This document shows positions 1 through 64,000 of a stretch of DNA of 64,000 nt, piece by piece. Every line of letters starts with the position of its first letter. Positions within the stretch are counted from its first letter, which is position 1. The position numbers and the translations under genes were made by a program. The stretch is from Anaerobiospirillum thomasii (GTDB taxonomy: Bacteria; Pseudomonadota; Gammaproteobacteria; Enterobacterales; Succinivibrionaceae): contig NZ_UAPU01000005.1 of NCBI RefSeq assembly GCF_900445255.1, forward strand, positions 321,001-385,000, written 5' to 3'. Under the pieces are notes generated by a model. That model was not told the origin of the DNA. It did no database searches and saw only the letters and a list, made by a program, of their open reading frames with translations.

Positions 1-85
1 TGCCCCAAGAAACTTTAGAGCCTTTAAACTCTTTAACGGTCCCGTAGAGCCTCTAGATAAGGCATTTGTCAAACGCTATGAATAA
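1..85 (+). CDS. Possible 3' end of an unidentified gene (partial)
   Basis: An open frame enters from the left edge (codons begin at base 2) and ends at TAA 83-85. Its 27 residues include FRAFKLFNGPVEPLDKAF, with ordinary codon use. I do not recognise the protein, and 27 codons are too few to prove coding. It would lie upstream of the flagellin gene on the same strand, separated by about 240 bp of A+T-rich DNA. Confidence 0.35.
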   Translation, partial: APRNFRAFKLFNGPVEPLDKAFVKRYE

Positions 86-262
86 AAAAGCTTTATATAA
101 CAAGGATAAAGTAGGGAGAAGAGACTAAATTAAAGCAGGGTAAAGATGCACTTAAATACTTCATCCTACAATAGATATTAAACAAAAAAACGTTGTAAAA
201 CAAAAACTTATTATCATATAAAGCATTATTTTTTAAAATATTAACAAAATATTGAAAAAAGC

Positions 263-290
263 TAAAGTTGCTACCTGTAGCTGACGATAA
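263..290 (+). promoter_or_regulatory. Possible sigma-28 (FliA) promoter of the first flagellin gene
   Basis: TAAAGTTG at 263-270 and GACGATAA at 283-290 resemble the flagellar sigma factor consensus TAAAGTTT-N11-GCCGATAA. The spacer is 12 rather than 11 bases and there is one mismatch in each main block. The position, about 40 bp before the flagellin start, is sensible. No equally good match was seen before the second flagellin gene. Confidence 0.35.
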
Positions 291-327
291 TAAGTATATA
301 AACAGAATTCATTTTAGGAGGCCCACT

Positions 328-1239
328 ATGGCTCTTTTTGTAAATACCAACGTTTCATCAATTAATGGCCAGCGCAATCTGACTAATGCTACCAACAATT
401 TAAACACCACCTATCAGAGATTATCATCTGGTATGCGCATCAATTCAGCTAAAGATGATGCAGCAGGCCTACAGATTTCAGACAGATTAACCTCACAGAT
501 CAATGGTTTAAATCAGGGTAACCGTAATACCAACGATGGCATAGCTCTTGCTCAGACTGCCGAGGGAGCCATGGATGAGATGACCACCATGCTGCAGCGT
601 ATTCGTACTTTAGCTGTTCAGGCATCAAACGGTACTAACAATGCAAAGGATCGTGATGCTCTGCAACAGGAAGTAACTCAGCTGTCTCAGGAAATTACCC
701 GTATCGCTGAACAAACCAAGTTTGGCGGCGAGCAGATTCTGGCAGCAGGTAAAACAGGAGGCCTTGTAAACACAACAGGTAAAGTTTCTATTCAGGTTGG
801 AGCTTATCAGGGCGATAAGCTAGAGATGACATTCTACAGTAATGGTTTTACATTAAGTGCAATTGCTTCAACTGGTGGCGCTGGTCAGATTCAACAAAAT
901 GTAAATGCTGATGGCTTAATTCTAGACGGTAGTGCAAGATTTTCAGTAAGTGGACAGACTATTGCTTCAGATGCTATTGCCGGTGTTGACAAGCTGATAG
1001 CTGCTGTAGACAAGCAGCGCGCACACCTAGGTGCTATGCAGAACCGTATGGAATCATCAATTCGCAATCAGTCAAATGTTTCCATGAACGTATCTGATGC
1101 CCGTGCCCGTATCCGTGATACAGACTTTGCCGAAGAGTCAGCTAAACTGTCACAGCAGACCATCATTCAGCAGGCAGCCTCATCCATGCTGACACAGGCC
1201 AACTCAAGACCACAGCTGGCTTTATCTCTGCTTGGCTAA
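328..1239 (+). CDS. fliC: Flagellin (first copy)
   Basis: Structural subunit of the flagellar filament, exported by the flagellar type III system. The 303-residue product has the conserved N-terminal D0/D1 domain (MALFVNTNVSSINGQRNL, then SGMRINSAKDDAAGLQISDR) and the matching C-terminal D1/D0 helices (ARIRDTDFAEESAKLS, ending RPQLALSLLG). The central region is short, so this is a minimal flagellin without a large variable domain. The start at 328 follows AGGAGG at 316-321 by six bases and gives the canonical flagellin N-terminus; the open frame begins further upstream at 268 but that extension has no support. A terminator follows, so it is probably transcribed alone. Confidence 0.95.
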   Translation: MALFVNTNVSSINGQRNLTNATNNLNTTYQRLSSGMRINSAKDDAAGLQISDRLTSQINGLNQGNRNTNDGIALAQTAEGAMDEMTTMLQRIRTLAVQASNGTNNAKDRDALQQEVTQLSQEITRIAEQTKFGGEQILAAGKTGGLVNTTGKVSIQVGAYQGDKLEMTFYSNGFTLSAIASTGGAGQIQQNVNADGLILDGSARFSVSGQTIASDAIAGVDKLIAAVDKQRAHLGAMQNRMESSIRNQSNVSMNVSDARARIRDTDFAEESAKLSQQTIIQQAASSMLTQANSRPQLALSLLG

Positions 1240-1263
1240 TATCAATAAATTTTATATGTTAAG

Positions 1264-1287
1264 GGAGGCATAGGCCTCCTTTTCTTT
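1264..1287 (+). terminator. Rho-independent terminator of the first flagellin gene
   Basis: Stem GGAGGC (1264-1269) pairs with GCCTCC (1274-1279) around a four-base loop and is followed by a T-rich tract. Confidence 0.85.
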
Positions 1288-1411
1288 TATAAAGTTTTAA
1301 TCCAAAGAAAATATATTTAAAGTTGGCACATATTTTTCATATTTGAGTTTTGATTGTTAAAAATTGCCGTTTCGGCAAAAATTAAAAGCAAAAATAACTC
1401 AGGAGAAAAAT

Positions 1412-2350
1412 ATGGCTCTTTACGTTAATACTAACGTTTCATCCATTAATGGCCAGCGTAAACTTACAAATGCAACCAATGCTCTTAACGTTTCATATCA
1501 GAGATTAGCATCAGGTCTTAGAATTAACTCAGCAAAAGACGATGCTGCTGGCTTGCAGATCTCTGACCGTTTAACCTCACAAATCAATGGTTTAGGTCAG
1601 GGAAACAGAAATTGTAATGACGGCATAGCCTTTGCCCAAACTATTGAAGGCGCCATGGATGAGATGACCAATATGCTGCAGCGCGTCAGAACTCTCTCCA
1701 TTCAGGCAGCTAACGGTACCTATTCAACTGAGGATAGAAAATCCATTCAGCAGGAGCTGACCCAGCTCTCAGTAGAAATCACCCGTATTGCCTGTAAGAC
1801 CACATATGCCGGCAAGACTGTATTAAATGGCTATGTACAAGGTAATGCAGCGCAGAATGCCAATACAATCATTGGATCAGATGGTAATGTAACCTTCCAG
1901 GTTGGTGCCAATGCCAATGACACCATTGCTGTAACAGGTATGTCCAAAGGCTTTGTTTTATCTTTTATTGCATCAATGGCAGGTACTATTCAGGCCAATC
2001 CTCCTTCAAATACAACAGGATTTGTTGTATCAAATGGTATTTTTAGATTCTCAGTAACCAATCAGTCACAGGCGCAGTTAACTCTAGGCAATATTGACTC
2101 AATGATTCAGGTTATCGACTCCAAGCGTGCCGAGCTTGGTGCTGTACAGAACCGTATGGAATCTACCATCAGAAATCAGGCCAATATTCAGGAAAATGAA
2201 TCTGATGCCCGCTCACGTATCCGTGATACAGACTTTGCTGAGGAAACAGCAGCACTTACTGCCAATCAGATATTGCAGCAGGCTTCACAGTCAATTTTAT
2301 CCCAGGCCAATCAGAGACCACAGATTGCTCTGTCTCTGCTTGGAGGTTAA
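1412..2350 (+). CDS. Flagellin (second copy)
   Basis: A 312-residue flagellin paralogous to its upstream neighbour. It starts MALYVNTNVSSINGQRKL and ends RPQIALSLLGG, with the same D0/D1 blocks (SGLRINSAKDDAAGLQISDR; SRIRDTDFAEETAAL). The central part is diverged, so the filament may contain two subunit types or the genes may be used under different conditions. The start at 1412 follows AGGAG at 1401-1405. Two cysteines lie in the N-terminal D1 region (NRNCNDG and RIACKTTY), where flagellins normally have none. It has its own terminator. Confidence 0.94.
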   Translation: MALYVNTNVSSINGQRKLTNATNALNVSYQRLASGLRINSAKDDAAGLQISDRLTSQINGLGQGNRNCNDGIAFAQTIEGAMDEMTNMLQRVRTLSIQAANGTYSTEDRKSIQQELTQLSVEITRIACKTTYAGKTVLNGYVQGNAAQNANTIIGSDGNVTFQVGANANDTIAVTGMSKGFVLSFIASMAGTIQANPPSNTTGFVVSNGIFRFSVTNQSQAQLTLGNIDSMIQVIDSKRAELGAVQNRMESTIRNQANIQENESDARSRIRDTDFAEETAALTANQILQQASQSILSQANQRPQIALSLLGG

Positions 2351-2390
2351 AAATTATTTAAAGCTTTCTCTCCTGAGCAATATGCTCATT

Positions 2391-2418
2391 GGCCAGAGAT
2401 TTTTCTCTGGCCCTTTTT
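2391..2418 (+). terminator. Terminator of the second flagellin gene
   Basis: GGCCAGAG (2391-2398) pairs with CTCTGGCC (2405-2412), followed by CTTTTT. A smaller hairpin (GAGCAATATGCTC) lies just before it. Confidence 0.88.
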
Positions 2419-2998
2419 AGACACGTCTAAAATCATGAGAGCTTAGAAGCACTCTTAAAGACCGCCTGCATCTATTATCCATTCTCCAATGTAAAGACTG
2501 GCTTAGGTATTTATCTCTTTTTTATCTTAAAAAAAACTATATTCTATCTTTATCCACGCTGAGAATCTGCCTTAATCCTGTAAAGTTTTTACAACATCAA
2601 TTGCAAGATTTTGCCTTGCCTTATCGCAATAAAAATGGAGATAAAAGTGAAAAAAGACTATAGATCTTATCTGTGCAAGCTAAGCTTATGTTTTTATTGA
2701 CTTTTTAATATGATTTTATAATTTACTAAAAATGTGATTCAGATCACTGTACAAAAAAGTCATATTAGCTCTTTTAATACATTAACATAAATATTGAATG
2801 TAAAAGGGACTGAATAAAATTTAAAATACCATCAATTTTATTAAATGTGCTAACCATGTATAAAAAAAGATGTGATCTTGATTTATAAAATTGAAGGACA
2901 TTTGATAGCAATTTGCATGTGACAACATGTATCAAGTCAAATAATTACACTGAATACACACAAACAAATTTTATAAATCACAAACATGAGGTGTAATT
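2419..2998. other. Long regulatory intergenic region before the aldehyde dehydrogenase gene
   Basis: No gene is seen in these 580 bp. The second half is A+T-rich and holds a CRP-like site (2730-2751) and a further TGTGATCTTGAT half-site near 2872. A long leader of about 250 bp separates the CRP-like site from the start codon, so other sites or a distant promoter are likely. Confidence 0.6.
2730..2751 (+). promoter_or_regulatory. CRP (cAMP receptor protein) binding site
   Basis: TGTGA (2733-2737), six bases, then TCACT (2744-2748), flanked by AAA and GTA, is a near-perfect copy of the CRP consensus TGTGA-N6-TCACA; the core GATTCAGATC is itself nearly symmetric. It lies upstream of the aldehyde dehydrogenase gene, about 250 bp before its start. 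Regulation by carbon status is inferred from the site. Escherichia coli aldB is a known CRP-activated homologue-type gene. Confidence 0.68.
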
Positions 2999-4492
2999 AT
3001 GTTCCCATCAAACTTCAAAGTTAAGGACTACTACAAGCTATACATCGACGGCAAGTGGGTCGATGCATCAGATGGTGCTGTGGTAAAAACCTACTGTCCA
3101 GCCAACGGCGAGCAGATCTCAAGCTTTGCCGATGCCACAGAGCAGGATGTGGACAAGGCAGTTGCTGCAGCCCGTGCCGCCTTTAAGACCTGGTCCAAGA
3201 CCACTCCTAAGCAAAGAGCAGAGATTTTAAACAAGATAGCCGATATCATTGACGCCAATAAAGAAGAGCTGGCAATGATTGAAACTGTAGATAACGGTAA
3301 ACCAATTCGTGAGACCATGGCCGTTGATGTTCCTCTCGCTGCCACCCACTTTAGATACTTTGCAGGCGTAATTTTAGCCGAGGCCGGCGAGGCCAACGTG
3401 CTTGATGGCAACTTCCTGTCCATCATCCTGCGTGAGCCTTTAGGTGTAGTAGGTCAGATTGTGCCATGGAACTTCCCATTCCTCATGGCAGCCTGGAAAT
3501 TAGCTCCGGTACTTGCTGCAGGTGACTGTACTGTATTTAAGCCTTCATCAACCACCTCACTGTCAGTTCTGCGTTTAGCCGAGCTTACACAGGAAGTAAT
3601 TCCTGCCGGTGTCTTTAACGTTGTGACAGGACGTGGCTCCAAGTCAGGCAACTTCATGTTAGAGCATAATGGCTTTGACAAGCTGGCCTTTACAGGATCA
3701 ACCGAGGTAGGTCGTGATATTGCTGTAGCTGCTGCTAAGAGACTTATCCCATCAACCTTAGAGCTTGGCGGTAAGAGTGCCAACATCATCTTTGATGACA
3801 GCCGTATGGAGCAGGCTTTAGATGGTGCCATGCTTGGAATTCTGTTCAATCAGGGACAGGTATGCTGCGCAGGCTCACGTATCTTCGTGCAGGATACCAT
3901 CTATGATAAGTTTGTAGGTGAGCTTGTAGAGAGATTCAACAAGGTAAGAGTAGGTCTGCCTTGGGATATGAATACTCAGATGGGTGCTCAGATTGATGAG
4001 AAGCAGTTAAATGACATCTTAAAATATGTAGAAATCGGTAAAGCCGAGGGCGTCAAGGTACTGTGCGGCGGTGTAAGAGAGACCACAGGAGATCTGGCCA
4101 AGGGTGCATTCTTAAGACCAACACTGCTGGGCGAGGCACAAAACTGCATGCGCGTCTGCCAGGAGGAGATCTTCGGCCCTGTAGCATCAGTCATTCGCTT
4201 TAGCACCGAAGAGGAAGTTATTGCCATGGCCAATGACTCAATCTACGGCTTAGGTGGTGCTGTCTTCTCAACTGATATCAACCGTGCTCTGCGTGTAGCA
4301 AGAAGCATTGAGACCGGCCGTATGTGGGTCAACACCTACAATCAGATCCCTGAGGGCTCACCATTTGGCGGCTACAAGCAGTCAGGTATTGGCCGTGAGA
4401 CACACAAGATGATTCTTGAGCACTACACACAGTGCAAGAATATTCTGATTAATCTGTCAGAGCAGCCAACAGGTTTCTACCCAAAAGCCTAA
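2999..4492 (+). CDS. NAD(P)-dependent aldehyde dehydrogenase, AldB-like
   Basis: A cytoplasmic enzyme that oxidises an aldehyde to the acid using NAD(P)+; the 497-residue length is normal for the family. Visible motifs are PWNFPFLMAAWKLAPVL (nucleotide-binding region, about 156-172), FTGSTEVGRDIA (231-242), LELGGKS with general-base Glu255, and FNQGQVCCAGSR with catalytic Cys289. The start at 2999 follows a GAGG sequence. The substrate cannot be read from sequence; acetaldehyde or lactaldehyde would fit a fermenter. It is monocistronic, with a CRP-like site upstream and a strong terminator downstream. Codon use is G+C-richer than its surroundings, typical of a highly expressed gene. Confidence 0.9.
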   Translation: MFPSNFKVKDYYKLYIDGKWVDASDGAVVKTYCPANGEQISSFADATEQDVDKAVAAARAAFKTWSKTTPKQRAEILNKIADIIDANKEELAMIETVDNGKPIRETMAVDVPLAATHFRYFAGVILAEAGEANVLDGNFLSIILREPLGVVGQIVPWNFPFLMAAWKLAPVLAAGDCTVFKPSSTTSLSVLRLAELTQEVIPAGVFNVVTGRGSKSGNFMLEHNGFDKLAFTGSTEVGRDIAVAAAKRLIPSTLELGGKSANIIFDDSRMEQALDGAMLGILFNQGQVCCAGSRIFVQDTIYDKFVGELVERFNKVRVGLPWDMNTQMGAQIDEKQLNDILKYVEIGKAEGVKVLCGGVRETTGDLAKGAFLRPTLLGEAQNCMRVCQEEIFGPVASVIRFSTEEEVIAMANDSIYGLGGAVFSTDINRALRVARSIETGRMWVNTYNQIPEGSPFGGYKQSGIGRETHKMILEHYTQCKNILINLSEQPTGFYPKA

Positions 4493-4523
4493 TACCCCTT
4501 AAATAAAGTAACAAGTCATAACT

Positions 4524-4554
4524 AAAGAAAGCTCCAGATGGGGCTTTCTTTTTT
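4524..4554 (+). terminator. Terminator of the aldehyde dehydrogenase gene
   Basis: AAAGAAAGCTCC pairs with GGGGCTTTCTTT around AGAT, with a following T-run. The stem is 12 pairs with one G-T wobble. Confidence 0.88.
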
Positions 4555-4933
4555 AGCTCTAGACTTTAAATTACATGTAAAATCTTAAAAGTCAGATGTT
4601 ATCTATTTAGATCATTTACTCTGTCTTGAGAGTGTAGAGAGCTAAACTGCAGGCAGTATCTGTCTAAATCTCTAAGTTAAGAATGAGCTCTTTGATGGTT
4701 CCTTTCTTTTAAATAAAGTATAGCTATATGTGGTTGTAAGAGTGATCTTAGCATTGTCAATATTCTTATCTTTTTGTTAGCAAAGTATTTTTTTATTGTG
4801 TCAGGGAAAAGGGGCTATTAACAAAAGCTTAAAAAGAGCAAAATTTTTGAAAATTAGCTGCTATGAGCTGTGTTTGGCATAGGGTGGCAAAGAGATGATA
4901 GTAAGAGTCACAAACAGGGAGCAGGGTAGAGAT
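4555..4933. other. Intergenic stretch, no gene seen
   Basis: About 380 bp of A+T-rich DNA between the aldehyde dehydrogenase terminator and the tRNA cluster terminator. I see no ORF, RNA gene or repeat in it. Confidence 0.5.
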
Positions 4934-4957
4934 ATAAAAAAAGGACCTTGAGGTCCT
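4934..4957 (-). terminator. Terminator of the tRNA operon
   Basis: Read on the minus strand, AGGACCT-CA-AGGTCCT is followed by a run of T (complement of the A-run 4935-4941). It lies 12 bp past the last tRNA. Confidence 0.85.
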
Positions 4958-4969
4958 GATTTTAAAAAG

Positions 4970-5059
4970 TGGTGCCCAGAGCCGGGGTCGAACCGGCACG
5001 AACGTATAAGGTTCGAGGGATTTTAAGTCCCTTGTGTCTACCTATTTCACCACCTGGGC
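4970..5059 (-). tRNA. tRNA-Leu (anticodon UAA)
   Basis: Minus-strand class II tRNA of 90 nt. The acceptor stem GCCCAGG pairs with CTGGGC, the T-arm contains GGTTCGA-type sequence, a long variable arm is present and CCA is encoded. The anticodon region reads GACTTAAAATC, giving UAA. Confidence 0.93.
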
Positions 5060-5069
5060 ATACTTTAAA

Positions 5070-5143
5070 TGGAGGCGCGTTCCAGAGTCGAACTGGACTA
5101 GACGAATTTGCAATCCGCTGCATAACCGCTTTGCTAACGCGCC
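5070..5143 (-). tRNA. tRNA-Cys (anticodon GCA)
   Basis: Minus strand, 74 nt. GGCGCGTT pairs with AACGCGCC in the acceptor stem, the anticodon loop reads GATTGCAAATC (GCA), and CCA is encoded. It sits 10 bp from its tRNA-Leu neighbour. Confidence 0.94.
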
Positions 5144-5162
5144 ATAACAAATTTTTACTTAT

Positions 5163-5238
5163 TGGAGCGGGAAACGAGGTTCGAACTCGCGACCCTAACC
5201 ATGGCAAGGTTATGCTCTACCAACTGAGCTATTCCCGC
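5163..5238 (-). tRNA. tRNA-Gly (anticodon GCC)
   Basis: Minus strand, 76 nt. GCGGGAA pairs with TTCCCGC, the anticodon loop reads CTTGCCATG (GCC), and CCA is encoded. It is the first tRNA of the Gly-Cys-Leu operon, so the promoter should lie in the A+T-rich 290 bp between here and xseA. Confidence 0.95.
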
Positions 5239-5529
5239 ATCGCTTAAGTGGTGCCCATTATATATGATTGAATTTTCAAGTCAATAGTTTAAACACACTT
5301 TTTTTTATAAAAGCCAAACAAAATATTAATACAACCTTACAAAATCCCTTATATATCGCATTTATGAATTTAAATATTTTTTATAAATTTCCTGTAAATT
5401 TTAATATTTAAAACAGTGCAGGACCATTAAGGGCATCTTATAAGTTGATAAAAGAGAGCATAGGCTGTATCAGATTTATGCACTATTAAACTTTTTATTC
5501 TAAAATAGAGCGCATGGTGGAGAGTAAAT

Positions 5530-6945
5530 ATGCAAAATAGAAAATATCTTAGTGTATCGCAGTTTATTGATATTACAGACAATGCTCTAAAGCGCTTTGG
5601 CAGTGCCGTGATCCTAGGCGAGATCTCAGAGATTGCACATTACTCACATCTGTACTTTAAGATAAAAGATGAGATCTCAGCCCTTGAGTGCATTATGTTT
5701 GCCTCAAATCTTTCATCTTTAAACTTCAGACCACAGATTGGTCAGAAGGTTCTGGTCACTGGTGTATCCTCAGTCTACAAAAAAAACGGCTCTTTTAAAT
5801 TTATAGTAAGAAATATGATTATGGCTGGCGAGGGCCTTATCATGGAAAGGCTGCGTCTTTTAAAAGAGCAGTTAAATTCTCAAGGTGTCTTTGCTGCAAG
5901 CAAAAGAGCTCTGCCAGAGATCATTGATACAGTAGGTATTATCACCTCAAAAGAGGGACGTGTGCTGCATGATATGGTGCGCACCATAAGGCAAAGAAGC
6001 TCTGTTATAAATATAGAGCTCTATGATGCCATGGTGCAGGGTGATGAGGCGCCCAAAACTCTTATTGAGGCACTGCACAGGGCCAATACAGAGGGGAAGT
6101 GCGATGTTCTTATTATAGGCCGCGGCGGTGGCTCCTTTGAGGATTTACTGCCATTTTCTGATGAGAGCCTGGTGCGTGAGATAGCAAAATCTAAAATTGT
6201 CACCATCAGTGCTGTAGGTCATGAGCCAGATGTCTCTTTAAGTGACTTTGCAGCAGACTTTAGAGCAGCCACACCTACAGCTGCAGCTGTTATGGTCAGT
6301 GCCATGACAGATGACATGCTGCTTACACGCCTTGATAAAATCACAGATGGCATGACACAGGGGCTGTTACGTCAGATTGACTATCTTATGATGAAAAATG
6401 ACAGCATAAGCTCAAGGCTTAAAGCTTCAAATCCACTGCAACATTTAAATCTTGTTGAATCAAGGCTCAATGCTATAGTGCAGAATCTTTCAGCTTTAAT
6501 GTATCACAGCCTTGATAACACCATGCAGCGCCTTAATGATGATATAAAGGATTTAAATTTAGCTCTTGATAACAGATTAAATCAGACACAGCAAAGGCTT
6601 GATAAGGTTTTATACAATCTTGAGAGCTTTAACCCTCTATCTAAAATCTCTGTGTTTGACAGTGTACTTGATGGTATAAGCTCAAGGCTTAACAGTGCCT
6701 GTGACTTTTATCTGCACAATACAGATAAAAGGCTGGTCTATATCATAGACAAAATGCAGATGCTAAATCCTCTGCAGACTCTAAAGCGCGGCTATGCTAT
6801 TGCCTATAACGACAAAGGGCAGATGTTAAAGGCTAAAGAGACAAAGACAGGGGATAAAATCAGGATAAGACTTGATGATGGTGTCATTAAAGCTACAGTT
6901 AATGATACTAATGACAAGCCTGCAGATGCCACTATTGTGGATTAA
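5530..6945 (+). CDS. xseA: Exodeoxyribonuclease VII large subunit
   Basis: Catalytic and DNA-binding subunit of exonuclease VII, which degrades single-stranded DNA from both ends during repair. The 471-residue protein has an N-terminal OB-fold (about 5-105: YLSVSQFIDI, LGEISEIAHYSHLYFKIKD), the catalytic core (IGRGGGSFEDLLPF near 195-208 and AVGHEPDVSLSDFAAD about 230-245) and a long helical region ending in the usual GYAIAYNDKGQ strand. The start at 5530 follows GGTGGAGAG. The small subunit xseB is not in the window. It is convergent with the large minus-strand gene and shares a terminator with it. Confidence 0.95.
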   Translation: MQNRKYLSVSQFIDITDNALKRFGSAVILGEISEIAHYSHLYFKIKDEISALECIMFASNLSSLNFRPQIGQKVLVTGVSSVYKKNGSFKFIVRNMIMAGEGLIMERLRLLKEQLNSQGVFAASKRALPEIIDTVGIITSKEGRVLHDMVRTIRQRSSVINIELYDAMVQGDEAPKTLIEALHRANTEGKCDVLIIGRGGGSFEDLLPFSDESLVREIAKSKIVTISAVGHEPDVSLSDFAADFRAATPTAAAVMVSAMTDDMLLTRLDKITDGMTQGLLRQIDYLMMKNDSISSRLKASNPLQHLNLVESRLNAIVQNLSALMYHSLDNTMQRLNDDIKDLNLALDNRLNQTQQRLDKVLYNLESFNPLSKISVFDSVLDGISSRLNSACDFYLHNTDKRLVYIIDKMQMLNPLQTLKRGYAIAYNDKGQMLKAKETKTGDKIRIRLDDGVIKATVNDTNDKPADATIVD

Positions 6946-6959
6946 GCTGCACATAAGGC

Positions 6960-6985
6960 TTTAGGCACGCGTTTACGTGCCTAAA
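6960..6985. terminator. Shared convergent terminator-like hairpin
   Basis: TTTAGGCACG (6960-6969) pairs perfectly with CGTGCCTAAA (6976-6985). It sits between xseA and the end of the convergent gene, and serves either strand with only short T-tracts. Confidence 0.65.
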
Positions 6986-6986
6986 A

Positions 6987-9900
6987 TCAGAGCTTTAACA
7001 GATCATCTTTTAAATGCAGCGACAGATAGACAGTATTATCTGCCTCATCTACATCAAAAAATGGCTCATCAAATCTGTCATAGCATATATCATTGATAAA
7101 CTCTAAAGGCACCATATAGGACATATATTTATGCTCTGCAGCCTTGTCCTTGACCAAGGACAGTGAGATACACTCATTGTCATCACACAAAATATCAGAT
7201 AAAAAGGCTTTAGCCTGCTTATCAAGCAAGGAGGCAGTGCCCTCGTTCTCAGATCTATCCTCTGTTTTATCCTTATCTTCTGTATTATGTAAAGAGCCTT
7301 GATCTACATCCTGTGACTGTACACTTTGTGTGTCAGTATCCAGTGCCGCGCTCTTGTGGGCAGCAGATGCATTTACATCTTGTGTCTCTGTCAGAGCAGA
7401 TGCACCTGTTACAGTGTTTATAGGGCTGCTGTCAGTATTAGCCTCATCCTGAGAGTTTAAGAGGTTTTGAGAGTTAGTATCAGTGCCTTCTTTAATCCTG
7501 CCTATAACATCTACAAGCTCGACACTTTCTTTTTGCTTTGATCTGATTAAATCAAAGTTTAAATTAAAGATCTGACCCTTGGCTGAGCGTGAGTTTTGCA
7601 GATCTGTATTTTTATATTTAATATTAAAAAGACGCAGTATGGAACTTACCTTTTGCATAGTTCCAGGCATAAAGTTATTGGTAAAGATTATATGTGAGGA
7701 AATCTTTAAAAGACTTTCTTCTAAAAAGTTGTGCGGCAGGCGTCTGGTTCCATGCTGCAGATATGACTCAAGCTCGTCATAACTATTGTCGCTAAAAATT
7801 TTTAGATTCAAAGTGTCTATTAAAAAATCATGCAGCATATACTGGCTTAGATACACCCTAAACAAAGTCTTCTGCTGCACATCATCAGGGGCTTTTACAT
7901 GATGATCTGCAAAAAATCTAAAGATCTTTTTACCATAATTGTACAGATACATTTTTATAGTATTGTTGCACTGCGTGTGCATAATATAGTTTTGCAGCAG
8001 GGTATCAATATTGTTATTGGTTATATAGCCTTTGAACATATACAGCACCTGCTCTAAAAAGAGCATATGCTCAAAACAGACACCTAATGAGCATTTTCTT
8101 ATCGCATCAGACTCAAAGGTCTCTTTGCTGAAGGCAGCCTTTAAATCAAAGCACAAAGAGCCTGCATCCTTTAGATCAAGATTGCTGTCGCCATATGAGA
8201 GCAGAGGAAAGACATAAAAATCAAGATTTAGAAAAAACAGCAGGTTTAGATGAAAATTATTTGTAAGATCGCGTTTTAAAAGCGGTTCTATAAGCTCTTT
8301 TTGCGCATCTGTCTGCTCCAGGCTCTTGGCCAAGTGCGCTAGTCTGTCATCAAGCCCCTCAAGCTCAAAGTATGAGTTTTTGAACAAAGACAGATTAATA
8401 GCATAAAAAAGATGTTTGTGATGATAGTTTAAAACTACATCATGACACATGCTTAAAATCTGTGTGTCAGTGTATATATCCATATACTGGCTAAATATAA
8501 AAGTTATATGGCTGAAATGTCTATCATTATGCACCATATTTAAAGAGTAATTTACAGCACTTTTTACAAGATTGTCTGTAAAGCTGTTGTGTACTGTAGT
8601 TCTGTAGGCTCTGTCAATTGCAGATGTAAACTGAGCAGATTCTACATACGAGCAGATCTTCTTTACTTCATATCCTAAAAGATGTTTAAATAAAACTGCA
8701 TTGTCTTTTAAAAAGAGATTTATATGCTGTATAAAGTTTTGAGTAAGGATAAGAACATTGTCTGATAATAAAGTAGTATTGATTCTGTTATCGTTATGTA
8801 AAAGTCTTCTGTAGGTATAAGCAAAAAATTTTAAGGTATAAAAGTGCAGCAGGACTGTAGTATCAAGATTTTGCAGAGCATTGTCTATCTTATTAAGCTT
8901 TGTATCATAAAAAGCCTCTGACAGACGTATATTACAAAAGGCCTCGATAAGATCGCAGCTAAAAAGAGCAGGGGCCTTAAGATCTATAATATAGCGTATA
9001 AGATCAAAGGCACTTATATCTTTTTGCCTCTTGTATAAAAACACCACATAAAAGGTTAAGATCAGATCATAATTATCGTTAAAATGCTTTTTAATGCGTC
9101 TGTAGCTAAGATCATCTAAAGAATCAGTACAGTCTTTTTCAAAAAGAAACTTTAAAATAAGTAGATTGAACAGACGGGTGCCGCCATAAAGTCTGTGCCT
9201 GGCACCAAATTCAGATAAGTGATCGCCAAAGGAGTACAGATAGGATTTAAGCTCAGCGCACTCAGGTACAAAGGCTACATTTTTATTTATAAGATACTCA
9301 TTTTTATTGGAAGTTAGATAATAGACAGTCAAAGGGTCATCTTTGTGCACATATTTAATCTCAAGGCTCCTATCATCAATAACACCTTTATAAAAGCTAT
9401 CACCAAGCGGTTTTATGGCATGGTTGAAATTGTTCTGTATAAAAAGGCTTAAAGATACAGGCATGCTCTTTTTGATATTCTCAAATATACGCTCAAAGAT
9501 ATGTTTTTTATCCTGCAGATCAAAATCAAGCGTGTTCATGAGTTTGTTGTCATGCAAAAGCTTGCACATATACAATCCATTCTGCACGCCCCTTAAAGGA
9601 AACTGACTCTTTTTTACAGTCACAGGCTGTGAGTACATGCTGCTAAGCTCATGCTTTTTAACACTGCTGCTATGCTTTAGATATAAAGCCTTAAGCTTTT
9701 TGCCAATCTCACAGCTCTCATCAATCTCAAGCTTGCAGCTGTGCAACAGAGCCAGGCGCAGCAGTATATTGACAACTAAGGCAGTATGCTCCTCATTTAA
9801 AGCCTTTAGTACAAAGGGTGATTTAAAATCTGTTGCATAGATTTTGCTGTTGGAGACAAAGGTATAGCAGGCCTTAAGATAATTTACGCCCTCAAATGGC

Positions 9901-10448
9901 AACTGCATTGAGTTTATGATCTGACTTAAACCTTCACGCTGTGACAGATCGAGCTCATTAAATGGCGCTACAAGAGATAAAGCCTCAAAGACATGCAGCA
10001 TAATATTGTAATTGGCAAGCTTGATATTGGCTCGTGCAAGCTGTGTCTGCTGCACCTTGTTCACAGCTCGCGTGGCGCTTTTTAATACCTGTATGACAGA
10101 TATATCCGGATCATTATGCAAATCAGGTTTTTTAGTTAAAATGATGCTGTCATTAAAGTTAAGCCTCTTTGGAATATAGCCTGGCACCACCTTTATATCA
10201 AAGCGCAGAAGATAGGAGCACAAGTCATAAAAACAGCGCTGCGAGTCTGCGTTAAACTCATCTTGTGTAGTATCTAAACATAGGTTTTCATACAGCTCGC
10301 CTATAAGATAGTTTTTAATGCGCAGATTGAAAGTATCTCCCCTAACTTTTAAGGCTGCATTTTTTAATTTTGATGGCAGTTCTGAAAAGTGTGCAAGAGC
10401 ATAGTGTGCTGTATAGCGGGGACTTGATATAACATCTGCAGCTGACAT
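6987..10448 (-). CDS. Very large protein of unknown function, possible TerB-C-like C-terminus
   Basis: I do not recognise this 1,153-residue protein with confidence. The start at 10448 (MSAADVISS) is chosen because GAGG precedes it by the right distance; the open frame runs 46 codons further upstream without a ribosome site. It has no signal peptide or clear membrane segment. The first 950 residues look helical and rich in Leu, Lys, Asp and Asn. About residues 1000-1080 form an acidic, low-complexity Ser/Asp/Thr/Gln linker. The last 70 residues (FLSDILCDDNE, then INDICYDRFDEPFFDVDE) resemble the end of TerB-C domains, where a helix is followed by a D-x-x-D/E-P strand. TerB-C proteins are tied to stress or envelope-surveillance modules, but that role is only a suggestion here. 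It is divergent from the secreted protein gene at 10612. Confidence 0.75.
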   Translation of the reverse strand: MSAADVISSPRYTAHYALAHFSELPSKLKNAALKVRGDTFNLRIKNYLIGELYENLCLDTTQDEFNADSQRCFYDLCSYLLRFDIKVVPGYIPKRLNFNDSIILTKKPDLHNDPDISVIQVLKSATRAVNKVQQTQLARANIKLANYNIMLHVFEALSLVAPFNELDLSQREGLSQIINSMQLPFEGVNYLKACYTFVSNSKIYATDFKSPFVLKALNEEHTALVVNILLRLALLHSCKLEIDESCEIGKKLKALYLKHSSSVKKHELSSMYSQPVTVKKSQFPLRGVQNGLYMCKLLHDNKLMNTLDFDLQDKKHIFERIFENIKKSMPVSLSLFIQNNFNHAIKPLGDSFYKGVIDDRSLEIKYVHKDDPLTVYYLTSNKNEYLINKNVAFVPECAELKSYLYSFGDHLSEFGARHRLYGGTRLFNLLILKFLFEKDCTDSLDDLSYRRIKKHFNDNYDLILTFYVVFLYKRQKDISAFDLIRYIIDLKAPALFSCDLIEAFCNIRLSEAFYDTKLNKIDNALQNLDTTVLLHFYTLKFFAYTYRRLLHNDNRINTTLLSDNVLILTQNFIQHINLFLKDNAVLFKHLLGYEVKKICSYVESAQFTSAIDRAYRTTVHNSFTDNLVKSAVNYSLNMVHNDRHFSHITFIFSQYMDIYTDTQILSMCHDVVLNYHHKHLFYAINLSLFKNSYFELEGLDDRLAHLAKSLEQTDAQKELIEPLLKRDLTNNFHLNLLFFLNLDFYVFPLLSYGDSNLDLKDAGSLCFDLKAAFSKETFESDAIRKCSLGVCFEHMLFLEQVLYMFKGYITNNNIDTLLQNYIMHTQCNNTIKMYLYNYGKKIFRFFADHHVKAPDDVQQKTLFRVYLSQYMLHDFLIDTLNLKIFSDNSYDELESYLQHGTRRLPHNFLEESLLKISSHIIFTNNFMPGTMQKVSSILRLFNIKYKNTDLQNSRSAKGQIFNLNFDLIRSKQKESVELVDVIGRIKEGTDTNSQNLLNSQDEANTDSSPINTVTGASALTETQDVNASAAHKSAALDTDTQSVQSQDVDQGSLHNTEDKDKTEDRSENEGTASLLDKQAKAFLSDILCDDNECISLSLVKDKAAEHKYMSYMVPLEFINDICYDRFDEPFFDVDEADNTVYLSLHLKDDLLKL

Positions 10449-10611
10449 AAGCGCCTCATTTTTGAATAAAAAATTATTATCGCACTTTTTGGCTAAACAT
10501 ATTGTATAAAATGTCATAAAATCACGGTATTTTATTGTTTGACGATATATTAAAAAGATCGCATAATATTTTTTTAGATACAGCAAAGATTTAGATTAAT
10601 AGGACTGAGAA

Positions 10612-11013
10612 TTGAAAAAATTAGCCCTTGCTGCCCTGTGTGCAGTTTTTGTTACCTCTCAGGCTTGTGCCAATGTGTTTATAACAGTTAAAAATGAAAG
10701 CACAGAGGACTGCTCTGTAGCCTTTCATGCCCGCATAGATAAAACCAAATGGCTTACAGTAGGCTGGTACGTTTTTGCCTCTGGTGAAGAGGCTCCTGTC
10801 ATTTTAGACAAGGTCAACGATATTCATGATGTTTTTGTCTATCATGACTGCCCGCGCTCTATAAAGCCAGAGGATGAGACCAAAAAGGCCTGGGTTCTTG
10901 AAAACCGCAAATTCATAGATGAGGTCTCACGCGAAAAGGAAAGCGGCTACGTTGAGAAAATTTTTGTCCGTCTTGCTGGCGATAAATTTATTATCTCAGG
11001 ACCATCCTCATAA
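10612..11013 (+). CDS. Secreted DUF1036-like protein
   Basis: A small exported protein of 133 residues starting at TTG. TTG is chosen because it gives a good signal peptide (MKKLALAALCAVFVTSQACA, cleavage after ACA) and is preceded by AGGACTGAG; no ATG fits. The mature part (VFITVKNEST, then WLTVGWYVFASGE) resembles DUF1036, in which a CN-type strand precedes a W-x-x-x-GWW/Y motif. Two remaining cysteines could form a disulfide. The role is unknown, probably periplasmic. It is divergent from the large minus-strand gene and 85 bp upstream of the next gene. Confidence 0.75.
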   Translation: MKKLALAALCAVFVTSQACANVFITVKNESTEDCSVAFHARIDKTKWLTVGWYVFASGEEAPVILDKVNDIHDVFVYHDCPRSIKPEDETKKAWVLENRKFIDEVSREKESGYVEKIFVRLAGDKFIISGPSS

Positions 11014-11098
11014 TCTACAATCCATGGCATAAAACTTGCTTCTATATACTTAATTACAACAGTAATGGCAAAAATTGCCGTATATAGAGGACAATATT

Positions 11099-11554
11099 AT
11101 GTCTGGTTTATTATCCACACTGCATATGGCAGGGCAGGGTCCTGTTAAGAGCAGAGGTGCCACACAGGCACAGGATCTGCTCTATCAGAATACTCTGACG
11201 CCTGCTGTACGGTCAGTAGATATCAATGACGGTACTTCCTTTAGTGCCGCTATGGCTGCGCTTATGCGCAATGGCAGCGATGGCTTTGGATCATCAGACT
11301 TCAGTCTCGATGGGACACATGCTGCTCAGGATGCTCACAGTGCAGATGCTGCAGATAAACACAGCGATTTTTCAGTGTTTGAATCAACAAATCCTGCCAT
11401 CAGAGAGTTTGGCATTTTAATGCAGCCTCCTTCAAAGGATTTTGAAATTCTAAAGAGCTCACCACTGAATGTTGAAGGATTCAAGTCACTTGGCAGGCTA
11501 AGTGATCAGCTGGCTCTTGCAGGTAAATTTGCCAATGCAATTTACGCAGCCTGA
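11099..11554 (+). CDS. Small protein of unknown function
   Basis: A 151-residue protein that I do not recognise. The start at 11099 (MSGLLSTLHMAGQG) follows AGAGG at a good distance; an earlier ATG at 11075 lacks a site. There is no signal peptide or membrane segment. The middle is low in hydrophobic residues and rich in Ser, Asp, Ala and His (HAAQDAHSADAADKHSD), likely disordered. The C-terminus has a helical FKSLGRLSDQLALAGKFANA stretch. The general look recalls proteins handled by flagellar or type III export, but no specific evidence supports that. Confidence 0.6.
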   Translation: MSGLLSTLHMAGQGPVKSRGATQAQDLLYQNTLTPAVRSVDINDGTSFSAAMAALMRNGSDGFGSSDFSLDGTHAAQDAHSADAADKHSDFSVFESTNPAIREFGILMQPPSKDFEILKSSPLNVEGFKSLGRLSDQLALAGKFANAIYAA

Positions 11555-11556
11555 TA

Positions 11557-11581
11557 TTTAAGGCTGCCCTGCAGCCTTAAA
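11557..11581 (+). terminator. Hairpin after the small unknown gene
   Basis: TTTAAGGCTGC pairs with GCAGCCTTAAA around CCT. The stem is strong but no good T-run follows, so it may be a weak terminator or a processing stem. Confidence 0.5.
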
Positions 11582-12116
11582 ATCAGTATCCTGTGAAAAT
11601 CTGCCTTAAAATATTGGTGCCTTACATGGTACTGATATCATCTTTGCATGTGAGCATAGTGCTTTAGCATGATACTTATTTACAGTGTCTATAAAGCATA
11701 TGCTCTTCTTTTATCCTTATCTTTGATCTTATTTCTGATATCTATCTTTTATAGATGACGTTTTCATATAAGCTTGAATATCTTGCCTTATGCCGTCTGA
11801 TAGATCTTTATCCTAGAGTAAATATAGCATCAATCTATAACACAAAGACTATACAGTATGACATTAGAACAGTAGCGGCAATCTGAACTTAAGGCAGGCT
11901 TATTAAGTAGTCTTGAGTGCTATGGACTGCAGGGTCTTATCTACGGTGTAGCTTTGATGGGTTAAATTGCAGGTATAGCTGCACCTAGAGAATTTATGAG
12001 CATTGCTTAGATTTGTATCAAATTAGGGTAGAGATTTTAAGGGTAGAAAATGTCAAGATTACCATCTTAGATCTGTAATTGTAAACCTTTAAAAAAATAG
12101 AAAAGCCAGGACTTTT
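11582..12116. other. Intergenic stretch, no gene seen
   Basis: About 535 bp before the IS4 element. All frames are broken, and I see no RNA gene or clear repeat. It may be decayed coding DNA. Confidence 0.45.
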
Positions 12117-12138
12117 AAAAAAATCCATACCCATGAAC

Positions 12139-13575
12139 TTAAGCCTTGATTGTAACATCAATTTTGTGCGGTATTAAAAAGTCTTTCGTCATATGGTGTG
12201 TATTGTAAATTTTATCGACCAGGAGGCTTACGTCCTTTTTAAGATCTATATCCCTTTGTGATGGTTTAGTTCGCATCATAGAATCTAAAAGACCTTCAAA
12301 CTTGCTGATCTCATTGTATATTGTAGACTTAGCGCCTTTGACCATGGCTTTTAACAATGGTCCTATATCTCTGATAGAGGAAGCCATCTTTAACAGAGAT
12401 ATTTCCCGTTTTTTACGTTGGTAATCTCTTTTCTTTTTCTGAAGCTGTTTTGCTATAAGCTTTTTGATGAGGTATGAGCCAATACTTGCATAAATAAAGA
12501 GCAGGATAATTTCTTTGATGGACGAATTGATAGAGCAGAGGCTGTTGCTACTTTTAAGTGCTTTAAACATGATCTCGCAGGACCAGCGCGTCCTGTAAGT
12601 ATCAGCTATAACTGATGCTGCTACACGGCTTGCATCTATGTTGGTGATGAAATAATTAAATTTATCATCAACAGGATTATAGATACGAATCATCCTTAAA
12701 ACGGTATCATCGTTAACCTGCACAGCCATATCAACCAGAGGATATTTGCTGCCATTTAAGTGCTGACATGGTTTGCATCCTTCAAATTCATGTAACGTGG
12801 CTCCGTTGCCATCCATTGCATGAATAATCTTATAGGCGCAATTCTCCTTGCCTCTGAATATAAAATAATGCCCCTTGGATATAAGTAGCAAATATAAAGC
12901 TTCAGATACATATCCCCTGTCGCACAGATATAACACCTGCTCATAGATATCTGGTGACAGGTGCTCTCTTTCATTGGCTACAGCCTCCGTAATATCAATA
13001 TGTGTAGGCATATTGTTTACAATAGAAAACCCCGTATGCAGTTTAATAGCGGCAGATTTTTTATCAGGGTTGGTCTTGTCAGGATTACGTGTTTTAGCCT
13101 TGCAGCTAAAGTTGTCATAGGCTGAGTATCTAAGGGAGATTTCAGAGCCGTCCACCATGATAATATCATTAACACCGACACTCTGCCTGTAAGCCTCAAG
13201 CAGTTTCAGACCAGTTTCATTAGTATCGTCTTTAACAAGCATAGAGAGGTTTTCTATAGTATTCTTCATAACTTCAAGCAGTCCCTCTGAACGCAGACGG
13301 TTGTGAAGAGCCTTTGAAGATATATCAATGCCAAACATGTCAGAATAGCACTTATGAAATCCATTTAAAGTAAAAGTTATATTGTTAGAGTTTTGGTTAG
13401 TAGAGGCATATGTTAAAAGAGCTGAGAGAAGTTCAGCTATTGTAACTTTTCTTTGCCTTTTGAGTGTGCCATTTTTTCTGGCAAAATTATTAATAAGCTC
13501 TTTTCTGAAGACGGTTAAAATATTTAAGAGTTCAGCTCTTTGAATATAGAGATTAATTTGAGATAATAAAGACAT
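12139..13575 (-). CDS. IS4-family transposase (copy 1)
   Basis: A DDE transposase of 478 residues that moves its element by cut-and-paste. VDGSEISLRYSAYD carries the first catalytic Asp, LYLCDRGYVSEA the second, and YRTRWSCEIMFKALK is the IS4 signature Y-x2-R-x3-E-x6-K with the catalytic Glu. The start at 13575 (MSLLSQINL) is preceded by AAAGGAAAA; the frame is open 28 codons further up, but that stretch covers the likely promoter. It differs from copy 2 at two residues (an Arg/Ser in the N-terminal FRKELINN and a Ser/Asn in DNFSCKAK). It is intact and probably active. Confidence 0.93.
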   Translation of the reverse strand: MSLLSQINLYIQRAELLNILTVFRKELINNFARKNGTLKRQRKVTIAELLSALLTYASTNQNSNNITFTLNGFHKCYSDMFGIDISSKALHNRLRSEGLLEVMKNTIENLSMLVKDDTNETGLKLLEAYRQSVGVNDIIMVDGSEISLRYSAYDNFSCKAKTRNPDKTNPDKKSAAIKLHTGFSIVNNMPTHIDITEAVANEREHLSPDIYEQVLYLCDRGYVSEALYLLLISKGHYFIFRGKENCAYKIIHAMDGNGATLHEFEGCKPCQHLNGSKYPLVDMAVQVNDDTVLRMIRIYNPVDDKFNYFITNIDASRVAASVIADTYRTRWSCEIMFKALKSSNSLCSINSSIKEIILLFIYASIGSYLIKKLIAKQLQKKKRDYQRKKREISLLKMASSIRDIGPLLKAMVKGAKSTIYNEISKFEGLLDSMMRTKPSQRDIDLKKDVSLLVDKIYNTHHMTKDFLIPHKIDVTIKA

Positions 13576-13733
13576 AGCAAGTTTTCCTTTGTTTGGTTTG
13601 GTTTGGTATATTATACCATGGAAACTTGCTATACCCCATAAAAATCCTTTATAAAACAATCTGTTAGATCGTTTTTAATACTTCTAACAACTTCTTTTTG
13701 TATCAGAATTGTATGTTTCCAAAAAAATCAAAC

Positions 13734-13790
13734 AAAAAACCCGCATCGAGGTCTTTTGCACTAATTTTTAGCACGATAGAATGCGGGTTT
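13734..13790 (-). terminator. Transposase-facing terminator inside IS4 copy 1
   Basis: On the minus strand AAACCCGCAT (complement of 13781-13790) pairs with ATGCGGGTTT (complement of 13737-13746) and runs into TTTTTTG and more T. It lies upstream of the transposase start, so it would stop transcription entering from flanking DNA. The 34-nt loop contains a smaller CTAA/TTAG hairpin. Confidence 0.7.
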
Positions 13791-13878
13791 GCGGAATGAT
13801 TTTAAGCCAAAAACTTCTGGATTTTAATAAATGCTTAAAAATCAAGACTTTACTAAGATCCTAGGTATGAAAAAAATC

Positions 13879-14305
13879 TGCGGGCAGTGATGTGCTTGAA
13901 GTATGGTGTAGCAGATCATATGGGAGATGAATTTTAGCTCCGAAAGTTTTATGAAATATACTTATATAGACACCTTTAATATGAAGAAAAAATCTAGAAC
14001 TATTAAATAATAACTATAGTTATCATAATGTTACATAAAGTAGTTACATCCAAAAATAGCAAAAATGTCAATTTTTGTGAGTTGGTGCACATATAAAAAA
14101 TATATGCATATTTTTTATAACAAAGCAGTCAAAATGATAAAACTGGAAGGTTGAAGCACATAAAAATAATATGATACAAAAGATAATTGAAATTAAACAT
14201 ACATTGGTTTTGTGTGTTTTTTCACTACAGATGTTAAATTGCAAAAAGATATCAGCGTCAGCTTTAAAGCCTACAGCTGATGTCAAACAAACTTGCGAGA
14301 TTATT
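13879..14305. other. Intergenic region upstream of the autotransporter
   Basis: About 430 bp of very A+T-rich DNA. It probably holds the autotransporter promoter. The autotransporter frame is open back to an ATG at 14171, but codon use there is poor and I prefer the ATG at 14306. No other gene is seen. Confidence 0.45.
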
Positions 14306-14412
14306 ATGATAATAAAAAGTGCTTATACAAAATCTTCATTTTCAAAGACTGCAATAGCGGCAGGACTTGAAAGACTGTTGAATCTACATACATATAAAAA
14401 ATATACTCATAT

Positions 14413-14421
14413 GGGGGGGGG
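14413..14421 (+). repeat. Poly-G(9) tract, probable phase-variation switch
   Basis: Nine consecutive G directly after ATG 14411 in the signal-peptide region of the autotransporter. With nine, the frame hits TAA within 14 codons. With eight (or eleven), it runs on through the hydrophobic core into the passenger. This matches slipped-strand switching known for surface-protein genes of other bacteria. Confidence 0.85.
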
Positions 14422-17159
14422 TAATTTCAAGCATACTATTGGTAGGAGTGTTATTTAACCCATTATCTCTACAGGCTTCTGAAAGCGCTCATTTAAAATG
14501 TGATGTTCAGCTTAACGGTGATTGCAAAATTAAAACACATGATTTTACAGATCCTAAAAATCAGTCAGATCCCTATACAAGTATTTATAGCCAAGCTACC
14601 GATATCAATAGTAATGGTAATATAAATGGAACTCATATACAGTAAGATACCCATGACCCCATAATTTATCAAAAATCAGATCAGGTTGCGCAATATCCCT
14701 TGAGAGGTGGGTATCAGGTAGATGCGGGCAGTATCATGCCTACCCGCGGTGATAGATTAGTTCTTGAATATGTCAAACTCGGTATAGTCAAAATCTTCAA
14801 GCAGCTTGACCATATCCCAGGATTTGATCTGACCTTTAGGTAGTTCGCCGTTATCCACGTAGTACTGCGTCATGGCCTTGTTAATGCAATGGGCATACAT
14901 GCTGTTATTAAGCCTTCTCAGATATGACTCAGTATCAATACCATTGAGCTCAAGTGTCTTATAAACAGTCACTATCTTGCACAAATCCTGCATATTATGC
15001 GCACTGACCTTCTGTTTCACAGAGGAGCGTATCATGGTCATGCGACGTATCATATTCTCCACATGATTAGAGTCAGGTGGCACCTCCACATTCTCTATGA
15101 ATGTTGTAAAACTGTCCTTGTGGTTTAAGTAATAAATCAGAGGTTTGGCATACAGGCTTGATTTGGATTTGGCTCTGTATTTTCCAGTTCTCGTCAGCTC
15201 CACGTAGCGATCTTTTATAGATTCTACAGCTGCATCTATGCTTTCAAACAAGTCTTTCATTTGCTCTCTGTTTTCCAGCTTGTAATTTATATATGTGTTG
15301 CGATCTATAGAGCCATCATTCTGATAGGCACTTTCAAGCTCATAGATTTTAGCTATGGCATAGAATATCTTGAGCAGAGCGGCAGGTGCCTTGATATGCT
15401 CAGGATTAAAGTCCCTAAGCAGCTTTTGTGTAAGCTCCTGCTCTGTAAGCTTTTCCAAGTCCTGTGCATAAATCCTTGGGTTACAGGCTTTTATAATCTC
15501 GCGTCTGAAATGTGTAATACAGGTCTGCCATTTTCTGCGCTCCAGTCTTTGGCAGATACTGGCATATACAGGGTAGGCATCAGAGATCAGATACTCAAAC
15601 TTAAAATCATCTGTAATAACATTGCCAATACTCTCTGTAGATCTGCTGTTGACGTAGGTGAAGTACACAAGTTTGACATCAGATGCAGGAGCAGAGGCTA
15701 AGGTCATAATATAATTTCTTGAATTGATCTCAAGCTGGCCTTTATCTCTACACTCCTTCATTTTGGCGCTCATATTGCCCTTACCCTGACTGTGTAGACA
15801 GTCAAATACGGTTTCATCGGCAAGTAGCACCTTCAATGTCTTAGCCTTGTTATATATCATCTCGTACAGAGGATTTAAATATATAGCCACATAGTCACTG
15901 ACATTGTATGGCAGTGTGTCATGGCCAAGCTCAAAGCCTTTGGTCAGCCATGAATTAAATCTGTCTACAGGTATACCGTTATATTCAAACTGGCATATTG
16001 AGCGTATAAGTGACATGCCTATGCTTCTGTTAGGTATAACAGGGAAATCGTCCTTATCCTTGTCAAAAGCCATTTCGCAGGTGCCGCATTTTTTACAGAC
16101 ATAAATATCATTACCCTGAGATACGGCATCAATAGCATCTCTTAAATCACTGCTCTTACGTATAAAGGTCGATACCTCTGTTTTTAGATTTATTACATCA
16201 TCGCTGTCGCATTTACTGCACTTATCTATCTTATTCTGTGAGTTTCTTTCTTTGGCATTGTTCAGATTGCCGGTCTTCTGACGACCTCTGGTCTTCTTGC
16301 CGTTACCTTGAGTTGAACCGCCTCCTTTATTGGAGTGTTTAGGCTTAATCTCAAGTGTTTTAAGAATATTCTCAAGCTCAGTAGCCCTCTCTGTCATACC
16401 ATTCTTTACACAGTACTCATATACAGAGCGTGCTAATGTTTTAATCCTCTCAAAATGGCGGGACTGATTTTTATAAGAGCCATTGAGATTAGCCATCTGC
16501 TCTTTAATATTATTTATTTCGCTGACGATATTGTCGTTATCTTGTGAATTGTTGCCATCCTGAGATTGTACATTGTTCTTTTCTTCATTATTTGTGGCAG
16601 CACTAGATATGCTGCCCACGTCTGAGCCTTTAGGTGCAAAACAGCTATTGGAAAATGCAGATTTATAATTTTTAACGCAGGACAGACACTCTTCAAATAT
16701 ATTTTGAATGGTAGTTATAACATCCCTGGAAAATGCATCTTGAGGATAAATGTTGAATATTGCGAAGAAGATCTGACGATCTTGTGTTAGAAGATCCGTG
16801 GAGTGGTAATTTTTAATATGACCTTCTGGGGTATTTTTAGCTCACAAAAAGACAAAATCTCATCCCTTTTGGCTTACTTTTTTATTATTTCATCATCATT
16901 TTTAATTTGTCAATACCTTATTTTTGTAGAAATTCCCGTTACTTTGAACCCATGAGGCTTAAATCTAGCTAGTGTAGCAAAACAAATTTCAATAACAACA
17001 TATTGATACATAAGGAAATATTGTCCATAAAGATCTGGCTGTGCTACGCTAGAAGATCTTGAAATATTTTTTTAGAAGATCTTTAAAAGCACCATAACTT
17101 GTATTGTTTTTGAGAGATATCTAACATATTGGCGTCATATGTCACATAATATGTAAATT

Positions 17160-17270
17160 AAAGGAACACGCTCCTTTTGTCTAAAAAGAACATGCTCCTT
17201 TAATTAAAAGAACATGCTCCTTTAATTAAAAGAACATGTTCTTTTAACTTGTACCTTTAAATGTTCCTTT
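17160..17270. promoter_or_regulatory. Array of 18-bp palindromes (probable KfrA-like operators), copy 1
   Basis: Mirror of the array in copy 2. Four sites of the type AAAAGAACATGTTCTTTT at 17160-17177, 17184-17201, 17206-17223 and 17228-17245, plus a weaker half-site to 17270. Spacing is 22-24 bp. The array lies beyond the end of the KfrA-like gene, between it and the IS end. Confidence 0.75.
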
Positions 17271-17355
17271 AATTGTAATTTTTTGATTATAATCAAGTGG
17301 ATACTCAACAAAAAAGGCCAGCTTTTAAGCCAGCCCTTGTCTACTTTACCCAGTT

Positions 17356-17910
17356 TTATTTACCAAGCCTGGCTATAGCCTCCAGTATAGCCTGCTGCTT
17401 GTCATCGCTTTGCTGCTCCAGCCGCTTGGTTAAATGTGCGTTGGTCTTGGTTTGCTCCGCTAAAAGAGACTCAAGCTCTTTTATCCTTTCATCCTTTTTA
17501 GCAATTTGAGCATCTTGCTCTTTTAGCTTCTCCTGAGCTAGATGCAGCTCCTTTTGTGCCTCTGACATAAGCTCACCTATTTCCTTATGCTTTGCATCAT
17601 ACTCATTTTGCAGTCGGGTTCTGTCGGCATTGATCTTATCTCTAAAAGACTCAAACAGGTTTAATGCCACCCTTTGCATGTCCTGCTGGAAGCTTTCTGG
17701 CATAGTTTCATTAAAACTGGCCTCCATAATGGTTTTATTGTACTGACGCATAAATGCTGATATGGTTTTATTAGCGCCTCCGACAAGCTCTTTAATAGCA
17801 CGTATAGTCAGTTTTTTACCTTGCTTATTAAGGGTAGATACAGCCTCATCAAATTTCTCTTTGGTCAGATCGTCACGAAAAGCTTTTTTATCTGATTTAG
17901 ATGTTGTCAT
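17356..17910 (-). CDS. KfrA-like DNA-binding coiled-coil protein (IS21 copy 1)
   Basis: A 184-residue protein. Residues about 10-60 (LTKEKFDEAVSTLNKQGKKL then TIRAIKELVGGANKTISAFM) match the KfrA N-terminal helix-turn-helix domain of plasmid proteins. Residues about 90-175 are a continuous Glu/Lys/Gln/Ala coiled coil. Plasmid KfrA proteins bind inverted repeats, repress their own genes and help partition. The start at 17910 is preceded by CCTGGAGAA. A perfect palindrome (17932-17949) sits between istB and this start, suggesting self-repression. Such a gene is not a normal part of IS21; regulation of transposition or of the insertion site is my inference. It is identical in copy 2. Confidence 0.88.
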   Translation of the reverse strand: MTTSKSDKKAFRDDLTKEKFDEAVSTLNKQGKKLTIRAIKELVGGANKTISAFMRQYNKTIMEASFNETMPESFQQDMQRVALNLFESFRDKINADRTRLQNEYDAKHKEIGELMSEAQKELHLAQEKLKEQDAQIAKKDERIKELESLLAEQTKTNAHLTKRLEQQSDDKQQAILEAIARLGK

Positions 17911-17931
17911 AATAATTATTCTCCAGGTTTT

Positions 17932-17949
17932 AAAAGAGCATGCTCTTTT
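17932..17949. promoter_or_regulatory. Perfect 18-bp palindrome before the KfrA-like gene, copy 1
   Basis: AAAAGAGCATGCTCTTTT, in the 42-bp gap between istB and the KfrA-like start. It has the same consensus as the array at 17160-17245. Confidence 0.75.
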
Positions 17950-17952
17950 GAT

Positions 17953-18708
17953 TTAATCTTCATCAACAGAAGTACGGCGGGAAGTGCCTGGTACAATAAG
18001 TGTGTAATTATTGTTAGAGCATCGCTCAACAATAGATTCTGACAGTGAATCACCATCAATACCTCCTTTTAAAATATCAATCCAGGCATCTGGGGATTTT
18101 TGAGAGAGAATCACTGTGCTCTTTTTGCCATATCGCTTGTCCAGAATGTCAAATAAAATGCTTTTCTCGTCAGCATCATATGGGGTGAGGCAGAAGTCGT
18201 CCAGGATAAGCATGCTTTTACCTGTTATAACTTTTAACTTGGTGGCGTAGCTTGCAGAGCCTAAATTCATGTGCAGGTTGGCTATAATGTCTTTGGTTGA
18301 GTAGTATAAAGTTGAGTTGCCAAGACAGCAGTTGCGTCTCCCTAAAGCTGAAGCAATAAAGGTTTTACCAGATCCAGCTTTACCGTATATGGTCAGGTTG
18401 TAGCACTTTTCTACAAACTCAAGAGAGCTTAAGCTATCTATCTTATTGATAAATGTAGGGTCACTGCGTTCTAGATCTTTTAATATCATGCAAAGCTCTG
18501 CCTTTACCGGCAGTCTAGAAGCTTTAATTAAAGACTCCTGACGTCTTTTATTTCTTGTATTCTGCTCAGCTGTGAGCATATTGGTCAAAATGGTATCAAT
18601 GCTGGTGGCCTCCAGCTCCTGAGGGTTGTTTACATATGCATTAAACTGCTCTAAAGCTCCCCTCATATCCAGCTCACGTAATAAAGATTGAATATTTGTA
18701 AGTGACAT
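17953..18708 (-). CDS. istB: IS21 helper ATPase IstB (copy 1)
   Basis: A 251-residue AAA+ ATPase of the DnaC/IstB type that directs IstA to target DNA. Walker A is GKAGSGKTF near 116-124 and Walker B is MLILDDFC near 167-174. The start follows AGGAGTTAATT and lies nine bases after istA, so the two are translationally linked. Identical in copy 2. Confidence 0.95.
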   Translation of the reverse strand: MSLTNIQSLLRELDMRGALEQFNAYVNNPQELEATSIDTILTNMLTAEQNTRNKRRQESLIKASRLPVKAELCMILKDLERSDPTFINKIDSLSSLEFVEKCYNLTIYGKAGSGKTFIASALGRRNCCLGNSTLYYSTKDIIANLHMNLGSASYATKLKVITGKSMLILDDFCLTPYDADEKSILFDILDKRYGKKSTVILSQKSPDAWIDILKGGIDGDSLSESIVERCSNNNYTLIVPGTSRRTSVDED

Positions 18709-18717
18709 AATTAACTC

Positions 18718-20550
18718 CTAGCTAAGTTGATTTTTTATATAAGCAAAGCGCTCATCGTATACAGCATGGCCATTTAAAAATTCTTTAGGCCTAGATTGGT
18801 TCTCAGAACCCTGCGTAGATGAGGTTTGTGATGTGATTTCTTTTTGAGGCAATGGCCAGAGCATGAGATCGCAATGTCCTAAGATGACAGCTTCACCAAG
18901 GGCCATATAGGTCTTGTCATTGTAGACGTCATCATAATTGTATATGGCAGGCTTTTCATATCTCTCCCATATCTTTATAAGCTCAGAACATATGATACTG
19001 TCAAAGCCTTTGTACATATGCTCTTTGACGCAGCGATCAAAGATGCTGTAGTGAGCTTTATTGGCTTTAACAATGGTCAGGAATTTGTGTATATATCTTA
19101 TTTTGTCAGCATATCCATATTTGCAGTGCGTGAGCTGGAAATCACACCAGCTTTTAACATGCTCCCCAATAGCTTCTGCCCACTCCAACAGTAAATCTTC
19201 TTGATTTTTTATGCTAAAGATGTCATATATAAGGTGTTGTTTTTCAATAACACCATGGATGGCTGACAGGCCTTTTACGCCATCCATTCTTTTATAACTT
19301 ACAATAACAGTATCAAGGCTTAAAAAACTAACTGTCTGATTAGTGGTATGCACTGTGACTTTCTGTCCAATCCATTTAGATGGTATTGCGTATGTATGAT
19401 CTTCAAAAGTAAAGCGGGCAGTCTCAGACACTGTTATAATGAAGCTTTCAAAGAACCTGTAATCCCATGAGGCAGGCTGTTGCAATAAACCTTTTTCAAT
19501 ATCAAAAAGCTCCTTTCTTGAGCTCTTCATGCCCCTTACCTTGCATTCATTCATCCTGGCAATATGAGGCGCGATAAAAGAGTTTATCTCATCTAATGAA
19601 CTGAAAGGATTGCCGTCTTTTACGTGGTTGTTGGCAATAGACAGAGCATAACGGGTAACATACTTTACGGCAGCCTCGACAGCGCCCTTGTCTTTAGGCC
19701 GTCCGCTGCGACAGGTAAAGACCCCTATATTAAAAAACTCTTTAAAATTAATCATCTCATCTGTAAGCTGACCCTGATAACGAGCAGCCTTCTTAACAGC
19801 TGCTTTGAAATTATCAATGCGTATGACATGGGGACAGCCACCAAAATATCTAAAGCTGTCAGCTATGGCATCACACACCACAGGTTGAGACTGATTGGCA
19901 ATAGCTTTGACAAAGATATAGCGCGATCCGGTAAGTACAGCCACGATAAATGTGGCATAGTGGGTGGCGCCGTTAACCACATAGGGCAATCTAACTCCTG
20001 TAAAGTCATACTCAGCCTCACCAGCCATTTCATGCTCTTTCATATAGACAGGCTTCTTAATCTGTTTTTCATGCTCCCGCCATATATGGCATACACGAGA
20101 TAAAGACAAGAAGCTACTCTCTCCACTCTCAACGAGCTCTTTATTTTTTGGATCATTGAAGTAATAAAGTTCAATCACTGACTTCCTGGTTAAAGCCAGT
20201 TTCTTTTGTGACGGTGTCTTTGCCTCAAGATGCGACTTGATATATTTGTCTTGTAGGTAATCTATATCAGGCATAATTTTATTGTTGCTTTGTACAGGCC
20301 TTGTCTTTTTATAGTAGAGTTTATGAAGCTCTTTACTGGTCATACCTCCAATAGACTCTCGGGTTAACTTGAGCTCAGCAACTTTACGACGCAGACGCTG
20401 TGCCGTGCCATGAGAAAACCCCTCATGCTCCAGCTGTGCTGCCGTCATAGTCAGGGCTTTAATTAAAGCCCGCTTTAAGGTATCTGGATCCATTTGTCCT
20501 CCACTACCAATTTTCTTTTTATGTTTTGCAATGTAATTTATCCTTGGCAT
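18718..20550 (-). CDS. istA: IS21 transposase IstA (copy 1)
   Basis: A 610-residue transposase with an N-terminal helix-turn-helix region and an integrase (rve) core: AEYDFTGVRLPYV, then RIDNFKAAVKKAAR, and a SGRPKDKGAVEAAVKYVTRY block carrying the catalytic Glu. The start at 20550 follows a strong AAAGGAGG. It differs from copy 2 at four residues in the N-terminal third (for example TRESIGG against TLESIGG). It appears intact and is followed at once by istB. Confidence 0.95.
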   Translation of the reverse strand: MPRINYIAKHKKKIGSGGQMDPDTLKRALIKALTMTAAQLEHEGFSHGTAQRLRRKVAELKLTRESIGGMTSKELHKLYYKKTRPVQSNNKIMPDIDYLQDKYIKSHLEAKTPSQKKLALTRKSVIELYYFNDPKNKELVESGESSFLSLSRVCHIWREHEKQIKKPVYMKEHEMAGEAEYDFTGVRLPYVVNGATHYATFIVAVLTGSRYIFVKAIANQSQPVVCDAIADSFRYFGGCPHVIRIDNFKAAVKKAARYQGQLTDEMINFKEFFNIGVFTCRSGRPKDKGAVEAAVKYVTRYALSIANNHVKDGNPFSSLDEINSFIAPHIARMNECKVRGMKSSRKELFDIEKGLLQQPASWDYRFFESFIITVSETARFTFEDHTYAIPSKWIGQKVTVHTTNQTVSFLSLDTVIVSYKRMDGVKGLSAIHGVIEKQHLIYDIFSIKNQEDLLLEWAEAIGEHVKSWCDFQLTHCKYGYADKIRYIHKFLTIVKANKAHYSIFDRCVKEHMYKGFDSIICSELIKIWERYEKPAIYNYDDVYNDKTYMALGEAVILGHCDLMLWPLPQKEITSQTSSTQGSENQSRPKEFLNGHAVYDERFAYIKNQLS

Positions 20551-20920
20551 AAAGCCTCCTTTAAAAATTGGAGACTCTAAGATACCAAAGATGCCAATGT
20601 AAGAACGAAGGAGAGGAAATGTTAGTTTTTGTTACTATGATTTGAAACAAAACTTCAAATCGAGGGGAGCTAAAAATTGACCGCAGGTTTAGGTGCAAAT
20701 AGAGCACTGAAATACAAGTTCATGTTCCGACTCTTCGGATCTTCTTGCACAATATTCAACATAAATTGTAAATTTCTTGTCTATCTCATGCAAAATAGCA
20801 TGAGCATCCTGAGTAAAATTAGATGCAATAAAACACAATGTCTTATTAGTGCTCTTTAAATCTTCATTCTCCTGCTGTGTCTTTTCTAGCTTCTTTACAG
20901 TACGGTTGAGCCTGTTTTCT

Positions 20921-21046
20921 GTAGTGGTGAGTTTTTTCTCAGTAGTAGTGAGCTGCTTCTCAGTAGTAGTGAGTTGCTTCTCAGTAGTAGTGAGTTGCTT
21001 CTCAGTAGTAGTGAGCTTCTTCTCTGTAGTAGTGAGCTTCTTCTCA
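20921..21046 (-). repeat. Six 21-bp tandem repeats in tnpC
   Basis: A 21-base unit (GTAGTAGTGAG plus a variable CTTCTC part on the plus strand) is repeated six times and encodes K-K/Q-L-T-T-T-E heptads on the minus strand. Being a multiple of three, copy changes would lengthen or shorten a coiled coil without breaking the frame. Confidence 0.9.
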
Positions 21047-21177
21047 GCACTATTGAGCTTGCTTTGTACGATAGAAATATCTTTATTGGCTCTATCTAGT
21101 TGAGCTGTAGTATTCTGTAATAGTTTTATAAGCTCAGCCTGACTTAAATTTTCGTACCCACTGCTCATAAACAACAC

Positions 21178-21459
21178 CTACTTTTATCCTTTAAATTAGG
21201 TATATTTTACCATAGACAAAAGTACCAACAAAGCCCATGCACAAGCCGTTACAGACCTCTTAAAACCCCTCTAAAATGCCCTATGTCGAGCCTTGTTTTT
21301 TTGAGAGAGTTTTTTCATCTGAGGGGTGTTATTGATCTGTACAGATCTCTACAGATCTGTGAGAGGTGTTTTTTAGGGCTTATGACAGGCATGCTTTTTG
21401 GGCCCTTAAATGTGGCTTTAAGGACCTTTATTTTGTTGTAGATTTGTGATGTCTATCAA
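21178..21459. other. Non-coding gap between tnpB and tnpC of the IS66 element
   Basis: About 280 bp with no ORF. It holds repeated GATCTGTACAGATCT-type palindromic bits near 21335-21360, which could be a leader or protein-binding sites. Confidence 0.4.
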
Positions 21460-21810
21460 CTAATTTTTGTAGATATGAGTGCGCTTAACATCAATACAGG
21501 CTCTATTTAGATACTGCATTAAAAGCTCTGGAGTTAATTGTCTTGTGGCCTTACCTGTAGCTGAGCTTAAAAGTTGCTGATACCTGCCTTTATTCAGTCT
21601 TCTGGTGATAAGTATGGAGCCGTGTTCATCGTGGCCTATAACTTTGGCCACCTCACGTGAGCGTGATATAAAGACAATCCAGTGGCCACCTTTGTTCACA
21701 TCAATATTTAAATATTCGTGGGCAATAGCAGACAGAGAGCCATAACCTGAGCGCATATCAAAAGGAGCTATAACCAGTGTAATATTGCCTTTGGTGAAAT
21801 CAATATTCAT
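21460..21810 (-). CDS. tnpB: IS66 accessory protein TnpB
   Basis: A 116-residue IS66 Orf2 protein, needed with TnpA and TnpC for transposition. It has the family opening FTKGNITLVIAPFDMRSGYG and a later DEHGSILITRRLNKGRYQ block. The start follows GGAGGCAGCT. It is preceded by tnpA with a 14-bp gap and looks intact. Confidence 0.92.
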   Translation of the reverse strand: MNIDFTKGNITLVIAPFDMRSGYGSLSAIAHEYLNIDVNKGGHWIVFISRSREVAKVIGHDEHGSILITRRLNKGRYQQLLSSATGKATRQLTPELLMQYLNRACIDVKRTHIYKN

Positions 21811-21824
21811 AGCAGCTGCCTCCC

Positions 21825-22214
21825 TTATTTAGCTGTGGCACTGTTGTGCAGAGACAGTATGGTATCTGCTATTAGCTTTGGCGCATTGTCAGAGTTGACC
21901 TCAAAGGTTACCTGACCATAGCTTATGTTAACCACGGCAGCCTCGCCTTTTAAATTTTTATTTGCAATAGGTTTGGCTTTGACAGCAGCAAGATCAGCTT
22001 TGGTCAGCTCTACTACAGATATGGCTGGGGTAGAGTGTTGTAATGAAAAAATTTTTTGTCTTGATCTGCTTATGTAATTAACGAAAGTCTTAAGTTTGAT
22101 ACAGCCAAGCTTGTCAATATTCTGATGATAGTAAGTAGCGACAGTGACGCCCAGAGATAAAATCTCCTCATTCATTCTGTCATATTCATCCTGTGTAAAA
22201 AAACCTTTTCTCAT
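21825..22214 (-). CDS. tnpA: IS66 accessory protein TnpA
   Basis: A 129-residue protein placed first in the IS66 operon. It starts at 22214 after AAGGAG, about 80 bp inside the element end. It has the position and size of TnpA (helix-turn-helix-like N-terminus, basic centre SRSRQKIFSLQ), although the sequence is diverged. The same DNA read on the plus strand gives a spurious extension of the autotransporter frame. Confidence 0.75.
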   Translation of the reverse strand: MRKGFFTQDEYDRMNEEILSLGVTVATYYHQNIDKLGCIKLKTFVNYISRSRQKIFSLQHSTPAISVVELTKADLAAVKAKPIANKNLKGEAAVVNISYGQVTFEVNSDNAPKLIADTILSLHNSATAK

Positions 22215-25200
22215 TGGACCACTCCTTGCTCTGTTGGGTGTGGGTCCATTATTACAATTTAAAAGTTGTAGGTCTAAATGGTCATGGGTATCTTACCATA
22301 TACAGATTGGGCATCCCAACCAGGCAACAGGAAAGGAATACTTAATTAATCTTGAAAAAGATAATAAGTTTAATTTGACAGCTCAAGGAGCTGTTAATTT
22401 TACCTATTTAGATATGCAAAACACAACTACAGATATTAATCATGGTTTTTATAGGAAGGAAAATGTAATATATGGAGATGGACTACAAATTAAGGTTAAT
22501 AATCAAAAAAACAAAGATGTTAATTTAACTGGATTTAGGTTTGCAGATAACAATGGAATGAGTAATGGAAAACGAAGTGTTGAATTTAAAGGGAATAATG
22601 GCTTAGTGTTTAGAACTGAAGTTTCTGATCCAACAGTAAACTCTACTAATTATTCAATTCACGCAACGAATTCAGAAATAATATTAAAATCCAGTGCTCA
22701 CTTTTATAGCTCTGAAATTAAAGGAACTAATAACTCACAACTTAAAGATAAATATGGTATTTATCTGGAAAATAGTAGAATTTGGTTTACACCTGAATCT
22801 AATAAAAATTCTTTACATATATCAAATCTTGTAAACAATAATTCAGAAATAATCGTAAATAATTTTTTAATACCAGCAGGAAATATAAATAAACAACAAA
22901 ATACAATTGATTTTAAGTACTCAAAAGAAGCCAATAGTAATGCACAAGGTTTACCAAATTCAAAATATTATTTTGGCACCATTCATAATACAGATCCAAA
23001 TAAAAAACTCAAATTCAATTATATGGAATACTCCGAGCTGGGAGCTATGCAACATGGATCTTGGGATGAAGGTTTTAAATCTGAACTACCTCTAGACTGT
23101 GAAGAGATGAGAGTTATTTATAATTTTTTAACACAAAATCCATCTCCAAGTCCTGATGATCCAGATAATAAACATCGATTTCATGTTGGTAACTATAGAG
23201 CTATTACTAACTTAAAACTTGAAAATGGAAAACAACTTTTTGATTATATAGATATCGTAAACTCTGTTGCTGATGGCGCCAATTCTGTAAAAAATTACAG
23301 CTATTTTTTAACCAGTGATAAACTTTATGTATTACACAAAAAATTTACACAATCATCAACGATAGAAAAAGAAGGAGAACCAAATCAGCAGACCGACGTA
23401 ACTGTTGGGCATCTTGATGTGTCGACTGATATTGAGGTTAGTGAAGATGGTAAGGACGGTGCAAATGGCACAAATGGCAATTCAATTCATCATAGTTCTC
23501 TTGTCTCAACAAAAAACACCAGTGCTTCACTAGACAGTATTAAGACTACAAGTTTTATTGGTGGAAATGGAACAGCAGGCACAGACGGTACAGATGCTCA
23601 TTTATTTGGACATGGTGGTGATGGTGGTAGAGGCGGTTCTGGTGGATCTATAGACATTGCACTGGTTGCCTCTAGCAAGATAGCCACAATTTCTGGAACA
23701 ACAAGTATTACAGCCCAAGGTGGAGACGGTGCAAAAGGTGCTAATGGTGGGAAAAAGAAAACTCATGATAAACATTTAGATAAGTACAATAAAACTCGTC
23801 TTGATGGCTATAAGGGCGTAGGTGGCTCAGGTGGCTCTGTAGATCTTGTAGGTTATAGAGCCGTCGGAGAGGGGCCAGGCGGTGCAGGTATTGGTGTCAG
23901 GGATGCTATTATCACTCTTGATAATGTAGATATGACATTAATTGGTAAAGCCGGTAAGGGAGCTGAGAGTGGCAAGTTTGGCCGTGACACTGTAGCAGGA
24001 ACAAATGACAAGCTGCCTAGCAAGGGAGCTGACGGTAAGGTCAGAGTAAGCGGCGTTGATGTTCTTTCAGGTGCCACATTGCATGTTAAAGACTCAGCCA
24101 AAATCCACACTGAGGCTCATGTTCATAACAAGAAGGATGGCAAGGCCTATTCATTGTATATGAAGGGAGATGGCTCTCCATTTAATGAAAAGCACAATGC
24201 CTCAGTACTTGAGGTAGGAGGCAACCTTGATTTATCCTCATCTATCAACGTCAATGGCAAGGTGGAAAAGGGTAACGGCATCCATCTTGAGAATACTGTA
24301 ATTGCCTTTAAGGATGATAACGGTGGCAAGGGTCAGTTTGGCAGCAACAAGACCAAGTACTACACCATTACCACTGATCGCGTAGAGTTAAGTGGTGACA
24401 ATGCCATTGTATTCTACACAGACATTCAAAGCGGCAAGGGTGACAAGGTAGTTGTAACTGACGGTTTTGATATTCTCAAAAAGGGTAAATTAAAGATACG
24501 TATTCACTCTGATGCCTCAATTAAAGATCCAACTGAGTTTACCGGCACATTAAATGTAAGCGGCAAACATACTTTAATTGACCTGCCTGATAATATAGGC
24601 AAGCTGCCAGATGATGTGTTAGGTCGTATTGATTCAGCCTGGAAGGAGGATAATGGAGCAGTTAAGCTTTCTATCAAGGCAGACATCAGTCAGGACAACA
24701 ATTTTGATATTGTGGTCAACAATATTGCCTCAAGCAACACCAATCAGGCCTCAAATCCTGTAGAGACAGCCATGATAAATACCTTCTTGATAAACCGTAT
24801 GGCATTTTTAACCAACTCTGAGTTATCAGAGAGATTTAGAATGCTTAAAAAGGATAACAGCAGGAACTATGGTCTGTGGGTACAGAACTTCTATAAGGAT
24901 GTAGACTTTGATGTCAATGACAAGATTGGTTTGACAGCCCATGCCAAGCTCAATTCATCCTATATAGGCTTTGATACCCTCAAGAGCTTTGGCGAGTATG
25001 ATGCCATGTATGGCGCCTATGCAGGTTACAGCAAGATGAAGTCAACTCTTAACCTGTTTGAGGCCTCATCAGATATTAAAAATACCAATGTTGGTATCTA
25101 TGGAGCCCTGGCCTTTAATACCGGCACTTATTTTGAAGGCTCAGTGCACTATAATCACTTTGACTCAACTGCAAAATCACGTATTGAAGGCGGTTATCAG

Positions 25201-25723
25201 GGTGAGGATTCTGGCACCTTAAAGATAAACTCCATTGGTACCACACTGGCTGCAGGTCATAGATTTAATCTGGCCTATGACACCGTGATAGATGCTGCCT
25301 TAAAGTTTGACTATAAACTCTTTATGGGAGAGAACTTCACTACCAAGAAGGGCCTTGAGATTATAGGCGATACCTACAGCACCTATGGTCTTGCCACCAG
25401 TGTGCTTGTCGGTAAGTACTTAAATGACAGACACTCTTTAGTCTATGTCAAGGGCGAGGCAGGTTATCACTACTCAGATATCTCATCAAAGACCTCTGTA
25501 AAGGACAGAGCAAAACTCTTTAGCTTTGACAATCCTGACTATGACTTTACCTACGGCTCTATGGCCTTAGGTGTCAACCACAGATTCTTTAACTGTGTAG
25601 ATGCCACCCTTGAGGCTCACAATTACTTCCTTGAGGGCTCAAAGAGTGACAACTTTGGTATCAAGGCTGAGCTGCGTTATGTCTTCTAAGCTTATAACAT
25701 CTGCATAAGCACAATACTGCAAA

Positions 25724-25754
25724 GGAGGCAGGTACAGATATCTGCCTCTTTTTT
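25724..25754 (+). terminator. Terminator of the autotransporter gene
   Basis: GAGGCAG (25725-25731) pairs with CTGCCTC (25742-25748), followed by a run of T. Confidence 0.88.
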
Positions 25755-26009
25755 ATCATCCATCATATCCTCATAGTGCTGTTGTAAAAACACTGCCTTT
25801 ATGACAATGTACATACAGATCTGTCTATCTTAGAGCCATATGTATCCTGCTCTTAGATCCTGCCCATCATTTTTATAATCCTGACTTGTGCGCTTAAAGC
25901 AAAGAGGGGTGTAATCTAATCTTAGGTATTTAAAAAAGCATCATTTGTCTGATCTTATCATGCAAAATAGGCTATTATATTTAAAGTGTAAAATAATTGA
26001 GGTTTTAAT

Positions 26010-27170
26010 ATGCAAGCTTATAATTTCTGTACTCCAACTGCTGTTTATTTTGGCAAGGGCAAGATCAATGTGCTGCCTGAGGTTATTAAAAAACATGGCA
26101 CCAGGGTGTTACTGGTCTATGGCGGCGGCAGTATTAAAAAGCAGGGTATTTATCAGAAAATTCATGAGCTTTTAGCTGACTGCCAGATCTATGAGCTGCA
26201 GGGCGTGGAGCCAAATCCTCGTATTACATCAGTACGTGATGGCGCTCAGATGTGTAAGGATCATAACATCGAGGTCATTCTGGCAGCAGGTGGCGGCTCA
26301 GTGCTTGACTGCGCCAAGGCTATTGCAGCAGGCGCCAAATACGATGGCGATCCTTGGGATCTGGTACTTGATAATTCACTGGTTAAAGATGCTCTGCCGC
26401 TGTGTACCATTTTAACCTTGTCAGCAACAGGATCAGAGTTTGACTGGGGTGCTGTAATCTCCAATCTTGAGACTAATGAAAAGCTTGCTCTTATCAGCGA
26501 TCATTTATTCCCAGCAGCCTCAATTCTCGATCCTAGCTATACATACTCTGTCTCTGCCTATCAGACAGCTGCAGGTGGCTGTGATATTATGTCACATATT
26601 TTTGAGCAGTACTTTGTTCTAGGCTCAAGCATAGTCAATGACGGCCTGTGTGAGTCAATTGTACGCTCCGTTATGCTCAATACCAAAAAGGCTCTTGAAA
26701 AGCCTGATGATGAACAGGCCAGATCAGAGCTGATGTGGGCCAGCTCTCTTGCCTGCAATGGCATATGCTCACTTGGTAATACCCCAAGTCCATGGGTATG
26801 TCATGCCATAGAGCATGAGCTCTCAGGCTATTATGATATTACCCACGGCATAGGACTTGCCATATTAACTCCACGCTTTATGCGCTATAGCTTAAATGAC
26901 AGTACAGTAAAGAGATTTGCCAACTTTGCTGTGCGCGTTATGGATGTTACACCAAATGATGATCTCTACAGCGTTGCCAATGAAGGTATAGACAGACTCT
27001 TTGCCTTCTATGAGGAGATTGGCGTGCCAATGCATTTAAAGGATGTGGGTATTGATGATAAGCATTTTGAGGCCATGGCTGAACATGCCATAAAATTTGC
27101 ACCTCTTGATATGGCTATAAGACCACTTGATAAAGATGATGTTGTGGCAATTTTAAAAGACTGCCTGTAA
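26010..27170 (+). CDS. Iron-containing alcohol dehydrogenase, YqhD/butanol dehydrogenase type
   Basis: A 386-residue cytoplasmic group III alcohol dehydrogenase that reduces aldehydes with NADPH. It aligns by eye with Escherichia coli YqhD from end to end (PTAVYFGKGKI, VYGGGSIKKQG, AAGGGSVLDCAK, LSATGSEFDWGAVISN). Metal ligands are Asp192 and His196 (GGCDIMSH), His265 (CHAIEHELSG) and His279 (ITHGIG), all present. The Gly-Gly-Gly-Ser in VYGGGS agrees with NADP preference. Likely roles are aldehyde detoxification or redox balance in fermentation. It is transcribed toward yigZ with a 58-bp gap and a hairpin between them. Confidence 0.92.
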   Translation: MQAYNFCTPTAVYFGKGKINVLPEVIKKHGTRVLLVYGGGSIKKQGIYQKIHELLADCQIYELQGVEPNPRITSVRDGAQMCKDHNIEVILAAGGGSVLDCAKAIAAGAKYDGDPWDLVLDNSLVKDALPLCTILTLSATGSEFDWGAVISNLETNEKLALISDHLFPAASILDPSYTYSVSAYQTAAGGCDIMSHIFEQYFVLGSSIVNDGLCESIVRSVMLNTKKALEKPDDEQARSELMWASSLACNGICSLGNTPSPWVCHAIEHELSGYYDITHGIGLAILTPRFMRYSLNDSTVKRFANFAVRVMDVTPNDDLYSVANEGIDRLFAFYEEIGVPMHLKDVGIDDKHFEAMAEHAIKFAPLDMAIRPLDKDDVVAILKDCL

Positions 27171-27198
27171 TTTTACTTCTTTAATTTTTTTTAAGAGC

Positions 27199-27218
27199 AG
27201 GGCACTGTATGGTGCCCT
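27199..27218 (+). terminator. Hairpin between the alcohol dehydrogenase gene and yigZ
   Basis: AGGGCAC pairs with GTGCCCT around a short loop, followed by only three T. It could be a weak terminator ten bases before the yigZ start. Confidence 0.5.
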
Positions 27219-27228
27219 TTAAATTATT

Positions 27229-27858
27229 ATGAGCAAAGATATTTATCAGGTGCCATGCCTTGAGGCTGATACGTGCCACCGCAACGAAATTATAATTAAA
27301 AAAAGCCGTTTTATTACCTCAATTGGCCATACTAAAAGCACAGATGAGGCCAAAGCCTTTATTGAAAAAATAAGCTGCGAATTTTCTGATGCCAGACATA
27401 ACTGTTTTGCCTTTAATGCAACAGCGCCAGGCTCTACAGCCTACTGCGGCTGCTCTGATGACGGTGAGCCTAAGGGCACAGCAGGACAGCCTATGCTTAC
27501 AGTGGTGCTGCACTGTGGGGTAGGTGAGCTTACTGCAGTTGTTACAAGATATTTTGGTGGCATACTGCTTGGCACAGGAGGTCTGGTCAAGGCCTATCAG
27601 GACAGTGTCAAAGAGGCATTGGCCACGCTGCCTACACAAGAGCGCATGATACCAGATGAGCTTACTCTTATCTTTGATATGCGCTATATAGATAAATTCC
27701 TGCACATGAGTAAAAACTACAGGCTTAGCATTCTAAATACAGTGTATACAGACAAGGTTTTATTTGATGTGATACTGCCAAAAAGTCAGAGTGAAGATCT
27801 TATTAAAAATATAAAGGAATTAACACGCGGCGACTTCGTGGTTAGTAAAAAGTCATAG
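27229..27858 (+). CDS. yigZ: YigZ/IMPACT family protein
   Basis: A 209-residue conserved protein of the YigZ (UPF0029/IMPACT) family, thought to act on translation or a metabolite; the activity is not settled. It shows the family blocks KKSRFITSIGHT, CGCSDDGEPKGTAGQPML (about 81-98) and VTRYFGGILLGTGGLVKAYQ, followed by a smaller C-terminal EF-G-like domain. The usual length is about 205. No strong ribosome site precedes the ATG, and a hairpin sits just upstream. Confidence 0.93.
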   Translation: MSKDIYQVPCLEADTCHRNEIIIKKSRFITSIGHTKSTDEAKAFIEKISCEFSDARHNCFAFNATAPGSTAYCGCSDDGEPKGTAGQPMLTVVLHCGVGELTAVVTRYFGGILLGTGGLVKAYQDSVKEALATLPTQERMIPDELTLIFDMRYIDKFLHMSKNYRLSILNTVYTDKVLFDVILPKSQSEDLIKNIKELTRGDFVVSKKS

Positions 27859-27895
27859 ATAACAAAAAATTGACTGTTATAAAAGCACAAAGTAT

Positions 27896-27974
27896 GTCCT
27901 GAGAGTTTATACTGCTTTACAGTTGTAAATAAAAGTGCGTTTTAAGCTTTTCTTTTTTTAGTGACTCTCAGGAC
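27896..27974. repeat. 11-bp perfect inverted repeat enclosing 57 bp
   Basis: GTCCTGAGAGT (27896-27906) and ACTCTCAGGAC (27964-27974). The interior is A+T-rich with no ORF. It might be a small RNA hairpin or a tiny mobile repeat (MITE-like) remnant; neither is shown. Confidence 0.45.
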
Positions 27975-28020
27975 TTTTCACAGCAAAAAAAATTTGAGTT
28001 AAAAAAGTGACGGACAGCAA

Positions 28021-28047
28021 AAAAGACCTGCAACTAACAGGTCTTTT
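28021..28047. terminator. Bidirectional terminator
   Basis: AAAAGACCTG pairs perfectly with CAGGTCTTTT (28038-28047). It lies between yigZ and the convergent small HTH gene and can serve both. Confidence 0.85.
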
Positions 28048-28067
28048 ATGTCATAAAAAATTTAAAG

Positions 28068-28289
28068 CTAATTGCCACTAAGACCCTTTAGAATAGTAAA
28101 AAGCGGATCATTACTGTGATAACGACGTCGCAGCTGATCCATAATTTTATATTCCAACAGTTCAGACACTGGCTTTTTGTTGGTTTCTACAAGTCTTATA
28201 TAGTTTCCAGAAACATTAAGCTCATGCGCAAGCTCATCACCAGTAAACCCCAGAGCGAGACGTATACGCTTAAAGGTCTGTCCTTCCAT
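28068..28289 (-). CDS. Small helix-turn-helix (Cro/C1-type) regulator
   Basis: A 73-residue DNA-binding protein. The region FKRIRLALGFTGDELAHELN then VSGNYIRLVETNKKPVS is a typical XRE helix-turn-helix. The start at 28289 (MEGQTF) follows GGAG by eight bases; a TTG two codons earlier is less likely. It has no effector domain, so it may be an autoregulator or a phage/transposon-type repressor. There is no toxin partner next to it. The target is unknown. Confidence 0.8.
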   Translation of the reverse strand: MEGQTFKRIRLALGFTGDELAHELNVSGNYIRLVETNKKPVSELLEYKIMDQLRRRYHSNDPLFTILKGLSGN

Positions 28290-28542
28290 TGTCAAAACTC
28301 CAAATTATCAGCTTGAATTTTATCTTTGTTTTTTATTATGCCGTAATGACATATAGTGTATAGTTTTATTTAAATAAGTCTATAGTTTGTTTCACGTTTT
28401 TTGATTTTTTTCCCTACATAGCTAAAATACTGAAATTAAGAGAAATTTGTCTGTCAACATGGCGTTTCATTATTCAAATATGAGTTTTTTTTAATCAAAA
28501 AAGGGTGAGTTTATGATCTTTATCACCTTTATTTTTAATGAT
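28290..28542. other. Regulatory gap upstream of the small HTH gene
   Basis: About 250 bp of A+T-rich DNA, without an ORF. It should contain the promoter of the minus-strand HTH gene. Confidence 0.4.
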
Positions 28543-28574
28543 AAAAAATCGCAACTATTATCAAAAGTTGCGAT
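28543..28574 (-). terminator. Terminator of the SulP transporter gene
   Basis: ATCGCAACT (28548-28556) pairs with AGTTGCGAT (28566-28574); on the minus strand it is followed by TTTTTTAT. Confidence 0.88.
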
Positions 28575-28611
28575 CAACATTCAACTGTTTAAACTAAAGT
28601 AAACAATAGTT

Positions 28612-30291
28612 TTACTTGGCATCGCGGCTTAATATTTCCATAGCCATTTTAAGGGCATGTTTGAAATCTACTGTAAAGGCAGCTTCATCACGCTCTAAAA
28701 TTCCAGCCTTGGCAAGTAAGGTACGTGGTTGCCTGCGCATAGCAGAGAAAATGATAAAGGTATTGTTTTCCTTACAGATTTTAATAATATCCTCAATTGA
28801 GGCCTCACCTGAGGCATCAAGATATGGCATAAAGCGCATACGCAATATTAAAACGCGCGGCATTTTCTCTAAAGACTGCAGTTTGTCGCAAAGCTCAGAG
28901 GCCACACCAAAGAATAAAGGACCGTTGATCTGCATTACCTGCAGGCCCTCAGGAATGACTATATCCTGCATATAATCACCATCCTGACTGTCATACTCTG
29001 ATAGTGCGGTATTCTGCTTAATCTCAAGTGATTTTGACATATGGCGCATAAAGAGCAGTGAGGCAAAGGTTACGCCCACGCCAATGGCTACAGTAAGATC
29101 TACAAGCACGGTTAACAGGAAGGTTAAAATTAAAATAGTTCTGTCAGATGGAGAGATTTTGGCTATCTGAATAAAGTGTTTTAAATCACTCATACCCCAT
29201 GAAACCATGAATAAAATGGCGGCTAGGGCCGGCATTGGCACATAGGAGAGTACATCCATAATGGTGTACATAAAGATAAGTAAAAACAGGGCATGGAAGA
29301 TACCAGAGACAGGGGTCTTGCCGCCTGATTTGATATTGGTGGCAGTACGGGCAATAGCACCTGTAGCTGGCAGACCACCGAATATACCTGAGGCCATATT
29401 GGCCACGCCCTGACCGATTAATTCCTGATTTAATGAGTGTTTGTGACCTATCATGCTGTCAGCCACCACAGCAGAGAGCAGAGCCTCGATACCGGCCAAA
29501 AAGGCTATGGTAAAGGCTGATGGAATAAGATCTCTTATCTCCTCAAGAGTAATCTTAGGCCAGATAGGCTCAGGCAGGCCCTCTGGCAGATGCTCAAAGC
29601 GACTGCCGATAGTATCAACTGGCAGTTTAAACACATAGACCATAAGAGATAAAGTCACAATAACTACAAGATAAGATGGAATTTTATTGGATATTTTCTT
29701 GCAGATAATAATAAGGGCCAGGCCAAAAAGACCTACACCTAAGGCATAAGGTGAGATCTGATGAATATGCTCAAAATAGGCTGTCCATTTGCCAATAAAA
29801 TCAGCTGGAGCATCTTTGATATTAAGGCCTAAAAAATCCATAACCTGCGATGAGGCAATAATGACGGCAATACCTGTGGTAAAGCCTGTAATTACAGGAT
29901 ATGGAATGTATTTTATAAGTTTGCCAAGCTTGGCATAACCTGCCACAATTAAAATGAGGCCTGCCATAATAGATGAGACAATAAGACCGTCAAAACCGTA
30001 TCTTGCTATAACATCAAAGATAACGACAACAAAGGCGCCTGTAGGGCCGCCAATCTGTACACGCGATCCGCCTAAAAACGAGATAAAAAAGCCGGCTACA
30101 ACTGCTGTAACCAGACCTTTGTCAGGCGAGGCACCACTTGCCACCGCCATAGCCATGGCCAGTGGCAAAGCCACAATTGCAACAGTAAGACCTGCTATAA
30201 AATCACTTTTAAACAGACTTAAATTATAGCCTTCACGCATACAGGTAAAGAAGGCCGGTACGAATGGATTTGATGATTTTGGTGTTGACAT
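28612..30291 (-). CDS. SulP-family anion transporter with STAS domain
   Basis: A 559-residue inner-membrane transporter of the SLC26/SulP family, importing sulfate, bicarbonate or a dicarboxylate. It has about 12-14 membrane segments (FIAGLTVAIVALPLAMAMAVA marks the first helices; GGPTGAFVVVIF and GQGVANMASGIFGGLPATGA are family blocks). A cytoplasmic STAS domain fills about 440-559 (GDYMQDIVIPEGLQVMQING, then PYLDASGEASIED). The start MSTPKSS at 30291 is preferred because the upstream nine codons fall inside a hairpin. No Shine-Dalgarno sequence is visible. Carbonate uptake would suit a CO2-fixing succinate producer, but the substrate is inferred. Confidence 0.92.
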   Translation of the reverse strand: MSTPKSSNPFVPAFFTCMREGYNLSLFKSDFIAGLTVAIVALPLAMAMAVASGASPDKGLVTAVVAGFFISFLGGSRVQIGGPTGAFVVVIFDVIARYGFDGLIVSSIMAGLILIVAGYAKLGKLIKYIPYPVITGFTTGIAVIIASSQVMDFLGLNIKDAPADFIGKWTAYFEHIHQISPYALGVGLFGLALIIICKKISNKIPSYLVVIVTLSLMVYVFKLPVDTIGSRFEHLPEGLPEPIWPKITLEEIRDLIPSAFTIAFLAGIEALLSAVVADSMIGHKHSLNQELIGQGVANMASGIFGGLPATGAIARTATNIKSGGKTPVSGIFHALFLLIFMYTIMDVLSYVPMPALAAILFMVSWGMSDLKHFIQIAKISPSDRTILILTFLLTVLVDLTVAIGVGVTFASLLFMRHMSKSLEIKQNTALSEYDSQDGDYMQDIVIPEGLQVMQINGPLFFGVASELCDKLQSLEKMPRVLILRMRFMPYLDASGEASIEDIIKICKENNTFIIFSAMRRQPRTLLAKAGILERDEAAFTVDFKHALKMAMEILSRDAK

Positions 30292-30295
30292 AATG

Positions 30296-30330
30296 CTAAA
30301 AAAGAAAAAGGCCTGCATCTTTTGCAGGCT
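30296..30330 (-). terminator. Terminator-like hairpin in the SulP leader
   Basis: On the minus strand GCCTGCA (complement of 30323-30329) pairs with TGCAGGC (complement of 30311-30317), then CTTTTTCTTTTTT, ending five bases before the start codon. It has the form of an intrinsic terminator but stands at the front of the gene, so it may attenuate. Confidence 0.65.
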
Positions 30331-30546
30331 TTAACTGATAAAAAGGGTCAACTAAAATTATATTGTTTCTGCAATTTTTTTTCAATAATTTTAACTATAT
30401 TTAACATTTGCATAAATTTTTAGTAAATACTATCTTGCAAATAAAAAAGATCTTAAAATACAAGTGTTAAGCAAAATATGTGCTTTAAATATAAAAAGTT
30501 TTAAAAACACGACAAAATATTGAATTTGAGTATAAATTATTAATCC

Positions 30547-31512
30547 ATGCAAAAGAAAGAGGCGCTCTCCCACAGTTCGGCTCTGGGAGCAAATATGCTC
30601 TGGGGACTTATGTCTCCAATCTCCAAACTGGTGCTTATGGGCTCTGTCATAGGACCTATGGTTTTAACCTCGGTGCGTATGATAGGCGCCATGCTGCTCT
30701 TCTGGCTTTTATCATTGTTTATAAAAAGCAGCAGGGTTGAGAGAAAAGATCATATAAAGCTCTTAGGTGCGGCCTTATTAGGTCTTGTTATCAATCAGAC
30801 CTGTTTCATTACAGGTGTAAATTATACCTCACCTGCCAATGCCTCAATTCTGGCCACCTCCATGCCGCTGTGGGCCATGCTCCTATCTGCCTTTGTCCTA
30901 AAGGATCCTTTAACCATGCGCAAAATTACAGGCCTGATTTTAGGCAGCGCAGGCTCCATTATGCTTATTCTAAGCTCATCATATAAAGGCTCTGACACCT
31001 CAGGCATTATTGGCGATATACTTGTGGTAACAGCACAGATAAGCTATGCCTCCTATGTAGTCTTCTACACCCACTTTATACACAAATATCCTCTTTTGAC
31101 CATAATGAAGTGGATGTTCACCTATGCAAGCCTCATCATTCTGCCACTTAGCTTCTTTGATATTATAAAGACAGACTTTGCAGCTCTCTCCACCCTTAAT
31201 ATCATGGGCATAGCCTATATTGTGGTTATGAGTACTTTTTTAAGTCAGCTTTTAATTCTAATTGCCCAGAAGAATCTCTCACCTACCATTACAGGCATGT
31301 ATAACTACATACAGCCAGTTATTGCCTCAGTTGCTGCCATTGCCTTAGGCCTTGATGTCTTTAATACCATAAAGCTTATATCTGTCATCATGGTCTTTAC
31401 CGGAGTCTTTATTGTAACTTCAAGTAAAAACACAGTTGTCATACACAGGCTAAAAGAGAACGATAAGGATGAGATCTCTGATGAGAATAAGACAGAGGCT
31501 GCAGGCAAATAG
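30547..31512 (+). CDS. EamA/DMT-family membrane exporter
   Basis: A 321-residue drug/metabolite transporter with two EamA repeats and about ten membrane helices, each half starting with a gly-rich helix (LGANMLWGLMSPISKLVLMG; IGDILVVTAQISYASYVVF). The C-terminal 25 residues are hydrophilic and cytoplasmic. The substrate is unknown; amino acid or metabolite efflux is usual for the family. It is divergent from the SulP gene, with a 255-bp shared upstream region. Confidence 0.9.
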   Translation: MQKKEALSHSSALGANMLWGLMSPISKLVLMGSVIGPMVLTSVRMIGAMLLFWLLSLFIKSSRVERKDHIKLLGAALLGLVINQTCFITGVNYTSPANASILATSMPLWAMLLSAFVLKDPLTMRKITGLILGSAGSIMLILSSSYKGSDTSGIIGDILVVTAQISYASYVVFYTHFIHKYPLLTIMKWMFTYASLIILPLSFFDIIKTDFAALSTLNIMGIAYIVVMSTFLSQLLILIAQKNLSPTITGMYNYIQPVIASVAAIALGLDVFNTIKLISVIMVFTGVFIVTSSKNTVVIHRLKENDKDEISDENKTEAAGK

Positions 31513-31640
31513 GGATCTGCGCTTAAGAATTTTGCTGTGATGATTAGTATAGGTAAGATTGCACAGGGGCAAAATCCAATGAAGGCATAAAGCCAATAGC
31601 AAATAATACAGTAGATAAAGACTTATAGAATTATAAATAA

Positions 31641-31670
31641 TGCTCTGTAAAGCTATAAGTTAACAGAGCA
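31641..31670 (-). terminator. Hairpin downstream of sbcC
   Basis: TGCTCTGT (31641-31648) pairs with ACAGAGCA (31663-31670). The T-tract on the minus strand is weak; it is the only candidate terminator for the sbcDC operon. Confidence 0.45.
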
Positions 31671-31718
31671 TTAAATCCTATCTTTAAGGGACAGTACTTT
31701 AAATAAAAGACAGCACTC

Positions 31719-34700
31719 CTAGCTTTTGAGCGTAGCGCTGCAGCCTGGTCCTTTGATTGTAGATCTGCCGCCTGAGAGCTTTGTAACCTCAATCTGCTCT
31801 TTAATTCTCTCCTTTAGTTTTGACACATGAGAGATCACACCAATTAATCTTCCGCGCTGCTGTAGTGAAGTTAAGGCATTTAGAGCCAGATCCAGTGTCT
31901 CATCATCTAAAGTGCCAAAGCCTTCATCTAAAAATAAAGACTCAACAGACACGTTTAAACTTGCAAGCGAGGAGAGGGCTAAAGATAAAGCCAGACTTAA
32001 AAGAAAACTCTCACCGCCTGAGAGATTATCTACAGGGCGGCACAGGGAGAACTGATAGAGATCTATGACATAGATGGACATAGAGCTCTTTTCATCCTGC
32101 TTTAATGTCAGTACATATCTGTCAGTTAAATCTAAAAGCTCTTTATTGGCAAGATTAATTAGATACTCAAGAGTAATACTCTGCACAAAACGGCGGTATT
32201 TTTTGCCATCTGCCGTACCTATAAGACGATTGAGTCTTGCAACCTTTTTATAATGCTCATACTCCTTGTTATACTCTGCTATAAGTGCCTGATGCTCTAG
32301 ACTTAATTTATCATGGTTTAAAAGAGTGTTGTGAAGCTGACCCAGGCTCTGATTAAGATTTTGATCAACTCTATGCAATCTCTCAAGCTTTGCCTTTAAT
32401 CTATCAGGATCAAAAATAGCCTCATAGCGCTCATCATAATGTAAAAGCTCATCTTTAATTACTTTTAAATGAGCTTTGGCCTGATTTAAGCTCTCATCAA
32501 GTGTAGAGCATTTGCTCTCATACTCACTTAAGATCTTTTTATCTAAAAGCGTATTTTTATACTCATCAAGGCTATGCAGATTAAAAGGGGCTATAGACTC
32601 TAAAAAGCTCTTTTTACTCTGCTCATAGATTTTAAGATAAGATACAGATGCCTCATGGCAGCCTTTAACCTTGGCTATAAGATTGCTATAGTCACTAAAG
32701 CTGGCATCGGCCTTAGCCTTTAAAGCTTTATAGGCCGTATCAGCCTCATTTAGCCTTTGCTGTAACTGTCCACTATAGACATTAACATCATTATCAGCAA
32801 AAAGATCAAAGCGCTTAGCCTTGATGCTCTTATGCTCATTCTCTATTTTTAAAAGATCGGCCTTGCTCTTTGCTATGGACCCATCAAGAGCATCTTTTTG
32901 ACGATTTAGCTCATCAATACTTATCTGATACCCATTAAGATTGACCTTCTCTTTTGCAATAAGATCAAGCTTTTGCTTATACATATCACTTTTGTGCTTT
33001 AAATCTTGTAACTTATCAGCACAGGATAAGAGCAAAGACTCATACTTGCTATAAAGCCTGTCAAAAACAGCTCTCACCTTAAAATCAGATAAGGCAGATT
33101 CATCACCTGCTAAAATCTTATCCTTTATAGCCATAAAGTCAGAATCATTATCTAAAAGCTCAAAGGCTTTTTGTATATCAAGGGCATCATCTATTTTAAA
33201 TACGGCCTCAGATTCTATAATCTCCTGCAGCATAGCATCATTAAAAACAGGTGCTATAAGTTTTAGATCATTTAAAGAGCTCAAACTCTGACTTACCTTG
33301 TTATCAAAGGATAAAAGATCTGTATAACAATCAGCAATTTTCTGCCTTAAAGTTACAAGTTTTGTATCAAGAAAGGCAGTGCCTTGCCCCATAGACTTGA
33401 TCTTATCCTCCTGCTTCTGACGCTGCAGGCGCAAAGATTCAAGCTTTTTATCATTCTCCTGCATGGAGCTTAAAATTTTGCTGTTATCCTGTATAAAGGC
33501 AGTTAAAGAGATCTCAATTACATCTGCCTTATCAGATGAGATTGGACTGCTTTTATAGTCAATGCTGTAAAGATCCTTAATCTGTAATTTATCTAGGGCA
33601 CTAACAAGGTTGCCATGCTTTACATCAAGCTCTTTATCATAAGTATCACTTTTTGCAGCATGATCATCTATCTCACGCTCTGTGCTTTGCAGCAAAGCTG
33701 TAAGCTTGATCCTCTCTTCTTTATAGCTGCTCTCATTATCTCTATACTCTTTAAGCGAACTCTCAAGATTATCAAGTCTTATCAAATCATCATTGCTTAT
33801 AACCGAGGTATAGCTGGCATAAGGATGCTCTTTTGAGCCACACAAAGGGCAGGGCGTGCCAGGCTCTAGCTGCCCGCGCATCTTATCTAAAGATATAATC
33901 TTTTTATCAAGCTCAATAAGACGCTTTTGAGTGTTATAGGCCTCCTCTGTGCTCTTAATTAAAGACAGAAGTTCTTTAAGTTTGCTGTCAAGATCTTTTA
34001 TATCACCATCAGTTTGAGTCTTTTTACTTTGCAGTACACCAAGGTTTTTATCACAGGTCTCTTTAGCATCAATAAGGCTCTTATACTCCTTTAGCATATA
34101 AGAGATAGAGACTGCATCTAGATTTTGCTTATTTAAATTATCAAAGCTTGTGCCAAAGGAGTTTTTAATGGCATTGCACTCCTCAATCCTAGTATCAGTA
34201 TCTACAAGATCATGCTGCAAAGTCTCAAGCGAGCTGTTGACTGTATACTTTTGACACAGACTGTCTATTAAATCTTTTTTATATGTATAAAAGGCTTTAC
34301 ACAAAGGGCTAAAGTCAGATAACAGACTCTTTTTTAAATTATCAGTCTCAAGTACAGCACGTGTCAGAGTGTCACTATTGATATCATGCTCTTTATGTTC
34401 AGTTATATAAAGCTCTGCCTTGTCTATAGCATCTGTGGCTTTATCTTTTAGCTTTTGCTTTTGACCAAGCTGTGTCTGTATCCTCTCATTATCACTTAGC
34501 AGAGTCTTTAGACTCTCTTTGGTTTTATCCATGCTATCTGACAGGGATTTTAAGCTGCTGTCATAAGTGCTGATCTCTGGCAGCATCTTATTAAAATCCT
34601 TTATAGACGTATTGATACTATCAAGGCTATCCTGTGTCTTTTTAAGATTTTGTGTATGCTCTGTATAGGACAGATAGACACTCTGCGCTACACATGAGTT

Positions 34701-35651
34701 AAGTGCTGCCTTGTATAAATTATCCTTATAACTGTTAAAGGCTGAGTTTAGCGCAACATAGCTGTCATAAAAGGCAAGGGCCGTTTTATGACTGGCAAGG
34801 GCTGTGTACAAAGAGCTGCTGCTATCTTTATTATTTTGTGCCTCATCCACATCTGATATAGCTTTTGCATGCTTGTGCTTTAAATCAAGATAGGATTGCG
34901 ACCTTTTTAAAAAAATCTCATTTAGTTTTATATTATCTAAATTATAAAGTCTCTGCCTGTCACACTCTTTAATCTCATTATTTAGATTATCTATCTCCTC
35001 TTTTGATAAAAGATGCAGGGCATCTATGTCTCTTTGCTTTAGAGCCAAAGCCTGCTCTAAATCGCGGCATTTACCAAAGATAAAGGCTGAGATCTGAGAG
35101 TAGAGCTGCGTACCTGTAATCTTTTCTAAAAGCTCGGCTCTTTCATTTTCACTGGCCTTTAAAAAGCTGGCAAAATTACCCTGACAGAGCATGACAGCTC
35201 TTGTAAAGTTATTAAAATCAAGACCTGTTATCTTAGATACAGCTGCAACTGTCTGACGGCCCTTGGCAATTAAAGTGCCTTTTTTCATGGTGCTGTCAAG
35301 CTCTGATAAATCATGTCTTTTATTTTGCAGCTGCCCATCTAACTTTTTGTGCGAACGATGCTGGGCAAAATAGGCCTCATAGACTTTACCAGAGGCTTCA
35401 AAGATTACAGAGGCATGACACTGCCCCTCCTGACGGGACATAATGCCATTCTCACCGCCAACTTCATCTAATCTGGCTGTTTTTGAATACAAAGCCAGGG
35501 TTATGGCATCAAGGATAGTGGATTTGCCGGCGCCTGTTGGACCTGAGATTACAAAAATACCATTGTCGCTAAAGGCCTTGCAGGTAAAATCAATACTAAA
35601 AGAGCCAACGAGGGAGTTTAAATTTGAAAAGCTGACCTTTAAAATCTTCAT
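31719..35651 (-). CDS. sbcC: Nuclease SbcCD ATPase subunit
   Basis: A 1,310-residue SMC-like ATPase (Rad50 homologue) that, with SbcD, opens DNA hairpins and processes protein-blocked ends. Walker A is GPTGAGKSTILDAI near residue 37-50. Two long coiled-coil arms are joined by the zinc hook CPLCGSKEHP (about residue 600). The ABC signature LSGGESFLLSLALSLALS is near 1,205, followed by Walker B LFLDEGFGTLDDETL. It overlaps the end of sbcD by four bases (ATGA), so the two are translationally coupled. It is somewhat longer than the 1,048-residue Escherichia coli protein, by extended coiled coil. Confidence 0.96.
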   Translation of the reverse strand: MKILKVSFSNLNSLVGSFSIDFTCKAFSDNGIFVISGPTGAGKSTILDAITLALYSKTARLDEVGGENGIMSRQEGQCHASVIFEASGKVYEAYFAQHRSHKKLDGQLQNKRHDLSELDSTMKKGTLIAKGRQTVAAVSKITGLDFNNFTRAVMLCQGNFASFLKASENERAELLEKITGTQLYSQISAFIFGKCRDLEQALALKQRDIDALHLLSKEEIDNLNNEIKECDRQRLYNLDNIKLNEIFLKRSQSYLDLKHKHAKAISDVDEAQNNKDSSSSLYTALASHKTALAFYDSYVALNSAFNSYKDNLYKAALNSCVAQSVYLSYTEHTQNLKKTQDSLDSINTSIKDFNKMLPEISTYDSSLKSLSDSMDKTKESLKTLLSDNERIQTQLGQKQKLKDKATDAIDKAELYITEHKEHDINSDTLTRAVLETDNLKKSLLSDFSPLCKAFYTYKKDLIDSLCQKYTVNSSLETLQHDLVDTDTRIEECNAIKNSFGTSFDNLNKQNLDAVSISYMLKEYKSLIDAKETCDKNLGVLQSKKTQTDGDIKDLDSKLKELLSLIKSTEEAYNTQKRLIELDKKIISLDKMRGQLEPGTPCPLCGSKEHPYASYTSVISNDDLIRLDNLESSLKEYRDNESSYKEERIKLTALLQSTEREIDDHAAKSDTYDKELDVKHGNLVSALDKLQIKDLYSIDYKSSPISSDKADVIEISLTAFIQDNSKILSSMQENDKKLESLRLQRQKQEDKIKSMGQGTAFLDTKLVTLRQKIADCYTDLLSFDNKVSQSLSSLNDLKLIAPVFNDAMLQEIIESEAVFKIDDALDIQKAFELLDNDSDFMAIKDKILAGDESALSDFKVRAVFDRLYSKYESLLLSCADKLQDLKHKSDMYKQKLDLIAKEKVNLNGYQISIDELNRQKDALDGSIAKSKADLLKIENEHKSIKAKRFDLFADNDVNVYSGQLQQRLNEADTAYKALKAKADASFSDYSNLIAKVKGCHEASVSYLKIYEQSKKSFLESIAPFNLHSLDEYKNTLLDKKILSEYESKCSTLDESLNQAKAHLKVIKDELLHYDERYEAIFDPDRLKAKLERLHRVDQNLNQSLGQLHNTLLNHDKLSLEHQALIAEYNKEYEHYKKVARLNRLIGTADGKKYRRFVQSITLEYLINLANKELLDLTDRYVLTLKQDEKSSMSIYVIDLYQFSLCRPVDNLSGGESFLLSLALSLALSSLASLNVSVESLFLDEGFGTLDDETLDLALNALTSLQQRGRLIGVISHVSKLKERIKEQIEVTKLSGGRSTIKGPGCSATLKS

Positions 35652-36883
35652 ACTATCTCCTCACTCATAGCTCTTCTTAGCTGTGTATAGGTAGCAATAA
35701 GCTCCTCTTTATCCTTTTCATCATTTATACCCTGCATGGCAAGCAGTCTTTTAAAGACACTAAGCTCGTCTAATGAGTCTAAAAGCTCACCTTTTTTATC
35801 TGCTATCATGCGCACTTCATTATCACGCATATCCTTGATGCGCAGAATCTCAATAAGGCTTTTATCAATAATAGCCTCAAGACTCTTTTTAATACTCAAA
35901 GCCTCATCGCTGCCAGATAAAATGATTTCACATAAAATACTCTCACCGCCTTTGCTTAGATCTAAAAGACTCTGTTCAATCTCATTTAAATTGCCTTTAA
36001 TCTGCTCAAGCTTTTTAGGCGGCTTAATATCAATAAAGGAGACACTAATGGTATTATCATCAATAGTGCACAGATTAAAGTGTTTATCCTCATGCTCACT
36101 AAAGCCCATGGCAAGTGGCGAGCCACTGTAATAGGCAAGTTCATGACCTGATACCATCTGCGGCACATGCAGATGCCCTAAAGCCACATAGGCAAGGTTC
36201 TGGTCAAAGACAGAGGCCTCAATATGGCCAAGATTGCCAACAAAAAGATCGCGTACGCCATCATCAGACAGGGTAATGCCGCCGCTGCAAAAAAGATGGG
36301 CCATGGCCACTACAGGCACTTTGATGCCACTTTTAGCCTCAAGCTCATGAGCTTTAGCAAATGCTTTATCAGTTACAGCTTTAATATGAGCTTTGACACT
36401 GTCTCTGTAGCTTTTTTCTCTGTCATCACTGTCATAGGAGACAATGGTGTCGTTAAGATCACGCTCGCGCAGATAGGGTATGGCACAGACTATAAGGTTT
36501 ACACTGCCATCCTCATCCTTAATACAGATTATTTCCTTATCTATATTATTAATATCTGCACTGCTTATAACGCTTACCTTGAAATTCTCAAGTAAAATGC
36601 GCGGGGCATCTAAAAAAGATGGCGAGTCATGATTACCTGCAATTATGACTGTATGTTTAAGCGAGCTTAAAGATAATTTGTAGATAAAGTTATAGTAAAG
36701 ATTCTGCGCATCATTTGGAGGCATGGTGGTATCAAAGATATCTCCTGCAATCAAGAGCACATCTACATGTTCTTTCTCTACAGTATCTAAAAGAGTATCA
36801 AGTATATAGGCAAATTCATCGCCTCGGTTTTTACCATACAGGCTTTTGCCAAGGTGTAAGTCTGAAGTGTGCAGTATTTTCAT
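35648..36883 (-). CDS. sbcD: Nuclease SbcCD exonuclease subunit
   Basis: A 411-residue metallophosphoesterase (Mre11 homologue). The metal-binding motifs are complete: DLHLGK (residues 8-13), AGDIFD (46-51), AGNHDSP (about 82-88), a His in VAMAHLFC and GHLH (near 217). It is the first gene of the sbcDC operon and overlaps sbcC by four bases. No strong ribosome site precedes the ATG. Confidence 0.96.
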   Translation of the reverse strand: MKILHTSDLHLGKSLYGKNRGDEFAYILDTLLDTVEKEHVDVLLIAGDIFDTTMPPNDAQNLYYNFIYKLSLSSLKHTVIIAGNHDSPSFLDAPRILLENFKVSVISSADINNIDKEIICIKDEDGSVNLIVCAIPYLRERDLNDTIVSYDSDDREKSYRDSVKAHIKAVTDKAFAKAHELEAKSGIKVPVVAMAHLFCSGGITLSDDGVRDLFVGNLGHIEASVFDQNLAYVALGHLHVPQMVSGHELAYYSGSPLAMGFSEHEDKHFNLCTIDDNTISVSFIDIKPPKKLEQIKGNLNEIEQSLLDLSKGGESILCEIILSGSDEALSIKKSLEAIIDKSLIEILRIKDMRDNEVRMIADKKGELLDSLDELSVFKRLLAMQGINDEKDKEELIATYTQLRRAMSEEIV

Positions 36884-37176
36884 GTTTTAAGTTCTTATTA
36901 TGTAAAAGATACTTAAGGGTAGCATAGAAGATGGGGTATTACTAGAATGAGCCTTACAAAGTAAAAGCAGGAGTGATATTTAAAACACATATTCATATTT
37001 GTGATAAATAACTTTAAATAAAAGTTTAATATTTTATAAACACTTGAAAAATAAAGGTAAAATTAACACCAAGACCTCATATATGGTACTTTGCTTATGC
37101 TATAATCAAAAAAAGTCTCTTACATTAAATATTATATAAACTTGCCTATAGGCAATAAATAACAACTCAATATAGA

Positions 37177-38547
37177 ATGGAAAATAACATTAAAGATGAT
37201 TATTTAAAATGCATTTGCGGTTTTGCCAATGCTCATGGCGGCACATTTTATATTGGAAAAAATGATAATGGCGAAGTAACAGGAATTAAAAACGCAAGGA
37301 TGCTCCTTGAAGATATTCCTGCCATGGTAAGAGACGAGCTTGGTATAAGTGTTAATGTAAATCTATTTACACATGAGAATAAGGATTATCTTGAAATTGT
37401 AACCTTGCCTTGCTCTTTTCCTGTAAGTTATAAAGGTGAGTATCATTACAGAAGTGGCAGTACCAGGCATGTTTTAAAAGGAGTTGCTCTTACACAATTT
37501 ATTTTACAAAAAACAGGCATAACCTGGGATAGTACAGCTATTGAAAATCTATGTATAGATGACTTCTTAAGAGAGAGCTTTGATATTTTTAGACAACAGG
37601 CTCTTTTGAGTAACAGAATGGATCAAAAAGATTTGAACATATCAAATGCTCAGCTTTTAGACAGCTTGGGTCTTATCAAGGAGGGAAAAATCTTAAAGGC
37701 TGGCATGATGCTATTTTATCAAAAGCCTGAAAGATATGTTCCAGGCTCTTATATCAAGATAGGGTATTTTAAAAGCGACTCTGAAATATCCTATATGGAC
37801 GAGATTCACGGCCCACTTATTATACAGGCTGCAAGAACTATAGATCTGATCTTTACCAAATACTTAAAAGCAAATATTTCCTATGATGGGGTTACAAGGA
37901 TAGAGACTTATCCTTTTCCAAAAGCAGCAATCAGAGAAGCTGTCTATAACGCCATAGTTCACAAAAACTATGCAACTCAGATTCCTATTCAAATAAGTGT
38001 ATATAAAGATAAATTATATATTTCCAATGACTGTATTCTGCCATCAGGCTGGACAATTGAGACTTTAATGGTAAAACACCGTTCAAAACCGTTTAATCCA
38101 AATATAGCCAATGTTTTTTTTAGGGCAGGATTTATTGAAACATGGGGAAGAGGTATTGAAAAAATTTGTAAGGCCTGCAGAGAGTTTAAAACAGAGCTAC
38201 CAGAGTTTACACTTTATCCTGAAGAGATAATGATCAAATTTAATGCTCTTAAAAATTCTAAGCTGTCTTGCGATTTGAATGATGTCATTAATACCGACAT
38301 TAATACCGACATGAACACCGACATGAATACCGACATGAATACCGACACCAATGCCTCATCCTATTTAAAAGAGGATCATCTTTTAGAGTATTTAAAAACA
38401 CATGCAGACGCCACGCAAAACGATATGGCTTTACATTTTAATGTAACCAAAAGGACTATAGAGAGAAATATAAATACTCTTAAAAAAGAGAATATAATTG
38501 TAAGAGTAGGTAATAACCGTAAAGGTGTATGGAAGATAGTTAAATAG
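37177..38547 (+). CDS. AlbA_2/HATPase_4-type regulator (RecG-like, transcriptional)
   Basis: A 456-residue protein of the 'putative DNA-binding / ATP-binding' group. Residues 1-110 are the AlbA_2 (Schlafen-type) domain (GFANAHGGTFYIGKNDNGEV). Residues about 240-340 hold the ATPase-like domain (PKAAIREAVYNAIVHKNYA, then WGRGIEKICKACREF). About 367-390 is a run of Asn-Thr-Asp-Met/Ile repeats. The last 60 residues are a winged helix (NDMALHFNVTKRTIERNINT). The product begins about ten residues shorter than typical family members. Codons just upstream of the ATG (TQYR) and a second frame (LNIEWK) resemble the missing start, so the 5' end may carry a frameshift. The target is unknown. Confidence 0.83.
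   Translation: MENNIKDDYLKCICGFANAHGGTFYIGKNDNGEVTGIKNARMLLEDIPAMVRDELGISVNVNLFTHENKDYLEIVTLPCSFPVSYKGEYHYRSGSTRHVLKGVALTQFILQKTGITWDSTAIENLCIDDFLRESFDIFRQQALLSNRMDQKDLNISNAQLLDSLGLIKEGKILKAGMMLFYQKPERYVPGSYIKIGYFKSDSEISYMDEIHGPLIIQAARTIDLIFTKYLKANISYDGVTRIETYPFPKAAIREAVYNAIVHKNYATQIPIQISVYKDKLYISNDCILPSGWTIETLMVKHRSKPFNPNIANVFFRAGFIETWGRGIEKICKACREFKTELPEFTLYPEEIMIKFNALKNSKLSCDLNDVINTDINTDMNTDMNTDMNTDTNASSYLKEDHLLEYLKTHADATQNDMALHFNVTKRTIERNINTLKKENIIVRVGNNRKGVWKIVK
38289..38348 (+). repeat. 12-bp tandem repeat inside the AlbA_2 gene
   Basis: Five to six copies of AATACCGACATG or near variants, encoding N-T-D-M/I. The unit is a multiple of three, so copy number changes would alter linker length only. 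Confidence 0.88.
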
Positions 38548-38588
38548 ACTTAATACTATTTATATCTTTATAAGGTCAGAGAAAAGGT

Positions 38589-38612
38589 CCAGCCAGAGGC
38601 TGGGCACTTTTA
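38589..38612 (+). terminator. Terminator after the AlbA_2 gene
   Basis: CCAGCC pairs with GGCTGG around AGA, followed by GCACTTTTAG. A moderate candidate; on the minus strand it may also serve the convergent alcohol dehydrogenase gene. Confidence 0.55.
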
Positions 38613-38640
38613 GAAGAGTCCATGAGGAGATAGGGATAAC

Positions 38641-39801
38641 CTAGATTAAGGACAGATAGAGATTTAAAATGTCCTCACGGGATGGTTTAACAGGGTTGAA
38701 TGGCATGCAAGGATCTTCAAAAGCCTTGTCAGTCCAGATCTGTGCATCCTCTTTAGTAAAGTTATACTCTTTAAAGTTCTCAGGAATACCAACCTGCCTG
38801 GAGAGCTTCTTGATATTCTCAACTAAGGCCATAGCTGCCTTGGTGCCACGCTCATGTGGTCCTACAAAGAACATCTCTCGGGCAATAAAGGCATATTTGG
38901 CGCGGGCCTCTTCACTGTGGAGAGCATTGTACTCTACAACATATGGCAGTATAACAGCATTGCACAGACCGTGGGCTAGGTTATGGGTACCGCCAATCTG
39001 ATGGGCCATAGCATGTACAATACCTAAACCTGCGGTGTTAAAGGCAATACCTGCCATAAACTGAGCATAGGCCATAAATTCACGACATTCAATTTCATGC
39101 TCTGGCTGACAGGCCTCAGGCAGGTGCTTGAAGATAAGATCGATAGCGCCCATGGCATTGCAGTCTGTTGCAGGGTTTGATCCAGTGGCAACAAAGGCCT
39201 CAACAGCGTGGGTGAGAGCATCCATACCGGTGCAGGCAGTGATAAACGGTGGCAGATTCTTCATAATGTGCGGATCAACCACGGTAATATCAGCCATGAT
39301 AAGCTCATCAATTACGATAAACTTGGTTTTGGTTGAGGTGTCGGTAATAACAGCAAAACTTGTAACCTCAGAGGCTGTACCTGCTGTTGTGGTGATACAT
39401 ACAAAAGGACTTAAAGGCCCCTGTATAACCTTACCGCCAACCTTGTAATCTATAATACGGCCTTCATTTACTGTAAGCACGTTGATACCCTTGGCACAGT
39501 CCATAGCAGAGCCGCCGCCAAAGGCAATGATAAATGAGCAGTTTTCATGTCTGTAAACCTCAAGACCTTCATGTACCTGATCCATAGTTGGATTTGGCTG
39601 TACTTTAGCGTAGACCACATGCTCAATGCCATGCTTGTCAAGATGCTCTTTTAGATGATCAACAAGACCAATCTTAACAAGACCCTCATCAGTTACAATT
39701 AAGGCCTTGCCATAGGCTCTTTGCTTGACAATATCCAAAGCATCATCCAGGGCATTTTCACCAATGTAGTTTCTCTTGGTCAGGGTGTAACATACGCTCA
39801 T
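38641..39801 (-). CDS. Iron-containing alcohol dehydrogenase (FucO/DhaT/YiaY group)
   Basis: A 386-residue NAD-dependent group III alcohol dehydrogenase. The NAD-binding FGGGSAMDCAKGIN (94-107) and TTTAGTASEVTSFAV (137-151) are typical. Metal ligands Asp194 and His198 (GMDALTHAVEAF), His263 and His277 (HNLAHG) are all present. It differs from the YqhD-type enzyme at 26010 (lower similarity). The substrate may be lactaldehyde, 1,3-propanediol or ethanol; sequence alone cannot decide. The start follows AAGGAAACC. It has a long A+T-rich upstream region, shared with the divergent LplT-Aas gene. Confidence 0.93.
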   Translation of the reverse strand: MSVCYTLTKRNYIGENALDDALDIVKQRAYGKALIVTDEGLVKIGLVDHLKEHLDKHGIEHVVYAKVQPNPTMDQVHEGLEVYRHENCSFIIAFGGGSAMDCAKGINVLTVNEGRIIDYKVGGKVIQGPLSPFVCITTTAGTASEVTSFAVITDTSTKTKFIVIDELIMADITVVDPHIMKNLPPFITACTGMDALTHAVEAFVATGSNPATDCNAMGAIDLIFKHLPEACQPEHEIECREFMAYAQFMAGIAFNTAGLGIVHAMAHQIGGTHNLAHGLCNAVILPYVVEYNALHSEEARAKYAFIAREMFFVGPHERGTKAAMALVENIKKLSRQVGIPENFKEYNFTKEDAQIWTDKAFEDPCMPFNPVKPSREDILNLYLSLI

Positions 39802-40400
39802 AGTGGTTTCCTTATGTTTGATAATTAATAATTCTTTTTTAAAGCTGACAGGGCTGTAAAGGCTAATAATAATTGTTGCCGCTGTCAGATTTAAGATAGC
39901 TCTATTTTCTATATTGGCTAAATTAAAAAAGTGATCAGTATCAAATTAGAGTTTTTACAAAGTGATGAGAATTTTCACCTGATAATAGCAAAATCTGAAA
40001 AACTTTTTTCATTACTAACAACTGGTTATTTTAAAAAATGTCAAATATCAAAAACTTGAAAAGTATGAACTTAATTTTTATATGCATTGTCTGTAAAAAT
40101 ATTTCATACAAAGTGCAAATCTTTTGCACCTGATAGCACGCTTTGGATCACATTAATTTTTTCAAACTTTTATCTATTTTTTCTATCTTTTGTTAAAACC
40201 CAGGTATTTTTAATAAAGATACATACATTCTTAAATTATTTATATGTAAACAATGGTATTTATGTTTAACTGGCAGGTACATTTGGCAAAATCAGGTAAA
40301 GACGCAGATTTTTAAGAGTCTTTGAAAAATGTGAACTGTTTGACATTTTTTTATTTAACAGATATCTTTTATAGGTGTTTGACTAAAAAGTGAGGATAGC
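39802..40400. other. Divergent regulatory region, no gene seen
   Basis: About 600 bp between two divergent genes. It is A+T-rich and lacks coding-like ORFs; the 60-codon frame at 40087 has no ribosome site. Half-sites such as GTGATCAGTATCA (near 39930) and GGATCACATT (near 40146) could bind CRP or FNR-type proteins, but none is a full match. Confidence 0.45.
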
Positions 40401-43400
40401 ATGGGCTCAAAGGTAGGAACAAAGGTCATTCTGGCTTTTTCTCTGGTTGCCTTTATCAATGCATTTGTCGATCTGGGACATAAAATCAATATTCAAAATA
40501 CCCTGTACAAGGTCTATGACGGCAGCACTCTTACCTATATGACAGCTATAGTCAATGCTCTTATTCTGCTGCCATTTATTATGCTCATGACGCCAGCTGG
40601 CTTTTTAAGTGACAGATTTAATAAAAACAAAATAATGCGCACAAGCGCCGCCTTTAGTGTCCTTATAACTATAGCTATCTGTATTTGCTACTATTATGGA
40701 CAGTTTATGTTAGCCTTTGCAGCAACCTTTATCATGGCACTGCAGTCAGCTTTATACTCTCCTGCCAAATACGGCTATATAAAAGATCTTATGGGCAAGG
40801 ATGGCCTTACCTTTGGCAACAGCCTGATGCAGGGTATAGCCATTGTAGCCATACTCTCAGGTATGACTGTTTTCTCCTATATCTTTGAGCATCTCTATGC
40901 AGATGCCAATCTTGTATCCCCTGACAGCGCTGAGATTTTAAAGAGCATTATGCCATCAGGTCTTATTTTAGTGGGCATGGCCATATGTGAGTATCTGTGT
41001 ACACTGATGCTGCCTGATGTAACACAGGATAGGCAGAGCCTAAATTTTGATTTTAAGCGTTATATCAAAGGCTCGCTTTTAAAGGAGAATATGGCTCTTT
41101 TAAAATCCAATGACAAAATTATTATGTCAGTTATAGCCGTAAGTATCTTCTTTGCTGTCTCACAGATGCTTCTGGCCGCATTTCCAACCTATATAAAACA
41201 GACCTTTAATGAGCTCAACACCTTTTATGTACAGCTCGTGCTTGGCGCCTCAGGCCTTGGTATTATCGCAGGCTCCTATATAACTTTAAAGCTCTCACCG
41301 CATTATATTGAAACAGGGCTTATTCCACTAGGAGCTATAGGCATTACCATATGCTCTACGCTGCTTATGGCCTTTGACTCACTTGTAAGCTACAGTATTT
41401 TATTCTTTGTCTTTGGCCTTACCTTCTCACTGGTCATTATTCCTCTAAACTCACTTATGCAGTTTTATGCCCCTGATGAGGCGCTGGGCAAGGTACTCTC
41501 TGGCAATAACTTTATACAAAACCTTGCCATGCTGCTCTTTCTTATAATTGCAGCTACAGTATCGCTTTATGAAATAGATGTAAGTTATCTTTTTTATCTT
41601 TCCATGATAACTTTGACACTAGGCTGTATCTATATTCTAAAGAAGTTGCCATTTTCTTTAGCCCGCGGCTTTGTGGCCATAATTTTCAGGCAGCGCTACA
41701 GACTTAATATTGAAGGATTTAATCATATACCATCAGATGGCGGTGTACTGCTGCTTGGCAATCATGTCTCCTTTATAGACTGGGCTATATTGCAGCTGGC
41801 TCTGCCGCGCAAAGTCTTTTTTGTCATAGACAGAGTCTTTTATGAAAAATGGTATCTAAACTTTATTTTAAAGCTCTTTGGTGTTATTCCTGTCTCCTCA
41901 GGCGGCTCTAAAAAGGCCCTTAAGGCCATTGCCGATAAGATAAAAGAGGGACATATGGTCTGTCTTTTCCCTGAAGGCTGCCTCTCCCGTCATGGCCAAT
42001 TAAATGCCTTTAAAAAAGGCTTTGAGATGGCACTCAAAGATCTTGATGTAAAAGATGGCGTGATTATTCCTTTTTATATCAGAGGGCTGTGGGGCTCTGC
42101 CTTTTCACGATCACATCAGGCCTTTATTGAAAGACAGCTGCGTCTTAACAAACGCTCTGTATCCATTGCCTTTGGCAGGGCTATGGATATACACAGCTCT
42201 GCCTCAGCTGTAAAGGCTCAGGTCTTTGAGCTTTCCCTTAAGGCCTTTAAAAATCAGTGTGAGAAACTCTCTGTCATTGGCTCGGCCTTTATTGATACAG
42301 CTAAAAAATATAAACACAAAACAGCTATAGTCGATAGTAAAAGCGGCTCTATAAGCTATATTAAAATGCTTACTGTGTGCCTTTTAATACTTAAAAACTA
42401 TAAACAGGAGCTAAAAGATCAAAGACGTATAGGCATACTGCTGCCAGCCTCCTTAGCCTCATCTGTTTTAAATATGACCATGCTTATCATGTCCAAGGTT
42501 GTGGTCAATTTAAACTTTACAGCATCAAATGATGTTTTAGCCTCATGTGTAAAAAGATCTCAGATAAAGACCATATTCACCTCGCGTCAGTTTTTACAAA
42601 AGCTTGAGAAAAGGGGCATTGTCTTTGATTTTGGCCCTGAGGTTAAGCAGGTTTTTGCTGAAGATCTGTTCTCATCCCTTAAAGGACAAAAGAGCGCATA
42701 TCTTTTTACATCTTTAATGACAAGAGTGCTGCCGGCCTTTTTACTAAAGCTTTTATATATTAAAAACAGACAGAACAGCAAAACTGCTGCCATACTGTTC
42801 TCAAGTGGCTCAGAGGGAGAGCCTAAGGGCGTTATGCTCAGTCACATGAATATTATGAGCAATATAAAACAGATCTCAGATGTGCTGCAGCCTCGTGACA
42901 GTGAGACCATACTCTCATCACTGCCGCCGTTTCATGCCTTTGGTCTTACAGTAACCACGCTTTTGCCTTTAGTTGAAGGTATTAAATCTGTAACCCATGC
43001 AGATCCAACTGATGCTCAGGGCATTGCCAGGGCCGTGGTGCAAAATGAGGTAAGCATAATGTGCGGCACCTCGACCTTTTTGGGCATCTATGCCAGATCG
43101 CCAAAGATTGCGCCAGTCATGTTTGAATCACTGCGTGTGGTCGTGGCAGGGGCTGAAAAGCTCAAAAGTGATGTCAAACAGGCCTTTGAGCTTAAATTTA
43201 AAAAAGATATTCTTGAGGGCTATGGTGCTACTGAGACCACACCTGTAGTCTCTGTTAACCTGCCAGATGGCCTTGACAGAGAGTTTTTAGAGGTACACAA
43301 AGGATCAAAGGAAGGGTCTGTAGGTATGCCTCTGCCTGGCAGTACTGTAAGAGTTGTAGATCCAGATACCTTGCAGGAGCTTGAATGTGGTGAGGATGGC

Positions 43401-43892
43401 CTTATCTTAATTGGCGGTCATCAGGTTATGAAGGGCTATTTAAATGATAAAGAAAGAACAGATAGTGTCATTGCCAGTATTGATGGCATCAGATGGTATA
43501 AAAGTGGTGATAAAGGCCATTTAGATGCTGATGGCTTTTTACATATTGTTGACAGATACTCACGCTTTGCCAAGATTGGCGGTGAGATGATAAGCCTCAG
43601 TGCCCTTGAAAATGAGATTGGCTCGATAATAAGTGCAGAGGGCTATGACAGCTCCTGCCGCTTTGTGGCTATTAATATAGATGACAGCAAAAAGGGTGAG
43701 AAGATAGTGCTTTTAATAAGTCATGTAGAGGATCTAAAGCCGCTGCAGAGTCTTTTAAATGAGAAGATTAAAAATGCTCTGTCACGACCATCTAAAATTA
43801 TAAAAGTTAATGAGGTGCCACTGCTTGGATCAGGCAAAGTAGATTTTGCCAAGGCAAGGGCCATGGCTATTTGTGATGGTCTTACTAATTAA
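40401..43892 (+). CDS. Fused lysophospholipid transporter / acyltransferase / acyl-ACP synthetase (LplT-Aas)
   Basis: A 1,163-residue fusion that recycles lysophospholipids in the inner membrane. Residues 1-410 are an MFS permease (LplT-like) with about 12 helices (GFLSDRFNKNKIMRTSAA loop). Residues about 425-615 form a PlsC acyltransferase (GNHVSFIDWAIL with the HX4D motif, FPEGCLSRHG). Residues about 640-1,160 form the acyl-activating AMP-binding domain (ILFSSGSEGEPKGVMLSH, EGYGATETTPVVS, YKSGDKGHLDADGF, and Lys in GSGKVDFAK). In Escherichia coli LplT and Aas are separate adjacent genes. The start at 40401 follows GTGAGGATAGC. A long terminator-like hairpin follows. Confidence 0.94.
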   Translation: MGSKVGTKVILAFSLVAFINAFVDLGHKINIQNTLYKVYDGSTLTYMTAIVNALILLPFIMLMTPAGFLSDRFNKNKIMRTSAAFSVLITIAICICYYYGQFMLAFAATFIMALQSALYSPAKYGYIKDLMGKDGLTFGNSLMQGIAIVAILSGMTVFSYIFEHLYADANLVSPDSAEILKSIMPSGLILVGMAICEYLCTLMLPDVTQDRQSLNFDFKRYIKGSLLKENMALLKSNDKIIMSVIAVSIFFAVSQMLLAAFPTYIKQTFNELNTFYVQLVLGASGLGIIAGSYITLKLSPHYIETGLIPLGAIGITICSTLLMAFDSLVSYSILFFVFGLTFSLVIIPLNSLMQFYAPDEALGKVLSGNNFIQNLAMLLFLIIAATVSLYEIDVSYLFYLSMITLTLGCIYILKKLPFSLARGFVAIIFRQRYRLNIEGFNHIPSDGGVLLLGNHVSFIDWAILQLALPRKVFFVIDRVFYEKWYLNFILKLFGVIPVSSGGSKKALKAIADKIKEGHMVCLFPEGCLSRHGQLNAFKKGFEMALKDLDVKDGVIIPFYIRGLWGSAFSRSHQAFIERQLRLNKRSVSIAFGRAMDIHSSASAVKAQVFELSLKAFKNQCEKLSVIGSAFIDTAKKYKHKTAIVDSKSGSISYIKMLTVCLLILKNYKQELKDQRRIGILLPASLASSVLNMTMLIMSKVVVNLNFTASNDVLASCVKRSQIKTIFTSRQFLQKLEKRGIVFDFGPEVKQVFAEDLFSSLKGQKSAYLFTSLMTRVLPAFLLKLLYIKNRQNSKTAAILFSSGSEGEPKGVMLSHMNIMSNIKQISDVLQPRDSETILSSLPPFHAFGLTVTTLLPLVEGIKSVTHADPTDAQGIARAVVQNEVSIMCGTSTFLGIYARSPKIAPVMFESLRVVVAGAEKLKSDVKQAFELKFKKDILEGYGATETTPVVSVNLPDGLDREFLEVHKGSKEGSVGMPLPGSTVRVVDPDTLQELECGEDGLILIGGHQVMKGYLNDKERTDSVIASIDGIRWYKSGDKGHLDADGFLHIVDRYSRFAKIGGEMISLSALENEIGSIISAEGYDSSCRFVAINIDDSKKGEKIVLLISHVEDLKPLQSLLNEKIKNALSRPSKIIKVNEVPLLGSGKVDFAKARAMAICDGLTN

Positions 43893-43922
43893 AAGATCAA
43901 TCTAAAATCCTTTTACTTTAGA

Positions 43923-43978
43923 GGCAGGATAAGATGTACTCCAAGGATTTAATTCCTGGGTTTATATCTTATCCTGCC
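43923..43978 (+). terminator. Long hairpin after the LplT-Aas gene
   Basis: GGCAGGATAAGAT (43923-43935) pairs with ATCTTATCCTGCC (43966-43978); an inner CCAAGGA / TCCTGG stem continues it. A few T follow. It is the likely terminator. Confidence 0.75.
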
Positions 43979-44201
43979 TTCATTTCCATCCAGCCTTCAT
44001 ATACAGATAGACAAAGTTAGTGGACAGCTATAGCTGCAAAATTAGAGCAGGTGGGTGCAACTTACTCGTAGCAATAAGCACGACAATATAAGAGCAGTCA
44101 GTGCTGACAAAGATGGGCTGATAGCAGTGACATTTTATGCAGCATATAGCATTCAGCAGCCAAATTCCTGTAAAGGGCACATCTGTAGCTTACAGATGGA
44201 T

Positions 44202-44243
44202 ATTCTATTTAATGCTGATCGTCAATTTCTACCAACAGAGATC
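44202..44243. repeat. Left-end IstA-type binding repeats
   Basis: ATTCTATTTAATGCTGATC (44202-44220) and TTTCTACCAACAGAGATC (44226-44243). They are inverse copies of the right-end repeats, as expected for multiple transposase binding sites. Confidence 0.75.
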
Positions 44244-44416
44244 GGGTAACTTTCTTTAATCAATGCCTTTTTAAATTTTTATCAATACCCCCAAAAATTT
44301 TTCAATATACCCCTTCTTTAAATTTTTTTAATGGTCCACTGTGAAATGTCATTTTTAATCCTATTTACATGTTAGAGCTCTAAAAGAAAAGATATAACTC
44401 TATTTTTTCAGCACAA

Positions 44417-44492
44417 CCTGCTGCCCCTGCCTATTGAATGATTAGCGTAGCTAACCCGAAGGGCTTGTCATTCAATAGGCAGGGGCAGCAGG
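44417..44492. repeat. Cruciform with two inner hairpins (copy A)
   Basis: The outer arms 44417-44441 and 44468-44492 are a perfect 25-bp inverted repeat. The loop (44442-44467) contains TTAGC-gta-GCTAA and CCC-gaa-GGG hairpins, forming a three-way junction. The same design with changed but compensating bases occurs at 63040-63113 in the ISL3 element. It may be a structured RNA, a DNA cruciform, or a REP-like element. Confidence 0.8.
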
Positions 44493-44735
44493 ATCGCAAA
44501 TTAAACTCATATAGACAGCATGGAACATGCTGTCGTCGCGGCTTTAGATACTTAAACACAGCAAAAAGATTTGCAATGCCCGCAATATCTATAAGATCCG
44601 GAAGCATTCCACAATATCCAGTTAAAAAAATCCTTAGGAAAATTCTTGATGATTAGAAGTTTGAAGTAGTATATTTCGCAATCAATCGTGCTTACAGACA
44701 CTGTAGGATTTAATATTTTATTTTTACTCAAAGGA

Positions 44736-44775
44736 ACTGTGGTTATCGTCGGTTGGAAGTCATGATAACCACAGT
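44736..44775. repeat. 12-bp perfect inverted repeat before the unknown gene
   Basis: ACTGTGGTTATC (44736-44747) and GATAACCACAGT (44764-44775), ending 14 bases before the ATG of the unknown gene. It could be an operator or a translation-blocking hairpin. Confidence 0.6.
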
Positions 44776-44788
44776 CTGACATATTGTC

Positions 44789-45547
44789 ATGCATAGTCTA
44801 TCACATAATCTATTTGATTATATATGTGATCAGGACGGACGTGTCCTTGTCACACTACAAGCCCCATATAAAAAGGAGCTTGAGGCAAAGTACTCACAAA
44901 AGTATCCTGGATGTCTTATTTATTATGAAAAGAAAATAAGGCACACAAAGCTTTGGCGAAACCAAACATTGCTGTTGAAGCTTGAAAATATCATTGTGGT
45001 AGACCACTTAGGCAGGAGACATAAAAGTATTATCCTGCCAGATTTTATTCTGCCATATACCAGATATACGGTACCATTTTTTACAATAATGCTTGCCAAC
45101 CTGTTTGATAAGAAGATTCAGGACAATCTCATTAAGAGTGACAATCTGGCCATGTACTTTATTGAGTTTATCGAACAGTTAAAGATGCATCCTGAGGCTT
45201 TAAATGTAAGAAATTTAGACGATAAACATAAAAATACTATTTACATGCAAATGCGGTACTACCTCAACGGCCGTATTAAGCAAGTCAGGCAGCACATCTA
45301 TGAATTAAAAGCTAATTTTATATCTCTTGGCAAAAACAATCTGCAATATGCAGAGCATTATCCTGCATTTGTGATAATGGGTATATCTATCAGGTTTATA
45401 AGTGACAGATTATTACGAAATCTGTACCAATACATATCAGCAACACTCATAAAAGCGTCTTTCAACCTGTTTTTCCCTACTTTTGTAAATCACTATAAAT
45501 CCATAAATAAAATACAGGCTCTGCAAGAAGTAATGCAGATGTTTTAA
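44789..45547 (+). CDS. Unknown protein carried by the IS21-type element, DUF6431-like centre
   Basis: A 252-residue protein I cannot name with confidence. Residues about 55-90 (TLLLKLENIIVVDHLGRRHK then SIILPDFILPYTRYTVPF) resemble the R-x-H-x-x-LPDFxxPYxRY core of DUF6431-type proteins, which normally also have zinc cysteines; those are mostly missing here. The rest is helical and basic. The start at 44789 has no clear ribosome site. It lies 21 bp before istA, between the IS ends, so it is part of the element, perhaps a transposition accessory. Confidence 0.65.
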   Translation: MHSLSHNLFDYICDQDGRVLVTLQAPYKKELEAKYSQKYPGCLIYYEKKIRHTKLWRNQTLLLKLENIIVVDHLGRRHKSIILPDFILPYTRYTVPFFTIMLANLFDKKIQDNLIKSDNLAMYFIEFIEQLKMHPEALNVRNLDDKHKNTIYMQMRYYLNGRIKQVRQHIYELKANFISLGKNNLQYAEHYPAFVIMGISIRFISDRLLRNLYQYISATLIKASFNLFFPTFVNHYKSINKIQALQEVMQMF

Positions 45548-45568
45548 ATTTATTTTTATGGGGGTGCT

Positions 45569-47254
45569 ATGCAAAACTCAAATCAAAGAAGCATCTCGCC
45601 CGAAAAACTGGATGCAATTGTTACATCTATATTTTCTGGGCGTAGTAGAGCTTTTATCTCTCAAAGTATTGGATGCTCAGTTAATACTGTTAAAAAAATT
45701 AGAAATATGCTCAAAGACAATGGAATTACCAGTATGGATGACTATGAAAAATATGGGCGAGAAAATTTTTTCCGTTTGTATACAAGTAGTTTCTACGGAA
45801 CAGGAGCCACAAGATCGAACCTATTTTTAACTCCTGATTTTACACAGATAGCGGGTAAAATCTCCTCTCATAGTGATATTGCCATTGAGTTTTTAAAATA
45901 TGAAAAGCACTGTGCAGAAACTGGACATACTGCTATGAGTAAGTCCAATTTTTATAAACGGGTTAAGAGCGAGGTAGAGCTTTTAAGAGCAAATGAAGAG
46001 CATGACAAAGAAAAACAGCAGCTTGCCTATCTGACACAGGATTATATTTATGGGGTTTATACAATGTGTGACCACTCAGGTCTGCGAACTCCTGTACTAA
46101 CACCAGATGGGACAGTTAACTGCTGGTATTTTGTAGTATGCTGGCCCTGCAGTAATTACGTCTATGCCCAGCTTGTAACATCGCAGACAGTAATGGAGAC
46201 CTGTACTGCACTTGCCAATGCTTTTACGCGCTGGGGTGTTCTGCCTATAAAGCTTAAGCATGATAACGCTAAGATCTATGTTACTACCAGACATAAAGGA
46301 GATGTTGTTTTCAATGACAGCTTTATAGGATTTTTAAATGAATTACATATACTGCCCGAGGCTGCAAAACCATACTACGGACAGGGTAAATCGCAGGCTG
46401 AGGCCAATGTAAACCTGATTCAAACCAGAGTCCACAGTCTTATATGTGAAGAGCTTGCTATAAGCAAGACACTTAAAGAGCATAACCGCGTACTTATGGA
46501 GTACGTGGATAAGTATATAAATCAGGCTCCATATAGGGGCAGCTCTATAGTAACACGTGAATTTCTATTTAAAAACAAGGAAAAACCTGCGGCAAGAGAG
46601 CTTACATCAAAGATTCCAGAGGTGGCTGTATGGAGGTATATGGTCAGAGTGCCACGCTCATATAAGATCAAGGAAAATGGGCACTGGTACTCTGTACCAT
46701 ATAAATATATCCACGAATTTGTAGATATAAAAATTACATCATCTAACGTTATATTCTACCTAAATGGCAGAATAATTGCCAGCCATGCCAGATGCGACGG
46801 TGATGGCTCAAGCGTCAGTGAGGAGCATATGACGCCTCAGCATAAGGAAATTAAAGCCAATGAACGCCTCTATAGCAGCAATGAGGATATCCTCAAAGAG
46901 GCGTCTGAGCTTAATGAATTTCTACATGTATTATGCCGCAGACGTCTGCAGGAGCAGGACAAAGTATCAGGCATGCAGCAGACAAATGCCAGAAGTAACT
47001 GCATAGCTATGATTAAAATGTTTAAGTCTAAATATCACTCTCAAGAGCTATTGTCCCAGGCATGCAAAAGTATGTGCGAACTTCCAGAAAGCATGCACAC
47101 TACGGCCACATTACAAAACATATATCAACAATTAAACAGAGAAAACATGCGCAGTGAATTATATACACAACACGAGACAAAACCAGAGCAGGCTGGTGTT
47201 TCAGACAATGAGCACAATGCCGATATTTATGCCCTGCGCGATAACAGAGACTAA
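45569..47254 (+). CDS. istA: IS21 transposase IstA (second type)
   Basis: A 561-residue transposase with an N-terminal helix-turn-helix (FISQSIGCSVNTVKKIRNML) and a central rve integrase core: TMCDHSGLRTPV with the first Asp, LKHDNAKIYVTTRHKG with the second, and PYYGQGKSQAEANVNLIQTR with the Glu. It is clearly different from IstA of the 4,011-bp element. The start at 45569 follows GGGGGTG. IstB follows after 21 bp. Confidence 0.93.
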   Translation: MQNSNQRSISPEKLDAIVTSIFSGRSRAFISQSIGCSVNTVKKIRNMLKDNGITSMDDYEKYGRENFFRLYTSSFYGTGATRSNLFLTPDFTQIAGKISSHSDIAIEFLKYEKHCAETGHTAMSKSNFYKRVKSEVELLRANEEHDKEKQQLAYLTQDYIYGVYTMCDHSGLRTPVLTPDGTVNCWYFVVCWPCSNYVYAQLVTSQTVMETCTALANAFTRWGVLPIKLKHDNAKIYVTTRHKGDVVFNDSFIGFLNELHILPEAAKPYYGQGKSQAEANVNLIQTRVHSLICEELAISKTLKEHNRVLMEYVDKYINQAPYRGSSIVTREFLFKNKEKPAARELTSKIPEVAVWRYMVRVPRSYKIKENGHWYSVPYKYIHEFVDIKITSSNVIFYLNGRIIASHARCDGDGSSVSEEHMTPQHKEIKANERLYSSNEDILKEASELNEFLHVLCRRRLQEQDKVSGMQQTNARSNCIAMIKMFKSKYHSQELLSQACKSMCELPESMHTTATLQNIYQQLNRENMRSELYTQHETKPEQAGVSDNEHNADIYALRDNRD

Positions 47255-47275
47255 CCTGATATGGAGATTTGAAGA

Positions 47276-48064
47276 ATGAATAATGTTTTAACAGCTGAGC
47301 AGAAAATACTTATCTCTACAATGTATGATGCTGAACTTGATGTCATGGTGGACACTATTATAAATCAGTTTAATTTCCCTAATATATATGAAGTTATGTC
47401 ATTTGAAGACAGAATGCAGGAAATTATAGGTCAGTATAAAAGCCATATTGAAAATAAAAGGTATAAGAGCATGATTAGGAACTCAAAAATCAGCCGAGTC
47501 TTTTATTTAAACCAGATCTGCCCTGACAGCTCTCGGGGTCTATCCAAGGCCATGTATGACACACTGCTTTCTATGACCTGGCTTAAAGAGGGTAAATCCT
47601 GCCTCTTATCAGGTCCTACAGGATCAGGTAAATCGACACTGGCAACAGCTTTAGCTGTCGAGGCTATGAAGATGGGTTATCCTGCTTTATTTATAAAAGC
47701 AAATGAGTTAGAGGCATTGCTCAATATAAAACAAAATGTCGAGCTTATAAACTATGTTAAGCGTCTGAAAAGATTTAAGGTCCTGGTTATAGATGATTTT
47801 GGCATACAGGTTATGAAAAATGGTATAGCCAACAAGTTTCTGGAGATTATAGATGCCAGATATGGTATTGGCTCTACAATCATAACAACACAGGTGAAGG
47901 CTGACAGTATCGCTTTAAGTATAGAAAAAGGCGCGGCCAGAGATGCTATTGTCGATAGACTCTTTAGAGAGGGTAAGGACTTAAAAATTGAACTTAAAGG
48001 AGACTCATTTAGACAAAGTGATAAGGAGTTAAAAGGAGAGAGCACAGACAGCGTAAAGTTATGA
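47276..48064 (+). CDS. istB: IS21 helper ATPase IstB (second type)
   Basis: A 262-residue AAA+ ATPase. Walker A is SGPTGSGKSTLATALA near 113-128, Walker B is VLVIDDFGIQ near 168-177. It follows GGAGATTTGAAG at a good distance. The pair with istA is complete and looks functional. Confidence 0.94.
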   Translation: MNNVLTAEQKILISTMYDAELDVMVDTIINQFNFPNIYEVMSFEDRMQEIIGQYKSHIENKRYKSMIRNSKISRVFYLNQICPDSSRGLSKAMYDTLLSMTWLKEGKSCLLSGPTGSGKSTLATALAVEAMKMGYPALFIKANELEALLNIKQNVELINYVKRLKRFKVLVIDDFGIQVMKNGIANKFLEIIDARYGIGSTIITTQVKADSIALSIEKGAARDAIVDRLFREGKDLKIELKGDSFRQSDKELKGESTDSVKL

Positions 48065-48090
48065 CGCCCAGCACTTATAAAACATTAAAC

Positions 48091-48115
48091 AACAGGACCC
48101 ACAAGGTCCTGTTTT
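48091..48115 (+). terminator. Terminator of the istAB operon (second type)
   Basis: AACAGGACC (48091-48099) pairs with GGTCCTGTT (48105-48113), then TT. Confidence 0.75.
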
Positions 48116-48129
48116 GCGTGGTTAAGGGG

Positions 48130-48287
48130 GATCTGTATTAGTAGAATATAAGGATCAAAGGGGTGTAGAAAGTTTGGATCAAAGGCATGAGAATATGACG
48201 ATCAGTATTAATAGAATTTTAGGTAAAATTAGAGTGGCCTGCAGCGGATCTGTGTTTGATAATATCCGGATCAAGATCTAATAGAAT
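48130..48287. repeat. Right-end IstA-type binding repeats
   Basis: GATCTGTATTAGTAGAAT (48130-48147), GATCAGTATTAATAGAAT (48200-48217) and GATCAAGATCTAATAGAAT (48269-48287), about 70 bp apart. The last joins the IS end. Confidence 0.8.
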
Positions 48288-48467
48288 TTCCATACAGAGA
48301 TAAACAACTGTGAATGTATGGTCTGAATTAAAAATTGCGATATTAAATACAGGGTGCTGATTATTTTTGATAGCAGGGCTATTAATTTATTTTTAGGGCT
48401 ATTTATTTTTTGTGCAAGTATTAGAATAAAAGCTTAGATGTAAAATTAAAAGAGATTAATAACTGCT

Positions 48468-49121
48468 ATGAAAAGAATAACAATCACATGTGTAGATCCT
48501 AGCGATGAGACATATACAGGCACAATTGTTAAAGATGAAAAGATCTACAATTATTTCAACCTTGAGGCCGAGGCTGATAAAAGCATTGCTCGTAATGGTC
48601 TTGGTGGAAATATGTATAAATTTGCCCTGCGCGCAAGTCTTAATGACTTAAGAGCAAATTATGAGATATATGCTTATGAGCTGTTTGTGGCTCTGATAGG
48701 TATACTGACCTACAACACACTGCCTGCTGTTGCCTTTATGCTTATAACCCTTGTAGCACAATATGCCGTATTTATTAAAGGCGTACGCAGAGTCATAACT
48801 ATATTAATGTTTATTCCTGTTTTAGTTTTTAGCAGTAAGGTAAGAAAAACAGGGTATGAGATCATAGATATGGTCTGTGCAGAGACATTTTTTACAATTA
48901 CTGCAATTTTGCTTGATAAAGGGAGCAACGTTAACTCAGCTGGACAAGGCAGATATATTGTAAAATATGACGATTTTAAGAGTTATATGCAAAAGAGGCT
49001 TGATACTCAGTACAGAGATTTACAAAGCAATATAGTGAACTTAAAAGTTCTGCGCTATGCATTAGCCAATGATATTTATGATAATACATGGGATATAGAA
49101 TATGATTTTAAAAAGTTCTAG
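48468..49121 (+). CDS. Membrane protein of unknown function
   Basis: A 217-residue protein not recognised by me. Residues 1-65 are hydrophilic and cytoplasmic. About 68-130 hold two to three membrane helices (LFVALIGILTYNTLPAVAF, then MLITLVAQYAVF and VITILMFIPVLVF), and the rest is a charged soluble tail. It starts at 48468 without a strong ribosome site and follows closely on the IS end. No partner is evident. Confidence 0.6.
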   Translation: MKRITITCVDPSDETYTGTIVKDEKIYNYFNLEAEADKSIARNGLGGNMYKFALRASLNDLRANYEIYAYELFVALIGILTYNTLPAVAFMLITLVAQYAVFIKGVRRVITILMFIPVLVFSSKVRKTGYEIIDMVCAETFFTITAILLDKGSNVNSAGQGRYIVKYDDFKSYMQKRLDTQYRDLQSNIVNLKVLRYALANDIYDNTWDIEYDFKKF

Positions 49122-50337
49122 TTTAAATTACATAAAGATCAATTAAATGTTCAAATAGAGCTGCTCAATGACAGATAAAACAGATTTTTAATGGAAAAAA
49201 GCTCTGTCATAAAAACTCAAAGATAAAGGAAAGTGCAGCTTTTCTATAAAGTTGGCGCTAATTGTATAGCAAATTACTTTCACATAACAGGTTATAACAC
49301 CGTAGAGCAAATTGACTAAGACACACAAGAAAAGATAATAAATAAAAAGCTACTAGATAATTTATAGAAGATAAAATTATAAAATTTTCCTCTCGAATCT
49401 TTTAACAGAAGATAGCCATATTCTAAGTTCAATATTTGTCACAGTTAAGAGCTATTGGTAGTGACAAACTCAAAAAATTAGAAACAATATTTTATTGAGC
49501 AATGGTATTATATAAGTCTGTATAAATAAAAGGAAAAATTATGAGCAGTTAGTGATGTATAACTTGAGCATTTGGGATGACATTATTATAACAGTTAAGA
49601 GCAACAGACTAAGGTCAAAGATTAAACATTCTTTTGAGCAGTAAGATGCGTCAAACTTGAGCACATGGTTATAATTAAAAAAACAGAGAGCGCATACAGA
49701 TCATTATAAAGATTAAAAATAAACAGCAGAGTAAAAGTGCAATAATTTAAGATAGATGAGGGAGAGTAAAGTTTTACCTGGTAGGGGTATTTTACAAAAG
49801 ACTTGGTAAAAGAATTGTTATTATGAAAGTATTTAGTGTGTGAGTTTTTTATAAGTTAGTTTGATACACAGAATAAGATATATTAACTTCTGCAAGTGGC
49901 GCTGATAGATAGTAATCTATAATATAATTATCTAAAAAGTTAAGATATATCATAAAAGAAAAAGATCTCTAAATATACTGATTGCTTAGAGTCCATCTAG
50001 TGATATACTTCAATAAGATTATCTACGGAGTTTAAATTATGTACAGGAAGCATAATGGTATTTTACTTAAAAGATAAAAATGGCAGTATAGACTTTAGTG
50101 TAGGGCAGAGTATGAGATGAAGGAAGATGATGAAAAAGTAGAATTTAGAAAATGTATGAAGAATAATTTTTAGGCGATCGGCTAGGATGTAGAGGCATGG
50201 TTTTAAATAAAAATATGATGTTATAAAGAATGTTTAAATATTAAAATCTTTAGATTTAAACAGTTTTTATTGATTTGCGGATTAAAGAAAATAAATTCCA
50301 GCTTGGATAAAAGTTAAGGTTGTCAATAGAATAAATA
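49122..50337. other. 1.2-kb non-coding, A+T-rich accessory region
   Basis: No credible gene is seen. It contains repeated motifs, including GAGCAGTTAGTGATG / GAGCAGTAAGATGCG (49543 and 49637) each followed by AACTTGAGCA, and TTGAGCA near 49495, 49563 and 49658. ACAGTTAAGAGC occurs twice (about 49440 and 49580). These could be ends of a lost IS. The rest looks like decayed DNA. Confidence 0.5.
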
Positions 50338-50358
50338 TAAGATAGCATACCCATGAAC

Positions 50359-51795
50359 TTAAGCCTTGATTGTAACATCAATTTTGTGCGGTATTAAAAA
50401 GTCTTTCGTCATATGGTGTGTATTGTAAATTTTATCGACCAGGAGGCTTACGTCCTTTTTAAGATCTATATCCCTTTGTGATGGTTTAGTTCGCATCATA
50501 GAATCTAAAAGACCTTCAAACTTGCTGATCTCATTGTATATTGTAGACTTAGCGCCTTTGACCATGGCTTTTAACAATGGTCCTATATCTCTGATAGAGG
50601 AAGCCATCTTTAACAGAGATATTTCCCGTTTTTTACGTTGGTAATCTCTTTTCTTTTTCTGAAGCTGTTTTGCTATAAGCTTTTTGATGAGGTATGAGCC
50701 AATACTTGCATAAATAAAGAGCAGGATAATTTCTTTGATGGACGAATTGATAGAGCAGAGGCTGTTGCTACTTTTAAGTGCTTTAAACATGATCTCGCAG
50801 GACCAGCGCGTCCTGTAAGTATCAGCTATAACTGATGCTGCTACACGGCTTGCATCTATGTTGGTGATGAAATAATTAAATTTATCATCAACAGGATTAT
50901 AGATACGAATCATCCTTAAAACGGTATCATCGTTAACCTGCACAGCCATATCAACCAGAGGATATTTGCTGCCATTTAAGTGCTGACATGGTTTGCATCC
51001 TTCAAATTCATGTAACGTGGCTCCGTTGCCATCCATTGCATGAATAATCTTATAGGCGCAATTCTCCTTGCCTCTGAATATAAAATAATGCCCCTTGGAT
51101 ATAAGTAGCAAATATAAAGCTTCAGATACATATCCCCTGTCGCACAGATATAACACCTGCTCATAGATATCTGGTGACAGGTGCTCTCTTTCATTGGCTA
51201 CAGCCTCCGTAATATCAATATGTGTAGGCATATTGTTTACAATAGAAAACCCCGTATGCAGTTTAATAGCGGCAGATTTTTTATCAGGGTTGGTCTTGTC
51301 AGGATTACGTGTTTTAGCCTTGCAGTTAAAGTTGTCATAGGCTGAGTATCTAAGGGAGATTTCAGAGCCATCCACCATGATAATATCATTAACACCGACA
51401 CTCTGCCTGTAAGCCTCAAGCAGTTTCAGACCAGTTTCATTAGTATCGTCTTTAACAAGCATAGAGAGGTTTTCTATAGTATTCTTCATAACTTCAAGCA
51501 GTCCCTCTGAACGCAGACGGTTGTGAAGAGCCTTTGAAGATATATCAATGCCAAACATGTCAGAATAGCACTTATGAAATCCATTTAAAGTAAAGGTTAT
51601 ATTGTTAGAGTTTTGGTTAGTAGAGGCATATGTTAAAAGAGCTGAGAGAAGTTCAGCTATTGTAACTTTTCTTTGCCTTTTGAGTGTGCCATTTTTTCTG
51701 GCAAAATTATTAATAAGCTCTTTGCTGAAGACGGTTAAAATATTTAAGAGTTCAGCTCTTTGAATATAGAGATTAATTTGAGATAATAAAGACAT
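50359..51795 (-). CDS. IS4-family transposase (copy 2)
   Basis: 478 residues, two substitutions from copy 1 (Ser in FSKELINN; Asn in DNFNCKAK). Catalytic blocks VDGSEISLRYSAYD, LCDRGYVSEA and YRTRWSCEIMFKALK are intact. Start at 51795 after AAAGGAAAA. Confidence 0.93.
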   Translation of the reverse strand: MSLLSQINLYIQRAELLNILTVFSKELINNFARKNGTLKRQRKVTIAELLSALLTYASTNQNSNNITFTLNGFHKCYSDMFGIDISSKALHNRLRSEGLLEVMKNTIENLSMLVKDDTNETGLKLLEAYRQSVGVNDIIMVDGSEISLRYSAYDNFNCKAKTRNPDKTNPDKKSAAIKLHTGFSIVNNMPTHIDITEAVANEREHLSPDIYEQVLYLCDRGYVSEALYLLLISKGHYFIFRGKENCAYKIIHAMDGNGATLHEFEGCKPCQHLNGSKYPLVDMAVQVNDDTVLRMIRIYNPVDDKFNYFITNIDASRVAASVIADTYRTRWSCEIMFKALKSSNSLCSINSSIKEIILLFIYASIGSYLIKKLIAKQLQKKKRDYQRKKREISLLKMASSIRDIGPLLKAMVKGAKSTIYNEISKFEGLLDSMMRTKPSQRDIDLKKDVSLLVDKIYNTHHMTKDFLIPHKIDVTIKA

Positions 51796-51953
51796 AGCAA
51801 GTTTTCCTTTGTTTGGTTTGGTTTGGTATATTATACCATGGAAACTTGCTATACCCCATAAAAATCCTTTATAAAACAATCTGTTAGATCGTTTTTAATA
51901 CTTCTAACAACCTCTTTTTGTATCAGAATTGTATGTTTCCAAAAAAATCAAAC

Positions 51954-52010
51954 AAAAAACCCGCATCGAGGTCTTTTGCACTAATTTTTAGCACGATAGA
52001 ATGCGGGTTT
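51954..52010 (-). terminator. Transposase-facing terminator inside IS4 copy 2
   Basis: Same 10-bp stem and T-tract as in copy 1 (13734-13790): AAACCCGCAT / ATGCGGGTTT read on the minus strand, upstream of the transposase start. Confidence 0.7.
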
Positions 52011-52097
52011 GCGGAATGATTTTAAGCCAAAAACTTCTGGATTTTAATAAATGCTTAAAAATCAAGACTTTACTAAGATCCTAGGTATGTAAGATAG

Positions 52098-53619
52098 AAA
52101 TAGCAAAAGATTAAATTTGTAAATTGTTTGTCTATAAAAGTATTAAGAATGTCTATCTGAGAAATAATTTAAGTATAATACAGTTGAAGTAAACTTAGCT
52201 AACTTATAAATTCTTATATACTAGTGAGCAAAATGTATATAGGATTAGATACAGGCATAGGACTAGGGACAAGGGACTAGGGACTAGGGACTAGGGACTA
52301 GGGACTAGGGACTAGGAGATAGTATATCCTGACCATAAGATGGTGATATTAAAATTTTATCTATAGTTTTGCTCTTAGTCTGCTACAATAATAAAGTATG
52401 ATTGATTAAATTTGAGGTCCTTAGATAGAATAAAAATCCAAAGTATAAATAATTATATATAACTCATTGTGAAGCTGGTGCATATGATTAAGAAGTTAAG
52501 GTTGGATATTTATTGATGTCAGGTTATATTAAAAAATTATGATAACATAAACTGTAAATTTGAATTATATAAAGACGCTTTATATACTTTACTTTGATTG
52601 TTAGATCATGCGATAGTACTTTTTTTACTTTTGATAATAAACTAAAGAGAAAGACAAACACTGATCATAAGCATGAGCAAAGCACATATGTGAATTAAAT
52701 GACTGATGAGTCAATACGCCAGTAGCTTTATTGATATGTAACTAAAATTTATTTGTTAAAATTATTATTAGTTAGAACTATAATATTAAAATTCAAATTT
52801 TAATTGAACTATATTTTTAAGTAAAAAAAATTTTTTTAGAAGTACTATAATACAATACTATATAAGTAAAGGCTCAATGCATCAGATAAAAAAATTCAAA
52901 TCAAAATATGTATATATCATAAATTGACAGATGCAAAGACAAGAATTTTAAAGAGTTATTAGTGATCATAGTTTAAATAAGACTGTAGATTAGATTCAAT
53001 ATTGGCAACAAACTATAACAGAGTTAAAATTACTAAAATGATATGGTAATGCTCTGATTTCATACTCTTACAGCAACAACATCGAGAGCTCTATCTTAAG
53101 ATTGAACCCTGGCAATCTCTTAAGGAAGTTTAGTTAAGACCTAACCTTAAAGATCTTAACCACCCAAGCATGCAACATAGACTAACATGCTGATTTTTAA
53201 AGGTTTACTATGAGGAAAGCTGAGTACAGACGTATATTGATTTTCAAAAGGCAGCAGCGTCATTTTAGATACCTAAAAATTAGATCCTGGACTGACGCAA
53301 ACTGACCAGGAAGAGGCCTTTTGGCTCAGTGATGATTACTTTGTCAAATTACTGTAAATGAATAGAAAAATCCAAGTAATAATTAAAAAGTATGATCCTT
53401 TTAAAGGCACTTTAGGTCGCAGTAAAATTTGAAATTTCAAACTCAACCGCACAGTATGTATATTTATATATGTCTTACATTAAATTTACATAAACATGCA
53501 TGTAATTATTTTTACTTAAGCTTTAGAATTTTTTATGTATAATATCTTTAGCTATGATGCGTTTAGTAAAGATATCAAATTTTATCTTAACATAGAATAA
53601 AGTATAAATGAGTTGAGTC
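52098..53619. other. 1.5-kb non-coding region with a heptamer repeat
   Basis: No intact gene is seen. A 7-bp tandem repeat lies at 52259-52317. Around 53095-53350 short open stretches (for example LKIEPWQSLKEV, LKDLNHPSMQHRL) are split by stops and may be decayed coding DNA, but I cannot name the gene. The last 100 bp before 53620 is A+T-rich and probably holds a promoter. Confidence 0.5.
52259..52317. repeat. Heptanucleotide tandem repeat (GGGACTA)n
   Basis: About eight copies of GGGACTA, the first two imperfect (one reads GGGACAA). It is not within a gene and not near a promoter that I can see. Confidence 0.85.
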
Positions 53620-55260
53620 ATGAAAAAGATATGCATAGGCGTAGATACATTCTCAAAGATACGATCTGATAATTATCTTTATATAGATAAATCAGCTCTT
53701 ATTGAAGAAATTATAGAAGATAGTGCCCAGACTATTGTCTTTACCCGTCCAAGACTTACAGGCAAGACTTTAAATCTTACTATGCTGTACAACTTCTTTG
53801 ATATAAAAGATGCTTATACAAACCATGAACTCTTTAAAGGGCTATACATACAAAAATCTCATGCATATGTCCATCATGGGTCTTATCCTGTAATATTCAT
53901 AAAAAATATAGGTTTAATTGCAGATAGCTTTGAAAATTTTTTACAAAGCTTTAGACACTATCTATCATTGTTGTTTTTAGAGTTTGAGTATTTAATTAAA
54001 GATCTTGATCAAAAAGAAACTGCCTTCTTTGAAAAAGTTATATTAAATGAATATCTAAGCCAAGGTGAGATTATACAGGTCTTGCCACGGCTTAGAGATA
54101 TTCTTTACAGATATTATTCTAAAAAAGTAGTAGTATTAATTGATGCATTTGATTCACCTCTGCACAAGGCTTATACCCATGGCTACTATAAAGAGTTAGC
54201 AGAGTTTTTTAATACTCTATACTCTATGGTTTTAAATGATAGTATAAAGATTAAAAAAGCTATCATCACTGGCAGAGTCAATCCGCAAATACATGGAGTA
54301 TTTTTAAATATTAATAATCTAAAAGAATATACCATACTTGATTTAAAGTACTCTCAATATTTTGGCTTTACAGATACTGAGGTAAAAGAGGCTCTAGCTG
54401 AGTATAAGCTTAGCGATCAGTTGCATAACATTGTAAAGTGGTATCAATCTACAGATTTCTACAATGTCTCACTCTACAACCCATGGAGTATTATAAATTA
54501 TCTTAAATCAAGAGAGTTTATATCGCACTGGCTAAAGACAGCAGAACACTCATTAATCTATGATTTTGTACAAAAGTCCAATTTAAAAACTCTTAGAAAA
54601 CTGTGCAAATTAACACTAGGGCAGAGCATCAAGCTTGATCTATCTAAATTTACAGATTCAAATTCATATTCTATACAAGATAATCTTTTTGTACTGTTAT
54701 TATACACAGGCTACCTGACTGTAGATGAACATATCTCAGATAGCACCTATAAGCTTAAAATTTCAAATAATGAGATTCTCATATTCTTTAAAAGAATTTG
54801 TAGCAAAATCATTTTTAAAAACACAGATAGCCAGGGAACACTTACAGACTACCTAGATCTAAATAACAGATATTACATAGCATCAATTTTACAGATAGCT
54901 CTTAAAAATGCTCTTAGACTTAAAAAGAATAAAAGGAATTCAAAGCCTGGTAAAATTTTTATTAAAACCTTAGACTTTCAACTGCACAATATCTATGATC
55001 TTAAATTTAACTATGAAGTCAAAAAAGATCTGGCCTTTATCCTCTTAAAGGGATGTAATGATAATAAGCATAACTATATTTTTATTTTAAAGAGAGTGCA
55101 CAGGATCTCTCAAGCCATGGCTAAAAGATCTGTTCACTTAAGACTAATTGATGATAGTCATACACAAAGTTTTTTATCTACGCTTAAAGTATCTTGTGAT
55201 AACAGATTATCTGTAATGGCACTCATCTTTGACAATAATGAGGTAGTATCCTTTTATTAA
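53620..55260 (+). CDS. AAA-ATPase-like / PD-(D/E)XK-type protein, diverged
   Basis: A 546-residue member of the AAA-ATPase_like plus DUF1703 family, common in multiple copies in some gut and rumen anaerobes. The opening FSKIRSDNYLYIDKSALIEE (11-30) and the P-loop region FTRPRLTGKT (41-50) match the family's RPRRFGKSL. The Walker B position reads IDAFDSPLHKA (174-184), where relatives have IDEYDxP, so the catalytic Glu is replaced by Ala. The C-terminal nuclease-like part lacks obvious D/E-x-K. It may be non-catalytic or decaying. It is alone, 490 bp upstream of a broken rhuM gene; the function is unknown. Confidence 0.8.
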   Translation: MKKICIGVDTFSKIRSDNYLYIDKSALIEEIIEDSAQTIVFTRPRLTGKTLNLTMLYNFFDIKDAYTNHELFKGLYIQKSHAYVHHGSYPVIFIKNIGLIADSFENFLQSFRHYLSLLFLEFEYLIKDLDQKETAFFEKVILNEYLSQGEIIQVLPRLRDILYRYYSKKVVVLIDAFDSPLHKAYTHGYYKELAEFFNTLYSMVLNDSIKIKKAIITGRVNPQIHGVFLNINNLKEYTILDLKYSQYFGFTDTEVKEALAEYKLSDQLHNIVKWYQSTDFYNVSLYNPWSIINYLKSREFISHWLKTAEHSLIYDFVQKSNLKTLRKLCKLTLGQSIKLDLSKFTDSNSYSIQDNLFVLLLYTGYLTVDEHISDSTYKLKISNNEILIFFKRICSKIIFKNTDSQGTLTDYLDLNNRYYIASILQIALKNALRLKKNKRNSKPGKIFIKTLDFQLHNIYDLKFNYEVKKDLAFILLKGCNDNKHNYIFILKRVHRISQAMAKRSVHLRLIDDSHTQSFLSTLKVSCDNRLSVMALIFDNNEVVSFY

Positions 55261-55749
55261 AATTACAATCATGCTAGTGCAAAGCATCATATGTCATATT
55301 TGATGCCTCAGATCTCTATCCTGCAAAGATAAGATCTTAAGATACAGCTGTTATACTAGACTTGTGCAATAGGCAGGACTTTATAAATTTTTAATAGCTA
55401 TAAATTTTATTCTTCTCATTGCTACTATTTTTAAAGATGCACAGAACTTAAATTTTTTCATCTTATTAAGCTCGAGTCTTGTAACTTAATAAATTATCTA
55501 TTATTTATAGTTTATCTTGCTGGCACCTGTATCAATATAATTTTATAATATATCTTAATACAGGCTTATAAAACTTAACCTTAATTAAACAGCTATAGGG
55601 CGTAGTTTATTATTTTATGTATTCTATAAAGCAATATAACCTGTATTAAAGCTTTGCTTTTTAACATTGTAATTGAGACTTTGTATATAATACCTTCAAG
55701 ACTTAACAACACTTTTGTCACTGAGGCCTCAGTCTTCAGGAAATAGTTA
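55261..55749. other. Intergenic stretch, no gene seen
   Basis: About 490 bp of A+T-rich DNA with no credible ORF. AGGAAA near 55737 is the ribosome site of the rhuM-like gene. Confidence 0.5.
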
Positions 55750-56393
55750 ATGAGTAGCAGGTCATTCACGAGCGATGAATTACGCTCACGCATTATCTTT
55801 TTAAACCACGATGGTAAGAGCATACCGCTAAAGGTTATCCTCAAAGATGAAAAGTTGTGGCTGCCACATTATGTATTAGCTGACCTTCTTGGTGCTACAG
55901 AGTATGAAATTACAGAGCATCTTGTCAATATGCATGCTCAGGGTGAACTTGATGTCATGAGCTGCAGTACCGCTGTGCAGCTATTTTCAAAGCATGATGG
56001 CACAGAAGTCTCTGAGGCTACAAGGTATTATAACCTTGATGCACTTATCGCACTAAGTCTGCGTATTCAATCCAGACGCTCCATATCTTTTCGTAAGTGG
56101 GCCACAAGGCTTCTGTCAGATTATATTGTCAAAGGCTTTGTGATGGATGATAAGCATCTAAAGCATCCTGATTATTTTCTATTGTTGAATATTGTGCAAG
56201 AAGATCCGAAGAGTCGGAACATGAACTTGTATTTCAGTGCTCTATTTGCACCTAAACCTGCGGTCAATTTTTAGCTCCCCTCGATTTGAAGTTTTGTTTC
56301 AAATCATAGTAACAAAAACTAACATTTCCTCTCCTTCGTTCTTACATTGGCATCTTTGGTATCTTAGAGTCTCCAATTTTTAAAGGAGGCTTT

Positions 56394-58226
56394 ATGCCAA
56401 GGATAAATTACATTGCAAAACATAAAAAGAAAATTGGTAGTGGAGGACAAATGGATCCAGATACCTTAAAGCGGGCTTTAATTAAAGCCCTGACTATGAC
56501 GGCAGCACAGCTGGAGCATGAGGGGTTTTCTCATGGCACGGCACAGCGTCTGCGTCGTAAAGTTGCTGAGCTCAAGTTAACCCTAGAGTCTATTGGAGGT
56601 ATGACCAGTAAAGAGCTTCATAAAATCTACTATAAAAAGGCTAAGCCTGTACAAAGCAACAATAAAATTATGCCTGATATAGATTACCTACAAGACAAAT
56701 ATATCAAGTCGCATCTTGAGGCAAAGACCCCGTCACAAAAGAAACTGGCTTTAACCAGGAAGTCAGTGATTGAACTTTATTACTTCAATGATCCAAAAAA
56801 TAAAGAGCTCGTTGAGAGTGGAGAGAGTAGCTTCTTGTCTTTATCTCGTGTATGCCATATATGGCGGGAGCATGAAAAACAGATTAAGAAGCCTGTCTAT
56901 ATGAAAGAGCATGAAATGGCTGGTGAGGCTGAGTATGACTTTACAGGAGTTAGATTGCCCTATGTGGTTAACGGCGCCACCCACTATGCCACATTTATCG
57001 TGGCTGTACTTACCGGATCGCGCTATATCTTTGTCAAAGCTATTGCCAATCAGTCTCAACCTGTGGTGTGTGATGCCATAGCTGACAGCTTTAGATATTT
57101 TGGTGGCTGTCCCCATGTCATACGCATTGATAATTTCAAAGCAGCTGTTAAGAAGGCTGCTCGTTATCAGGGTCAGCTTACAGATGAGATGATTAATTTT
57201 AAAGAGTTTTTTAATATAGGGGTCTTTACCTGTCGCAGCGGACGGCCTAAAGACAAGGGCGCTGTCGAGGCTGCCGTAAAGTATGTTACCCGTTATGCTC
57301 TGTCTATTGCCAACAACCACGTAAAAGACGGCAATCCTTTCAGTTCATTAGATGAGATAAACTCTTTTATCGCGCCTCATATTGCCAGGATGAATGAATG
57401 CAAGGTAAGGGGCATGAAGAGCTCAAGAAAGGAGCTTTTTGATATTGAAAAAGGTTTATTGCAACAGCCTGCCTCATGGGATTACAGGTTCTTTGAAAGC
57501 TTCATTATAACAGTGTCTGAGACTGCCCGCTTTACTTTTGAAGATCATACATACGCAATACCATCTAAATGGATTGGACAGAAAGTCACAGTGCATACCA
57601 CTAATCAGACAGTTAGTTTTTTAAGCCTTGATACTGTTATTGTAAGTTATAAAAGAATGGATGGCGTAAAAGGCCTGTCAGCCATCCATGGTGTTATTGA
57701 AAAACAACACCTTATATATGACATCTTTAGCATAAAAAATCAAGAAGATTTACTGTTGGAGTGGGCAGAAGCTATTGGGGAGCATGTTAAAAGCTGGTGT
57801 GATTTCCAGCTCACGCACTGCAAATATGGATATGCTGACAAAATAAGATATATACACAAATTCCTGACCATTGTTAAAGCCAATAAAGCTCACTACAGCA
57901 TCTTTGATCGCTGCGTCAAAGAGCATATGTACAAAGGCTTTGACAGTATCATATGTTCTGAGCTTATAAAGATATGGGAGAGATATGAAAAGCCTGCCAT
58001 ATACAATTATGATGACGTCTACAATGACAAGACCTATATGGCCCTTGGTGAAGCTGTCATCTTAGGACATTGCGATCTCATGCTCTGGCCATTGCCTCAA
58101 AAAGAAATCACATCACAAACCTCATCTACGCAGGGTTCTGAGAACCAATCTAGGCCTAAAGAATTTTTAAATGGCCATGCTGTATACGATGAGCGCTTTG
58201 CTTATATAAAAAATCAACTTAGCTAG
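56394..58226 (+). CDS. istA: IS21 transposase IstA (copy 2)
   Basis: 610 residues with the same helix-turn-helix and integrase core as copy 1 (AEYDFTGVRLPYV, RIDNFKAAVKK, KDKGAVEAAVKYV). N-terminal differences from copy 1 are TLESIGG, KIYYKKAKPV. The start follows AAAGGAGG. Nothing suggests inactivation. Confidence 0.95.
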   Translation: MPRINYIAKHKKKIGSGGQMDPDTLKRALIKALTMTAAQLEHEGFSHGTAQRLRRKVAELKLTLESIGGMTSKELHKIYYKKAKPVQSNNKIMPDIDYLQDKYIKSHLEAKTPSQKKLALTRKSVIELYYFNDPKNKELVESGESSFLSLSRVCHIWREHEKQIKKPVYMKEHEMAGEAEYDFTGVRLPYVVNGATHYATFIVAVLTGSRYIFVKAIANQSQPVVCDAIADSFRYFGGCPHVIRIDNFKAAVKKAARYQGQLTDEMINFKEFFNIGVFTCRSGRPKDKGAVEAAVKYVTRYALSIANNHVKDGNPFSSLDEINSFIAPHIARMNECKVRGMKSSRKELFDIEKGLLQQPASWDYRFFESFIITVSETARFTFEDHTYAIPSKWIGQKVTVHTTNQTVSFLSLDTVIVSYKRMDGVKGLSAIHGVIEKQHLIYDIFSIKNQEDLLLEWAEAIGEHVKSWCDFQLTHCKYGYADKIRYIHKFLTIVKANKAHYSIFDRCVKEHMYKGFDSIICSELIKIWERYEKPAIYNYDDVYNDKTYMALGEAVILGHCDLMLWPLPQKEITSQTSSTQGSENQSRPKEFLNGHAVYDERFAYIKNQLS

Positions 58227-58235
58227 GAGTTAATT

Positions 58236-58991
58236 ATGTCACTTACAAATATTCAATCTTTATTACGTGAGCTGGATATGAGGGGAGCTTTAGAGCAGTT
58301 TAATGCATATGTAAACAACCCTCAGGAGCTGGAGGCCACCAGCATTGATACCATTTTGACCAATATGCTCACAGCTGAGCAGAATACAAGAAATAAAAGA
58401 CGTCAGGAGTCTTTAATTAAAGCTTCTAGACTGCCGGTAAAGGCAGAGCTTTGCATGATATTAAAAGATCTAGAACGCAGTGACCCTACATTTATCAATA
58501 AGATAGATAGCTTAAGCTCTCTTGAGTTTGTAGAAAAGTGCTACAACCTGACCATATACGGTAAAGCTGGATCTGGTAAAACCTTTATTGCTTCAGCTTT
58601 AGGGAGACGCAACTGCTGTCTTGGCAACTCAACTTTATACTACTCAACCAAAGACATTATAGCCAACCTGCACATGAATTTAGGCTCTGCAAGCTACGCC
58701 ACCAAGTTAAAAGTTATAACAGGTAAAAGCATGCTTATCCTGGACGACTTCTGCCTCACCCCATATGATGCTGACGAGAAAAGCATTTTATTTGACATTC
58801 TGGACAAGCGATATGGCAAAAAGAGCACAGTGATTCTCTCTCAAAAATCCCCAGATGCCTGGATTGATATTTTAAAAGGAGGTATTGATGGTGATTCACT
58901 GTCAGAATCTATTGTTGAGCGATGCTCTAACAATAATTACACACTTATTGTACCAGGCACTTCCCGCCGTACTTCTGTTGATGAAGATTAA
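58236..58991 (+). CDS. istB: IS21 helper ATPase IstB (copy 2)
   Basis: 251 residues, identical to copy 1. Walker A GKAGSGKTF, Walker B MLILDDFC. Starts nine bases after istA. Confidence 0.95.
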   Translation: MSLTNIQSLLRELDMRGALEQFNAYVNNPQELEATSIDTILTNMLTAEQNTRNKRRQESLIKASRLPVKAELCMILKDLERSDPTFINKIDSLSSLEFVEKCYNLTIYGKAGSGKTFIASALGRRNCCLGNSTLYYSTKDIIANLHMNLGSASYATKLKVITGKSMLILDDFCLTPYDADEKSILFDILDKRYGKKSTVILSQKSPDAWIDILKGGIDGDSLSESIVERCSNNNYTLIVPGTSRRTSVDED

Positions 58992-58994
58992 ATC

Positions 58995-59012
58995 AAAAGA
59001 GCATGCTCTTTT
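58995..59012. promoter_or_regulatory. Perfect 18-bp palindrome before the KfrA-like gene, copy 2
   Basis: AAAAGAGCATGCTCTTTT. It lies four bases past istB and about 20 before the KfrA-like start, an ideal place for self-repression. Confidence 0.78.
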
Positions 59013-59033
59013 AAAACCTGGAGAATAATTATT

Positions 59034-59588
59034 ATGACAACATCTAAATCAGATAAAAAAGCTTTTCGTGACGATCTGACCAAAGAGAAATTTGATGAGG
59101 CTGTATCTACCCTTAATAAGCAAGGTAAAAAACTGACTATACGTGCTATTAAAGAGCTTGTCGGAGGCGCTAATAAAACCATATCAGCATTTATGCGTCA
59201 GTACAATAAAACCATTATGGAGGCCAGTTTTAATGAAACTATGCCAGAAAGCTTCCAGCAGGACATGCAAAGGGTGGCATTAAACCTGTTTGAGTCTTTT
59301 AGAGATAAGATCAATGCCGACAGAACCCGACTGCAAAATGAGTATGATGCAAAGCATAAGGAAATAGGTGAGCTTATGTCAGAGGCACAAAAGGAGCTGC
59401 ATCTAGCTCAGGAGAAGCTAAAAGAGCAAGATGCTCAAATTGCTAAAAAGGATGAAAGGATAAAAGAGCTTGAGTCTCTTTTAGCGGAGCAAACCAAGAC
59501 CAACGCACATTTAACCAAGCGGCTGGAGCAGCAAAGCGATGACAAGCAGCAGGCTATACTGGAGGCTATAGCCAGGCTTGGTAAATAA
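59034..59588 (+). CDS. KfrA-like DNA-binding coiled-coil protein (IS21 copy 2)
   Basis: 184 residues, identical to copy 1. N-terminal KfrA-type helix-turn-helix (TIRAIKELVGGANKTISAFM) followed by a coiled coil (about 90-175, EKLKEQDAQIAKKDERIKEL). Start after CCTGGAGAA. Its intact frame in two independent insertions means it has been kept as a working part of the element. Confidence 0.88.
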   Translation: MTTSKSDKKAFRDDLTKEKFDEAVSTLNKQGKKLTIRAIKELVGGANKTISAFMRQYNKTIMEASFNETMPESFQQDMQRVALNLFESFRDKINADRTRLQNEYDAKHKEIGELMSEAQKELHLAQEKLKEQDAQIAKKDERIKELESLLAEQTKTNAHLTKRLEQQSDDKQQAILEAIARLGK

Positions 59589-59605
59589 AACTGGGTAAAG
59601 TAGAC

Positions 59606-59637
59606 AAGGGCTGGCTTAAAAGCTGGCCTTTTTTGTT
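59606..59637 (+). terminator. Terminator after the KfrA-like gene (copy 2)
   Basis: AAGGGCTGGCTT pairs imperfectly with AAGCTGGCCTT and runs into TTTT. The mirror copy lies at 17307-17338. Confidence 0.6.
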
Positions 59638-59673
59638 GAGTATCCACTTGATTATAATCAAAAAATTACAATT

Positions 59674-59784
59674 AAAGGAACATTTAAAGGTACAAGTTAA
59701 AAGAACATGTTCTTTTAATTAAAGGAGCATGTTCTTTTAATTAAAGGAGCATGTTCTTTTTAGACAAAAGGAGCGTGTTCCTTT
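59674..59784. promoter_or_regulatory. Array of 18-bp palindromes (probable KfrA-like operators), copy 2
   Basis: AAAAGAACATGTTCTTTT (59699-59716, perfect), AAAGGAGCATGTTCTTTT (59721-59738 and 59743-59760) and AAAGGAGCGTGTTCCTTT (59767-59784). Starts are 22, 22 and 24 bp apart, near two helical turns. A weak half-site precedes at 59674. The consensus equals the palindrome before the KfrA-like gene. Confidence 0.78.
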
Positions 59785-60182
59785 AATTTACATATTATGT
59801 GACATATGACGCCAATATGTTAGATATCTCTCAAAAACAATACAAGTTATGGTGCTTTTAAAGATCTTCTAAAAAAATATTTCAAGATCTTCTAGCGTAG
59901 CACAGCCAGATCTTTATGGACAATATTTCCTTATGTATCAATATGTTGTTATTGAAATTTGTTTTGCTACACTAGCTAGATTTAAGCCTCATGGGTTCAA
60001 AGTAACGGGAATTTCTACAAAAATAAGGTATTGACAAATTAAAAATGATGATGAAATAATAAAAAAGTAAGCCAAAAGGGATGAGATTTTGTCTTTTTGT
60101 GAGCTAAAAATACCCCAGAAGGTCATATTAAAAATTACCACTCCACGGATCTTCTAACACAAGATCGTCAGATCTTCTTCGC
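59785..60182. other. Non-coding right end of IS21 copy 2
   Basis: About 400 bp without an ORF. It contains several AGATCTTCT-type repeats (near 59865, 59882, 60148 and 60170), probably IstA binding sites. The mirror region is 16762-17159. Confidence 0.6.
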
Positions 60183-60906
60183 AATATTCAACACTATCCA
60201 AGGATTACTTTGCAGACATGCTTGAGCGTATCAGTGACATTAGAGAAAGTTCACGCACCTTTTATCAAAAGCTTACTGACATCTATGCTCAATGCTCTGT
60301 AGATTACAGCAAGAATGCTGCTATAACACTAAGTTTTTATAAAAGGGTTAGTTGCAGACTTTACTGGGCTATAACACAGCACTTACATAATATCTCAGTC
60401 CAGGCTTATGCTATACAGCCTGATTTTAAGATGACAGATAATCTTCAGCATCTTGTATCCATGTATCTTGATTATGCTCAAAGCCTGGCTTCACATGATA
60501 TTGGACTTACCATGGCTGACTGGGTTGCACGCATTGATGTTTTATTGCAGTTTAATAAAGAAGATCTTCTTTACGATCCTCAGGGCAGGGTCTGTAAAGC
60601 TATAACCCAAGCCTTATCTATCAATGACTATCAGCTTTATAAGACACAATGGGCTGAAAGTTATCAGCCAGACTATGACAGCTTTATAGACTTGCCATCC
60701 TTTGGCACAAGATAAAAGAGTGCCAGATCTTACATTTAACGCTGCGTGTGACCGATAGGGCTTAAAGAGATCGTTAATGCCAAGAAATCCAAGAGATATT
60801 TAAAGTGTCTTGCAGCACAACTGACAGTAAGTCTAAGATATGGATCCTAAAGAGCCTGAGTGAATTAAGGTGAGGTTTGGCTGAGATATACTGCAGATAA
60901 AAAGAA

Positions 60907-60925
60907 GGCCATATTTAATATGGCC
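60907..60925 (-). terminator. Terminator of the small membrane protein gene
   Basis: GGCCATAT pairs with ATATGGCC; read on the minus strand it is followed by TTCTTTTTAT. Confidence 0.8.
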
Positions 60926-60932
60926 GCTTTTA

Positions 60933-61226
60933 CTATTCTTCAAATACTTTAATCTGACTTAAGTCGCGCTTGTAAGGCTTAGGTGGTGGAAGCTCTTTCT
61001 TTACTGGCTCTGGTTCTTCAACCACTTCCAGCTTTGGAGGCTCTGCGCCAAAAACCTTGATCTGACTTGCTCTGCTTGCTTTATCATTAAAATGTGCATG
61101 TTCATATGCATTAGGGTCAGCACTAGCCACCTTTTGCACTGGACGAGCTGGCATGCCACCCACACTATAGAATAGAAAGCCAAGGAATCCGAAGATGATG
61201 GCATATAAGAGAAAGCCGAGTCTCAT
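60933..61226 (-). CDS. Small membrane-anchored or secreted Pro/Glu-rich protein
   Basis: A 97-residue protein I do not recognise. An N-terminal membrane segment (RLGFLLYAIIFGFLGFLFYS) is followed by a hydrophilic tail with EPPKLEVVEEPEPVKKELPP, probably periplasmic. Two near-identical QIKVF motifs (near 57 and 91) may be short binding repeats. The start follows AGGAGATAC; a terminator follows, so it is a single-gene unit. It could be a protein-protein scaffold, but nothing proves it. Confidence 0.75.
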   Translation of the reverse strand: MRLGFLLYAIIFGFLGFLFYSVGGMPARPVQKVASADPNAYEHAHFNDKASRASQIKVFGAEPPKLEVVEEPEPVKKELPPPKPYKRDLSQIKVFEE

Positions 61227-61471
61227 TTGTATCTCCTGTAATTATATTCAGCTCTCACAGCTTAAACTACTTGTTAATTTTTAGCATAATTCAAGTGTAA
61301 AAGTGTGTGTGCATTGTAGCAATTTTATAAAAAATATAAATATCAAATTTAACTTTTTAATGCATTTGTTGTCGTTAGCTTAATAAAGATGGCAAAAAGT
61401 TATATAAAGCCATACAAAATTACCATTTTCTGCATAGATACAATAACTTATAGACAACAAACGACTCATCC

Positions 61472-62929
61472 CTAAATTTGGGGGTTGACATTATTTTCAA
61501 CAGGCTCTGAAACTACGGCAGCTTTGAGAGTTGATTTTCTATCTCGAGACAGAGCCTGATGCATTTTCAATATATAGTACCCTATATCTCTAAAACCGTA
61601 TGCTACCCTTTTAATGGTTTTAAATTTAGCATTGCATCCCTCTAAAATACTGGTGTTTAAGCCAGTTGTAGCCGCATGAATAATATAACAGCTCCAATCT
61701 TTTAGCTTCTTGCAGAACCTTATCAGTAAAGGAATTTCTGTTGCTTCAGCTTGTGAATACAGGTTTTTAATTGCTGTTTCAACCTGCTCAGGTGTACCTC
61801 CGCTATGTCATAGATCTCTGATATGGTCTCCAAAAATTGATATTGTAAACAAGGTCTTATTCTGTTTGAGGGTTTCTACAAGATCTTTTTGCGACTCTTC
61901 AAGAGTGTTGAGTTTATCTGAGCCCATGTAAGTCAGCCACTTGCTCTGTCTAAGATCTTTTATACGCTTCTTGTATTCACTTTTCTTTTGTTGATACTCG
62001 CCGGCGTCCATGGCGCCAAGCTCCTTGCGTAAATCTTTTATTTTATCAAGCCTTATGGCATCTGCCACTTCACTGTTAAACTGTTGCAGGCAGTGGAATA
62101 AATCAAGCACTATCTTTGCATTAGGGCAGAGCTCTTTGACTAGATTCTGATATCCGCAGTTGCCATCCATTACTGCACCTTCAATCTGGTCAAGCAGTCC
62201 AAGCTCTTTTAATCTATCAAAGAATGGCCTTAAATCATCTTTCTTTCTGCCGTAGGCAGCATACAAAAGGCGCCTGGTATCGGCATCTATGATGACTGAT
62301 ATATACTTATGGTGCTTTTTAACGCTTATCTCGTCTATAGCTATGTTCCTAACGTCTTCAAGACTTATATCTTTGAACATCTCTATAAGCCTTGCCTTAT
62401 CAATGTTCCTGACAATATCTGCCTCTACAGCCGTGATAGAGCTTATTTTCTTTAAATCTAGATGACTCTCGCCCAAATCAAGAAGCTGCAGTATCTGCCC
62501 ATATAAGCGTAAGGTTATCCTATGATGCGGATGGACAAAGCTTGGCTTTAGCCATCTGGCATGGTCACATCCACAACAAATGACCTTAGGTACGCGTATC
62601 TTTAAAATAACCGCAAATGGTCCTAGTGTGCAATCTTTTACTGTGCGCTCTCCCCAGTCCTTTATATTTACTTTATGGCAGCCACAGAGTGGGCAGTTTT
62701 GTTCAAGCTCCTCTCTCCAAAGCGTATAGCCAAGATGATAGGTAACAGTCATTGCCATAGCATCTATTTCAGGCTCACCAGACATTACACAACCCGGGTA
62801 CATATTGAGAACGCCGTGTTCAAACTTACAGTGCATTAATTCATTAGCACTGGCTTTGATTAAAGTTTCATTTGTTTCTGTATTGGCAGCAGTGTAGGAA
62901 TTTATTATAATAGCACTAGGCTCTGTCAT
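61472..62929 (-). pseudogene. ISL3-family transposase with an in-frame stop
   Basis: The gene would encode 485 residues but a TGA at codon 374 (61808-61810, in RDL-stop-HSGGTPEQV) interrupts it. The frame resumes in the same register and continues through AYGFRDIGYYILKMHQ, the typical ISL3 C-terminus, to TAG at 61472. N-terminal zinc finger (CPLCGCHK, then CCGCDHARW) and the DDE core (IAIDEISVKKHHKYISVIID, VMDGNCGYQNL) are recognisable. Relatives often have Trp at the stop position, so a TGG-to-TGA change is probable. The start at 62929 follows AAAGGAAAG. Confidence 0.9.
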
Positions 62930-63039
62930 ATTCTTTCCTTTGGTCGGGTAAAGTTGTTGTCAGGGCCCTTATTTTATCTGAAATATAAAAATTAATCTCA
63001 AGGGAAAAATCTTTGGGATTTTTCATAAAGCTTTAGCAA

Positions 63040-63113
63040 ATGCAAAAGACTGACAGTCAATGATTGGCAAAGCCAACCCGTAAGGGCTCGTCATTGACGG
63101 ACAGTTTTTGCAT
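63040..63113. repeat. Cruciform with two inner hairpins (copy B)
   Basis: The outer arms (63040-63063 and 63091-63113) pair with a few mismatches. The loop contains TTGGC-aaa-GCCAA and CCC-gtaa-GGG. Compared with copy A (44417-44492), the inner stem has changed TTAGC/GCTAA to TTGGC/GCCAA, keeping pairing. Confidence 0.78.
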
Positions 63114-63127
63114 TGACAATTTGGCCG

Positions 63128-63155
63128 GGTCTTAAGCATTCTTGTGCTTAAGACC
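63128..63155. repeat. 11-bp perfect hairpin in the ISL3 leader
   Basis: GGTCTTAAGCA (63128-63138) and TGCTTAAGACC (63145-63155). No T-run follows on either strand; it may help stop readthrough into the transposase. Confidence 0.6.
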
Positions 63156-63213
63156 ATAGATACCGTTTGCGATCTTGGGTCAACCCCCAATTTCAGGGAA
63201 GAACCCAACAAAC

Positions 63214-63443
63214 TGCGATCAAATACAAAGCTTTTAGGCATGCAATCAAGACTAATTTTTAAGATCTTTTCATAATGTTGTTCCTATGTAAAAAGCAAAC
63301 TTTAAAAGAGGAGCCTTGCTGTCAGGACAAATAAAAACTGCGACTTTAAAAAGAGCTGATATAAAAATGCCCTGCATACAAAATACAGGGCATGAGCTGA
63401 GTTAAATATAAAGTGGAAAAAAACTGTTTAGCAGCAAGAGAGC
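63214..63443. other. Spacer holding the terminator of the permease gene
   Basis: On the minus strand TGCCCTG (complement 63387-63393) pairs with CAGGGCA (complement 63369-63375), followed by TTTTTAT. No gene is seen. Confidence 0.65.
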
Positions 63444-64000
63444 CTAGAGCACAAATTTAAGCACAGTGGTATAAATACCAATAAAGAGCAGGATAAAGCC
63501 CAAGGCCAGATCGGTTACTCTTTTAGATAGTATTTTGCGTAGCTTCATTGAGAAAAATGAGGTTACAAAGGATGAGAGCACCACTATACCTATAATAGTA
63601 AAGTTTATATAGCCTATCTGATAGGTATTGACCATAGTGTAGGGGCACTCTTTTATAAGATAGCCATACATACTGCCAATACCGCCTAAAACCATCATAT
63701 AGTTTGAATAGATAGCCACCTGTGATGGGTGCACACAGGGCAGCTGCTTTATAAGAGGGGCCATAATCGAGCCGCCGCCAATACCTGTAAGACCTGCAAT
63801 AAAACCACCGCCTGTAGTAAAGAGTGATCCTACGGTCAAGTCTCTTACACCCACAGCAGATATACTCTCCTTTGCAGGCTTTTTAGAGGCTATAAAGGTT
63901 TTAACCGAGAGAATAAGCATAGTTGCCACAAAGACACCTACAATGATATTTTCATGCATATAGAAGCTTGCATAGAAGCCCAGCTGCACACCTACAATCA
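63444..64000 (-). CDS. TauE/SafE (TSUP) family permease, partial
   Basis: The C-terminal 185 residues of a membrane permease; the frame stays open off the right edge (IVGVQLGFYASFYM). Six helices are visible. GLTGIGGGSIMAPLIK is the family's second-repeat motif, followed by SQVAIYSNYMMVLGG. The family exports sulfite, sulfoacetate or related organosulfur anions; the substrate is not readable here. It ends in a typical short C-terminus, followed by a strong terminator. Confidence 0.88.
   Translation of the reverse strand, partial: IVGVQLGFYASFYMHENIIVGVFVATMLILSVKTFIASKKPAKESISAVGVRDLTVGSLFTTGGGFIAGLTGIGGGSIMAPLIKQLPCVHPSQVAIYSNYMMVLGGIGSMYGYLIKECPYTMVNTYQIGYINFTIIGIVVLSSFVTSFFSMKLRKILSKRVTDLALGFILLFIGIYTTVLKFVL

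Follow-up and report, generated by a model that had tools for sequence, protein, structure and literature searches.

The two three-way-junction hairpins of this window belong to a large family found on tiny plasmids, on conjugative plasmids and in three kinds of jumping gene, and most likely act as single-stranded DNA, as a start site for the second strand. We give a probability of about one half to the reading that the feature is an sso/ssi-type single-strand initiation hairpin of plasmids that was captured by copy-out-paste-in IS families, with priming inferred from context. Direct observation covers the structure with its covariation, the distribution of the family, the plasmid settings and the occurrence in three IS families. 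The window is the whole stretch of DNA analysed, 64,000 nucleotides in length, and its relevant features are collected in Table 1.

Table 1. Hairpins and host elements in the window
Feature	Coordinates	Strand	Description	Basis
IS21-like element	44197..48292	+	~4.1 kb, ends TGGATATTC...TTTCCA, 6-bp target duplication TACAGA	
Three-way-junction hairpin, IS21-like element	44417..44492	+	outer arms 44417-44441 / 44468-44492, 25 bp, perfect	sequence, inverted repeat, DNA fold, covariance-model match 44432-44477 (57.8 bits)
Hairpin A, IS21-like copy	44442..44454	+	TTAGC / GTA loop / GCTAA	sequence, DNA fold
Hairpin B, IS21-like copy	44455..44463	+	CCC / GAA loop / GGG	sequence, DNA fold
Unpaired CTTG junction strand, IS21-like copy	44464..44467	+		DNA fold
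ORF of 252 aa, IS21-like element	44789..45547	+	no Pfam or NCBIfam match	
IstA-like transposase	45569..47254	+	561 aa	Pfam / NCBIfam profiles
IstB-like ATPase	47276..48064	+	262 aa	Pfam / NCBIfam profiles
ISL3-family element	61463..63205	-	1743 bp, ends GACTCATCCC...GGGAAGAACC, 8-bp target duplication CAACAAAC	
ISL3 transposase frame	61808..62929	-	373 aa	Pfam / NCBIfam profiles
Three-way-junction hairpin, ISL3 element	63040..63113	+	outer arms 63040-63063 / 63091-63113, imperfect	sequence, DNA fold, covariance-model match 63054-63100 (56.5 bits)
Hairpin A, ISL3 copy	63064..63076	+	TTGGC / AAA loop / GCCAA	sequence, DNA fold
Hairpin B, ISL3 copy	63077..63086	+	CCC / GTAA loop / GGG	sequence, DNA fold
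Unpaired CTCG junction strand, ISL3 copy	63087..63090	+		DNA fold

Structure of the window hairpins

Both hairpins share one plan in the DNA fold: an outer stem, a 5-bp hairpin A, a CCC/GGG hairpin B and a 4-nt CTTG or CTCG strand. The original prediction, which described two structures of the same plan, had their coordinates exactly, and each folds as DNA into a three-way junction, with energies of -34.9 (z -12.3) for 44417-44492 and -21.9 (z -7.0) for 63040-63113. Its statement that the outer arms differ completely and yet pair holds for most of their length, but the inner AATGA/TCATT is common to both. A core pattern shared by the two hairpins has a chance expectation of 0.00 in the window at up to three mismatches; in its fixed-length form it matches only the ISL3 copy, because the IS21-like copy has one base fewer in loop B.

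Folded as RNA, the same stretches reach -57.7 kcal/mol (z -11.3) and -29.9 kcal/mol (z -5.2), and none of 200 shuffles is as stable. These strong folds, along with the tolerance of G.U-type pairs among family members (8 cells of the alignment), would suit a structured RNA, or control of rep and transposase genes at the RNA level through a leader, a terminator or an antisense RNA. However, the junction is the best fold of the + strand of the IS21-like copy with DNA parameters and not with RNA parameters, and by eye no T-run follows either hairpin. Rfam at gathering score reports only three tRNAs in the window and no family over the hairpins; below that score its matches are of microRNA type, fall on the palindrome and are not credible, and the hairpins of nine other loci match nothing. 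The position of the hairpin also varies among its host elements in this genome, being upstream and sense relative to the transposase in the IS21-like element, upstream and antisense in the ISL3 element, and downstream and antisense in an IS256-family element described below, which indicates that it is not tied to transposase transcription. The structured RNA proposed among the original possibilities is therefore distinctly unlikely.

Copies and host elements in this genome

The assignment of the two window hosts to IS21-type and ISL3 elements in the original prediction is borne out at Pfam cut-offs by the IstB_IS21, Mu-transpos_C_2 and DDE_Tnp_ISL3 profiles. We use the name IS21-like because the NCBIfam IS21 and ISL3 models score below their curated cut-offs. 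The hairpin begins 220 bp from the left end of the IS21-like element, which has identical copies on contigs C6 and C7, and in the ISL3 element it ends 92 bp from the right end. The open frame of the window ISL3 transposase spans 383 aa, as does that of the copy at C5:799687, compared with 494-495 aa in most other copies.

The exact core pattern occurs 14 times in the genome (8 forward and 6 reverse; the reversed control pattern gives 0). Ten of these copies belong to ISL3 elements, three to IS21-like copies that are identical, and the last to an IS21-like remnant. The covariance model R2 raises the number of matches to 25, of which 22 lie inside three unrelated IS: ISL3, IS21-like and IS256. 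Seven of the additional matches are in the IS256-family element, a 1643-bp host with PF00872 at 345.5 bits and 8-bp target duplications in all four copies inspected, although one IS256 copy may be double-counted because contigs C4 and C6 share a 7-kb stretch that matches at 99.6%. One further match is a variant on contig C2 that adjoins a shortened IS256-family transposase, and three are degenerate copies whose flanks resemble ISL3 relics by eye. With 22 of 25 matches in the three IS and the other three resembling ISL3 relics, the genome has no clear solo copy. The third host strengthens the earlier proposal that a module entered unrelated IS, and the covariance-model matches, in three IS and on plasmids, extend the family beyond exact repeats of one IS end.

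Among related ISL3- and IS21-type transposase loci in other genomes of the family, which are distant and often partial relatives, none of 47 has a model match at E 0.5. These 47 remain from a set of 60 loci once four belonging to this genome and nine that are weak or damaged (L057, L062-L066, L094, L098, L099) are set aside. A looser core pattern likewise has no match in 40 sampled relatives.

Two arrangements within this genome deserve mention on their own. In the IS21-like remnant at G000:C5:1022395-1022440 (L032, 6888-7345), the tip of the hairpin stands in inverted orientation to the flank, as though template switching or cruciform processing had turned the inter-arm spacer around. A tandem pair of ISL3 elements 5 bp apart, at G000:C5:539623-543122 (L037, 2128-5619), resembles an IS dimer; it fits the dimers known for such elements and proves nothing about the hairpin.

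Covariation and consensus shape

The earlier argument that covariation points to selection on structure was thin when it rested on two sequences and becomes strong with the enlarged family. In a first alignment of nine sequences, pairing holds in 96.1% of cells, and double-sided changes occur at 9 of 17 pairs. Alignment A4, with 38 distinct rows, has 92.1% of cells paired and 12 of 17 pairs changing on both sides, although it was fitted to the structure of the model and so leans towards it. Its covariation score is 0.376, compared with 0.092 after shuffling and at most 0.039 with partners slid. Against 500 shuffles, A4 lies above all on four of five measures, the fifth (further pair types) being reached by 11 of 500. 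Wobble cells number 8 for G.T and 3 for A.C; this asymmetry, which might have distinguished the acting strand, or RNA from DNA, is weak.

The two-hairpin tip appears in the own short fold of 31 of the 38 distinct rows; the other seven (L192, a relic; L202; L194; L195; L218; L212; L210:412) were kept in the pair count. A GNA or GNNA sequence forms loop B in 29 of these 31 rows and loop A in 18. C-GNA-G is an unusually stable DNA mini-hairpin, and loops of this type thus favour DNA over RNA, as a lead and not as a test.

The sequences of stem A and the outer stem vary widely across members, which is what would be expected if any stable hairpin could serve and the likeness reflected only selection for compact, GC-rich loops. 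Such convergence is nevertheless highly improbable, given the same order of parts, a CTTG linker in 13 of the 20 rows readable by script, CC/GG pairs in hairpin B that never vary in A4, and significant sequence similarity between replicons.

Copies in other genomes

Matches in sampled genomes are sparse at each taxonomic level, and the counts of the larger searches are lower bounds, because their E-values are rough and their filters stricter; the R2 matches in this genome itself number 25, 16 and 15 in the family, class and phylum searches, respectively. R1 matches 5 of 394 genomes of the order at E 0.01. R2 matches 3 of 56 genomes of the family at E 0.05 (about 3 expected by chance), 3 of 369 genomes of the class at E 0.001 and 15 of 398 genomes of the phylum at E 0.0005. 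This genome is included in every count. Ten phylum loci (L240-L246, L248-L250) re-score at 35-48 bits. Of 11 phylum loci folded, L240-L247, two of them alike, form a two-hairpin junction on a long stem, L248 is a variant, and L249 and L250 have an extra hairpin. Apart from G882 (L248), these genomes belong to another class of the phylum, probably the alphaproteobacteria.

Some copies on large contigs adjoin housekeeping genes (His_biosynth, TP_methylase, Peptidase_M1, SIS). Nothing marks these copies plainly as mobile, and they pose the greatest difficulty for the plasmid reading. Two genomes from a single genus, G959 and G936 (L241 and L242), have the hairpin ~0.8 kb downstream of a His_biosynth gene in the same orientation, a conserved chromosomal position.

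Such dispersed copies, situated on large contigs in other classes of the phylum, together with two 255-bp blocks in genome G737 that are 85% identical, raise the alternative of a selfish REP- or MITE-like palindrome that spreads by itself or through a transposase in trans, its fold being the target of the mobilising enzyme. Palindromes tagged with CGTC and lacking a dedicated transposase do exist, mostly in alphaproteobacteria; as defined in an excerpt of the source, they combine the tag with a simple stem of 8-9 bp, a loop of 4-5 bases and a CCA-type tail (PMC3733652). The likeness ends with the prevalence of transposase-free palindromes in that class: on the definition in this excerpt, an identity with CGTC REPs was rejected, since 31 of 38 distinct rows have the two-hairpin tip, and, unlike those simple stems, the present structure is a three-way junction that tips a longer stem, on plasmids and inside IS. 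A REP-like repeat served by a tyrosine transposase, as originally suggested, finds no partner here, with 0 matches to the Y1 transposase family PF01797 in this genome and a positive control found in 5 of 14 known genomes. The lack of a clear solo copy also speaks against it, and carriage by plasmids with little spare DNA suggests need over chance landing. We consider a selfish palindrome rather unlikely.

Several other loci have individual features. At L194 (4343-4392; G168:C104), the copy adjoins large ORFs that resemble a tyrosine-recombinase module, with one weak Phage_integrase match. At L212 (1070-1107; G060:C9), a very long hairpin follows closely after an IS3-type orfB; it has hairpin A without hairpin B and may be a simplified relative within a further IS family of the copy-out type. 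Two candidates were not counted as members: G328 (L176), which lacks hairpin B and whose E of 0.0077 in 394 genomes is about the level of chance, and G017 (L213), whose fold has no junction. Exact core patterns in genome and viral contigs gave 24 and 34 stretches, which were taken as chance because none, in 72-76-base pieces folded as RNA, formed a full junction by eye. Stricter patterns in viral contigs returned one stretch each, L171 at only 14.3 bits and L170 with no R1 match up to E 1.

The plasmid family

When plasmids are searched by blastn with the ISL3 hairpin, Pasteurella and Glaesserella plasmids match at E 0.1. The match covers the hairpin tip only, and the same junction stands there at the end of a near-palindrome of ~120 nt. 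With the Pasteurellaceae core as query, 23 plasmid records match, 18 of them covering at least 80% of the query; with the core of a small Shigella plasmid, 138 match and 78 do so. A further core leads to Neisseria lactamica and to one Streptomyces plasmid, at 39.5 and 42.9 bits to R2. Hosts span Pasteurellaceae, Enterobacterales, Pseudomonas, Zymomonas and, with a single plasmid, Pseudanabaena. In E. coli, one variant matches in 7 of 5,426 genomes, at 8 places, all on plasmids. The IS21 hairpin as a plasmid query returns one unrelated record only, the IS256 hairpin gives six partial matches in the plasmid collection with no other IS256-type carrier recognised, and none of the 21 and 14 records from two phage searches covers 80% of the query.

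In all, 27 plasmid records or stretches of records were examined, with gene tables from PLSDB that are incomplete. Small carriers measure 1.2-3.6 kb and encode RepL, Rep_1 or putative HTH Reps, and conjugative Pasteurellaceae plasmids carry the hairpin as well. Nine plasmids of 1.2-1.6 kb have a single annotated gene in these tables, a rep or putative rep, and the hairpin lies outside it; in the plasmids read, no annotated gene lies underneath a match. The associated Rep types are unrelated: RepL (PF05732), Rep_1 (PF01446, pC194-type), RepA_C, proteins with only an HTH and proteins with no Pfam match. As carriers include Rep_1, RepL and conjugative MOBP plasmids, their Rep and relaxase types suggest that these replicons would pass through a single-stranded stage.

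The strand of the hairpin relative to rep is biased. Among 23 plasmid loci with an annotated or putative rep, counts that are not independent because many of the loci are close kin, a sole copy runs opposite to rep in 17 and the same way in 2 (L204, L167), and 4 have copies on both strands (L168, L198, L205, L210), the second L210 copy being weak at 27.3 bits. The counts were collated by hand and cover only part of the record for L160, L161, L167 and L169; L165, with no rep annotated, and L203, a same-way relative of L204, were left out, and the rep of L168 (pVT745), annotated as hypothetical, was taken as such from its likeness in place to that of L169. The layout of the four plasmids with copies on both strands recalls opposed ssi sites. 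In the Rep_1 plasmids pZMO1A and pAK51 (L203, L204), a dso-like motif, which we take to be a pC194-type site, lies on one strand with rep and the model strand of the hairpin, which is the layout that an sso requires.

Each of the six plasmids read that have an annotated MobV-type gene carries, on the mob-sense strand, a copy 216-390 bp upstream of this gene (two of them, L165 and L166, are close kin), and conjugative pVT745 has one copy near mob and another near a rep-like gene. Taken with the copy beside tyrosine-recombinase-like ORFs, the positions near mob might suggest that the hairpin works in single-stranded form as a site for conjugation or recombination, such as an oriT mimic or a resolvase or integrase site that mobilises tiny plasmids or IS-bearing DNA. 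However, several minimal plasmids without an annotated mob also carry it, the other copy of pVT745 lies near its rep-like gene, and by eye no conserved nick-like core runs through members with different outer stems. Of the recombination site originally proposed, the action as single-stranded DNA is favoured, but recombination itself is very unlikely, and a start site for second-strand synthesis is preferred because minimal plasmids with unrelated Reps share the junction.

Relation to known systems

No sso or other element of such a fold came up among the literature listings and excerpts surveyed, which mostly do not extend to older ssi-site papers. On this basis and on Rfam the fold is apparently uncatalogued. 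We treat it as a candidate hairpin for single-strand initiation, whose assignment to any known sso class is not established. The IncQ plasmid RSF1010 carries ssiA and ssiB, opposed initiation hairpins on its two strands, and the four plasmids with copies on both strands would resemble such opposed sites. The phiX174-type primosome site was rejected as an identity: the phiX174 stretch 2200-2500, which we take to hold the initiation site, scores only 6.4 bits to R2, and its intergenic part folds differently. The Gram-positive CS-6 motif, presumably TAGCGT/TAGCGA, was dropped as a mark of the family, as it is present in some members and not all, by eye. An excerpt of PMC10378824 quotes the motif as TAGCGA/T.

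According to the available portion of one source, sso and ssi sites are served by host enzymes without Rep, and at the ssi or primosome assembly site of phiX174 a host primase complex starts the complementary strand on single-stranded DNA (PMC5714925). The likeness to this phage site concerns the proposed role only, as a site on single-stranded DNA for the start of the complementary strand. An sso begins the lagging strand through these enzymes (PMC5714925, PMC6607859). The Gram-positive origins ssoA and ssoU of pMV158, as described in part of PMC6607859, offer a parallel in that they too are hairpins on small plasmids with different Reps, and copies here lie upstream of MobV-type genes. Unlike them, the present family has a branched three-way tip, GNA-type loops and hosts that are mostly Proteobacteria. 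A link between IS and sso function appears in the excerpted account of ISLrh in pGK12, in which an inverted repeat carried by the IS and situated upstream of the sso alters the plasmid's ability to replicate in a host (PMC12016507). Unlike the hairpin described here, that case involves a terminal repeat of an IS5-family element, and the excerpt claims no sso-like fold.

Proposed function

When its strand becomes single-stranded, the outer stem would fold and display a junction made up of the two small hairpins A and B and the 4-nt strand. Host replication machinery, such as a priming or primosome-loading factor, may recognise this junction and start the second strand, so that the hairpin would serve as a single-strand origin (sso/ssi) of rolling-circle and conjugative plasmids. 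An initiation site is the simplest reading because it accounts at once for minimal plasmids, unrelated Reps, the strand bias, copies lying upstream of mob and the pair of copies on a conjugative plasmid. Against this reading stand the housekeeping-gene neighbours, the both-strand copies on four plasmids, the phiX174 mismatch, the weak wobble asymmetry, the close kinship of many loci behind the strand counts and the lack of another recognised IS256-type carrier in the plasmid collection.

The three IS of this genome may have captured such a plasmid-type site. According to the available part of PMC9333248, the copy-out-paste-in families include IS21, IS256 and ISL3, and host replication processes their figure-eight; the ISL3, IS21-like and IS256 hosts identified by Pfam correspond to families on that list. 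Because the host must replicate these elements during copy-out-paste-in, a built-in initiation site could aid copying out or second-strand synthesis. Copy-out does not require the hairpin, since none of the 47 distant ISL3/IS21 relatives carries it, and it would be at most an optional aid. We infer that the hairpin acts as DNA, primes synthesis and helps transposition.

A wider formulation is tentative and on balance doubtful: an undescribed class of single-strand initiation signal, recognised by shape as a three-way DNA junction with GNA mini-hairpins, would serve plasmids of Proteobacteria and single plasmids of Cyanobacteria and Actinomycetes, and would have been captured by copy-out IS to load the host replisome on their own single-stranded intermediate. 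If true, this would link plasmid second-strand origins to IS transposition. The second-strand start of Gram-negative rolling-circle and conjugative plasmids seems, as an impression, poorly catalogued. Shared by minimal plasmids, conjugative plasmids and IS, a signal defined by shape would supply a mark by which to search for this start, might account for some of the host range of plasmids, and allows a test of whether copy-out IS carry their own replication-loading site.

Other repeats in the window

Two further repeats lie in the window. A block that contains clustered palindromes and ORFs of 610, 251 and 184 aa is present as an inverted duplicate at 17145-20550 and 56394-59799 and is probably another mobile element. 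A 506-aa ORF occurs twice, at 12139-13803 and 50359-52023, each time adjoining the same 23-bp imperfect inverted repeat, and the pair probably represents another IS.
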